DNA from: Planctomyces sp.
GTDB lineage: Bacteria > Planctomycetota > Planctomycetia > Planctomycetales > Planctomycetaceae
Direction: 5' to 3'
Assembly: GCA_016795105.1 (NCBI GenBank)
Contig: JAEUIH010000065.1
Span: forward strand, 1 to 41,083
DNA length: 41,083 bases
Below, in pieces: positions 1 to 41,083 of this stretch (its first letter is position 1; each line of letters starts with the position of its first letter). Below the pieces are notes generated by a model. It was not told the DNA's origin and made no database searches. It worked only from the letters and a program-made list of their open reading frames with translations. The position numbers and the translations under genes are program-made.

Positions 1-58
1 CCCTTTCTGAGCCCAATTCTCGCATCCACAAAATCCCCGTCAATTCAACTGGCTGCCA

Positions 59-1831
59 CTAAATCCCGTGAAGAACCAACAATAGCCGACCGGAGTCAAG
101 CAGCTCCTGATTGTCGAACAGCTTTCCGGCCTCGGTGTTCTGCAGCGATTTCACGACTGCTGAACCCTGCTGCATATCGCCCAGCATCGTGCCGAAAACT
201 GCGTTATTTTTCTCCGTGGCGATCGCCGTTGATGTTCCAACGGCAACCATGGTTGCGATCAGACCGGCAGCGGCTGTCTTGGCCAGCCCAGCCCGACTGC
301 TGACGGCGCCGAATCCGCGTGACAAAAGAGAGTTTCCGCGATCCAGCCGAGCCATTGCAGCGCTGGCTTCGTCGGTGGATTTCTTCATGCCGAGCATTCT
401 GCCAATCACCGTGTTTTGCACGCCGGTCATTCGGATCAGTCCCATAGTGGCCGATCGAATCGGACCGACCATGGACCATGTGCCGCGAGCCACGACGACG
501 GTCAACTTTGCGAGCGGCGTGAGGGCCGTGACGACTGTGCGAGTGGTGGTACCGACAATGAACGCCGTTTGAGCAAACGCACGAAAGGCTCGCGTGCCCA
601 GCTGGAGACCGCCTGTCAGCGGTGGCAGTCGTGATCTCAGGTCTTTCCATTCCGCCCTGGACTGAGCCAAAGCGAGAGAAACGGAGTGAATTGGATGCGT
701 TAGGAATGTCCATGCATACGTCGCAGCACGGATAATGCGTCGGGCACCTTCGACTTCTCGCATCATCATGCGTTGTGGAAGCAGCGCATAATACTGAGAT
801 CTCGCAAAGGTATCGGCGGTCCCTCCGAGTTCCTTCCAGACTCCGGTCATCACCCAGGCCTTGCCCCTGGCTTCAGCCGCGGCCGTACCGAACTTAGCGT
901 TCATCTCATCGATTTTTTCTGCCGCTGCATCTGCATAGGAAGTTACGGCATTCAGTGGACCGCGAATGGTCTCAATCTGAGACTTTGCAAATGGAAAAAC
1001 GGTCGACAGCAACGTCAGGGCAGACTGAGTCTCGTGCAGTTTGTGCACATGTTTTGACACAGTGTTGGACACAGCATCAAAACTCTGGCCCATTTGTCCG
1101 GCGGCTCCAACAGCGGCCGCGATCGATCCGGGAATGTCGCTCAGGAACGCGTCCGCCATTCCTCGGAGAGTTTCCACACCCTTAGACGCCGCTTCGCCTA
1201 ACGAAGTGAAGCTATTCTTCACGACATTCAGGGCAGGGTTCACAGGGATAGAATTCATTCCCATTCGGAACCGAGTCATATATCCGGCAGAGATACGAGT
1301 CTGAGTGCCGACTTCTCCAATTCCCGTCCGGACATTGCGTAACGTTCCGGAGATTCTGCCAAGCAACGCCAGCTGGCCGGCGGCGGCGGTCACCCTCACG
1401 AAGTTGACGCCGGAATTCTGTCCAGAGGACACACGGCCGGCCTCCGGCGTGCGAATCTGCCGACTGGCGTCGGCCAGAGCAATCATCTGGTATTTGGCCC
1501 GTTCGGTGCCATCAGCGAGACGCACAATCTTTCGTTGGTGCTCTTCCAGAGCTTTGGCCATCAGCTTCCGAGTGAAAGATTCTTCAAGACCCGACGCCTG
1601 TTTCTTGGCTTTGTCCAGAGTGTTCATCATTGGCTGCATGCGCAGCAACAACAGATCAACCTGAGCCGTTGGAATGCCGATCGCGTCTCCCATCGCTCGA
1701 AATGCCGCATCCATGCGATCGACGTGATTCAGAATGCCGTCCAGCTGCCGTGACAGATCACGAATATCTTCCATCGCATCACGTACGTGAGCATTGATGG
1801 AAAAATCAAGATCATCGAGCGGACCTGACAT
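59..1831 (-). CDS. Phage tail tape measure protein, truncated
   Basis: Likely N-terminal part of the tape measure protein, which sets tail length and is packed inside the tail tube. Residues 1-130 are helical (MSGPLDDLDFSINAHVRDAM at the start) and the middle is rich in Ala/Gly helices, as in this family. Near residues 540-580 it has the family's internal pattern (NAVFGTMLGDMQQG, then KSLQNTEAGKLFDNQELLDS), after which the family normally continues for hundreds of residues. Here the frame ends at LLLVLHGI, so the protein is cut within a conserved domain. A frame fragment reading IDGDFVDARIGLRK lies in another frame just downstream (about positions 1-45), which hints at frameshift or a junction. 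The start is ATG with AGGTGA four bases upstream. It lies nine bases after the chaperone gene, the usual place for a tape measure gene. Assignment rests on motif recognition and gene order. Confidence 0.75.
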   Translation of the reverse strand: MSGPLDDLDFSINAHVRDAMEDIRDLSRQLDGILNHVDRMDAAFRAMGDAIGIPTAQVDLLLLRMQPMMNTLDKAKKQASGLEESFTRKLMAKALEEHQRKIVRLADGTERAKYQMIALADASRQIRTPEAGRVSSGQNSGVNFVRVTAAAGQLALLGRISGTLRNVRTGIGEVGTQTRISAGYMTRFRMGMNSIPVNPALNVVKNSFTSLGEAASKGVETLRGMADAFLSDIPGSIAAAVGAAGQMGQSFDAVSNTVSKHVHKLHETQSALTLLSTVFPFAKSQIETIRGPLNAVTSYADAAAEKIDEMNAKFGTAAAEARGKAWVMTGVWKELGGTADTFARSQYYALLPQRMMMREVEGARRIIRAATYAWTFLTHPIHSVSLALAQSRAEWKDLRSRLPPLTGGLQLGTRAFRAFAQTAFIVGTTTRTVVTALTPLAKLTVVVARGTWSMVGPIRSATMGLIRMTGVQNTVIGRMLGMKKSTDEASAAMARLDRGNSLLSRGFGAVSSRAGLAKTAAAGLIATMVAVGTSTAIATEKNNAVFGTMLGDMQQGSAVVKSLQNTEAGKLFDNQELLDSGRLLLVLHGI

Positions 1832-1840
1832 CCAGTCACC

Positions 1841-2167
1841 TCAGTCTTCCATGCCTGCGATCTCTCGCATTTCTGCGAAGAGTCCTGCCGCTTCCGTTTC
1901 GGTCTTTGGTTCCCAGCGAATGCGATAGTGTTCCGGCTCCGCGTTGTGCTTCTCGAGCATCGTTTGTCTCAGCCAGAAAGTTTCCAGTGCGGATCTGGCA
2001 TCGGCTCTCTCAGGCTCGAACGGTTCGAGTCGTTCGTAGGCCTGCCATTCCATGAGTTGGCGAGCATTCAGATACTGCCCCAGATAATCCGGATGGGCTG
2101 ACAAATGCCCGCCAACGCCTTCCCGGCACAGGCGAAACAATGTCCGCCTGAGCCGGTCTGACCTCAG
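1841..2167 (-). CDS. Tail assembly chaperone, T part (reached by -1 frameshift)
   Basis: Corresponds to lambda gpT-like tail assembly proteins, which are made as a gpG-T fusion that chaperones the tape measure protein. The segment YLNARQLMEWQAYERLEPFEPERA is typical of the minor-tail-T type domain. No convincing start codon exists; only a TTG at 2140 could serve. The frame is open upstream to position 2167, exactly where the preceding gene carries an A AAA AAC slippery heptamer. A -1 slip there joins the two frames and gives a fusion of roughly 230 residues, with about 108 residues from this part. It ends nine bases before the tape measure start, matching the lambda-like order G, GT, tape measure. 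Independent translation from TTG 2140 (99 residues) is the alternative. Confidence 0.75.
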   Translation of the reverse strand: MRSDRLRRTLFRLCREGVGGHLSAHPDYLGQYLNARQLMEWQAYERLEPFEPERADARSALETFWLRQTMLEKHNAEPEHYRIRWEPKTETEAAGLFAEMREIAGMED

Positions 2168-2535
2168 TTTTTTTCCAGTTCCTCAGCCTGAGCTTCGAGA
2201 ACCTCGTCTTCCGCTCCGTTGTGCACGCTCACGAGCTTGACCAATGCCATGAACCAGCGTGTTTTCGTCTTTCCTGCCGTCTCGTAGACCTGAGTACCAG
2301 TCCACAACGGCTTGTTGTCAGTGCCGACGACGGAATCTGCAATCAGGTTGGCCTGGGCACGGCGTTCTGCCGATCCGCCTTTTCGGCAGGCTTCCTGATA
2401 TTCCCGCATCCGCTGAACCGATACGCTGGCGATTCGGACCTTCTTGGACGGGTCGCACGGAAGAAAGTACTCCCGCACATCCACTTCCTGAGCGGTTTCC
2501 AGATCTTCCAGCTTCAAATACTCATGATCTCCCAC
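2164..2535 (-). CDS. Tail assembly chaperone, G part
   Basis: Small acidic protein located between tail tube and tape measure genes, the position of lambda gpG-like tail assembly chaperones. It begins GDHEYLKLEDLETAQEVDV and contains DPSKKVRIASVSVQRMREYQ. I place the start at GTG 2535 because AGGGAG stands six bases upstream. An in-frame GTG at 2565 would add ten residues but has no such site. The C-terminus ends EELEKN-stop, and the last codons GAA AAA AAC form a slippery site that allows a fraction of ribosomes to continue into the T part. Gene order and frameshift are the main evidence; sequence similarity to gpG itself cannot be judged by eye. Confidence 0.75.
   Translation of the reverse strand: MGDHEYLKLEDLETAQEVDVREYFLPCDPSKKVRIASVSVQRMREYQEACRKGGSAERRAQANLIADSVVGTDNKPLWTGTQVYETAGKTKTRWFMALVKLVSVHNGAEDEVLEAQAEELEKN
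2167..2173 (-). promoter_or_regulatory. Programmed -1 frameshift slippery heptamer A AAA AAC
   Basis: On the minus strand the zero-frame codons are GAA AAA AAC TGA, so the heptamer A AAA AAC is in the correct phase (X XXY YYZ) for simultaneous -1 slippage, one codon before the stop. The -1 frame after it is open and leads directly into the T part. A short CTGAG/CTCAG inverted repeat (5 bp, 10-base loop) begins at the last base of the heptamer. That is closer than the usual 5-9 base spacer, so the true stimulatory structure is unclear. Confidence 0.8.
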
Positions 2536-2569
2536 GACGTTCTCCCTGCATTCATGATCTGTCACTGAA

Positions 2570-2597
2570 AACGGAGCTGATGGCCACCAGCTCCGTT
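2570..2597 (-). terminator. Intergenic hairpin before the chaperone gene
   Basis: Perfect 10-bp inverted repeat (AACGGAGCTG / CAGCTCCGTT) with an 8-base loop. Read on the minus strand it is followed by TTTTC, so it could act as a weak terminator or as an RNA-processing or attenuation structure between the 140-residue gene and the chaperone gene. Confidence 0.55.
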
Positions 2598-2626
2598 AAA
2601 AGAGTCGTTTCCTCGAGGTGTGCCGG

Positions 2627-3049
2627 TCAGTCAGCTTTTGGAGCTGGCTTGCTGGCCGGTTTGCTGGCTGGTGACTTGGATTGCAGTTCCGCAACCTCGT
2701 CTGAGTAGTACTTCAGCATTTCGTCCAGCCACTCCAGTTCGCCTTTGGACATCTGCTTTCTGATTTCTGCCTGATCCATACGAGCGAGGTTTCGCAGAAA
2801 CATCACCCGCTTTTCAGACTTCATTGCCTGCAGCACTTTGTCGGCACACTCATCGTCGGCCGGCGCCATGCATGCATTGGGCGGAAGACACAGACGCCAG
2901 CAATCCGGATCGTCGACGATTTCACCCACGTGCAAATTCAAAAACTGTTTCACATCGTACGGCTGACTGGCTTCTCTTGCTGCCTGACGGGCAGAGGCGG
3001 AATAGTTTGGGTTCACCATCTGCCCCGGTGATGTTCTCTTTGCCTTCAT
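2627..3049 (-). CDS. Hypothetical phage tail-region protein
   Basis: 140-residue protein of unknown function between the tail tube gene and the chaperone. It is helical and charged. Visible features are a PYDVKQFLNLHVGEIVDDPDCWRLC segment with an NACMAPADDECADK cysteine-containing stretch, a helical LARMDQAEIRKQMSKGELEW region, and a low-complexity Lys/Ala/Pro/Ser tail (SPASKPASKPAPKAD). I chose ATG 3049 because GGGAG lies six bases upstream; the TTG at 3055 abuts that site and cannot use it. Position in the operon suggests a structural or assembly role in the tail, but no family is recognised. Confidence 0.7.
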   Translation of the reverse strand: MKAKRTSPGQMVNPNYSASARQAAREASQPYDVKQFLNLHVGEIVDDPDCWRLCLPPNACMAPADDECADKVLQAMKSEKRVMFLRNLARMDQAEIRKQMSKGELEWLDEMLKYYSDEVAELQSKSPASKPASKPAPKAD

Positions 3050-3104
3050 GATCAACTCCCTGCCTTATTACGGAAACGAAAATACGTCAGAGAACACACT
3101 CAGA

Positions 3105-3536
3105 TCAGCTCGGAGAAACTTCGTTCAGTTCAATCACTTCGACGAACTTCACTTCCACTGATGCCATGAGACCGTTTCCGACTTCAAGGTCCACATCAAA
3201 CTTCGTCACGATGTACGTACACGCAATCTCGACGGCTGTGCCTCCCAGCACGATTTTTCCGACTCGTTCCGTGTGTTCGTTTTTTGCCTTTTGCAGATCC
3301 TGATGCACCGCCGACAAAGGATTGTGGATCAGATCGAACGTGGCGGACTGACCACCAGTGAGCCCGGTATCAAGTGGCTCCTCGTACGTCGAATCGAGGT
3401 CGGCGATTTCAACAGTTTTGTTCTCGCCAAAATTGACCTTCAGATTCTTGAGTCCCGGGACTTTCGTCAGCGTTGAGCTGATCGTTGTATAGAAAGCCGA
3501 TCCCTTGGCCTTGTGTGCGGTCACCTGCTTTGCCAT
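3105..3536 (-). CDS. Major tail tube protein (gpV-like)
   Basis: 143-residue protein with the pattern of a phage tail tube subunit: an N-terminal KGSAFYTTISSTLTKVPGLKNL segment, then alternating beta-strands (ATFDLIHNPLSAVHQDLQKA, GKIVLGGTAVEIACTYIVTK, SVEVKFVEVIELNEV). The tube forms the inner conduit for DNA in long-tailed phages, which fits a neighbouring tape measure gene. ATG 3536 has AAAGGA about seven bases upstream and lies one base after the previous gene's stop. A subunit of a different tail protein class is possible, but order and fold pattern favour the tube. Confidence 0.7.
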   Translation of the reverse strand: MAKQVTAHKAKGSAFYTTISSTLTKVPGLKNLKVNFGENKTVEIADLDSTYEEPLDTGLTGGQSATFDLIHNPLSAVHQDLQKAKNEHTERVGKIVLGGTAVEIACTYIVTKFDVDLEVGNGLMASVEVKFVEVIELNEVSPS

Positions 3537-3537
3537 T

Positions 3538-3840
3538 TCAACGTCCTTTCAGAGTATCGTTGAGCCGTTTAATGAAGGCCTGTCGCAATCGCGGCCTGAG
3601 TGCTTTCCACTGACTTTCGAGCCGTCGCAGTGTCGTTGTCCCGCGCGTCGGATAGCGAGTACGGAACCTCAGGCCAACGGTGCCCCGTGTGCCTTTCATC
3701 TGCAGGCGGATCGCCTGACGAGTCTTGACACGATCGGCTGGAGTTGTCTGCAAAACGGATTTCACGGCTGCGGAACAAACGGATTCGACATGATCCGCAA
3801 CCTGTGATTTCAGATAGTCTGCAAACTCATCAAGCTTCAC
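3538..3840 (-). CDS. HK97 gp10-like tail completion/neck protein
   Basis: 100-residue basic protein, MKLDEFADYLKSQVADHVES at the start, with a helix followed by a strand region (RLQMKGTRGTVGLRFRTRYP) and a basic helical end (RRLESQWKALRPRLRQAFIKRLNDTL). This is the general look of HK97 gp10-type minor tail or tail-completion proteins. It starts at GTG 3840, which overlaps the upstream gene's stop as GTGA, so translation is probably coupled. Assignment is by order (head closure gene upstream, tail tube gene downstream) more than by motif. Confidence 0.6.
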   Translation of the reverse strand: MKLDEFADYLKSQVADHVESVCSAAVKSVLQTTPADRVKTRQAIRLQMKGTRGTVGLRFRTRYPTRGTTTLRRLESQWKALRPRLRQAFIKRLNDTLKGR

Positions 3841-4172
3841 GTCTCGTAGACTCCTTCGTTCCCATCCAAATCCACCAGTGTTGGTTCGTCCTGAGTCTCA
3901 ATCTGATCCGTGTATCCCTGCAGCATCATTTCGGGTTTGCGTCCGGGTTTGGTATGGATTCCGATCAGGTTGATGACCTGAGCATCTCCATGCCGAAACC
4001 ACCGGACCCGAGTGTCCCTGTGATCCAGAAGCTGCAGTTGTTTGTCCTGCGGAAGTGTGATCTCAAGAGTCTGAGTGTCGATCGCAGCTCGGCGACGGCA
4101 GAGTTCGGTCCATTCTCCATCACCGCGTATCTCGATCGCAATTCTCTCAGGATAGTGTCGACTTCCGCTCAT
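3837..4172 (-). CDS. Head closure / head-tail adaptor protein
   Basis: 111-residue all-beta protein resembling SPP1 gp16/HK97-type head closure proteins: SGSRHYPERIAIEIRGDGEW at the start, then WTELCRRRAAIDTQTLEITLP and VRWFRHGDAQVINLIGIHTK. These small barrels seal the neck after DNA packaging. It overlaps the upstream connector by four bases (ATGA at 4169-4172) and the downstream gp10-like gene by GTGA, so it lies in a tight neck-gene cluster. Confidence 0.6.
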   Translation of the reverse strand: MSGSRHYPERIAIEIRGDGEWTELCRRRAAIDTQTLEITLPQDKQLQLLDHRDTRVRWFRHGDAQVINLIGIHTKPGRKPEMMLQGYTDQIETQDEPTLVDLDGNEGVYET

Positions 4173-4753
4173 GTACTGATTCCGATCAAATTGCGATCCC
4201 TCAGCACAAGGCCCGCAATCAGTGATTCAATTCGTCGCTGAATTCTTTCTGCCTCGACGGTGGCATGTTCGTGATACTCAAGATCGCAGAAGAGCTTCAC
4301 AGCATGGAGCACGACCGTTGGGCAGATCAGACTGCCGGCTGAATAGGTGATAATCACACTTTCAGGATTGTCGAGCGCCGTTGGCCAGCTTGTGCCGTAA
4401 ACCGGAACGATCTGACCTGGTACTGCCGATGTCTGCACCACATACAGAGCAGAGCTCAACGTCTGTGACGCATTGCTGGAGTCCCGATAGACAATTGAGC
4501 TAACGGACAGAACTGGCGGCTTTGGAAGATAAACCGGATCATTGCCAGCCGGAAACTCAGACAATTTCAACTGACAGTTCTGTTCGCGAAATGCACGGCC
4601 AGTTCTGCGTTCGATCATTTCAAAGGCGGCTTCGATTACCGTCTGAATGCTGTCGTCATCATCGGAGTGATCAACGCGCAGGTGCTTTTTTGCGTCCGCC
4701 AGTGATAGCGGGCAAACTGCACTAAACGACGTCACTGCGAAAAATGCCGACAT
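4169..4753 (-). CDS. Head-tail connector protein (HK97 gp6-like)
   Basis: 194-residue protein with the signature layout of phage head-tail connectors of the gp6/phiE125 gp8 type: PLSLADAKKHLRVDHSDDDDSIQTVIEAA (N-terminal helix pair), MIERRTGRAFREQNCQLKLSEFP, a PVYLPKPPVLSVSSIVYRDS strand region, VIITYSAGS, and a helical end. The ring sits under the portal. ATG 4753 has AAGGA seven bases upstream. Confidence 0.8.
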   Translation of the reverse strand: MSAFFAVTSFSAVCPLSLADAKKHLRVDHSDDDDSIQTVIEAAFEMIERRTGRAFREQNCQLKLSEFPAGNDPVYLPKPPVLSVSSIVYRDSSNASQTLSSALYVVQTSAVPGQIVPVYGTSWPTALDNPESVIITYSAGSLICPTVVLHAVKLFCDLEYHEHATVEAERIQRRIESLIAGLVLRDRNLIGIST

Positions 4754-4855
4754 TCACGCATCCTTGATTCTGCTGCCGCGGTTGGTTCGCCCTGCAGGAA
4801 GTTGAGACGACTTGCAACTGAGGCAGCACGGACACCGAAGTGCCCTTGACTCCGA

Positions 4856-5251
4856 TCAATTCCCTTCGGTCGGTTTCTGATCCGCAGCCTGCTCAGCTCG
4901 ATTCATGGCTTCCAGAGCTTCTGAAACCTTCGCTGCGATCGCTTTGGTGATCCCTTTGATCTCTTTTGCCCAAGCGTCACCTTTGGCTGCCACCAGCTCT
5001 TTCACGCCATCAACGGAGGTGATCCCAGCAGCAGCAAACTTGTCTGATCCGGGGAAATCTGCAAATGAGCCCAAAGATGGCTGAGTGTCGACTGTTCCAA
5101 GTTCTCCACCTAATTTCGCAGAACCGTGAGCAATCCATCGATCGGCGATTCGCTTGTCGACTTCAAGCACGGTGCCTGGTTCTCGCCATGCCGGGGCAAT
5201 GAATTCCCCGTTTATCATGGTGATCACCACCAATTCTTCTGTCTGGGCCAT
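4856..5251 (-). CDS. Hypothetical phage protein with helix-hairpin-helix-like segment
   Basis: 131-residue protein between the capsid and connector genes. The N-terminal half (EELVVITMINGEFIAPAWRE, then VLEVDKRIADRWIAHGSAKL) looks like the small beta-rich proteins often found after the capsid gene. Residues ~75-115 (FAAAGITSVDGVKELVAAKGDAWAKEIKGITKAIAAKVSEAL) read like a helix-hairpin-helix pair. I use ATG 5251 because AGGA sits eight bases upstream of it; an in-frame ATG at 5266 overlaps that site. Function is unknown; a head-tail accessory or decoration role would fit the position. Confidence 0.65.
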   Translation of the reverse strand: MAQTEELVVITMINGEFIAPAWREPGTVLEVDKRIADRWIAHGSAKLGGELGTVDTQPSLGSFADFPGSDKFAAAGITSVDGVKELVAAKGDAWAKEIKGITKAIAAKVSEALEAMNRAEQAADQKPTEGN

Positions 5252-5298
5252 TGGAGTTTCCTGCATTTTGTGGACGAAAAATCAGCAAAACAGAGAAA

Positions 5299-5328
5299 CG
5301 GAGGGCAGATGTTTTGATCTGCCCTCCG
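5299..5328 (-). terminator. 12-bp hairpin downstream of the capsid gene
   Basis: Perfect 12-bp inverted repeat (CGGAGGGCAGAT / ATCTGCCCTCCG) with a 6-base loop, 20 bases after the capsid stop codon on the minus strand. It is followed by a T-rich but interrupted tract (GTTTCTCTGTTTTGC), so partial termination or 3'-end protection of capsid mRNA is plausible. Confidence 0.65.
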
Positions 5329-5348
5329 CAGAAAAACCGGATCACAGA

Positions 5349-6692
5349 TCAGGCAAGAATGTCAACGCACTTCGAAAACGCAGCTGCGTATCGCACGTTG
5401 ACGTCTGCTGACTGGAACGCAGAGATCAGGACGTTGCCCTTGGTCGACTCAGAGAACGGATCGACGATAATGTCGAGTCCGCCCCACAGAGCGAACACCA
5501 GATTGGTGAAGTCGCCGAAGATGGCGGCTGAGCAAACTCCGGAGCTTGTTCCTTTTGTCAGGTTGCTCGGTACCAGAGTGCTTACTGCAACCGGATATCC
5601 GTTCATTTCGCCGTTTTCCATGAGGAATCGGCCTGAACCTGAGTCCTTCAGCACAGTCTTCGCACTACCGCGAACTTTGCTGTTGGTCAGGTAGGCCGGC
5701 GAATTGCGGAGTGCGTTGGAAGTACCAACGACGGTCTCCATTTCAACCACCTTTGCCCAGGTGAGTGCCAGTCCGTTGGTGCCCATGGCGACGGTGTTTG
5801 TGCCGGAGACCGCCAGCAGACCGGTTGGCTGGTTGCTGGATCCGGTACCGTTGATTCCACCGTTATCCATGCCGACGGCCATGCCGTCAACGAGATCCTG
5901 ACGGACCATTGCTTCCGCGTCGAGACTCGACTGCTTCATGAAGCTGCGAGTGATGCGAGTTCGACCGGTCAGGCACTTCTCAGAGAAGGCCACGGTGCCA
6001 ACAGTGATGTCGGTCGCAGTGGCGGCGGCATCTTCAGCGACCCATTCGAAGCCGATCTTTGCCGTCTTCTTCGGAATCGCAAAAGCTCCAACCATGTCAC
6101 TCAGGATCACTGCCCCGAGTTGGCGCAGCACAACCGCATCTCGCAGCACATCGATCAGAGTTGGTGCCAGAATCGTGGGGATTGCACCTGCACCCGCAGA
6201 CAGATTGATTACAGTACCGCGTTTTTCCGCATTGTTTGCCATGCGGAGAGTGTGAGGCACCATCAGACCGCGAACGGTCATGCCCGCATCCTGCTTGCGT
6301 TTCGCCAGCTCCTGATGCACTTCCCATTCAACTCCGCCTTCTTTTTCGTCGCCACATCGCATGCGAATGGCACGCATCAGGCTGTAACCGTGCTTGTCCG
6401 GATCAAGAATTGGGTTGTCTGGTTCTTTGCTGCGCAAGTCTTCCAGAATATTGTCTTCCGGCTTTGTGCCACCTGGTGCGGTACGCTTATCCGGGTTGGC
6501 GATTTCAAGGGCGGAAACGCGTTCTTCGCGGTCGATTTCTTCGTTGAGCGACTCGATCGCTTTGCTGCGTTCGTCGAAATCCTTCTTCTTGGCTTCATCG
6601 CCAGGAGCGGCGGACAGAGCATCGTGAGCAGCTCGGAGCTGCTTTACGGCGTCGGCCTTGCGTTCTTTGAGCTGCTTCAGCTTCACGGACAT
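5349..6692 (-). CDS. Major capsid protein, HK97 fold
   Basis: 447 residues, the usual length for an HK97-type major capsid precursor. Residues 1-65 form a charged coiled coil (LKQLKERKADAVKQLRAAHD), matching the delta/scaffold domain that the prohead protease removes. The mature part has the expected N-arm and core segments: SAGAGAIPTILAPTLIDVLR, LGAVILSDMVGAFAIPKKTA, RITRSFMKQSSLDAEAMVRQ, NGTGSSNQPTGLLAVSG, LKDSGSGRFLMENGEMNGYP, and AIFGDFTNLVFALWGGLDI near the C-terminus. ATG 6692 has AGGA nine bases upstream. The gene stands alone between two non-coding gaps, each with a perfect hairpin, directly after the protease gene as usual in HK97-type modules. Confidence 0.93.
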   Translation of the reverse strand: MSVKLKQLKERKADAVKQLRAAHDALSAAPGDEAKKKDFDERSKAIESLNEEIDREERVSALEIANPDKRTAPGGTKPEDNILEDLRSKEPDNPILDPDKHGYSLMRAIRMRCGDEKEGGVEWEVHQELAKRKQDAGMTVRGLMVPHTLRMANNAEKRGTVINLSAGAGAIPTILAPTLIDVLRDAVVLRQLGAVILSDMVGAFAIPKKTAKIGFEWVAEDAAATATDITVGTVAFSEKCLTGRTRITRSFMKQSSLDAEAMVRQDLVDGMAVGMDNGGINGTGSSNQPTGLLAVSGTNTVAMGTNGLALTWAKVVEMETVVGTSNALRNSPAYLTNSKVRGSAKTVLKDSGSGRFLMENGEMNGYPVAVSTLVPSNLTKGTSSGVCSAAIFGDFTNLVFALWGGLDIIVDPFSESTKGNVLISAFQSADVNVRYAAAFSKCVDILA

Positions 6693-6809
6693 TGCTGGTT
6701 TTCCTTGTTAGGGCGGTTCGAAATGAATCAAATCGCAATCAGCGTGTCCGTCTGGGCGGTCTCCGCTTCATGCAGAGAACGTCGCGATCAGATCGGCTGG
6801 GCGAACTGA

Positions 6810-6865
6810 GCTGCGACGATCTCCGGATGTGCGGTGGATCGTCGCAGCGCTTGCCAGCTGCAAGC
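6810..6865 (-). repeat. Tandem hairpins between protease and capsid genes
   Basis: The 180-bp gap between the two genes holds a perfect 12-bp inverted repeat (GCTGCGACGATC at 6810-6821, GATCGTCGCAGC at 6837-6848, 15-base loop). It is followed at once by a 6-bp hairpin (GCTTGC at 6849-6854, GCAAGC at 6860-6865). A 21-bp part of this (6837-6857) recurs as a direct repeat at 12165-12185. Possible roles are attenuation, mRNA processing ahead of the highly expressed capsid gene, or a phage-specific repeat. Confidence 0.7.
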
Positions 6866-6872
6866 CAGATTC

Positions 6873-7577
6873 TCAACTCAGCTCCGCAATCCGCAGTTCA
6901 CGCTCTCGGCGTTCGCGATCCGGCAGGGCAACGGCATCACGCCATCCGCGGAATTCTTCTTCGATCAGCTTCACTTCCGGATTGTCTGATCGCCGGTCGA
7001 GAAACATGCATGGAGACCGAGTCCCGGCAGTTGTGCCTGAATACGCCGGGTAAGTCACCGGCCCAACGTCGTACAAATCCACAGACTTGATGTTGCGGAT
7101 GTAAAGAGTGATTTTGTTTCCGTCGACTTCAACCTCTTCCTCGGTCCACTCAACGCCACCGCGAGAAATTGTGAACGCGAACGAACTGCCATCGAGATCG
7201 CCGCGCTCCAGCAAAGTCACGGTATCGCGGCCGACCATGGTTGGAGGCGGACTGATCCGATAGGACAGCCCCTCTTTTGTCACCTCCAGTTGCAGGGTGT
7301 TGTTCGAAGATCGGCCCAACAACAGTCGTGGATCATGATTTTGCAAGGCCCTGACGTCATCTTCCTTCACGGCTCGATCAAACGCCCCGGGCATGATCCG
7401 TTCGAAATAGTTGTCCCAGAGGCGATACTGCGTATTCGCCGAATCGTTGGCGTTGTAGAACACCGCCGCAAGACCGGTGATATCCGGCAATTCACCATCT
7501 TTCGAATCGGCTCGCTTTTGCAGGGCCACAGTCGCACGTCGGGCGGTATTTGGCAGATAAAGTCGACGAATTGTCAT
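6873..7577 (-). CDS. HK97-family prohead protease
   Basis: 234-residue serine protease of the U35/HK97 prohead protease group, which cleaves the capsid delta domain during head maturation. Visible landmarks are GLAAVFYNANDSANTQYRLW, the FERIMPGAFDRAV motif, His81 in LQNHDPRLLLGR (catalytic His position), and Ser131/Ser132 in GDLDGSSFAF (catalytic Ser position). SVDLYDVGPVTYPAYSGT follows and is the family's conserved end of the core. ATG 7577 overlaps the portal stop as ATGA, so this start is preferred over an upstream in-frame ATG that would lie deep inside the portal gene. Confidence 0.92.
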   Translation of the reverse strand: MTIRRLYLPNTARRATVALQKRADSKDGELPDITGLAAVFYNANDSANTQYRLWDNYFERIMPGAFDRAVKEDDVRALQNHDPRLLLGRSSNNTLQLEVTKEGLSYRISPPPTMVGRDTVTLLERGDLDGSSFAFTISRGGVEWTEEEVEVDGNKITLYIRNIKSVDLYDVGPVTYPAYSGTTAGTRSPCMFLDRRSDNPEVKLIEEEFRGWRDAVALPDRERRERELRIAELS

Positions 7578-9109
7578 TGTGCTTTTCCTCGAATCAAAGA
7601 CAGGATTTCGGTCGCAAGTGTTGTTGGTTCGACTTCGATTGCCACGGTCCCAATGCACGCCCGAAACAGCACGTCTGGGACACCATCCAGCCGGCTGAGA
7701 TCGCCTCCGCAAAGCTGTACCAATGGTTTGAATGCGGACTTGACGACATCACCGTGTTTTTCTGCGAGCGAAGTTCGGAACTCATCCCATTCATCCGGTT
7801 TCGTGCGCTGAGCCTGCAGGTGCACGCGTTTTTGCATTCTTGCAACAACATCTGCCAGAGCGGACACGCAATAGCCATCGAAAGCGGCTCGCTGTGAGTC
7901 GACGGCTACATTTGGGTCCGGATCCGTCGGATTCTGGCTGTCTGGCGTCATGTTGACTGGTTTCAGCAGCTCGTCACCTCCAGCCACCGGAGGCAATCCA
8001 AGGATTTCCCGTCCTTCGTTCGGCAGCATGATCGGCCCGCCGACGTTCTTGTACAGGATTTCCGCCCGATCTTTCATGTTTGTGCGCGTCAGGCTTTCAC
8101 GAACGGCCTCAACATCGTGCGATTCGGTCAGCTGTTCGTCCTCCGTCAGCAGTTTTTGGTACTCCATTTCAAACTGCACCAGCCAGGGGTCAAGCGAATC
8201 GTCACGGAAAGAGCGGTTTTCCTCTTCGAGTGACTTATAGGAACTGTTGCCCGTGCCCTGGAGCTTATGCACGGGCAGGCCCAGGAGATTGGCGACGTCC
8301 TTCAGCGAAAACTCTCGAGCTTCCAGCAACTGCGTCTGTTGAGCGGAAAGATTGAGCGTTTTCAGCTCAGCTTTTTCGAGTACAGGGATTTCGTGAGGAT
8401 TCTCAATCGCTCTTTTGAGCGGGCCGGACTGACTCTGCATTTTGGCCCAGCGGTCATCATCCAGATAATCCTCTGTCTTCACGTACGTTGATGGTGTTCC
8501 GCCGGAAGCAAAGTAAGAGGTTGCGTAGTTTTGCTGTGCAATGGCGAGTCCGAGGACGTCTTTTGCATAAGTGGTGATCGGATCAAGACCGCCAAAGCCG
8601 TCAACGCCCATGCCCTTGATGTGCATGATTTCGTGAGGCTCAAAGTATCCGGTGTTTCCTTCAATCACGTAAACCGTTCGGCGCCCAACAATCTTCTGGC
8701 TGATCTTCCGTGGATCCAGAATCCACAAGGCCACCGGACGCATGGAGTCATCTCGTTCGATCCATCCGTATCCGTTTCCAGTCGTAATGGCATGGACGGT
8801 CAGGACTCTGCGAAACTCGAAGGCTGACAGTTCGTGCCATCTGGCCCATTTGCGAACCAATTGCCAGGCAGGGTGAATGATGGCTTTTTGATTGCCCTGT
8901 TTGACGTGAAAAGGCGTCTTGCCAATGTAGTCGGAAATCAGTTGGACGCCGCGTTTGTAGGCAGCAACCTTCAGCGCTGTATCACGTGTTACGACAAATC
9001 CGGAACTTGAAACCGACATTGAGAGCGAACCGCCCATTGCAGCCCACATGGCAAGATCGTAACCGTATCGCGTCGCACGTTTGGCCAGTCTGCGGAGCCA
9101 TTTGATCAC
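7574..9109 (-). CDS. Phage portal protein, HK97 family
   Basis: 511-residue portal subunit; twelve copies form the DNA channel at the head vertex. Recognisable segments are VAAYKRGVQLISDYIGKTPF, HPAWQLVRKWARWHELSAFE, GNGYGWIERDDSMRPVALWI, MHIKGMGVDGFGGLDPITTY, NSSYKSLEEENRSFRDDSLD and the LTESHDVEAVRESLTRTNM / MLPNEGREILGLPPVAGGDEL end seen in many HK97 portals. It starts at GTG 9109, overlapping the terminase stop as GTGA, and its own stop overlaps the protease start as ATGA. Confidence 0.93.
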   Translation of the reverse strand: MIKWLRRLAKRATRYGYDLAMWAAMGGSLSMSVSSSGFVVTRDTALKVAAYKRGVQLISDYIGKTPFHVKQGNQKAIIHPAWQLVRKWARWHELSAFEFRRVLTVHAITTGNGYGWIERDDSMRPVALWILDPRKISQKIVGRRTVYVIEGNTGYFEPHEIMHIKGMGVDGFGGLDPITTYAKDVLGLAIAQQNYATSYFASGGTPSTYVKTEDYLDDDRWAKMQSQSGPLKRAIENPHEIPVLEKAELKTLNLSAQQTQLLEAREFSLKDVANLLGLPVHKLQGTGNSSYKSLEEENRSFRDDSLDPWLVQFEMEYQKLLTEDEQLTESHDVEAVRESLTRTNMKDRAEILYKNVGGPIMLPNEGREILGLPPVAGGDELLKPVNMTPDSQNPTDPDPNVAVDSQRAAFDGYCVSALADVVARMQKRVHLQAQRTKPDEWDEFRTSLAEKHGDVVKSAFKPLVQLCGGDLSRLDGVPDVLFRACIGTVAIEVEPTTLATEILSLIRGKAQ

Positions 9110-10782
9110 AGGAACCTCACAACCTGCCCCACGGGCTTTGAGATGAGTTTGCGTTGAAAATGCAGGGACTCGGCAAATGCCATCAAAATTGACACTAACG
9201 GGTCAATTTTTTCGCTGGAAGCTTGCTTCGATGGCATCATCAGACCAGCAACGTTCGTGTAGGCCTGCATATTCTGCTGACACCAGTTCAGCAGTGGATC
9301 ATCGCCGTGGATGAACTTCCCATCAGCCAGAAGTTTGAGAAACTCACGCATCGGCTCGTTGTAGTTTGCGGTAGTCTGCTTGAAGTCTGCGCAGTCAATT
9401 CCTTTGCCGACGAGCTCAGCCCCGAACTGTGCTGCGTTATTGGGATCACACGCCATGCTTTTCAGATTGTAGATCTGCCGTGCATGATCGATCGCCGCGT
9501 GAATAGCATGTACGTCGGTCGTGTTTCCTTCCGTTACCACGATATGGCCACTTTTGATCAGGCTGGCGATCGGTTCTGCTGTTAGATCGCGTGGTCCGTC
9601 TGACGGGCAGAATGCCCTGGCTTTGCAATACCACAAGCCGTTTGCCGACAACGGAGGGAAAACCAATCCGAATGCGCTCAAGTCGTCGCGGAATCCAAGG
9701 TCGACGGCACCATGGCAGACGCGGCCGGCCAGACTGGGGATCGGTTTTGCTCCGAGTACCCAGGCTCGGTCCGGGATTGCCCTCGTAATCGAGGCAACTT
9801 TTCGGTTGGTATAATATCGCTCAAAATCACGAGCATCAGCGGGATTAAGGCGGGCTTTCTCAGCGAGTTCCTCATAGGACTCCCATTTGGCCGTCGTGCC
9901 AAGGTGCGGATTCGCCTTTGGCCAGCACGACTTGTCAAACATGTCATCTTCATCGTCGATGCAGAGGATGAAGGCAAACAGGGAATCGTCCTGAGCTTTG
10001 CCATGCAGGATCTTGCATGCGTACTCACGTTCAGTTTGCCAGAGTCGCGATTGATCATCACCGGCAGTCGTGATCACCACAAATATTGGTTGTGGGCGGG
10101 CAGCACTCCCGGTGCGGAGTTTTGCCCACAATTTGAGTTGAGCACGCGTTTTCCACTCGTGCAATTCGTCGAATACCACGGTCGACGGAAAAAAACCGTC
10201 CGAACCGCCGCCGTCGGCCCCGAGTGCACGGATGATGCCCTTGTCCGCCTTCAGCATCGTGTGCAGAGATTCTTTGATCGTGATTCTGCTTTTGAGGAAT
10301 TCTCTGCCTTCGACGAATCGTTGAGCTTCTTCCCAGACGAGTTTGCTCTGTGATCGCTTGGTGGCGGCGCAGTAAATCTCCGGGCGTCCTTCTCCATCCA
10401 GCAGGAAGAGCATCAACATCAGAGCGGCTGCAAATGCAGTTTTTCCCCATTTGCGAGCCGCTTCGATGTGCGCGTATCGAAACCTGCGAGCATTGTTTGC
10501 TATGCGTTTCCAGCCCATCAGATTCCAAACTATGAACATCTGGTCGGGCTCCAAATGAAACGGCTTTCCCTGAAACTCCGCTGAGCTATGCAAAAGCAAC
10601 GGAAAGAACTCAATGGCTGTCTCAGCCGTCGCCTGATCGAAATAGAAGGGACAGGTTTTTGACTGAGCTCGTTTCAAATCATTCAGATAACGTTCCACAG
10701 CCAACTGTTGAAGTCGGCCCGCCACGATGCGTCCCGACTTCACGCCGTCAACATACTGCTGAATGATTTGAGCAGAGTTCAC
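9106..10782 (-). CDS. terL: Terminase large subunit
   Basis: 558-residue packaging motor of the HK97/P27-associated type, combining an ATPase and a nuclease. The Walker A-like motif is ARKWGKT (residues 109-115). The Walker B motif is TVVFDELHEW with Asp205-Glu206. The coupling motif is ITTAG (237-241). The nuclease half has an acidic start GAVDLGFRDDLSAFGLVF (Asp361) and a later ACDPNNAAQFGAEL segment. GTG 10782 overlaps the small-subunit stop as GTGA, and the 3' end overlaps the portal start, so terS-terL-portal-protease form a translationally linked unit. Confidence 0.95.
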   Translation of the reverse strand: MNSAQIIQQYVDGVKSGRIVAGRLQQLAVERYLNDLKRAQSKTCPFYFDQATAETAIEFFPLLLHSSAEFQGKPFHLEPDQMFIVWNLMGWKRIANNARRFRYAHIEAARKWGKTAFAAALMLMLFLLDGEGRPEIYCAATKRSQSKLVWEEAQRFVEGREFLKSRITIKESLHTMLKADKGIIRALGADGGGSDGFFPSTVVFDELHEWKTRAQLKLWAKLRTGSAARPQPIFVVITTAGDDQSRLWQTEREYACKILHGKAQDDSLFAFILCIDDEDDMFDKSCWPKANPHLGTTAKWESYEELAEKARLNPADARDFERYYTNRKVASITRAIPDRAWVLGAKPIPSLAGRVCHGAVDLGFRDDLSAFGLVFPPLSANGLWYCKARAFCPSDGPRDLTAEPIASLIKSGHIVVTEGNTTDVHAIHAAIDHARQIYNLKSMACDPNNAAQFGAELVGKGIDCADFKQTTANYNEPMREFLKLLADGKFIHGDDPLLNWCQQNMQAYTNVAGLMMPSKQASSEKIDPLVSILMAFAESLHFQRKLISKPVGQVVRFL

Positions 10783-11315
10783 CGCCGCTTTGCTGCCTTC
10801 TTAGAAGCTTTCTTTGCAGCTCTCTTGCGTCTCGCCGGTGTAACGGGCTTTTCCGCGATGGCCACCGGTGGAGTTGCTGCCATGCGACGAGCCAGCTGCT
10901 CAAGCGGATCAAGTTGCTCCAGATCGACGGGCTTGACCGACGTGGATCCGGTAAGTCGGATTCGACCGTTTGGCGTCATCCCGTATTCGATCAGTAGTTC
11001 GCGGACAGCTTTGGCCTGCGCACGGACAATCCCGACGAGCGGGTTGGGGGCAGGTGAGCCCGATTCCCCGCAGTAGACCACCAGTTCGTCCATGTCGATC
11101 TTCTCTGCTGCATCCAGATAGAACGCAATCGCATCGCAGAGCATCGCAAACCCGATCGCATCCAGAGATTCCAGCAGACCGAGTCGGTTCAGTACCGGTC
11201 CATACTGGTTCCAGAGTGCAACCGATCGTGAATCGACAAGCCAGTCCGGAGGTTCCGGCATAGGCCCGGGGTCGATCGTTACTTTTGGTTTCGGCTTGGG
11301 ACCTCGTGTCGCCAT
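10779..11315 (-). CDS. terS: Terminase small subunit, P27 family
   Basis: 178-residue DNA-recognition subunit. It starts MATRGPKPKP, the typical basic N-terminus of P27-type small terminases, then PDWLVDSRSVALWNQYGPVL, LESLDAIGFAMLCDAIAFYL (helical core) and AVRELLIEYGMTPNGRIRLT. It ends in an Ala/Lys/Arg tail (RRKRAAKKASKKAAKRR) likely to bind DNA. ATG 11315 is chosen because the longer frame (to 11369) has no family-like extension and overlaps the HNH gene. The start lies five bases after the HNH stop. Confidence 0.88.
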   Translation of the reverse strand: MATRGPKPKPKVTIDPGPMPEPPDWLVDSRSVALWNQYGPVLNRLGLLESLDAIGFAMLCDAIAFYLDAAEKIDMDELVVYCGESGSPAPNPLVGIVRAQAKAVRELLIEYGMTPNGRIRLTGSTSVKPVDLEQLDPLEQLARRMAATPPVAIAEKPVTPARRKRAAKKASKKAAKRR

Positions 11316-11320
11316 CGCAG

Positions 11321-11626
11321 TTACTTTCGATTGTCTGCAACCGTTTTCCGTCCATGACATTTCCAGCACAATGGCTGATGGTTGGATGACTTCCAGAACA
11401 AGGGATCAGACGGCCCATGGATTGCCTGAATGTGGTCGACGCATTCCGATGCTGTGATTCGGCCGGCGGCGTAGCAGTGAGCACACAGCGGGTGCCGATC
11501 CAGATACGATCGTGAGTATTCCTGCCACTTGCGTCCATATCCTCTACGATGGGCATTCGGGCGATTTTCCCTGCGTTTTCCGATCTGCTCAGAGTCTCGT
11601 CGGCTGCGTAGAGGTCTGTTTGGCAT
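11321..11626 (-). CDS. HNH endonuclease
   Basis: 101-residue HNH nuclease of the kind encoded next to terS in many HK97-type phages, where it assists DNA packaging. Residues follow the family: RRGYGRKWQEYSRSYLDRHP, Cys48-x2-Cys51, Asp64-His65 in VDHIQAIHG, Asn82-His83 in SNHQPLCWKCHGRKT, and Cys87-x2-Cys90-His91. The two Cys pairs probably bind one zinc and the D-H/N-H residues form the active site. It sits directly upstream of terS in the same operon. The start is ATG 11626 with a weak GGA upstream. Confidence 0.9.
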   Translation of the reverse strand: MPNRPLRSRRDSEQIGKRRENRPNAHRRGYGRKWQEYSRSYLDRHPLCAHCYAAGRITASECVDHIQAIHGPSDPLFWKSSNHQPLCWKCHGRKTVADNRK

Positions 11627-11740
11627 CGGTCATCCAGTGAGGAAATGGCACTATGCGTGCCGCAGACAAGGGCGATGGTGAGTAACAGGAACCGCATGAT
11701 CAAATCTCCAAATGTGACTGTGTGATTGTGGCTGTGAGCA

Positions 11741-12061
11741 TCAGTCCAGGAGAGCGATGTTCACGACGGTTTTCGTTCCGGCCGCCTCTTTGGCGGCTTC
11801 AACTGCCTCCGGCCCCATGGCCTTCAGAAACTCTTTGGCCCATGGCACCGAGTTTGCCTGCTGTTCGACGGTGGCGACCATCTTCCCCTTCTGGAAGAGG
11901 TTCTTTCCCTCTCCCTGGAGGCGCGTCAACACCTCTTCCTCAATCATTTTGTTCTCATCGCGAAGAGGCTTTGACTCGCCTTCGATCGCCTTGATCTTCG
12001 CTTTGTTGTCGAGATACTTCTTCATCAGCGTTGAGGTGGCAGGTATTCCCATGATTGACAT
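11741..12061 (-). CDS. Hypothetical phage protein, coiled-coil
   Basis: 106-residue protein with a strongly helical, charged centre (LMKKYLDNKAKIKAIEGESK, then LRDENKMIEEEVLTRLQGEG). It ends with a short strand (TKTVVNIALLD), and PWAKEFLKAMGPEAVEAAKE lies between. The layout resembles small phage proteins that carry a coiled coil plus a core about oxidation or host-nuclease inhibition, but I recognise no family. It is the first gene of the minus-strand phage block in this window. The start could be either of two in-frame ATGs (12061 or 12052), neither with a strong Shine-Dalgarno site. Confidence 0.6.
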   Translation of the reverse strand: MSIMGIPATSTLMKKYLDNKAKIKAIEGESKPLRDENKMIEEEVLTRLQGEGKNLFQKGKMVATVEQQANSVPWAKEFLKAMGPEAVEAAKEAAGTKTVVNIALLD

Positions 12062-12164
12062 CCATGTCTAAGATTGCGGCCAAAAAAATGCGGGGCATCC
12101 TTGCCCCAGTCCGTCGTCCACGGACACGGCGTCCTGCCGATTCCCCCATCAGAGGTACAGGATC

Positions 12165-12185
12165 GATCGTCGCAGCGCTTGCCAG
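12165..12185. repeat. 21-bp direct repeat copy, phage-internal
   Basis: A 21-base stretch containing GTCGCAGCGCTTGCCAG is identical to 6837-6857 in the capsid-protease gap, on the same strand. Here it lies in the divergent region between the minus-strand coiled-coil gene and the plus-strand arm. The paired upstream arm that makes the hairpin at the other site is absent here. Confidence 0.7.
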
Positions 12186-12207
12186 TGTCAACGGAGGACG
12201 GACGCCC

Positions 12208-12477
12208 ATGGACTTCCAGCAATATCACTCCCGCCGGCTGCGCACGCCGAGACACGAGAGAGAAAAGAGTCGAGTGACCCTGCAGTTGACGACTCAAGAG
12301 AAACTCGCAATCGATTGGCTCAGCAGAATTCCGGAACCATTTCGTGAACGCTTGCCGAAGGCGTTTCGGGAACTGGCCGGCCAGGCAGCTCGGACCATCG
12401 CACGCGAGCTAAGCGGAGAAAAAATCAGGCAGCTGGCCGATTTTCACAAGGCACAAATGAGTCCGGACCAAAATTGA
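12208..12477 (+). CDS. Hypothetical prophage protein
   Basis: 89-residue protein from ATG 12208 (MDFQQYHSRRLRTPRHEREK), with GGAGG about eleven bases upstream; the frame stays open further 5' but overlaps the divergent gene. The second half is helical and amphipathic (LTTQEKLAIDWLSRIPEPFR, LPKAFRELAGQAARTIAREL). No family recognised. It is the first gene of a plus-strand arm at the prophage end, where regulatory or host-interaction genes commonly lie. Confidence 0.5.
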   Translation: MDFQQYHSRRLRTPRHEREKSRVTLQLTTQEKLAIDWLSRIPEPFRERLPKAFRELAGQAARTIARELSGEKIRQLADFHKAQMSPDQN

Positions 12478-12537
12478 CCCCCCCATCGCGAAATACGCGC
12501 ATTTCAGAGGATGACTCACGCTGTGGTCTCCGTCTGA

Positions 12538-12813
12538 ATGAGCACCAGAAAACGGACCCCCTACCCCATGAGAGAACGTCAGATCAAACAACTCGTACGC
12601 GAAGTGCGTCAGTGCGCAGGTGTCGAGAAGACTCCGGATCAGATCGCTGGTATCTTGTTTTCACGGTTCAAAAGGCCTCAAACTGCCTTGAACAAGTTGC
12701 TCGCATGTCCTGATATGTGTCAGCAGTTTGCAAGGGAGATCGCTCTGGATACATCTGATCTCCCCACTGTGTATGACATCCTCGATTCAGGCTCATCAAC
12801 TAACGACAATTAA
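12538..12813 (+). CDS. Hypothetical small prophage protein
   Basis: 91-residue protein (MSTRKRTPYPMRERQIKQLV). Helices such as RERQIKQLVREVRQCAG and TPDQIAGILFSRFKRPQTAL suggest a small helical, possibly DNA-binding protein, but no helix-turn-helix is clear. No Shine-Dalgarno site stands before ATG 12538 or the in-frame ATG 12568. It precedes the Ntn-hydrolase gene by 44 bases on the same strand and may be co-transcribed with it. Confidence 0.5.
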   Translation: MSTRKRTPYPMRERQIKQLVREVRQCAGVEKTPDQIAGILFSRFKRPQTALNKLLACPDMCQQFAREIALDTSDLPTVYDILDSGSSTNDN

Positions 12814-12857
12814 CTGCAACCAACTGCAACCAGCACACAATTGAAGGGATTTGATCG

Positions 12858-13406
12858 ATGACAGCCATCGCAGCTGTGAAAGAAGGTGGAACAGTTTGGA
12901 TTGGCGGTGATGCTGCAGGCGTGGCTGGATACTCGATCCAGACTCGATCTGATCCGAAGGTATTCGTGAATGGGCCAATGATCATCGGATACACAAGCTC
13001 TTTTCGCATGGGCAACCTTCTGCAGTACGTCTTCAGCCCGCCGGAAGTCTCTGTTGGCCAGAGCGGAATGGCCTATATGGTGAAGAGGTTCATTCCCGCT
13101 GTGAAAGAATGCCTGAAAGACGGTGGTTTTCAACAGACGCAGAATCAAGTCGACGAAGGCGGCACATTTCTGGTCGGCTTCAACGGCGATCTTTTTGAAG
13201 TCGAAGATGATTATCAGGTCGGACGCGTAACGCAGGATTACCATGCATGCGGGTGCGGCAGAGATATCCTCCTTGGCAGCTTGCATGCCACTCAAAATCT
13301 GAATCTTTCGGCAAAAGACCGCATCTTGGCAGCCTTAACGGCCGCGGCTGAGTTTTCCGCTGGAGTCCGAGGGCCATTCACGATTCTGTCTGGACCACCG
13401 TCATAA
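12858..13406 (+). CDS. HslV/proteasome-like Ntn hydrolase, prophage-borne
   Basis: 182-residue protein with the layout of a proteasome beta-type/HslV peptidase. After removal of Met the chain begins with Thr1. Asp17 falls in WIGGDAAG and Lys33 in SDPKVF, exactly the Thr1/Asp17/Lys33 numbering of the proteasome active site. GPMIIGYTSSFRMG follows, where HslV has its glycine-rich turn after Lys33, and a CGCGRD segment lies where HslV has GSGG. Length is close to HslV (about 175 residues). No HslU-type unfoldase or second peptidase subunit is present. A GGGA Shine-Dalgarno site lies about eight bases before ATG 12858. It sits at the prophage edge, 80 bases before the tRNA att site, so it may be a lysogeny-expressed accessory gene. 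The fold is inferred from motif spacing; substrate is unknown. Confidence 0.7.
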   Translation: MTAIAAVKEGGTVWIGGDAAGVAGYSIQTRSDPKVFVNGPMIIGYTSSFRMGNLLQYVFSPPEVSVGQSGMAYMVKRFIPAVKECLKDGGFQQTQNQVDEGGTFLVGFNGDLFEVEDDYQVGRVTQDYHACGCGRDILLGSLHATQNLNLSAKDRILAALTAAAEFSAGVRGPFTILSGPPS

Positions 13407-13485
13407 TCCGTATTTCCGATCAGTCCTTGACCGGATTGTGGCGTGAAGTACACTTTTGCGGCGATGTTTACTTTTCGCTTCCACC

Positions 13486-13532
13486 CAGGACTGAAAATCC
13501 TGGTGTCGCCGGTTCGATCCCGGCTCTGCCCA
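13486..13532 (+). tRNA. 3' half of tRNA-Phe(GAA): prophage attachment site
   Basis: An anticodon stem CAGGA/TCCTG with 7-base loop CTGAAAA (anticodon GAA) is followed by variable loop GTGTC, T-arm GCCGG-TTCGATC-CCGGC, acceptor 3' strand TCTGCCC and discriminator A. These match bacterial tRNA-Phe, including the GTGTC variable loop. No D-arm and no 5' acceptor strand (GGGCAGA) lie upstream, so this is only the 3' half. It marks where an integrase exchanged strands in the tRNA gene; the intact tRNA should lie at the other prophage end. CCA is not encoded. Confidence 0.85.
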
Positions 13533-13540
13533 TTGCGTAA

Positions 13541-13577
13541 AAAACAGGGTTCCCGAGAAATTCGGGAACCCTGTTTT
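13541..13577 (+). terminator. Strong Rho-independent terminator of the tRNA gene
   Basis: Perfect 16-bp stem (13541-13556 with 13562-13577), 5-base loop GAAAT, ending in TTTT, nine bases after the tRNA 3' end. It is most simply the native terminator of the tRNA-Phe gene, left behind with the displaced 3' half. Confidence 0.9.
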
Positions 13578-13582
13578 CATTA

Positions 13583-13607
13583 GTAGGATGGGCATTCCTG
13601 CCCGTCC
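13583..13607 (+). repeat. Solitary REP-like hairpin with GTAG foot
   Basis: GTAG at 13583-13586 followed by a 9-bp stem GGATGGGCA / TGCCCGTCC (one T-G wobble) and a TTCC loop. The layout equals that of the RAYT-linked REPs at 22-23 kb (GTAG foot, about 8-9 bp stem, 4-base pyrimidine-rich loop) but the stem sequence differs, so this is probably another REP family. Confidence 0.6.
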
Positions 13608-13736
13608 CCGCACAGGTCCCCACCCCGCACCCCCAGCAAAGCTCCTCAGGGCCCGAATATCCAGCAGCGATCACATACATTGAATCGCCGAACGACTGTT
13701 CATGATCCACGCAACGCGATTGGTAACCACGAAATA

Positions 13737-13982
13737 CACGAACCACACGAAAGAACACAATTGGGTGCTTCTGCGATTAATCCGTGGCTTCCGCGTCTTC
13801 CGTGGTCAAACGCCAACCCTGCCTTCGATTCGAACACAAAACCGCGAACACAGCCCATAAGTGTTCTCGTATGGCCAGAGAATGAAGGCAGAAGAATGCA
13901 GGACTCAACCATTCTCCTGCCGCCATTCTTCTGCCATACCCCGAACTTCCTGGCCCCCTGATATTCTTTCGTGTGGTTCGTG
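13737..13982. mobile_element. 246-bp MITE-like inverted-repeat element, non-coding
   Basis: Perfect 19-bp terminal inverted repeats (13737-13755 and 13964-13982; first arm begins CACGAACCACACGAAAG) enclose a segment that itself contains a perfect 12-bp inverted repeat (GGCAGAAGAATG at 13887, CATTCTTCTGCC at 13924). No credible ORF is inside. Together with the REP hairpin it fills most of the 670-bp gap between the Ntn-hydrolase gene and the ArsR gene. The remainder (13,608-13,736) shows nothing recognisable. Confidence 0.5.
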
Positions 13983-14013
13983 GAAGAGCACCATCAAACA
14001 CGCAATTCACTGA

Positions 14014-14069
14014 ATTTCGCCAAATAACGAAATACGCAGTTGACTTGTGTTTTGATGATTAGCTAAAAA
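14014..14069 (+). promoter_or_regulatory. Putative promoter/operator of the ArsR-type operon
   Basis: A -35-like TTGACT at 14040-14045 and a TAAAAA at 14064-14069 (18-base spacer) stand eight bases before the start codon. An inverted repeat ATTTCG/CGAAAT (14014-14033) lies just upstream, and a palindrome TTAGCTAA (14059-14066) overlaps the -10. Either could be the operator for an autorepressor. Confidence 0.45.
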
Positions 14070-14076
14070 GCAAAAT

Positions 14077-14409
14077 ATGAATACAGTTTTCAAAGCACTC
14101 GCCGACCCAACTCGACGCAAGGTCTTGGAATTACTTCGACAACAGCCCATGTCTGCGGGGGAGTTGTCGGACCAATTTCCAGTGTCCCGACCAACCATGT
14201 CCGCCCACTTTGCTGTGTTACGCGAAGCGGACCTGATTGAATCGCGAAAGATCGGGACCAGCATCATCTACCAACTGAAGTTATCGGTGCTGGAAGAAGC
14301 ACTGCTTGGATTTGCCCAGTTGTTTGGCATTGGTGCTGGTGAGTCTTCCGTTGAGACTCACACCGACCTGATCAGAACCAAAAACACCCAAGAAGGAGCC
14401 AGTGAATGA
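14077..14409 (+). CDS. ArsR-family (SdpR-like) transcriptional repressor
   Basis: 110-residue winged-helix regulator: MNTVFKALADPTRRKVLELL is the canonical ArsR start, followed by MSAGELSDQFPVSRPTMSAH (recognition helix), FAVLREADLIESRKIGTSII and YQLKLSVLEEALL. It lacks the CxC metal site of true arsenic sensors, so it is closer to the SdpR autorepressor type. Its stop overlaps the start of the next gene (ATGA), tying it to a membrane protein, as sdpR is tied to the membrane immunity/sensor protein SdpI. It probably represses its own operon. Confidence 0.85.
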   Translation: MNTVFKALADPTRRKVLELLRQQPMSAGELSDQFPVSRPTMSAHFAVLREADLIESRKIGTSIIYQLKLSVLEEALLGFAQLFGIGAGESSVETHTDLIRTKNTQEGASE

Positions 14410-14837
14410 ACGAGAATCCCAAACCCCGAGCAACGGTCGAGTCCCCGATCTTTGCACTTAAACTTGCGGGTATCATTGTTGGATCTGCTTTGCTGCTGAC
14501 CCTCGCTCTCACGGCTGGGGTTATCGGCCAGGAATCCGTTGAGCGGTGGAATAACATCATCACTGCAATAGTCTGTGCCGTGTACTGTAACTTCCTGCCG
14601 AAGATATTCGGGCCACCTCCCAACACGATCCGCGATGCGACAGTGACTCAGGCAATGATCCGAGTCAGTGGCTGGGCTCTGACATTGGCGTTTCTCGCAT
14701 ATGCAGCATTCTGGGCGTTTGCTGCTCAGGAGACGGCTCGGATTGGTTCCATGGTCGCCATCGCAACAAGTGGAGTCATTATCTTCGGATACTCGATTTG
14801 GAAACACTACATGTGTCGTCGACCCGAGAATCGTTGA
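14406..14837 (+). CDS. Small integral membrane protein, partner of ArsR-type repressor
   Basis: 143-residue protein with about four membrane helices: LKLAGIIVGSALLLTLALTAG, NIITAIVCAVYCNFLPKIFG, ALTLAFLAYAAFWAFAAQ and SMVAIATSGVIIFGYSIWK. The N-terminus is short and charged. Overlap with the repressor gene implies one transcript and coupled translation. By analogy with sdpRI it may sense or protect against a membrane stress and sequester the repressor, but sequence similarity to SdpI is not obvious. Confidence 0.65.
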   Translation: MNENPKPRATVESPIFALKLAGIIVGSALLLTLALTAGVIGQESVERWNNIITAIVCAVYCNFLPKIFGPPPNTIRDATVTQAMIRVSGWALTLAFLAYAAFWAFAAQETARIGSMVAIATSGVIIFGYSIWKHYMCRRPENR

Positions 14838-14866
14838 TCCTCACAAAACGCAACGGACCGACTTGT

Positions 14867-14891
14867 GAGCAATTGAGGACAATTGCTCTAC
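14867..14891 (-). repeat. Single REP element (GTAG-foot hairpin)
   Basis: Read on the minus strand: GTAG, then stem AGCAATTG, loop TCCT, stem CAATTGCT. It is identical to the first unit of the RAYT-associated BIMEs at 22133 and 23020 and to the single unit at 23106. It lies 29 bases after the membrane-protein stop, a typical 3' intergenic REP location. Confidence 0.85.
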
Positions 14892-15036
14892 TGAAGCCAC
14901 CTCAGAATCCCTGCGAATTCTGGATTTTCCCGGGACACCATCTTGTGAAGACGAAAGCGGTTCTCATAATCGTTTCAAAAATAGCCACGTCGAACGCGAC
15001 GACGTCGCGATGAATCTCTTTACGGTGGTTTCGTCG

Positions 15037-15594
15037 ATGTCAGACATAACTCCTGTTCCTGTTCGAGGACAATCGGAGAATCGCCAGTTGCCGGAGGAGT
15101 TGCTGCCAAAGATCTATGATGAACTGCGACGGATGGCAGCATCAAAGATGAAGAACGAGTCTCCGGATCACTCGTTGCAGGCGACGGCACTGGTTCATGA
15201 GGCATGGATGCGACTTATGCCGACGCAGCGGGGAGCGACCTGGGAAAGCAGAAGCGGATTTCTTTCGGCAGCCGCAGAAGTCATGCGGAGGATTCTGGTC
15301 GAATCCGCCCGACGGCGAAACGCTCTCAAACGTGGCGGCCGACACCAGAAGCTACCGTTGCAGGAAGATGCCTTTGCAAAAGATGCACATGCCGAAGAAG
15401 TGATTTCTGTGAATGATGCTCTGGATGCTCTGCAGCAACATGACGCACAGGCAGCAGAACTTGTCAAACTACACTATTTCGCAGGTCTGTCGCTCGACGA
15501 AGCTGGTGATTTGCTGGACATGTCACGCGCAACGGCATATCGCACCTGGACTTACGCCCGAACCTTCCTTAAATCCGTACTTTCGCGAGAATAG
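15037..15594 (+). CDS. ECF sigma factor of the planctomycete kinase-linked type
   Basis: 185-residue sigma factor. Region 2 is LPEELLPKIYDELRRMAASK with LQATALVHEAWMRL, then WESRSGFLSAAAEVMRRILV and ESARRRNALKRGG. Region 4 is DAQAAELVKLHYFAGLSLDE, AGDLLDMSRATAYRTWTYAR. These match the Sig-70_X6/ECF sigma group common in Planctomycetes and Verrucomicrobia and often found next to Ser/Thr kinases. I choose ATG 15037 (MSDITPVPV), which aligns with the family start and has GGTGG about nine bases upstream. The ATG at 15010 directly follows a CGCGAC-gac-GTCGCG hairpin (14995-15009). It is followed after 149 bases by a giant kinase, so kinase control of the sigma factor is likely. Confidence 0.9.
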   Translation: MSDITPVPVRGQSENRQLPEELLPKIYDELRRMAASKMKNESPDHSLQATALVHEAWMRLMPTQRGATWESRSGFLSAAAEVMRRILVESARRRNALKRGGRHQKLPLQEDAFAKDAHAEEVISVNDALDALQQHDAQAAELVKLHYFAGLSLDEAGDLLDMSRATAYRTWTYARTFLKSVLSRE

Positions 15595-15743
15595 GGCGTC
15601 ATCGAACTTCATTGAACCGGCAGATTCTCAGGACACTTAGCCAAATTTGATTGGGGAGAAGTTTTTCCTGAGACAATTGCCCGCTCGATTGCGCCATCCT
15701 TGCCAGCGACCCCGTCAGTGGCTTCGTTGGAGAAAAGTACGAT

Positions 15744-18700
15744 ATGGAAGTTCAATCAAAGACCGCTCGAACCATTTTTCTGAACGCTGTCGAAAACTAC
15801 AAGCCCGAGCAATGGCCTGAACTGCTCGAAGTTGCATGCGGATCCGACCCCAGGCTTCGCAACGATGTCGAACGGCTGCTGAAGGCCTACGACCCGAGCA
15901 GTCAATTCATGGCATCTCCGGCGGCAAACCAGTTGGCCGTCACGCTGAATAGTCCGGAATTCGATTCGGATGAAGCATCGATCGGAAAGACGATCGATCG
16001 ATACAAGTTGCTGGAGCGTATCGGTGAAGGTGGTATGGGCGCTGTGTATATGGCGATGCAGTCGAAGCCAATTCAGCGAAAAGTTGCACTGAAGATCATC
16101 AAGTCCGGAATGGATTCCAAAGAGTTCGTGTCGCGTTTCGAAGCCGAGCGACAGGCATTGGCTCTGATGAATCACCCGAATATTGCCCGTGTCCTTGATG
16201 GTGGCACCACTGCCCATGGGGTGCCGTATTTTGTTATGGAACTTGTTCGTGGTATTCCGATCACGGAGTTCTGTGACAAACAGAAATTGGGAACTCGAGA
16301 ACGTGTACAGTTGCTGATCAGCGTATGCGATGCAGTCCAGCATGCACATCAGAAGGGAATTATACATCGCGACCTGAAGCCATCGAATATCCTTGTGGAA
16401 ATGCACGATGTGAAACCGGTTCCGAAAGTCATTGACTTTGGCGTGGCAAAGGCGATCGGCCAGCAGTTGAGTGAAAATACTCTGTATACCGGCTTCCATG
16501 CGATGGTCGGAACACCGCTGTATATGAGCCCGGAGCAGGCGGGGCAGAGTAGTCTTGATGTTGACACCCGCAGTGATGTGTATTCACTTGGAGTCTTGCT
16601 CTACGAATTGCTCACCGGTGAAACTCCATTCTCCCGCGAAACCATTCGCAACGCGGGTTACGATGAGTTTCGGAAGATGATTCGCGAAGTTGAACCTCCA
16701 TCGCCCAGCGCAAGATTCAGCACGCTCGAGAATGCGGCCAGATCAACCATCTCAGGTCAGCGCCAGATTGATCCAGCAAAGCTCACTGTTGAACTCCGAG
16801 GTGAACTGGACTGGATCACCATGAAGGCCATCGAAAAGGATCGAACTCGACGATACGAAACACCGAACGCTCTTGCCGCCGACCTGCAGAGATACCTCGA
16901 CGATGAACCCGTCATTGCCTGTCCTCCATCAGCCGCTTATCGATTCCGTAAAGTGGTGCGAAAGCATCGAGCGTGGATTTCCATTGGAGCTGCTCTGTCA
17001 CTTGCCATACTGGCTGGAAGTGTGATCGCTGGCTGGCAGGCGAATCGAGCAACGCGCGCCGAGCGTCAGGCAACCGCGTATTTCACAAAATCGCTGGACG
17101 CGATTGATCTCATGGTGAGCAGAGTTGGCAGCAAAGAACTGATCGATGTGCCTGCCATGAATAGTGTTCGGTACCTTGTTATTCAGGATGCCGTCCGGCT
17201 CTACCTCGACCTGCTTCAGACTTCGCAGAAGAATCCCCGAGTTGTTGTTGCGACCGCGAACGCACTGCGCAGGCTTTCTCAGGAAGAGCTTCACTTCGAC
17301 CGCTATACTGACAGCGAAGCGACCATCCGTCAGAGCCTGACCGTTCTGAACGAACTGCAGAGTGATGATCGAAGTGCTGCAGCTGCCAACACTGAACTGG
17401 GGTTCTGTTATCAGTTGCTGGGAGACATACTGAATCGTCAGGGGAAATATGCCGACGCCAAAATTGCCTTCCAAAGCAGTCTCGAAGCATTTGGTTCATT
17501 GCCAGCGGATTTCAATGACAGAGCGGTGAATATCGCTGGAGTCAAAATGTCGCTGGCACAATCCGAATTCAAACAGGGGGCCTTTTCGAAGGCGCGGCAA
17601 CTTCTGACTGAAACATTGGAAGTCCACGAAGCAGCCTTTCGGAAATCTCCCGGATACTGGTGGGCGCTGGCTGTGAATCTCGAGTGGCTTGGCCTGCTTG
17701 CTGAACAGGACGGAAATCTTTCTGAGGCACTTGATTACTCGAAACGCAGTTTTGATGTCGCTGAACAATTCAGAATTGCGCTGGAAGAGCCGTCTGCGAC
17801 CGGGAGTATCAACGACGTTTCGGTTGACCGTTCCGGCGGCAGAAAGAGCGTTCTGTTCTTTCAGGCACTTGCGGCAGGGCGTGTCGGGCACAACCACCGC
17901 CAGTTGAAGCAATTCCATGAATCTTCGCAAAGCTATCTGCAGATGCTTTCAATCTGTAACACCCTTGTGCAGACCTATCCAGGTGTACCCGGATTTCTTA
18001 GTCAACAACGTGTCGCACTTGAAAATCTGCCCATTGAGATCAAGGGTGAAACTGTGGCCCAGAAGCGGGAACGGCTCGTCAAGTTCCGGCAACTCGAACT
18101 GAGTCATTCCAATGAGCACATTGTCCGCGGGCGACTCGCAGAATCGCTGGGAGACTTAGACCTGGCGTTGTCGGACTTCAGGCAGGCTGCTGATATGGAG
18201 CCCGAGAATACAGACATTCAGCTTACGTATGTGTTCTTCCTCCAAAACAAACTCGGAGATCTTCAGGGAGCTCTATCTTACACTGAAGAACTCTGCCGCA
18301 AACATCCGGAGAAGGCAGCCTATCTCCTGGCTGCTGCCGGCCTGGATCAGTCTCTTGGGAATCGGGCCCGCAGTCTGGAGCGATTTCAAAAAGCGACAGA
18401 AGTGGAGCCGCAATCGGGAGATGCATGGATTGCGCTGGCAACAGCATTGCGAAAGTCGGGAGATGTCTCCGGCTCCAGAACTGCAATGGAGCGAGCGATC
18501 CAATGCCCAAATACGACCTCCAGATTCTGGGTGACATTAGGCGAGCAACTGACCAGGCAGGGTGAAACGGAGCGAGCTATTGACGCTTTTTCCAAAGCCG
18601 TGGAGATCTCTCCCGGAGAATGGTGGATTCGAAAGAGACGATCGAATGCTTTCTTGATCCAGAAGCAATACGAGGAGGCTCTGAATGATCTCTCGAAGGC

Positions 18701-19469
18701 CATCGAAATCAATCCTTCCGACGTCTCGACACTGACCTGGGCGCGACCTGAAATATGGCTGGAATCGACAGAGCCCGACATTCCGAAACGTCTGATTGCT
18801 CTTGCCGATCGAGTGATTTTCCTCAACAGCGAGTCTTCCGACGCGTTTATTGTCAGAGCAGTCCTGAACGCAGCATTTAAAGAGTTTGAAAATTCTGATC
18901 AGGACTTTCGACGTGCGATCGAGGCGGACCCTGAAAATGCTGTTCCCCGTTACAAGATGGCACTGGCTCAACTCGCGTCTGGCCGAATTCCGGAATACCG
19001 TCAGTCGGCCGAGTCACTGACAGATTTTGCCCTTCAAAAGCCAACCGCGGACAATCTCTACTGGGCGTGCTGGACATGCTCACTGTATGACACTCAACTT
19101 CCTCAGCTGGTGCCTCTCCTGAAAGCCGCCATGGAGACCAGCGCGACGGTGACAGAGAATACGAATCTTCATCTGGCAATCGGGGCTCTCCAATTCCGAA
19201 TGGGACAACACACTGCAGCGGAAAGCGTGTTGATGTCGTTTCACAGCAGGCCGACTGCCGACATCTTCCCGGGCTATGTTTCCGTCCTGCTTGCCATGAA
19301 TCATTCGCGTCTTGGAAAAACTGATCAGGCCGGTTTGTCTCTCGCAGACGCCCGGAAGCTCGCAGAGGAAGAGGATGATGGAGTTGAATTTGTCTCATGG
19401 AACAGACGATGGACAATTCGATTGCTTATCGATGAGGCAACTGGATTAATCAATCCACCCACTCAGTGA
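15744..19469 (+). CDS. Transmembrane Ser/Thr protein kinase with TPR repeats
   Basis: 1241 residues. An N-terminal ~80-residue helical stretch precedes a Pkn-type kinase domain: GEGGMG (94-99), Lys117 in VALKIIK, HRDLKPSN (208), DFGVAK (231) and TPLYMSPEQA. All catalytic residues are present. A single membrane helix, WISIGAALSLAILAGSVIAG, follows at about residues 411-432. The C-terminal two thirds consist of TPR-like helix pairs, clearest at about 790-1080 (LAESLGDLDLALSDFRQAAD, GETERAIDAFSKAVEISPGE, YEEALNDLSKAIEINPSDVS), and should be outside the cytoplasm. Start ATG 15744 has GGAG about eleven bases upstream. Next to the ECF sigma gene it probably forms a sensor kinase/sigma pair. Confidence 0.92.
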   Translation: MEVQSKTARTIFLNAVENYKPEQWPELLEVACGSDPRLRNDVERLLKAYDPSSQFMASPAANQLAVTLNSPEFDSDEASIGKTIDRYKLLERIGEGGMGAVYMAMQSKPIQRKVALKIIKSGMDSKEFVSRFEAERQALALMNHPNIARVLDGGTTAHGVPYFVMELVRGIPITEFCDKQKLGTRERVQLLISVCDAVQHAHQKGIIHRDLKPSNILVEMHDVKPVPKVIDFGVAKAIGQQLSENTLYTGFHAMVGTPLYMSPEQAGQSSLDVDTRSDVYSLGVLLYELLTGETPFSRETIRNAGYDEFRKMIREVEPPSPSARFSTLENAARSTISGQRQIDPAKLTVELRGELDWITMKAIEKDRTRRYETPNALAADLQRYLDDEPVIACPPSAAYRFRKVVRKHRAWISIGAALSLAILAGSVIAGWQANRATRAERQATAYFTKSLDAIDLMVSRVGSKELIDVPAMNSVRYLVIQDAVRLYLDLLQTSQKNPRVVVATANALRRLSQEELHFDRYTDSEATIRQSLTVLNELQSDDRSAAAANTELGFCYQLLGDILNRQGKYADAKIAFQSSLEAFGSLPADFNDRAVNIAGVKMSLAQSEFKQGAFSKARQLLTETLEVHEAAFRKSPGYWWALAVNLEWLGLLAEQDGNLSEALDYSKRSFDVAEQFRIALEEPSATGSINDVSVDRSGGRKSVLFFQALAAGRVGHNHRQLKQFHESSQSYLQMLSICNTLVQTYPGVPGFLSQQRVALENLPIEIKGETVAQKRERLVKFRQLELSHSNEHIVRGRLAESLGDLDLALSDFRQAADMEPENTDIQLTYVFFLQNKLGDLQGALSYTEELCRKHPEKAAYLLAAAGLDQSLGNRARSLERFQKATEVEPQSGDAWIALATALRKSGDVSGSRTAMERAIQCPNTTSRFWVTLGEQLTRQGETERAIDAFSKAVEISPGEWWIRKRRSNAFLIQKQYEEALNDLSKAIEINPSDVSTLTWARPEIWLESTEPDIPKRLIALADRVIFLNSESSDAFIVRAVLNAAFKEFENSDQDFRRAIEADPENAVPRYKMALAQLASGRIPEYRQSAESLTDFALQKPTADNLYWACWTCSLYDTQLPQLVPLLKAAMETSATVTENTNLHLAIGALQFRMGQHTAAESVLMSFHSRPTADIFPGYVSVLLAMNHSRLGKTDQAGLSLADARKLAEEEDDGVEFVSWNRRWTIRLLIDEATGLINPPTQ

Positions 19470-19523
19470 CTGGACGTTGGTTGTTCGTGCCGAACGGCTG
19501 GAATCTGCCCATAAGTCTGCAAA

Positions 19524-20357
19524 TTACGGCCGAACCGGCTTTTGCTCCACTCGCAAGCGTACAGCCCCGAATGTTCGATGCCGCCATTGGCAGACACTGA
19601 GAACCGCCTTCGCCAGATTTGATACGCAAAACAGAACGATGCGAAGCACCACTGTCGCCACGAAGAGTGACTGGCCTTCAAGATCTCCATACGTCCGCGC
19701 GGCCTCGGCGGAATACTGAATTGACTGCTGCAAGTCTGTGGTCGCAGTGAGAAAGCTGGGTAACCCTGCCGCAGCGTCCTTCGAATAGTCCAGCACATCG
19801 TCAATCACCTGGCACTGCATGACAATTCGAAACAGGATCTCCAATTCGCGGCATTCTCCAGACAAACTGGGATGGCCCTCAGAGTCTCGGCAGTCATCAG
19901 CATCAAAAACAACCGCCGCAATGGTCTCAAGTGACAGCCTCGCAACTGCTTCTCGGTAAGCTCTTATCTCTTCAAACCTTCGACGGTCGCCACCTGGCAG
20001 CGGCCGCAGCCGTTCAATTCTACGAAGTTGAGTCACGTAGTCACTCAGCAGGAAACCATGACCAGAATTCAGCAGCACCTGCTCATTTGCGTCTTGTTCA
20101 CTTCGGGAATATTGTTTTCGATCGATCAGTGCATTTTCACTGGCTCCAAAGTCAAGAAATGCTGCGAGCACTTGTTGTGAATCTCGAGGCATTGATTTTG
20201 ATCTTCGGTACATATACAGAGTGTCAAAGGCCATGATGCAAAGTACTCGCAATGGCGTCTTTGGCGACTTCGCGAGCAATAGTGGCAATCCCCGAATGCA
20301 GCAGTACAACGGTGCGACTGCACAACGCACGTCCCGGCCGAAGCTCTTTAGTTGCAT
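19524..20357 (-). CDS. Isoprenoid-synthase-like protein
   Basis: 277-residue, mostly helical protein. LFRIVMQCQVIDDVLDYSKD contains a DDxxD motif (DDVLD) like the metal/diphosphate-binding motif of class I isoprenoid synthases, followed by AAGLPSFLTA. Earlier segments are LPLLLAKSPKTPLRVLCIMA, FGASENALIDRKQYSR and FEEIRAYREAVARLSLETIA. The second aspartate-rich motif of chain-elongating synthases is not clear, so it may be a divergent member with a different substrate or a non-catalytic relative. It is last in a three-gene minus-strand operon after a PKL kinase and a metallophosphoesterase, 50 bases from the latter. Start 20357 keeps the CIRGLPLLLAKSP region; ATG 20234 is an alternative. Confidence 0.55.
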   Translation of the reverse strand: MQLKSFGRDVRCAVAPLYCCIRGLPLLLAKSPKTPLRVLCIMAFDTLYMYRRSKSMPRDSQQVLAAFLDFGASENALIDRKQYSRSEQDANEQVLLNSGHGFLLSDYVTQLRRIERLRPLPGGDRRRFEEIRAYREAVARLSLETIAAVVFDADDCRDSEGHPSLSGECRELEILFRIVMQCQVIDDVLDYSKDAAAGLPSFLTATTDLQQSIQYSAEAARTYGDLEGQSLFVATVVLRIVLFCVSNLAKAVLSVCQWRHRTFGAVRLRVEQKPVRP

Positions 20358-20407
20358 TCTTCGTCCTCACTGCTGCGGATGGAACAGAACCAATTACTCG
20401 TTCACGT

Positions 20408-21178
20408 CTAGATGTGGCACAATACAACTTCCCTCGGACATCGCCAGCGAATTGGAACAAGGTCACTCACACCACGGCTGACGACCAGTCTCGAGGTTCC
20501 CGATTGGTGGTTCAGGTAACAATACGGATAAAACCACGCCCCGGGAAACAACCGATCACGATATTCAAACGCAACCAGTTGGCAGCCATGTAAATGGCCC
20601 GCAAGAACAAGGTCATAACCACAAGATCGGGACGTTTTCCAAACTCGCGGGTTGTGAGCACAAAGGACGCGTACATCTCCATGATTGATGTTGCCAGCCT
20701 CCGGACCGAAGATTGAGATTTGTCGAAGACCGTGAGTCAACTGGAGACTCCCTGTGTGAATCCACTGACCTCCACCATTGATCACTGCTTCACTGACTCG
20801 ATCCATGCCAACACCACGATCGTGGTTTCCACCAATGGCCAGGACTGGAGCGACTTGATTCAATTCTGCAACCAGGGCTGTCAGATTCAACAGCTCTGAC
20901 GAGCTGTCAACCAGATCGCCCCCAAGTAGCACTGCGTCGGGTCGGCATCGTCTTACAGATTCGACGACTTGCGAACTAAGCCTGTCGGACCGGCCTCTTC
21001 GAAGATGAATGTCGCTCACATAAAGCAGACGACAGGCATCAGCTCGATCAGAAATTCGCTCTTCTCGAATAAAGAGAGAGCGACTCAGCCCTATTTCCAG
21101 CATCGCCAAAGGAGGGTCCAAACTCCGGATTCCAGACGCTGGTTCGAGGCGCTCCGAAAGTCGATCGTCCGGATTCAT
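20408..21178 (-). CDS. Calcineurin-like metallophosphoesterase
   Basis: 256-residue phosphoesterase with the full metal-binding set: LLYVSDIHLRRG (D-x-H), AVLLGGDLVDSS (GGDLVD), AIGGNHDRGVG (GNHD), LCAHNPRVWK (H) and DLVLAGHLHGCQL (GHLHG). It is similar in layout to YaeI-like phosphoesterases that act on lipid-linked or small phosphates. ATG 21178 overlaps the upstream kinase-like gene's stop as ATGA and is preferred over an ATG at 21280 inside that gene. No signal peptide is evident. The operon partners suggest work on lipid or isoprenoid phosphates, which is inference. Confidence 0.9.
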   Translation of the reverse strand: MNPDDRLSERLEPASGIRSLDPPLAMLEIGLSRSLFIREERISDRADACRLLYVSDIHLRRGRSDRLSSQVVESVRRCRPDAVLLGGDLVDSSSELLNLTALVAELNQVAPVLAIGGNHDRGVGMDRVSEAVINGGGQWIHTGSLQLTHGLRQISIFGPEAGNINHGDVRVLCAHNPRVWKTSRSCGYDLVLAGHLHGCQLVAFEYRDRLFPGAWFYPYCYLNHQSGTSRLVVSRGVSDLVPIRWRCPREVVLCHI

Positions 21179-21990
21179 TGCGTCACCGTCACAGATTGAA
21201 TCTGGCGGAGTGCTGTTCGAAGGCGTTCTATACGGATCTCCATCTTTTGAATGGAAGCGCCCTGTGTCCTCGCACTCCACAGAATTCCAGCGAATCCATG
21301 AGGCACTGAAAGCCTCCCTGCCAGTTCCTGGAGTACAGTTGATTCGCCATAGGCTTCAGCAAACGCCATCGCCCATTCAAACCACTTTTCGTCGGAACAG
21401 GCAATCAGCTCAAGGAGAAACACCAAAAGGTCATCGCCATGCCGACGTCTTTCATTCAACCTCAACTCATGGCGTGTGTCAAAGTCAATCAGAAATGCTC
21501 GGTTGGTGATTCGATCATAAAGAATATTGTCCAGATGCAGATCTCCGTGCGACCAGCCCGCTTCGAAAACACGACAAGGCAATTGATGAACCCGCCGCAC
21601 TTCACCGGCCGCAGCTGCCATGACAGAAAGGTCCGCTTCGTTGCGACGCACCAATTGTCGCAGACTCATCCCTCTGACTTCCGCAATACAGATTTGTTTT
21701 CCCTGCCCGCAGACTGTGCAAAAGCGGTCCGGGTAAAGCAAGTGTGTACAATGGACTTCCCATTCCAGCCACTCATCTGCGCCGACAAACATGCGAACAC
21801 CACTCTCTGACAACTTCAGAAAGCAGTTCCCCAGCCAGATCACGCCCGCTGCATACCACAACCGCTTCTTGAAAATGACGGGAATGCCATCGCGAATACC
21901 TCGCATTGTCCGATTGACGCGTACTCGGTTCAGCAGCACGGCAATAATTCGGCTAAAGAGTTCCAGAACTGGAAAGTCTCGTGGCATCAT
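21175..21990 (-). CDS. Protein-kinase-like (PKL) fold kinase, lipid/sugar type
   Basis: 271-residue protein with the catalytic core of the Kdo/RIO/APH-like kinase group: WSHGDLHLDNILYDR (HGDLHxxN catalytic loop) and AFLIDFDTRHE (DFD metal site). A regulatory N-terminal half follows the pattern GNCFLKLSESGVRMFVGADE with LEWEVHCTHLL. Small LPS-type kinases of this kind phosphorylate sugars or lipids at the membrane. First gene of an operon with a metallophosphoesterase (4-base overlap) and an isoprenoid-synthase-like gene. Start at the first of two ATGs (21990/21987), with GAAG just upstream; an in-frame TTG at 21993 is less likely. Confidence 0.75.
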   Translation of the reverse strand: MMPRDFPVLELFSRIIAVLLNRVRVNRTMRGIRDGIPVIFKKRLWYAAGVIWLGNCFLKLSESGVRMFVGADEWLEWEVHCTHLLYPDRFCTVCGQGKQICIAEVRGMSLRQLVRRNEADLSVMAAAAGEVRRVHQLPCRVFEAGWSHGDLHLDNILYDRITNRAFLIDFDTRHELRLNERRRHGDDLLVFLLELIACSDEKWFEWAMAFAEAYGESTVLQELAGRLSVPHGFAGILWSARTQGASIQKMEIRIERLRTALRQIQSVTVTQ

Positions 21991-22132
21991 CAACTTCGCG
22001 CTTTGCCGGGATTTCTATTTCGTTGAGAACTCTGCCTTTTGAATTTCTCATGATAACTGCCGGAATCGCAACAAGGAAACGCCTGATCTCGCAATTTATC
22101 ATCACGGCGATGAGTGCAGACCCAGCCTGCAT

Positions 22133-22197
22133 GAGCAATTGAGGACAATTGCTCTACTGTAGAACGATTGTCCTCAATCGTTCACCGCACTGCCGCA
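22133..22197. repeat. BIME upstream of the RAYT gene: two head-to-head REPs
   Basis: Two 9-bp-stem hairpins with GTAG feet meet head to head: the first (22133-22154, stem GAGCAATTG) is on the minus strand, the second (22162-22183, stem GAACGATTG) on the plus strand, joined by CTACTGTAG. Loops are AGGA/TCCT complements. The 14 bases after them (ACCGCACTGCCGCA) are also shared with the copy at 23020. Apart from this BIME and the promoter, the 334-bp gap 21991-22324 shows nothing. Confidence 0.9.
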
Positions 22198-22247
22198 AGA
22201 CAACCTACGCCACGTAACATTATAGTACTTGCGTGTGTAACGATACG

Positions 22248-22276
22248 TTGACGTACGCCAGCGTCAAAAATACACT
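22248..22276 (+). promoter_or_regulatory. Putative sigma-70 promoter of the RAYT gene
   Basis: TTGACG (22248-22253), 17-base spacer, TACACT (22271-22276), about 48 bases before the ATG. A GACG/CGTC inverted repeat overlaps the spacer. Confidence 0.45.
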
Positions 22277-22324
22277 CACCGCGACAACACCATACGATAC
22301 ACACCATTTAGCGGTAGTACTCTC

Positions 22325-23029
22325 ATGGACGACAGTAACCAATCCACATTCCATCCATTAGATCGCAGCAGAGAAGTCGACGTTTCATATCGCAACCTTC
22401 CACATTGGTTTCAGGCCGGGGCAGCAATATTTGTCACGTTTCGGACGGTCGATTCAATGCCAAAGGAAGTCGTACTCCGAATGCAAAGAGAACTTCAGGA
22501 TTGGCTGCGATTCCGAAATCTGCCCGAACAACTGGCGATTTCAAGCGTCGAGCAGAAGCAACCGAATCATGAAGAATTGCTCCAGTCCCTCAACTCTGAA
22601 GACCGAGGTGAGTTTCGTCGGCTATTAAATCGATTGTTTCAAGGGGCACTTGATGAATGCCATGGCCGATGTCTGCTTCAGCAGCCTGAACTAGCTCAGA
22701 TTGTAGCAACAGCAATTCGACACGATGATGGTGTAAAATTTGACCTTGATCGATTCTTGGTCATGCCAAATCACGTCCATGCCATAGTACAGTTCTACAG
22801 CGGTTTTGATTTGTCCGTCGTCGGCCAGAGCTGGATGAGGTATTCGGCTCGCTTGATTAATGCTCAGATCGGCGACTCAGGGGCGTTCTGGCAGGCAGAG
22901 CCGTTTGATCATATCATTCGCAGTGCTGAGCAATTTCTCTGGCTGCAACGGTATATCGCGGACAACCCGCTGAAGGCTGGCCTGCGGCCAGGAGAGTTTC
23001 TGTTGTGGACCAGGCCTGGGAGCAATTGA
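22325..23029 (+). CDS. REP-associated tyrosine transposase (RAYT)
   Basis: 234-residue Y1 transposase of the TnpA_REP/IS200-IS605-like group, which recognises REP hairpins and their GTAG tetranucleotide. Residues: LPHWFQAGAAIFVTFRTVDS (first strand), FLVMPNHVHAIVQFYS with the HVH (HUH) metal site, then WLQRYIADNPLKAGLRPGEF with the catalytic Tyr. A RLNNLFQGALDECHGRCLLQ-like helix lies between, typical of this family. Domesticated RAYTs are single-copy and flanked by REPs, as here (BIMEs at 22133 and 23020, plus a single REP at 23106). The last codons AGC AAT TGA come from the downstream REP itself. Start ATG 22325. Confidence 0.93.
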   Translation: MDDSNQSTFHPLDRSREVDVSYRNLPHWFQAGAAIFVTFRTVDSMPKEVVLRMQRELQDWLRFRNLPEQLAISSVEQKQPNHEELLQSLNSEDRGEFRRLLNRLFQGALDECHGRCLLQQPELAQIVATAIRHDDGVKFDLDRFLVMPNHVHAIVQFYSGFDLSVVGQSWMRYSARLINAQIGDSGAFWQAEPFDHIIRSAEQFLWLQRYIADNPLKAGLRPGEFLLWTRPGSN

Positions 23030-23083
23030 GGACAATTGCTCTACTGTAGAACGATTGTCCTCAATCGTTCACCGCACTGCCGC
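23020..23083. repeat. BIME downstream of the RAYT gene
   Basis: Same two-REP head-to-head arrangement as at 22133 (hairpins 23020-23041 and 23049-23070, GTAG at 23046-23049, shared 14-base tail). The first hairpin overlaps the RAYT stop codon (23027-23029). The two BIME copies are identical over about 64 bases, so they arose by copying. Confidence 0.9.
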
Positions 23084-23105
23084 AGCACAACCAGCCAGCA
23101 CTCAT

Positions 23106-23130
23106 GAGCAATTGAGGACAATTGCTCTAC
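23106..23130 (-). repeat. Single REP at the 3' end of the DUF3592 gene
   Basis: Hairpin 23106-23127 with GTAG foot on the minus strand. The TAG of the foot is the stop codon of the DUF3592 gene (CAG TAG). It lies 36 bases from the BIME at 23020. Confidence 0.88.
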
Positions 23131-24263
23131 TGTACCTCTTCGAATGGCACATTCATGGAAATCGATAACTCCCTGGCCGCAGATGTCAATTTTGTTCGAA
23201 CGTGGCGAAGGGCTCCGGCCGGACATTCTGATTCAACAATAGTGAACGCCTTTTCGTTTACAACCATGTTAACCCGCACCGCAATCGATGGCTCATGCCC
23301 AGGACTGCTGGCACGTTTTGGCTGAGGTGCGATCACGGTCAACTTCTGCACTTGAGAGAACGATGCGTCGAAGATGCCGCCACCAACAACCAGTTGGATA
23401 CGCTCCGTCGACCATTCAATACGGGTTTCTCTCGGACGATTGTCCAGCCATAACCAGACTCCTGTGATCACAGCCATAGCGGCCGACGCAACCAGGTAGA
23501 ACTGTCCGATGAATATTGGGCCGCGTCCGGCGAAGAAGAACAGCGCCGGAGCCAGCCCGAACAGCAGCCCAAGAACCAGACCGGCGACGATCGCTCCCCC
23601 GATCACTTTCACAAAACTGATGGAGTCTCTCTGCAAATGAACAAGCTGTCCGGGCTCCCAGGTCAGAACTCTCTCCCGCACCTCCAGTCCATTGAGAATT
23701 CTCTGTGACCGAGTCTCCGGATGAAGGCTTGTGTCTACAGGCGTGGAGGACCAGATAGCTCTGAGTACAAGCGGAGGAAATGTTCCGAATAAAATCGTCA
23801 GGATCAGCAGGAATCCGGCACCACCCCAACGACCTGGTTCGAGCACGCACTGTTCCGGACTTGCAGGGTTGAATGAAACCGTCACGTCACTCCCAACAGG
23901 AAAACGCTTCGCGGTGGATTCGGCCCAGCCCTTGCTTCCGAACTGGTCGGAGATCACCGCTATTCGAGTCCCGTGGAAGACTTCTTCATTCACCTGAAAT
24001 TCATATTCAATTGCTGCAGAATACGATCGAGTTTCTTCACGCCTTCGGTCTCGATCGCGTGACCGATCACGATGGACAGACACATCGACACCGGAACGAA
24101 CAATTTTGCCGCGTGCAGTGGGCCATTGTTTTGAAGCATGCGCCTCCGCGATCGCTCGATATGTAATCACACCCGCCACACATCCTCCCGCAAAGAATGC
24201 GAGACAAACGAGGGTTAGAATGGCTTTCAGAGTTCGGGAGGCGTGCGGTACAGGCTGACTCAT
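23127..24263 (-). CDS. DUF3592-type membrane protein
   Basis: 378 residues. A membrane helix (AILTLVCLAFFAGGCVAGVI) is followed by the DUF3592 pattern: QWPTARGKIVRSGVDVS, YSAAIEYEFQVNEEVFHGTR, AKRFPVGSDVTVSFNPASPEQ and CVLEPG, then a second helix (GFLLILTILFGTFPPLVLRA). Later come two more helices (VIGGAIVAGLVLGLLFGLAP, FYLVASAAMAVITGVWLWLD) and a soluble C-terminal part. Function unknown; members are often linked to envelope or signalling genes. I use ATG 24263 (MSQPVPHASRTLK); a longer frame to 24371 lacks hydrophobic or conserved content. The stop codon is provided by a REP element. Confidence 0.8.
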   Translation of the reverse strand: MSQPVPHASRTLKAILTLVCLAFFAGGCVAGVITYRAIAEAHASKQWPTARGKIVRSGVDVSVHRDRSRDRDRRREETRSYSAAIEYEFQVNEEVFHGTRIAVISDQFGSKGWAESTAKRFPVGSDVTVSFNPASPEQCVLEPGRWGGAGFLLILTILFGTFPPLVLRAIWSSTPVDTSLHPETRSQRILNGLEVRERVLTWEPGQLVHLQRDSISFVKVIGGAIVAGLVLGLLFGLAPALFFFAGRGPIFIGQFYLVASAAMAVITGVWLWLDNRPRETRIEWSTERIQLVVGGGIFDASFSQVQKLTVIAPQPKRASSPGHEPSIAVRVNMVVNEKAFTIVESECPAGALRHVRTKLTSAARELSISMNVPFEEVQ

Positions 24264-24391
24264 TCGGAAACTTCTTTTGTCAGGAAAATGTTCGTTGGAC
24301 GGGGTTTTAGCAAAATCGAGGCTTGAGTCAGCAGCGTCATCAACTTTTGTTGCTGCGAATTGGCGGTACACTCAATCTTTCTGAGATTTCG

Positions 24392-24435
24392 TGTTGCGCA
24401 CCGCCGCGATTCGGTTTTCCGGCAGTAACACGTTT
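24392..24435 (+). promoter_or_regulatory. Conserved upstream motif of kinase gene (copy 1)
   Basis: TGTTGCG (24392-24398), 21 bases, then CGGCAGTAACACGTTT (24420-24435), ending 20 bases before the ATG. The same two blocks with the same spacings occur before the next kinase gene. Could be a shared promoter or 5'-leader element. Confidence 0.6.
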
Positions 24436-24455
24436 CTCACAACGAGATCTTGCCC

Positions 24456-27400
24456 ATGTCGAACCCCGAAAATTCCAACCGAATCTTGTGTCCGGAATGC
24501 GGTCTCCCTCTGCCCGAAAGATCTCCAGCTGGACTATGCCCAACCTGCCTGCTTCGTGTCGCCATGGGAGAACCGGCTTCAGAGATATCTGAGCAGGCTC
24601 TACAGGGGCATGATACGACCATTGTCTCAATGGTTGACCGGGATGGGGGCTATCCGAAGCCCGGAACGACGATTCGATATTTTGGCGATTATGAACTTCA
24701 TGAGGAGATCGCTCGTGGAGGGATGGGGGTTGTCTACCGAGCTCGACAAGTCAGGCTCAATCGCCACGTCGCTCTGAAGATGATCCGCGCCGGAAAATTT
24801 TCCAGCGAGACAGAGATTCAGCGGCTGAGGGTCGAAGCGGAGGCGGCAGCTCAGCTGGACCATCCTGCAATCGTACCTGTCTTCGAAGTTGGTGAATTTG
24901 AAGGATTGCATTACTTCACAATGGCATTTGTCAACGGCCAACCACTTTCTGCAAAACTGAATCAGGGGCCTCTTCCCGCACAGGTCGCCGCAAAGTTGAT
25001 GCAGATCGTTGCTCAGGCCGTTGCCTATGCACATGAAAAAGGAGTGATTCACAGAGATATCAAGCCAGGCAATATTCTGATCGACCAGGCAGGGCTTCCC
25101 AGAGTCAGCGACTTTGGGCTTGCGAAGCAGATTGAAAATGACCACGAATTGACAACAACGGGGCAGATTCTCGGAACGCCGTCATATATGCCGCCTGAGC
25201 AGGCCGAAGGGATTCTCGACCAAATCGGACCTGTGTCTGACATTTACTCTCTGGGAGCTGTCCTGTACGCCACACTTACTGGTCGGCCACCGTTTCAGGC
25301 AGCCACGTCGGTGGAAACTCTGCGACAGGTGATCGATCAGCAACCGGTGGCGCCGCGACGACTGAATTCGTCAATTCCTCGCGATCTGGAAACCATTTGC
25401 CTGAAATGCCTCGAGAAGAAAACATTGTTCAGATATGCATCTGCAACTGCACTGGCAGAAGATTTGGGGCGCTTCCTTGAGGGGCGCCCGATTACTGCTC
25501 GCAGGACATCGATTCCTGAACGATGCTGGCGATGGGCGTGTCGCCGACCGGACTTGTCTTTGACACTACTGGCGTTGGGGATTCTGATCTCAGTCGCCAT
25601 CGTGGGAGTAACAATCCAGCAACATCGGTATGCTCAGTTTCAGCTGCAGTCTCAGGTCGAGGGGCAGGTTCGCACAATTGAAACTGCCGATTTTCGTCAA
25701 CTGCCGTCGTTGATTGCTGATCTGAAATCAATGATCGACCCGATGAGTGCGCTTGACGAGCTCCGGAAGAGAGCAGATACAGCTAAGGATGAGAAGAGTC
25801 TGTTGAGGCTCAAACTTGCTACTGCTGTGCTCTCCGGAGAACTTGAATCTGCCACTTTGGAATCCTGGTGGACCCTGTCGCTTCAGGAGCTGGCGGTGGT
25901 TCGGCAAACTACGCAACCGCTCCGTCCTCAGTTTCTGCCTCAGCTTCAGAAGTTACTGACTTCAGAACCGCCAAATCCGGAACTGAGGCAGAAACAGTTG
26001 AGGGCCATGGGATTGATGTTGACTGGCCCCGACTCACGAAACGCCATAACCGATTCCGCATCTCCACCTGTCACTCAACTTCAGTCGATGATACCGAGTC
26101 CGGATTCGCAGCAGATTCTGTGGGACGGCCTGGCAGAGACACTGCTTCAGGTGATTTACGATAACCCAGGGGAATTCGATTCTGCAGTTGAGTTGTTTCA
26201 ACCGGCATCCATTGATCTGTTCAATGCGTTGAAGCGGAGAATCGAGACTCAGAATGTTTCCCAGCAACAGAATCACATAGCGATGACGCTGATGCGCGAT
26301 CTGGTGCGTGATTCACCCTCAATGGTTGCTGACCTCGCATGCATGGTGGATCGAGATTCTCTGTCCGTGATTCGAAATCATGTGGATCGTATGGGGGCAG
26401 ATCTGGTTCCGGCGTTTCAGACTGAACTGTCTCGTCCGGAAATCGAGGCTTCGAAACCGGATGAAGCTCTGCCTTTGAATACACAAAAGAAGTTGGCCGC
26501 CGAGTTGGTTTTGAGGCGAGCAAAGGATGTTCGTCGGCGGGCTATGGCGGCAGCATGGCTGTATCGACTTGGGATGGTCAACGACGTATGGCCTTTGTTG
26601 AAAGAGAAACCGGACGACTCCCTGCGTCATGCGATGATCGATCAAATACGTATGGTGGGTGGCCCTGTTGAGCCACTCATTCAGCAACTCGAAGTGGCAT
26701 CGAATCAGACGACAGTCGTTCCCGAAAGCTATGTCTCCGGAAGAAACTCTGAGGTGTCGATGCTGGTGCTGTTGATCGGGGAACTATCCGAGTCGATGGC
26801 GGACGATGTAAGAAAGAACGCGATCGGACATGTTGGTGCTCTCTTTGAAAATCATCCTGCTCCCGGAGTTCACTCGGCATGTGAATGGACGCTCAACCAG
26901 CTGGCAGCTCGGCCAAGGATTCAGGAGATTCAAAATCGATTGTCGTCGGCCGCATTGTCAGATCAGCGAGACTGGTATGTGACAAGCACCGGAGCAACGA
27001 TGGCTGTGATCAGGGGCCCGGTTACTTTTCAGATGGGGGCTGACTGGACGGATCCGAATCGTCTGGCAAACGATTCTGTGGATGCTGTTACAGGCATTGT
27101 GACGCAGTCAGATGAAGAACGCTATATGACGCGTGAGATCGGACGCGATTTTGCAATCGGGCTCAAGGAAGTTTCACTGGCTGAGTTTATCCAGTTTGAC
27201 CCTGATTTCCACAGCAGGATCAACCAGTTCATGTCGCCAACATTGGACCATCCGGCGAATAAGGTGAACTGGTATCTCGCGGCTCGATACTGCAACTGGC
27301 TCAGCAGGAAGGAAGGGCTCGATGACTCGGAGCTCTGCTTTATTCCGGACGTGAATGGCCAATATGGAGAAGGTCTGATGCTTGCCGAAAACTACCTGCA

Positions 27401-27845
27401 ACGCCGAGGTTATCGAATGCCGACAGAGGCGGAGTGGGAATACGTATGTCGCGCTGGCACAACCACTCCCCGTTTCTTTGGCCATTGCATCGAGCTGATG
27501 CCTCAATATGTCTGGTACGCGGAGAACTCAAACGAACAAGCGTTGATCATCCCGGGCACGCTCAAGCCAAATGATCTTGGACTGTTTGACATCTTTGGAA
27601 ATGTCCTCGAATGGTGTATCGATCCGTACAAGGGACGTCCGGCCGCCAGTAACGATGTAGTACCCGACTCAGAACGAGAGCTGACTGCCGACGCTGAAGG
27701 GTGGCGCGTTCTTCGAGGCGGCAATTTGTACGCGGAAGAATCGTCTGTTCGAGCGACAGATTTGTGGACATTCCGTCCCATAACATCTGATGGTCACTAC
27801 GGCCTGAGACTTGCCCGCACTCTCAAAACATATGACGGCAGGTAG
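24456..27845 (+). CDS. Ser/Thr kinase with zinc ribbon and FGE-sulfatase-like domain
   Basis: 1129 residues. N-terminal Cys pairs (CPECGLPLPERSPAGLCPTC, Cys12/15/28/31) form a zinc-ribbon-like head. The Pkn-type kinase domain has ARGGMGVVYRARQ, VALKMIR, HRDIKPGN (199), SDFGLAK and TPSYMPPEQA; all catalytic residues are present. A membrane helix (LSLTLLALGILISVAIVGVT) stands near 366-387. A long helical region follows, then from about residue 850 a formylglycine-generating-enzyme/C-type-lectin-like domain: FQMGADWTD, HPANKVNWYLAARYCNWLSR, GYRMPTEAEWEYVCRAGTTT, GLFDIFGNVLEWCIDPYKGR, RVLRGGNLYAEESS and GHYGLRLAR. In kinase fusions this domain is usually thought to be sensory rather than sulfatase-activating. 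ATG 24456 chosen; an upstream TTG adds two residues. Confidence 0.92.
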   Translation: MSNPENSNRILCPECGLPLPERSPAGLCPTCLLRVAMGEPASEISEQALQGHDTTIVSMVDRDGGYPKPGTTIRYFGDYELHEEIARGGMGVVYRARQVRLNRHVALKMIRAGKFSSETEIQRLRVEAEAAAQLDHPAIVPVFEVGEFEGLHYFTMAFVNGQPLSAKLNQGPLPAQVAAKLMQIVAQAVAYAHEKGVIHRDIKPGNILIDQAGLPRVSDFGLAKQIENDHELTTTGQILGTPSYMPPEQAEGILDQIGPVSDIYSLGAVLYATLTGRPPFQAATSVETLRQVIDQQPVAPRRLNSSIPRDLETICLKCLEKKTLFRYASATALAEDLGRFLEGRPITARRTSIPERCWRWACRRPDLSLTLLALGILISVAIVGVTIQQHRYAQFQLQSQVEGQVRTIETADFRQLPSLIADLKSMIDPMSALDELRKRADTAKDEKSLLRLKLATAVLSGELESATLESWWTLSLQELAVVRQTTQPLRPQFLPQLQKLLTSEPPNPELRQKQLRAMGLMLTGPDSRNAITDSASPPVTQLQSMIPSPDSQQILWDGLAETLLQVIYDNPGEFDSAVELFQPASIDLFNALKRRIETQNVSQQQNHIAMTLMRDLVRDSPSMVADLACMVDRDSLSVIRNHVDRMGADLVPAFQTELSRPEIEASKPDEALPLNTQKKLAAELVLRRAKDVRRRAMAAAWLYRLGMVNDVWPLLKEKPDDSLRHAMIDQIRMVGGPVEPLIQQLEVASNQTTVVPESYVSGRNSEVSMLVLLIGELSESMADDVRKNAIGHVGALFENHPAPGVHSACEWTLNQLAARPRIQEIQNRLSSAALSDQRDWYVTSTGATMAVIRGPVTFQMGADWTDPNRLANDSVDAVTGIVTQSDEERYMTREIGRDFAIGLKEVSLAEFIQFDPDFHSRINQFMSPTLDHPANKVNWYLAARYCNWLSRKEGLDDSELCFIPDVNGQYGEGLMLAENYLQRRGYRMPTEAEWEYVCRAGTTTPRFFGHCIELMPQYVWYAENSNEQALIIPGTLKPNDLGLFDIFGNVLEWCIDPYKGRPAASNDVVPDSERELTADAEGWRVLRGGNLYAEESSVRATDLWTFRPITSDGHYGLRLARTLKTYDGR

Positions 27846-28168
27846 CGAACGACAGCATTCCTGCCGATTGAAATGTCAAATTGTGAACTGAAATCCCATG
27901 CGGATGAGGGTTCTTCACGGAATATATCGAAGTATCACTGAATCTGGGATGAGTGTTCAGGCCCTGAGGCCGACACACCAATATTCCGCTGATTCGAGAT
28001 GTAGAACCCAGCAAAGTCGCGATGTGCGAGTACTCCGGGTTTTTGGGCTGTCGCCTGGCTCTGTCACCCGTGATTGGTTCTGTCCCCCGAGACTTACACC
28101 ACTGGCTTTCGCGATACGCTCGCTTTTTTGAGCGAATCTCTGTTGCGTTTTGCTGACTTTCGTTTTTA

Positions 28169-28184
28169 CGGCAGTAACACGTTT
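28169..28184 (+). promoter_or_regulatory. Conserved upstream motif of kinase gene (copy 2)
   Basis: Identical 16-bp block CGGCAGTAACACGTTT, ending 20 bases before the ATG, with TGTTGCG at 28141-28147 at the same distance as in copy 1. Otherwise the 359-bp gap 27846-28204 shows no gene or clear repeat. Confidence 0.6.
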
Positions 28185-28204
28185 TTCAGTCAGAGAGCCT
28201 ACCT

Positions 28205-31200
28205 ATGCCCAGTTCTCCAGAATCCAGCAGGAAATTGTGCCCGGAATGCGGAGAATCGCTTCCGGACAACGCACCCGCCGGACTGTGCCCCACCTGCCTG
28301 CTGCGGGTTGTGATGGCGGAATCTGACTCGGGGATTTCTGATCCGCCGCGTGGAGGAACCGAAACGACAGTCTCAACGGCGATCGTCGAAAATGGAGAAT
28401 ACCCGAAGGCTGGAACAACGATTCGCTATTTTGGTGACTATGAACTCCACGAAGAGATTGCTCGTGGTGGGATGGGTGTTGTTTATAGGGCACGGCAGGT
28501 CAGGCTGAATCGCCAGGTTGCCCTGAAGATGATCCGTGCTGGAAAGTTCTCCAGCGATACTGAGGTTCAGCGGCTGAGGGTTGAAGCGGAAGCGGCCGCT
28601 CAACTGGATCATCCAGCCATTGTACCGGTCTTCGAAGTGGGCGAATACGAAGGACTACATTACTTCACAATGGCGTTCGTGGAGGGAGAGACTCTTTCGG
28701 CAAAGCTCAACACCGGCCCTTTGTCTCCACATGTCGCGGCAAAGCTGATGCAAACGGTTGCCGAAGCGGTATCGTATGCGCACGAAAGAGGTGTGATCCA
28801 TCGAGACATCAAGCCGGGCAATATCCTGATCGACAAATCCGGACAGCCCAGAGTCAGCGACTTTGGACTTGCAAAACAGGTGAGCAGTGATAGTGACCTG
28901 ACCACCACAGGACAGATTCTGGGGACGCCTGCTTATATGCCGCCTGAGCAGGCGCTGGGAAAACTCCAGGATGTCGGCAAACCATCCGACGTTTACTCAC
29001 TGGGAGCCGTCCTGTACGCCACGCTGACAGGCCGACCGCCATTTCAGGCTGCTACTGCAATTGAGACACTCCGCCTGGTGGTTGAGCAACAGCCATTGGC
29101 ACCGAGGCTGCTCAACCCGTCCATTCCGCGCGATCTGGAGACGATTTGTCTGAAATGTCTGGAGAAGACCATTTCACGTCGATATTCATCAGCCCAGGAA
29201 GCCGGTGAAGAACTGGGACGTTTTCTGCGGGGCGATCCGATTCTTGCTTTGCCGGCTAGTCCGCTGCGAAAGTTGGTTCAGTCGTATCGTCGGCACCGCA
29301 CCACGGCTGTCATTTCTGCATCGATCCTGCTCATGTTTGCCGGGATTGCAGCAGCATCAGTGTTCGCCTGGATTCGGGAACTCAATTTTCGAGAGACGCT
29401 TGAGAAGCAGCAGGTCGAGACGAGGGAAGCGCTCAATCGATCGCAGGATTCACTGTCGGATATTCACACGGTGGGCGGAGTCAACGCATCGCGAAGCGGT
29501 GAGCATGCTGATGCGGCGATGTGGTTCGCCACTGCATCAACCATTCTGGCTCCGGACAACGAAAAGACACAGCGGAATCTTCAGCGTTCGTGGCTGGAGA
29601 GCCTGGAATCTCCTGTGCCCATGATGGCTATCGTTCATCCAGAGCCGTGGGTCACCGACCTCCGCTTCAGCCCCTCAGGACGGTACCTTCTGACAGGCAG
29701 CCCTCCGGCGGCAGAGTTTACAGGCGAATGTCGTATATGGGATTCAGCATCCGGAACAGAAATCCGAATTCCGCAGCTCACCGGGAACCTGACCGCCGCT
29801 GACTGGAGTCCTGACGGTGAAATGTTTGCGGCGGGCTCAAGCACTGGTGTGCTGATCGTTCAGGATGACCCTGAGGGGCCTGTTGGCCGGATGATTCGAT
29901 TGAACGAACGGATAGATCTTGTTCGATTCGATCCTGCCGGGAAATTTGTTGCAGCCGTCTTCGGAGCACGGCGAAGAACGGAGGTGGACGACACAAACGC
30001 AGTCTACGGAGTTCGCCTGCAGGTTTTTCATGCAAAGGACCTGACACCGGCAACACCGGTACTTCGACAACCACAGTCGATCACGACAATCGGATTTGAC
30101 ATTGAGGGAAAACGAATTGCCGCAGCGAACAGCAGTGGGACGTTTCAGGTTCACTCTGTTCCGTCAGATACTGATCAGCCTTTGAGCCCATCGCTTCCCT
30201 GTTGGACGTATGGAGTCTCTGTGCAGATCGGTCAGTCACCGCCGGTTCCGCTGTTCATAAACCACGGACGCGAAATAGTGGTGGGAGGCGAGGCATGGGA
30301 CACAGAAACCTGGAAGAAGTCTGCCCGCAGCTTTGGCTATCGCGATCCGAATGCTGTGACGCTCTCGCCTGACGGGACCCGCGTTTTGGTGTCTCACTTT
30401 AACGGGCTGGGGGTGTATTCTGTTGCCTCAGGGCGTTCGCATATTGTTCGTTCTATTCGTGATGGCTGTCATGCGCTGGATGCTGATCTCAGTCCCAACG
30501 GCAAATATGTACTCCGGGGTGGTTCGGATAGTCAGGTGGAACTGCTTTCGTATCCGGATCTCATCCCTGTTTGTGGTGCGATGGCTCATGCAGGGACAGT
30601 TCCGGCGGTCGCATGGTCTTCTGACAGCAAACGATTCGCAACTTCGCAGCGCGGAGGATTGGTTCGAATATGGTCGATGCCGTCATCAGCAGCGGAAACA
30701 GTAACCTTACCAGGCATCGGACTTGTCGCCATGAGCAACGATGGAAAATTCATCGCCAGCCGAGGCACTTCACATCGGGATCATGGGCCGACATTTACAC
30801 GAGTCTATTCAACGGTCGATGGAGAAGCAGCTGGACCACTGTTGCATGTCAATGGCAAGATTCGCAACGCAGTATTCTCTCCGGATGGAAACAGACTTGC
30901 CGTCGCGACGACCAGTCCATGGACTGTTGCGATCAGGAACTGGCGTGATGCAGTTGAATCTACCATGCCTCAAAGGATGTTGTCTGAACCTCGTGGAATC
31001 GACTTCTCACCAGATGGTAATTCGGTTGCTGTACTATGTGCAGGCGGAGAACTGGTACTTCTGGATGCTTCAAACGCGAAGATCAGATTATCGTGGTCCA
31101 ACGAAGTCGAACATTTTTCGGCGCTGGAGTATGTTGATAACGGAGCACTCGCGTTTTCTCCGGATGGACAGAGATTGTTGACGTATCAAACCGATTCGTC

Positions 31201-33439
31201 TGTTCGTGTCTGGGAAGTCTCAACCGGAAAGCTCCTCTACCGCACGGACGGACACACCGGTCGAATCACATGCCTGACGTTTTCTGCGGATGGTCGTCAC
31301 TTTGCAACCGGCAGTCGCGACAACACAGCACGCGTCTGGGAACTCTCAACAGGGCTGGAAGTTTCAAAGCCGCTGGTTCATCCGGATGCAGTCCTGTGCG
31401 TCTGTTTCCATCCGCAGGGACAGTTTCTTGCTACAGGATCCTTTGATGGTGAGGCACATATCTGGGACTGGCGTTCCGGTACGGAAACCGGATCAGCAAT
31501 GTCACACTCGCATTCAGTTTACGGTGTTCAGTTTTTTCGCGATGGAGAGCTCCTGACGACAGTTTCTGAAGATGGTGTTTTTCAGATGTGGGATGCGTTC
31601 TTCCTCCCGATTATGAAGCCTGTTCGAACATCCGGCCGTGCCATGGATCTGAAAATCTCGCAGGACCAAAGACGAGCTGTCGTCGGTGGCATTGATTCAC
31701 CTCTGACGCTGATCTCCCTGGATCGATGTTGTGATGGCACGGCAATGTCACCACAGGATTGTCAACTGAAATCCGAACTGATTTCAGGTAAGCGGATTGG
31801 AAACAGAGTCAGTGTATCGGTGCTTTCCGCAAATGACTGGCTCAGCCGCTGGAAATTGTTTGAATCACGTCAGCCGGATTCATTTGAAGAAACGGCAATG
31901 ATTCAGGGGCAAAAACAGTTTGTTAAGCACACATTGTCGAAGTTTGGACTAACGAACCTGGAATCTCGGATTGTTACCGCGCATAGTGGTCCAGTCTCCA
32001 ATGTGGCGGCTTCGCCGGATGGCCGATACGTGGTTTCGATTGGGCCACGGTCTGCTAAGCCAGAACCGCACGGGAATAAACCACCGGAATCCGCTGCTGG
32101 CGAACCACTCAGGAATGACCTTAGCCTGCGACTGACAGATCTGGAATCCGGCCAGGAATTCAATCGTTTTTCGGGACCTGCTCAGCCAATCTCCAGTTTC
32201 TCAATTTCCACTGACGGTCGCAGAGTCGCCGGCGTTTCAGATGACGGGATTGTGTATGTGTGGAACTTTGAAGACGGCCAGCTGGTCAGGCAGTTTAAGG
32301 TTGCTGATCGTCCAACCGTCGTCCGCATCACATCCGATGGAGAACACGTGCTGATTGGTGGAGCAGCTGGAGTGATCCAATACTGGAATGTCGGCGAAGC
32401 GAATCGTATTTCAGAATTGAATACTGCAGTTCCAGGTTCAGCCAGTGTCCTGGAGCTCTCTCCGGATGGTTCAGAGGTTGCCGTTGCCCATCAGAAGCGG
32501 ATTCGACGATTCCGGCTACCTGACCTTTCGGAACTGGAACCGTATGCGGAGAACTCGGCAAATATCACTGTTCTGAAATGGTCACCACAAGGGCAGAGAC
32601 TCGCCACTTCCGCAGACGACCATTCGTGGATGCTGTGGGATTCGGAAGTCCGGTCTCCGCTTCACAGATTTCCGAGCCATGCGGATAATCAGTATCGATC
32701 GATCGCGTGGGCCAGTGACGGCAGCAGATTGGCAGTCGGAGGAACGGATGGTCTGATCCATGTTTACAGTCTGACAAACCTTGAATTTCCGGAATTGTTG
32801 AGGCAGCACGAGGGATCGGTAAACGATCTGGCTTACCTTCCGGATCGAAAAGGAGTCGTCTCAGGAGGCTTTGATCAAAGTGTGCGGATCTGGCCCGTTG
32901 CTGAGGATGAAGCCACACAACAGAGTCCACTCACGCTCATTTCGAAGCGGCATCAGCTGATACCCCTTGAATCAGAAATCACGAAAGTGTTTCCGGCCGC
33001 TCGACTCGATGTGATCGGTGTGGCTGATGGCGTCAGGCTGGAGCGTCAGCCACTGGAGTCGTTCGGAGGGCACTTTCCGATTCCAATGCATGTGCTCGTC
33101 TTTGGTGGTCAGGTTGGCGACTTTGTTGATCTCGCGATCCCGGTTCCCGCTTCCGGAAAAGTGCGACTCACTCTGCAGCTGACTCAGTCCTACGATTTCG
33201 GAATCCTTGGATTCAAAGTCAACGACAAACCGATTGAGCGACTATTCGATTCCTATAGCTTCTTTGTTGCACCGTCACCTCTGCTGGATCTCGGAGAATT
33301 CGAAGTCGATGGTACTCCTTTACGGCTTCATACGGAGGTCACCGGAAGCAACCGGAGGAGCAAGTCACCGAACTACTACTTTGGAATTGCAGCGGTCGTC
33401 GTTGAGGCGGCAAATGTGCCCGCGGCCGACAATAACTAG
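28205..33439 (+). CDS. Ser/Thr kinase with zinc ribbon, WD40 repeats and C-terminal beta-sandwich
   Basis: 1744 residues, a close paralogue of the preceding kinase over its first ~340 residues: CPECGESLPDNAPAGLCPTC ribbon, ARGGMGVVYRARQ, VALKMIR, HRDIKPGN (199), SDFGLAK. A membrane helix (AVISASILLMFAGIAAASVF) lies near 366-389. The outer part holds many WD40 units from about residue 480 to 1580 (for example SPDGQRLLTYQTDSSVRVWE, SADGRHFATGSRDNTARVWE, LPDRKGVVSGGFDQSVRIWP), enough for two propellers. The last ~165 residues (SGKVRLTLQLTQSYDFGILG, NDKPIERLFDSYSFF, LHTEVTGSNRRSKSPNYYFG) look like a carbohydrate-binding-type beta-sandwich common in planctomycete proteins. The start has GAG a few bases upstream. 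Confidence 0.93.
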   Translation: MPSSPESSRKLCPECGESLPDNAPAGLCPTCLLRVVMAESDSGISDPPRGGTETTVSTAIVENGEYPKAGTTIRYFGDYELHEEIARGGMGVVYRARQVRLNRQVALKMIRAGKFSSDTEVQRLRVEAEAAAQLDHPAIVPVFEVGEYEGLHYFTMAFVEGETLSAKLNTGPLSPHVAAKLMQTVAEAVSYAHERGVIHRDIKPGNILIDKSGQPRVSDFGLAKQVSSDSDLTTTGQILGTPAYMPPEQALGKLQDVGKPSDVYSLGAVLYATLTGRPPFQAATAIETLRLVVEQQPLAPRLLNPSIPRDLETICLKCLEKTISRRYSSAQEAGEELGRFLRGDPILALPASPLRKLVQSYRRHRTTAVISASILLMFAGIAAASVFAWIRELNFRETLEKQQVETREALNRSQDSLSDIHTVGGVNASRSGEHADAAMWFATASTILAPDNEKTQRNLQRSWLESLESPVPMMAIVHPEPWVTDLRFSPSGRYLLTGSPPAAEFTGECRIWDSASGTEIRIPQLTGNLTAADWSPDGEMFAAGSSTGVLIVQDDPEGPVGRMIRLNERIDLVRFDPAGKFVAAVFGARRRTEVDDTNAVYGVRLQVFHAKDLTPATPVLRQPQSITTIGFDIEGKRIAAANSSGTFQVHSVPSDTDQPLSPSLPCWTYGVSVQIGQSPPVPLFINHGREIVVGGEAWDTETWKKSARSFGYRDPNAVTLSPDGTRVLVSHFNGLGVYSVASGRSHIVRSIRDGCHALDADLSPNGKYVLRGGSDSQVELLSYPDLIPVCGAMAHAGTVPAVAWSSDSKRFATSQRGGLVRIWSMPSSAAETVTLPGIGLVAMSNDGKFIASRGTSHRDHGPTFTRVYSTVDGEAAGPLLHVNGKIRNAVFSPDGNRLAVATTSPWTVAIRNWRDAVESTMPQRMLSEPRGIDFSPDGNSVAVLCAGGELVLLDASNAKIRLSWSNEVEHFSALEYVDNGALAFSPDGQRLLTYQTDSSVRVWEVSTGKLLYRTDGHTGRITCLTFSADGRHFATGSRDNTARVWELSTGLEVSKPLVHPDAVLCVCFHPQGQFLATGSFDGEAHIWDWRSGTETGSAMSHSHSVYGVQFFRDGELLTTVSEDGVFQMWDAFFLPIMKPVRTSGRAMDLKISQDQRRAVVGGIDSPLTLISLDRCCDGTAMSPQDCQLKSELISGKRIGNRVSVSVLSANDWLSRWKLFESRQPDSFEETAMIQGQKQFVKHTLSKFGLTNLESRIVTAHSGPVSNVAASPDGRYVVSIGPRSAKPEPHGNKPPESAAGEPLRNDLSLRLTDLESGQEFNRFSGPAQPISSFSISTDGRRVAGVSDDGIVYVWNFEDGQLVRQFKVADRPTVVRITSDGEHVLIGGAAGVIQYWNVGEANRISELNTAVPGSASVLELSPDGSEVAVAHQKRIRRFRLPDLSELEPYAENSANITVLKWSPQGQRLATSADDHSWMLWDSEVRSPLHRFPSHADNQYRSIAWASDGSRLAVGGTDGLIHVYSLTNLEFPELLRQHEGSVNDLAYLPDRKGVVSGGFDQSVRIWPVAEDEATQQSPLTLISKRHQLIPLESEITKVFPAARLDVIGVADGVRLERQPLESFGGHFPIPMHVLVFGGQVGDFVDLAIPVPASGKVRLTLQLTQSYDFGILGFKVNDKPIERLFDSYSFFVAPSPLLDLGEFEVDGTPLRLHTEVTGSNRRSKSPNYYFGIAAVVVEAANVPAADNN

Positions 33440-33525
33440 CAGGTTATGAATCGCCGGCAGGTTTTCGAGTTTCTGGCGGATTCCGGCACTGTTCTGTGTT
33501 CGGTAGCTGCCAGACTTGACCCGCA

Positions 33526-33607
33526 GCTCCAGCCCGTGCTGGAGCGAGCTCTTGAGTGCTCGGCTGTGATTTGCAGCCAATGAGTGCTCGGCTGTGATTC
33601 GCAGCCA
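33526..33607. repeat. Hairpin and 28-bp-period tandem duplication in the kinase-giant gene gap
   Basis: An 8-bp hairpin (GCTCCAGC / GCTGGAGC, 33526-33545) is followed by two copies of a 27-base unit at 33553 and 33581 (period 28, one mismatch; core GAGTGCTCGGCTGTGATT). The rest of the 407-bp gap (33440-33846) shows no gene. It may include the leader and promoter of the giant secreted protein, but I see no clear -35/-10. Confidence 0.6.
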
Positions 33608-33846
33608 GGGCAGGAGTTGGAAGAGATCGCTGATTTTTCTTGAGCCCGTCTTTCATATCTCTCGTCATTCCGGGAATTCTCCGGGGAATTCCTGTTGCGC
33701 CCAATGAAAAACAGGGTTCTCACGGTCAGAGGCTTTGTTTCTCCAGCTCTCTGAGCTTGAAAACGAAGCTGCACACTGGAATCGTTCTCCTGCACTGGCG
33801 ACCGACTCCACAACTTAGATCTCCTCTTTCTCTCAGGCGAGTCACT

Positions 33847-36800
33847 ATGTTCTTCCGTCGTCGCAAACGGTTGTCAGCCCGTCGAACCGAATCACTCCGT
33901 CGTTCGAAATCGGCTGCCGAGATTCTGGAGACTCGGGCTCTGCTGGCCGTCTTCACAGTGACAACGGAGCAGGATTCACTTCCGGGTGATCCGTCCCTTC
34001 CAGGGTCGCTTCGATGGGCGATTGAACAGGCAAATGCTGACCCCGCGCTCGATACCATTGAATTCAACCTGATCCCACCACTCGGACAGACAGATGTCAG
34101 GATTCAGACGAACCATGCACTGCCACACATCACTCAGAGTGTGATGGTCGATGGAAGGACGCAGCCGGGCTTCGTTGATCGCCCTGTGGTTGAGATACGC
34201 GGACAAGCCGATGTACCAGGATCGGCCTCCGGAGTGAACGGCCTGGTTCTCTCCGGAAACGAGATCACAGTCACTGGCCTGGCCATCACTCGCTTTACGG
34301 GCTCCGGGATGCTGGTCAGTGGTGTATCCGCCCAGATTATCGGGAACTACATCGGAACCGCTCTGGGAGGTGTTGATGACCTTGGAAACATGGAGGACGG
34401 GATCCGTGTTGTCAATGGGCTGGCTCACGATCAGGCACCCGGTTTAACAACAATCGGAGATTCCATTGGCGGATTGCGGAATCTTATCAGCGGAAACGAC
34501 CGACACGGGATCTCAATCGAGAATTCCCCAGACATCTTTGTGATGAACAACAGCATTGGCACAACTGCCGACGGAAATCTGCCTCTTGGAAACACGGGTG
34601 ACGGAATCCATGTCGCTGGCGCCGGCAGCTTCGGAAATCTGCTTGGATCACTGGGTGGTGATGGGAACCAGATCAGCGGAAATGCGGGCAACGGAATTCA
34701 TATCGAACAAAATGTGCCTCGCGTCTATGTTCAGAGCAACCTGATCGGACTCGATCGTACGGGCAACATCGCAATTGCGAATGGCGGTGCAGGGCTCTTG
34801 ATTCAGGGATACGATGCCTATGTCACACAGAACACGATCTCAGGCAATACGGCGGACGGTATTCGGGTCGTTGGTTCTCCACTGCTGGACGGAGTGTCGG
34901 GGTGGTTCTCCGGAGACGACAACCGCAGTATACTGACGGGTTCGGCGGCGCTCCTGATCCCGGATCTTTTTGAAACGCAGTTCGTCAATGCAAAGGTTGG
35001 GCGAGGAATCCGATTTGATGGGATCGATGATCAGGTTAGTACCTTGTTCGGATTTAGTCAGCTCTTTCAGCCACAACGCAGCTCGACGCTGGAGTTCTGG
35101 GCTCGATTTGATTCCCTCGACGGTGATCGAGTGCTGGCGGAAAACTATATGAAGCCGGACGGCGAGGCATCTCAGGGATGGAGCCTGCTGAAGAACAGTG
35201 AAAATCGACTTGTCCTCGCAATGCCCGGTGATCGATTGATCTCGTCCGCTCCGCGACCGGAATTCACCGACGGGCAATTCCACCACTATGCGGTAACGCG
35301 ATCTGGAGGAGAGATCTCAATTTTTCTCGATGGGGTCGTAGTCGCCTCAGCATCGGTCGCCGCTGACGAGAACTGGGCACCCTCGGTCTTTTCCGTCCCG
35401 CGATTTGGGTATCGAAACGGAACTCCTGGTCAGGGCGGACAGGATCGAGTCGGCAGCTCTATGTTCTTTGGGGGGATTCTCGATGAAGTCACAGCATACG
35501 AAAAGGCTCTCAGTCAGACTGAGGTACTGAACATCGTCCAGGCCGGAACTGCAGGCAAAACAAAGCCTGCCACAGGATCGACATTCATCACGAACAAAAT
35601 CGGCACTGATGATACAGGTCAACTGGCTGTGGGGAATGGCGCGAATGGACTGCGGCTACTTGGTACTGCGTGGGGTACTCAAGTCACTGGTAACACAATC
35701 AGCGGTAACTTAGAAGCAGGTCTGAACGTCAAGACTGAGCGTAATCGATTCAGTAATCGTTCGATCACAGGGGGCGCAAATGCGATAGGTGTTTCAGATG
35801 ATGGGAAAACCGCCTTGGGGAACCGCGACGGAATTCTCGTAGAAGGAAAATCGGACCTGTATCTCACAGGCTCTGATTTTCTTCATCCCGGTCGAATCGG
35901 AATTGTATCGGGGAACTTCCGTGACGGAATTCGCGTTCTGCATAACGAGGGAAGCGTTCTGCTCACTGGAATGCATATTGGAGCCGATGTTTCAGGGGAA
36001 CTCGCTCTCGGAAATCAGCGATATGGAGTATTCGTTGAACAGACCGAACAATCCTACTTAACGGATGTGCAGTTGGCGAAGAATGTGATCTCCGGAAATG
36101 TTTCGGGAGGTGTTCGAGTTGTTGACGTACGCACGAATGACCTTTCCGCTTTCAACCCGATCGTCCGATTGGATGAGAACCTGATAGGTGTTTCCGCATC
36201 TGGTAATCATGCATTGTCCAATGGACCATTTGGTATCTATGCAAGTGGCATAGGAATTGTTGATTCGGACTCCTTTCCGAACAGCCTTCCTGCGATTTGG
36301 CTGACGGCGAATACGGTTTCAGGTAACGATGTTGGAGTATTCCTGGAAGATGTTCGATTTGAAATGCAGGCTGTTGGAGGTTTTCAAAATCGCATTGGCA
36401 CCAATGCTGCAGGTTCAATAGGCATCCCGAATCGAGTCGGTCTCTTACTCAGGAATGGCCGCTCAATTGCGCCGATCGCCGGCCTGTTCAGTGGCAACAT
36501 CGAAGCCGGGATTCGGATCATCAATGATCGAGCGTTTTTGACTGAGGATTTCCAGCGAACTGCATTTGCAGGCATAGGCTTCGATGTCCAGGTTGGCACC
36601 GATGCTACTGGACAATACCCAATTCCCAATGGCACTGGTGTGGAAGTTCTGACCGAAGAAATCCCGAACTTCGAGATCATTATATCAATACAGGGTCTGG
36701 TAAGTGGCAATTCGGGACGCGGAATCAGCATCGATGGCTCCAGCACGTCGGCCTCGTACATCATTTCTGCACTGATTGGCACCGCTTCAAATGCAGTCGA

Positions 36801-39800
36801 TCCGCTTCCAAATGGAATGGGAATCACAGGTGGTGATGGAGTGTTCCTTGACGGGGCGAATTCAAGAGTTGAAGTGATTAACTCCACAATTGCCTGGAAT
36901 CGGGGCGCGGGGGTCCGAGTTGCCGGAGTAAATTCCAATCGAACCTCGTTCTTGAGAAACACTTTCTTTGGAAATACTGGTCTCGCAATTGACCTGGGCA
37001 CGGCTGGACCATCGCCAAATGCAGACCCGGCCGACCTCGATCCAATCGATGATGGTCGAGTTCATACAAATGCTCCAGTCCTTGAGTCAGCAAACATCAT
37101 CGACGGATACATTGAAGTTTCGGGTACGCAAACGCCACTGAAACTCCTGAACTTCGCAAATCAGCCGTCTGTTCCCATTCAGTTCTATGCAACACGTCCG
37201 ACTCCGTCGGGACGTGGCCAGGGAGAGACGCGTCTCGGACATCGCGCAGCACCGGATGGAGGACCGACGTCCTGGGATCCTGAATTCCTGACAGACCTGA
37301 ATCCTGCTCCTGGTGAATTCCGATTTCGTATCCCTCTTGAGCCTGGATTTGACACAGGAACTCTGATCACTGCGGTCGTCGAAGACAACCTCACCCTTGT
37401 GCAGTTCAATTCTGGTTCATCCGTACCTTTGGCTTCCGAGTTCTCCAACATCATCCCGATTGGCAGCGTGCTCAGTTCCCTTGCACCAATTGTGAATGCC
37501 GGCGGTAGCGTGCAACTGTTTACAGGGGACACAGTCCAGCGAACAGTCAGCTTTCGAGATGAAGACTCGTCCGCGTTTGAAGTGCTGGTCGATTATGGCG
37601 ACGGATCCGGAAAGCAGCCGCTGGACTACCGGCGTGACAACCGAACCATGCTGCTGGATCATGTGTATCAGAAGGCCGGGAATTACACGGTCACTGTAAG
37701 TGTCTTAGATGACAGTACGCCGGAGGGAAACCTCGGAACAGACTCGTTCCAGGTCGTCGTGCAAAATACGCCTCCCGAAATAGCTTTCAACGAAGTCGAA
37801 CTCACCAAACGAATCCGCGAAGGCGAAACGGTGACCCTGAACGGGACATTCGTTGACCTGGGAGCACGAGATGCCCACACGATTGAAGTTGATTGGGGTG
37901 ATGGCACTCCTGTATTACCAGAATCAATTACGCCTGGAACTCGTTCATTCGCCCTGACTCATCGGTACGACGATGATGGAGTCTCGCGAGCCGATGCGAA
38001 TCTCTATCGAGTTGTTGTTACCGTACGCGATGAATTCGGGGCTGCCTCCGCGACACCCGTGTTTCTGGTTGAAGTGGACAACGTCCTGCCGTCGCCACCG
38101 GTGATTGCCCTTGATCACTATGCTATCGATGAAGGAGGCCTTGTCACACTGACCGGCATCTTCAATGACCCCGGTTTGCTCGACACACATTTGATCTACA
38201 TCAATTGGGGCGATGGGTCGCCGAATGAGAAAGTGCAAGTTGATCAGATTGTACAGAATGGCTCACTGAGGGAATTCTCACTGTCCCACATCTATCTGGA
38301 TAATCCGGCTGACGGTTCTGTCTATACGATTACCGCAGAGGTAGCCGATGATGACGACCCGCTCAATCCCGTGCATTCAACACTGCAGATCGAAGTCCGC
38401 AATCTGCTGCCCTACTTCAATGAAGTCGGTGTTGGGCAGCCACCGATTATTCTCAGCAGCGAGACAATCAATGAAGGCGAAACAGTTGCTGCGTTCGCCT
38501 TCTTTCTGGATCAGGGAATTGAATCACACACCGCGATTGTGAACTGGGGAGATGGCAGCCCTGAAGCCAGGCTGGTGCTCCATTCGAGTGACGTCGAGAC
38601 GTTTCTTCCATTTCTGTCTCATCGCTATCTGCAGGATGGAGTGTTCCAACTTTCAGTAACAGTGTCGGATCGAGATACTACTCCCGGTAACGAAGCAGTC
38701 GCCGTCAAAGAAATTACTGTTCGCAACGTCGCTCCCGTTCTGGCACCAATTCTCGTGTCGCCAGCATTACCGATCTACGAAGGTGACGAAGTTGTACTCT
38801 CCGGATCCTTAACGGACCCGGGCCCTGATGACCACTTCACTGTCACGGTTAACTGGGGCGATGGCACATCCTCTCTGGCAGACGTGGATCGTGCGAATCG
38901 TCGCTACACAGCTAAGCATCGCTATCTTGATGATCCACTCACAGCCAATAACCTGTACTCCGTTGTAGTCAGCGTCAATGATGGCACGCAGACAACGACT
39001 CGTGCTTTGTCACTCCTCGTCCAAAATGTGGCCCCCACGCTGCGTGTGTTGCCAATCGTCGATTCATCCACAAGTCATGCTGTCTTTCGAGTTGTCGGCC
39101 AGGATGTTAGCCCGCCGGATGAAAACGAACTCGCTTACTCCTGGATACTCACCAAAAACGGCGTCGCTGTGCCATTTGTCAGTCGATCCGCAACGGAAAT
39201 ACAAATCGATCCAGCCACAATTCCATCTGGCTCCGCCCCTTTGATCCTCACTGCTGCAGCCGATGACGGTGATGGCGGAGTGACAACGGTCTCTTCCGTC
39301 CTGATCGTGGGCTCCACCGGGCCCGACATTCTGACAATCGTCGATAGCAGCTTTCCGAGTGGTTTTACCTCAATACTCGTACTCGGCCTGGGTGGCGATG
39401 ACATTCTTGATGCAAGCGGTATTACAGCAACCGGTCTGCACGTCATTTTGTACGGTGGTGAGGGCGACGATTTGCTGTTTGACGGATCGGGGAGCGATAC
39501 GGTAATTCTCGGCTGGGGCAATGATTCGCTGAATCTACCGGTCTCAGATCCTCGCAATACTCTGAGCATCACGCCCAACATGGGTGGTGACGATGAGATC
39601 TTCTTGATTCCGAACAGTACGCTGATGGCGTTTGACAGTGTGGGGCTGAATACTCTGAACTTTTCTCTGGCCGGTTCAGAGATCACTCAGACGAACGGGA
39701 TTACGTTTGATCTGGATCTGACGGTCGACCGAGGCACAGGAATTGTTGCTCAGGACGTGGCCCCGGAGAGTGTGGAACCGGACGAACACTTTGTCGCGGC

Positions 39801-41082
39801 ACTGGGTGTTTTCCGGACACTGGTGGGCAGTCATTTTGGAGACTCGCTGACCGGTGCTTCAAACTCCACGGTGTTCGGCGGTCGCGGTGCGGATGCGTTC
39901 TTCACAAAAGACGACATCACTGACGCGACCTTTGGCGGCGGAGACGACGCGGATGTGCTGACGACACGCGGGGTCCGGGTGGCTCGAATTCGCTTCGATG
40001 GAGATGGTGGGCCGGATGAATTGCGAGTCGATGCGTTTGGAGAGGTCGTCGGTCTGCTGGATTTCCACGGTGGCGATGACGCGGATGTGTTCAGCAACCG
40101 CGGGCGGGTGTCGCGTGTGATTTTTGATGGAGGGTCGGATGCCGATCTGTTTCAGAATCTGTCGGGCCGCATCGCCAAAGTCCGCTTCGACGGCGACGAC
40201 GGCATCGATCAGTTCATCAACGAAGAATTCGCATTCATCGAATGGCAGGCCGATGACGATCCGACACTGCTTGTGGATCAGGGACTGGAATTCATCGGTG
40301 GGGGCGATGCGGATGTGTTTGTGAATCGCGGTCGAGTCTCCCGTGTGATCTTTGATGGAGGTTCGGATGCTGACGTGTTTCAGAATCTGTCCGGACGAAT
40401 CTCTCGAGTTCGCTTCGATGGAGATGACGGCCCGGATCAGTTCCTCAATGATTACTCGGCGACGATCGAATGGCTGGCGGGCGATGACCCGCTGCTGCAG
40501 CTCGATGCCGGCCTGACGTTCAGCGGTGGCGACGACGCAGACGTGTTTGTGAATCGTGGTCGCGTGTCCCGAGTGATCTTCGATGGGGGTTCCGATGCGG
40601 ATCTGTTCCGAAACCAGACCGGCCGAATCACGAAAGTCCGTTTTGACGGAGATGGAGGCAGTGATCTGTTCATCAATGAAGTTCTGGCCATCGTGGAATG
40701 GCAGGACGGTGATAATCCAGCACTGCTGGTCGACCAGGGAATCACGTTCACCGGCGGCGACGACGCGGATGTGTTCATCAATCGTGGACGAACGTCCCGA
40801 GTGGTATTCAAAGGGGGTGCGGATGGTGACCTGATGGATCTGCAGACCGGAGAAGTAGTCCAGGAACGTCGAGAAGATCAGCAGGAACATGAAACGCCAG
40901 TCCCAACGCCCGTAGAAGTAATAGCTGGCCACCAGCAGCATGATGTTCTGCAGCCGGAGCGAACGGCGCGTCACGAACCAATAAAGCACGAACACGAGCG
41001 GGTAGAAAAGCGCGAATTCAAGCGTATTGAACAGCATCGTCGGTCAGTGGGCCTCATCCGGTGGATCAGCGCGCCTTGGTGA
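33847..41082 (+). CDS. Giant secreted beta-helix/LamG/PKD protein, chimeric 3' end
   Basis: 2411 residues. The N-terminus MFFRRRKRLSARRTESLRRS...LETRALLA is the planctomycete-type leader for exported giants. Order: LRWAIEQANADPALDTIEF start, right-handed beta-helix turns (NxISGN, IGTxxxG, LGNxxxGI) at about 45-345, a LamG/concanavalin-like domain at about 350-565 (GIRFDGIDDQVS, LEFWARFDSLDGD, GQFHHYAVTRSGGEISIFLD, GGILDEVTAYEKALS), more beta-helix to about 1050. PKD-like domains follow at about 1210-1820 (DYGDGS, DWGDGTP, NWGDGSP, NWGDGT), an RTX-like GGDD/GGEGDD stretch, and exact 76-residue repeats from about 2078. The last ~75 codons read antisense to an MBOAT gene and are unlikely to be native. 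The ATG has AGGCGAG upstream. Likely a cell-surface or matrix protein. Confidence 0.85.
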   Translation: MFFRRRKRLSARRTESLRRSKSAAEILETRALLAVFTVTTEQDSLPGDPSLPGSLRWAIEQANADPALDTIEFNLIPPLGQTDVRIQTNHALPHITQSVMVDGRTQPGFVDRPVVEIRGQADVPGSASGVNGLVLSGNEITVTGLAITRFTGSGMLVSGVSAQIIGNYIGTALGGVDDLGNMEDGIRVVNGLAHDQAPGLTTIGDSIGGLRNLISGNDRHGISIENSPDIFVMNNSIGTTADGNLPLGNTGDGIHVAGAGSFGNLLGSLGGDGNQISGNAGNGIHIEQNVPRVYVQSNLIGLDRTGNIAIANGGAGLLIQGYDAYVTQNTISGNTADGIRVVGSPLLDGVSGWFSGDDNRSILTGSAALLIPDLFETQFVNAKVGRGIRFDGIDDQVSTLFGFSQLFQPQRSSTLEFWARFDSLDGDRVLAENYMKPDGEASQGWSLLKNSENRLVLAMPGDRLISSAPRPEFTDGQFHHYAVTRSGGEISIFLDGVVVASASVAADENWAPSVFSVPRFGYRNGTPGQGGQDRVGSSMFFGGILDEVTAYEKALSQTEVLNIVQAGTAGKTKPATGSTFITNKIGTDDTGQLAVGNGANGLRLLGTAWGTQVTGNTISGNLEAGLNVKTERNRFSNRSITGGANAIGVSDDGKTALGNRDGILVEGKSDLYLTGSDFLHPGRIGIVSGNFRDGIRVLHNEGSVLLTGMHIGADVSGELALGNQRYGVFVEQTEQSYLTDVQLAKNVISGNVSGGVRVVDVRTNDLSAFNPIVRLDENLIGVSASGNHALSNGPFGIYASGIGIVDSDSFPNSLPAIWLTANTVSGNDVGVFLEDVRFEMQAVGGFQNRIGTNAAGSIGIPNRVGLLLRNGRSIAPIAGLFSGNIEAGIRIINDRAFLTEDFQRTAFAGIGFDVQVGTDATGQYPIPNGTGVEVLTEEIPNFEIIISIQGLVSGNSGRGISIDGSSTSASYIISALIGTASNAVDPLPNGMGITGGDGVFLDGANSRVEVINSTIAWNRGAGVRVAGVNSNRTSFLRNTFFGNTGLAIDLGTAGPSPNADPADLDPIDDGRVHTNAPVLESANIIDGYIEVSGTQTPLKLLNFANQPSVPIQFYATRPTPSGRGQGETRLGHRAAPDGGPTSWDPEFLTDLNPAPGEFRFRIPLEPGFDTGTLITAVVEDNLTLVQFNSGSSVPLASEFSNIIPIGSVLSSLAPIVNAGGSVQLFTGDTVQRTVSFRDEDSSAFEVLVDYGDGSGKQPLDYRRDNRTMLLDHVYQKAGNYTVTVSVLDDSTPEGNLGTDSFQVVVQNTPPEIAFNEVELTKRIREGETVTLNGTFVDLGARDAHTIEVDWGDGTPVLPESITPGTRSFALTHRYDDDGVSRADANLYRVVVTVRDEFGAASATPVFLVEVDNVLPSPPVIALDHYAIDEGGLVTLTGIFNDPGLLDTHLIYINWGDGSPNEKVQVDQIVQNGSLREFSLSHIYLDNPADGSVYTITAEVADDDDPLNPVHSTLQIEVRNLLPYFNEVGVGQPPIILSSETINEGETVAAFAFFLDQGIESHTAIVNWGDGSPEARLVLHSSDVETFLPFLSHRYLQDGVFQLSVTVSDRDTTPGNEAVAVKEITVRNVAPVLAPILVSPALPIYEGDEVVLSGSLTDPGPDDHFTVTVNWGDGTSSLADVDRANRRYTAKHRYLDDPLTANNLYSVVVSVNDGTQTTTRALSLLVQNVAPTLRVLPIVDSSTSHAVFRVVGQDVSPPDENELAYSWILTKNGVAVPFVSRSATEIQIDPATIPSGSAPLILTAAADDGDGGVTTVSSVLIVGSTGPDILTIVDSSFPSGFTSILVLGLGGDDILDASGITATGLHVILYGGEGDDLLFDGSGSDTVILGWGNDSLNLPVSDPRNTLSITPNMGGDDEIFLIPNSTLMAFDSVGLNTLNFSLAGSEITQTNGITFDLDLTVDRGTGIVAQDVAPESVEPDEHFVAALGVFRTLVGSHFGDSLTGASNSTVFGGRGADAFFTKDDITDATFGGGDDADVLTTRGVRVARIRFDGDGGPDELRVDAFGEVVGLLDFHGGDDADVFSNRGRVSRVIFDGGSDADLFQNLSGRIAKVRFDGDDGIDQFINEEFAFIEWQADDDPTLLVDQGLEFIGGGDADVFVNRGRVSRVIFDGGSDADVFQNLSGRISRVRFDGDDGPDQFLNDYSATIEWLAGDDPLLQLDAGLTFSGGDDADVFVNRGRVSRVIFDGGSDADLFRNQTGRITKVRFDGDGGSDLFINEVLAIVEWQDGDNPALLVDQGITFTGGDDADVFINRGRTSRVVFKGGADGDLMDLQTGEVVQERREDQQEHETPVPTPVEVIAGHQQHDVLQPERTARHEPIKHEHERVEKREFKRIEQHRRSVGLIRWISAPW
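40069..40857 (+). repeat. Tandem 228-bp coding repeats (76 residues each)
   Basis: The codon opening ADVF recurs at 40081, 40309, 40537 and 40765, exactly 228 bases apart. Each unit carries three glycine-aspartate turns (GGDDADVF, GGSDADLF, FDGDDG) with RVSRVIFD and KVRFD strands between, resembling calcium-binding RTX-like turns. The fourth copy is cut short at the MBOAT junction. Confidence 0.92.
40840..41037 (-). pseudogene. MBOAT (AlgI-like) O-acyltransferase, 5' fragment
   Basis: The first ~66 residues (MLFNTLEFALFYPLVFVLYW, RLQNIMLLVASYYFYGRWDW, RFMFLLIFSTFLDYFSGL) are an unmistakable N-terminus of the membrane-bound O-acyltransferase family (AlgI/DltB type, used for alginate or cell-wall acetylation): three membrane helices and the conserved DY-x2-GL segment. 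About 400 more residues with the catalytic His are expected. Instead the frame continues antisense to the repeat array of the giant gene. The gene is either truly truncated by rearrangement or split by an assembly join. Confidence 0.85.
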
Positions 41083-41083
41083 T

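What the first reader, a model, noticed from the sequence alone, without database searches (positions are those of the whole stretch)
12858..13406. Stand-alone HslV/proteasome-like peptidase at the prophage edge
Thr1, Asp17 and Lys33 fall at exact proteasome numbering after Met removal, and the length matches HslV, yet no HslU-like unfoldase is nearby. A phage-carried Ntn peptidase next to the att site could serve lysogeny, head maturation or interference with host proteolysis. I know no established role.
Basis: partly seen in the sequence, partly recalled or inferred. Interest (0 to 1): 0.7.

Follow-up and report, generated by a model that had tools for sequence, protein, structure and literature searches.

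The report
Phage-carried proteasome-like peptidase (AAH family)
A phage integrated in this bacterium carries, right beside its junction with the host chromosome, a small enzyme related to the proteasome; it appears to belong to a family already in print whose job nobody has yet worked out.

Summary
Window 12858-13406 (+) encodes 182 residues with Thr1, Asp17 and Lys33 after Met removal, 79 nt before an attR whose 49-bp core equals the 3' part of a host tRNA-Phe. AlphaFold2 gives a confident Ntn sandwich (pLDDT 94.8); nearest solved folds are BPH, then HslV. The three residues are invariant in 80 of 80 viral-set rows and 76 of 76 genome rows. It is not HslV: the 99.96% complete host genome shows no HslU over cut-off, no PF00227 match and no second phrog_1040 match. 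Four helices, 182 residues and genome relatives that are 66 of 80 alphaproteobacterial or actinobacterial (my count) fit the published AAH family (PMC8665760), not PPH. Ser129 of the proteasome is replaced by Cys in the core family. No fixed partner was seen, and 24 of 28 relatives' loci with a recognised capsid gene also carry a prohead-type protease, which disfavours head maturation. Most likely: an ATP-independent, ring-forming Thr peptidase used as a phage accessory. Known kind, function open; interest modest.

The parts
12858..13406 (+). AAH-type proteasome-like Ntn peptidase, 182 aa (Thr1, Asp17, Lys33; Cys132 at the proteasome Ser129 place)
12844..12849 (+). Shine-Dalgarno-like AAGGGA before the ATG
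   Evidence: sequence; relatives show the same habit, 66 of 80 against 13.7 expected
12538..12813 (+). 91-aa ORF just upstream on the same strand, possibly one transcript; no family match and no phage match
   Evidence: operon inferred
12055..12477 (+). 140-aa ORF upstream on the same strand (true start unsure); no family match and no phage match
13486..13534 (+). attR core, 49 bp identical to the 3' part of tRNA-Phe(GAA) at C11:94222-94270
11321..11626 (-). HNH endonuclease of the prophage packaging module
   Evidence: phrog_144, 5.2e-21
10779..11369 (-). terminase small subunit
9106..10782 (-). terminase large subunit
7574..9109 (-). portal protein
6873..7712 (-). HK97-type prohead protease, Peptidase_S78 (frame; true start likely inside)
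   Evidence: 8.5e-33
5349..6692 (-). major capsid protein (Phage_capsid)
   Evidence: 7.6e-38
59..1831 (-). probable start of the tape measure protein, cut near the contig end
   Evidence: reading only; no Pfam match

Best explanation
The gene encodes an active N-terminal-threonine peptidase of the AAH family, carried by a temperate phage as an accessory gene. Shown: the fold by prediction, the conserved catalytic set, a start codon placed directly before Thr, the prophage setting, and no HslU, PF00227 or second phrog_1040 match in the host. Inferred: host methionine aminopeptidase exposes Thr1 without a propeptide; the subunits form a BPH-like double ring; without an unfoldase the ring cuts peptides and unfolded or flexible protein segments; and this serves the phage as proteolysis of host or phage proteins, in infection or lysogeny, not as capsid maturation.
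For: Thr1, Asp17, Lys33: 80 of 80 rows (79 viral loci and the window; L076, cut at its 5' end, left out; near-identical rows kept); 76 of 76 genome rows (4 of 80 dropped for an interrupted frame). Start-type codon directly before Thr in 80 of 80, with a Shine-Dalgarno-like word in 66 of 80 against 13.7 expected from other start-Thr sites of the same loci. Model pLDDT 94.8 with four helices; BPH best in PDB by fold (5ovt, TM 0.82, E 1.4e-11) and by profile (5ovu, 7.7e-5). BPH is a propeptide-free, unfoldase-free tetradecamer (PMC5777263, passages and section 7). Host. Settings differ: at least one of TerL, portal, capsid or S78 in 43 of 80 viral loci; ligase, phosphohydrolase and tRNA-guanylyltransferase genes of large phages in 10 of 80; RNR, TS, DHFR or PhoH nearby in 6 of 12 phage regions fetched; housekeeping genes in the one Azospirillum locus annotated (L150). 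So no one assembly partner.
Against: No activity or oligomer was measured. Ser129 of the proteasome (numbering recalled) is Cys here, and the place I read as Asp166 is Ala in this copy (E in 52 of 80 and 70 of 76 rows); catalysis could be changed or weak. The place I read as oxyanion Gly47 is Ser here. In the wider set Thr1 is not fixed: 12 of 13, with Ser in phage pT24. A single-chain model says nothing sure about rings. The late-operon position in many relatives could mean a virion-linked role after all.
Confidence: 0.5

Rival explanations
1. It is a head-assembly peptidase, trimming a portal, scaffold or terminase-linked protein.
For: In 80 viral loci, 31 hold TerL, 36 portal and 28 a recognised capsid gene (profiles built from these loci); 69 of 69 TerL/portal hits lie on the gene's strand; 6 of 80 read TerL - gene - portal. 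PBECO4 has an annotated head maturation protease about 4 kb upstream of its copy. In L029, L033 and L045 no other prohead-type protease was recognised.
Against: The window phage and five relatives tested have an S78 protease (6 of 6). Of 28 loci with a recognised capsid gene, 20 show S78 by my profile and 4 more a ClpP-type protease (L046, L072), XkdF (L073) or an S78-capsid fusion (L048); L057 is cut at the capsid gene; 3 show none in the one ORF tested in each. In the window the gene is on the opposite strand to the late genes. Several large phages keep it by nucleotide-metabolism genes.
Confidence: 0.15
2. It works with a host AAA+ partner such as ClpX in place of HslU.
For: The host has ClpX; fold is HslV/BPH-like.
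Against: No unfoldase stood out beside the gene in the clusters annotated; the 2021 survey found no co-occurring AAA+ partner for the new homologues (PMC8665760).
Confidence: 0.15
3. It is a narrow processing or ligating enzyme on one substrate, as connectase is.
For: The stretch after Gly43 stays near-fixed also in 13 proteins chosen without that motif (G44 and S48 13 of 13, F49 and R50 at 90% or more), as a conserved substrate pocket would be.
Against: The model shows no helical insertion before the first helix and keeps both H1 and H2, unlike connectase as described in PMC8665760.
Confidence: 0.15
4. It is an inert relic of phage gene shuffling.
For: 4 of 80 genome loci carry an interrupted frame; rare in the host phylum.
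Against: Few replacement changes and invariant catalytic residues.
Confidence: 0.05

Closest known systems
[quoted passage not shown] Fuchs, Alva, Lupas 2021)
   Same: Group I type fold with catalytic set, no propeptide, found in phages and in alphaproteobacteria and actinobacteria, also in Firmicutes; function unknown
   Different: Host appears to be a planctomycete (my inference); Table 1 of the paper marks no PVC members for AAH. Membership rests on traits; the AAH reference sequence could not be fetched
PPH (proteasome homologue of phages and hosts)
   Same: Phage-borne proteasome-like subunit
   Different: PPH has about 140 residues and lacks helix H2; this has 182 and four helices
BPH
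   Same: Nearest solved fold and profile match; no unfoldase, no propeptide
   Different: 18-21% identity; BPH has a long, strongly acidic pore loop and GSG where this has GCG
HslV
   Same: Fold, size, Thr1/Asp17/Lys33
   Different: No HslU over cut-off in the genome; about 18% identity; Cys for Ser at the 129 place

Membership tests
AAH | Proteasome-like beta fold with Thr1, Asp17, Lys33 | tested here: met
AAH | Helices H1-H4 all present, no large insertion, no propeptide | tested here: met
   (H49-58, H70-88, H135-145, H152-166)
AAH | Occurs in alphaproteobacteria, actinobacteria and phages | tested here: met
   best 80 of 169 genome relatives: 49 alphaproteobacteria, 17 actinobacteria, 7 Firmicutes, 7 others (counted by me from titles); branches mixed with phage branches
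AAH | Clusters with the published AAH sequences | not testable with these tools
   reference accession WP_035979212 is named in the paper but no tool here fetches it
PPH | About 140 residues, lacks helix H2 | tested here: not met
   182 aa, second helix 70-88
HslV | HslU partner encoded in the same cell | tested here: not met
HslV | Matches the Pfam proteasome family (PF00227) | tested here: not met
HslV | Fold and catalytic triad | tested here: met
BPH | Heptameric double ring with acidic pore loop | not testable with these tools
   single-chain model only
S78 prohead protease | Peptidase_S78 profile match | tested here: not met
   the window's S78 gene is another ORF

The most novel reading that the evidence does not exclude
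The prophage brings the cell's only proteasome-type chamber: a ring that needs no unfoldase, with a cysteine beside the active Thr (in place of Ser129) that could gate it by redox state, used to cut host proteins during infection or lysogeny.
Probability: 0.12. Interest if true: 0.6.

Novelty: new member of a known kind. Interest (0 to 1): 0.32.

Why it matters
The family is widespread in phages (396 viral relatives from one motif) and its catalytic set is strictly conserved in the rows, yet its role is open. This copy sits in a host where no other proteasome-type subunit was found, a clean setting for asking what an unfoldase-free subunit does for a phage. The Cys-for-Ser129 signature and the frequent place in the packaging operon give handles; the parts of the 2021 survey that I read do not mention them.

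Tried and rejected
A single-sequence scan of viral contigs found nothing; the profile scan worked. Replacement of the prohead protease was tested and disfavoured. A possible host HslU turned out to be ClpX. PPH membership was rejected on length and helices. Four neighbours in one Azospirillum locus (ElbB, CysS, NAD synthase, PmbA; L150) gave no common theme. Literature: the rows listed (listings capped; 29, 1, 1, 640, 2, 331 and 1 papers held the terms) showed no experimental role for AAH or PPH. One phage paper notes two HslV genes without HslU (PMC7823757, passages). A jumbo-phage survey argues that patchily distributed phage peptidases may target host proteins (PMC7824862, passages). Of PMC8665760 I read the outline, parts 1-4 of 6 and passages; of PMC5777263 passages and section 7; of PMC7289586 and PMC12345140 passages. 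Limits: conservation at residues 44-53 is partly built in by the scan motifs, and that at 73-81 for the genome loci; loci are the best 80 of 396 and of 169; near-identical loci were kept in the counts; ORF calling was simple and slightly favoured the gene's strand; tree bootstrap had not settled. After the filing check I added a control for the start sites and a look at the 8 capsid loci without S78; both moved the text, neither the odds.

Full report
The ORF at 12858-13406 (+) gives 182 residues beginning Met-Thr, with Asp and Lys at 17 and 33 after Met removal. A Shine-Dalgarno-like AAGGGA lies at 12844-12849. PHROGs places the protein in phrog_1040, 'peptidase HslV family', E 9e-22; Pfam and NCBIfam give no proteasome match. 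By tblastn 178 of 50,697 phage records match at E up to 10, with Moorella phage MTATph1 best at 50.8% identity over 97% of the query.

Fold. A profile scan of viral contigs found 396 relatives, of which the best 80 were kept; a scan of bacterial and archaeal species genomes found 169, 80 kept. On 80 rows (79 viral and the window; L076 left out as cut) Thr1, Asp17, Lys33, Gly101, Phe103, Gln119 and Gly131-Cys132-Gly133 are invariant, among others. On 76 genome rows (4 of 80 dropped for an interrupted frame) the triad is again invariant and Cys132 is kept in 68. Invariance at residues 44-53 is partly built in by the scan motif. In 13 more diverse proteins chosen without it, Asp and Lys are 13 of 13, Thr1 is 12 of 13 (Ser in phage pT24), and the GxG middle is Cys in 5 and Ser in 8. 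Profile alignments set this Cys against the Ser of GSG in BPH, HslV and an archaeal proteasome beta subunit; that this is proteasome Ser129 is recalled. AlphaFold2 on 74 rows gives pLDDT 94.8 and pTM 0.90 with four helices. Foldseek ranks BPH first (5ovt, TM 0.82, 18% identity), then HslV and proteasome beta subunits; the profile's best solved relative is also BPH.

Which member. The 2021 survey by Fuchs, Alva and Lupas (PMC8665760; parts 1-4 of 6 read) named 22 new proteasome homologues. PPH has about 140 residues, lacks helix H2 and lives in phages and hosts; AAH is found in alphaproteobacteria, actinobacteria and many phages. This protein has 182 residues and both H1 and H2. Of its 80 genome relatives I count 49 alphaproteobacteria, 17 actinobacteria, 7 Firmicutes and 7 others by record title. 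The tree shows an Azospirillaceae-type branch of 27 rows and a mainly actinobacterial branch among phage branches. These traits say AAH; direct clustering with the published AAH sequences was not possible. In the tree the window groups with L016, L017 (protein identical to L106 of Spongiibacter) and L018 (100/98).

Setting. Bases 1-13534 are one end of a prophage: late genes on the minus strand, then an HNH endonuclease gene, a 106-aa minus-strand ORF, three plus-strand ORFs ending with this one, then attR. The 49-bp core recurs at C11:94222-94270 inside an intact tRNA-Phe. Some 10 and 24 kb from it on the same contig lie a cytosine methylase gene and a tape measure fragment, read here as the rest of the prophage; the integrase there is my reading only, with no Pfam match. 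The host looks planctomycetal from its gene content (my inference; ECF sigma TIGR02999 and large Ser/Thr kinases). Among 392 sampled genomes of the phylum, 8 match the profile: the window's at 266 bits and 7 others at 25-36 bits.

No partner found. The host genome (99.96% complete) has no PF00227 match, one phrog_1040 match, the window's own, and no HslU over the cut-off: the best HslU-like frame is ClpX. Of 14 control genomes 9 ring for phrog_1040 and 10 for PF00227, so the searches can work.

Neighbours in relatives. Of 80 viral loci, 43 show at least one of TerL, portal, capsid or S78 in the held stretch; TerL is directly upstream in 11 and within 1.5 kb downstream in 12; portal directly downstream in 9; TerL - gene - portal in 6; 69 of 69 TerL and portal hits share the gene's strand (the profiles were built from these loci, and related loci are not independent). 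The 28 loci with a recognised capsid gene: 20 also show S78; of the other 8, L046 and L072 have a ClpP-type protease before the capsid gene, L073 an XkdF protease, L048 an S78-capsid fusion; L057 is cut at the capsid gene; L029, L033 and L045 show none in the one ORF tested in each. Ten of 80 sit among ligase, phosphohydrolase and tRNA-His guanylyltransferase genes of large phages. Of 12 phage regions fetched (one unannotated), 6 have RNR, TS, DHFR or PhoH genes nearby; PBECO4 also has a head maturation protease about 4 kb upstream. In the Azospirillum locus L150 it follows ElbB, with CysS, NAD synthase and PmbA nearby. The window copy is unusual in standing opposite to the late genes, next to attR, where lysogenic accessory genes often sit (recalled).

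Reading. Strict catalytic conservation, a start codon directly before Thr with a Shine-Dalgarno-like word in 66 of 80 against 13.7 expected and few replacement changes argue for an enzyme active without a propeptide. Changing neighbours and coexistence with prohead proteases argue against a dedicated capsid role. The likeness to BPH, a tetradecamer without an unfoldase (PMC5777263), suggests an ATP-independent ring peptidase. What it cuts is unknown; a host-directed or quality-control role is the most economical guess, in line with the suggestion for patchy phage peptidases in PMC7824862 (passages). One viral locus, L061, holds two tandem copies only 30% identical, both with the full triad, one with GCG and one with GSG, which hints that mixed rings may exist.

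Verdict. Real, correctly spotted, but a known kind: most likely an AAH-type proteasome homologue, function open. New here, as far as my reading goes, are the probable planctomycete prophage setting, the Cys signature, the packaging-operon habit and the coexistence with prohead proteases.

Noticed in passing
L061:7454-8576: Two tandem AAH genes, 30% identical, both with Thr1/Asp17/Lys33, one GSG and one GCG: possible mixed-subunit assembly.
   Followed up: partly
L002:6001-6558: Moorella phage MTATph1: the deposited CDS starts at 6043, 14 codons after the Met-Thr start, so its annotated protein lacks the catalytic Thr.
   Followed up: partly
L146, L149, L155, L156 near 7905-8546: Four Rhizobium copies have a reading frame interrupted by an in-frame stop after about 38 residues.
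   Followed up: no
L006:6001-7167 and L013:5001-5984: Relatives with long C-terminal extensions, in phages where PhoH and RNR genes are neighbours.
   Followed up: no
L103:10967-12061 (C11): A host protein-arginine kinase gene (McsB-like) lies about 1 kb from the tRNA-Phe attachment site.
   Followed up: no
L104:3698-3707 (C11): A run of 10 N lies near the prophage's presumed other half on C11, so the scaffold join there is doubtful.
   Followed up: partly
window 33640-41082: Very long host ORF (2480 aa) with repeated motifs, probably a surface protein.
   Followed up: no
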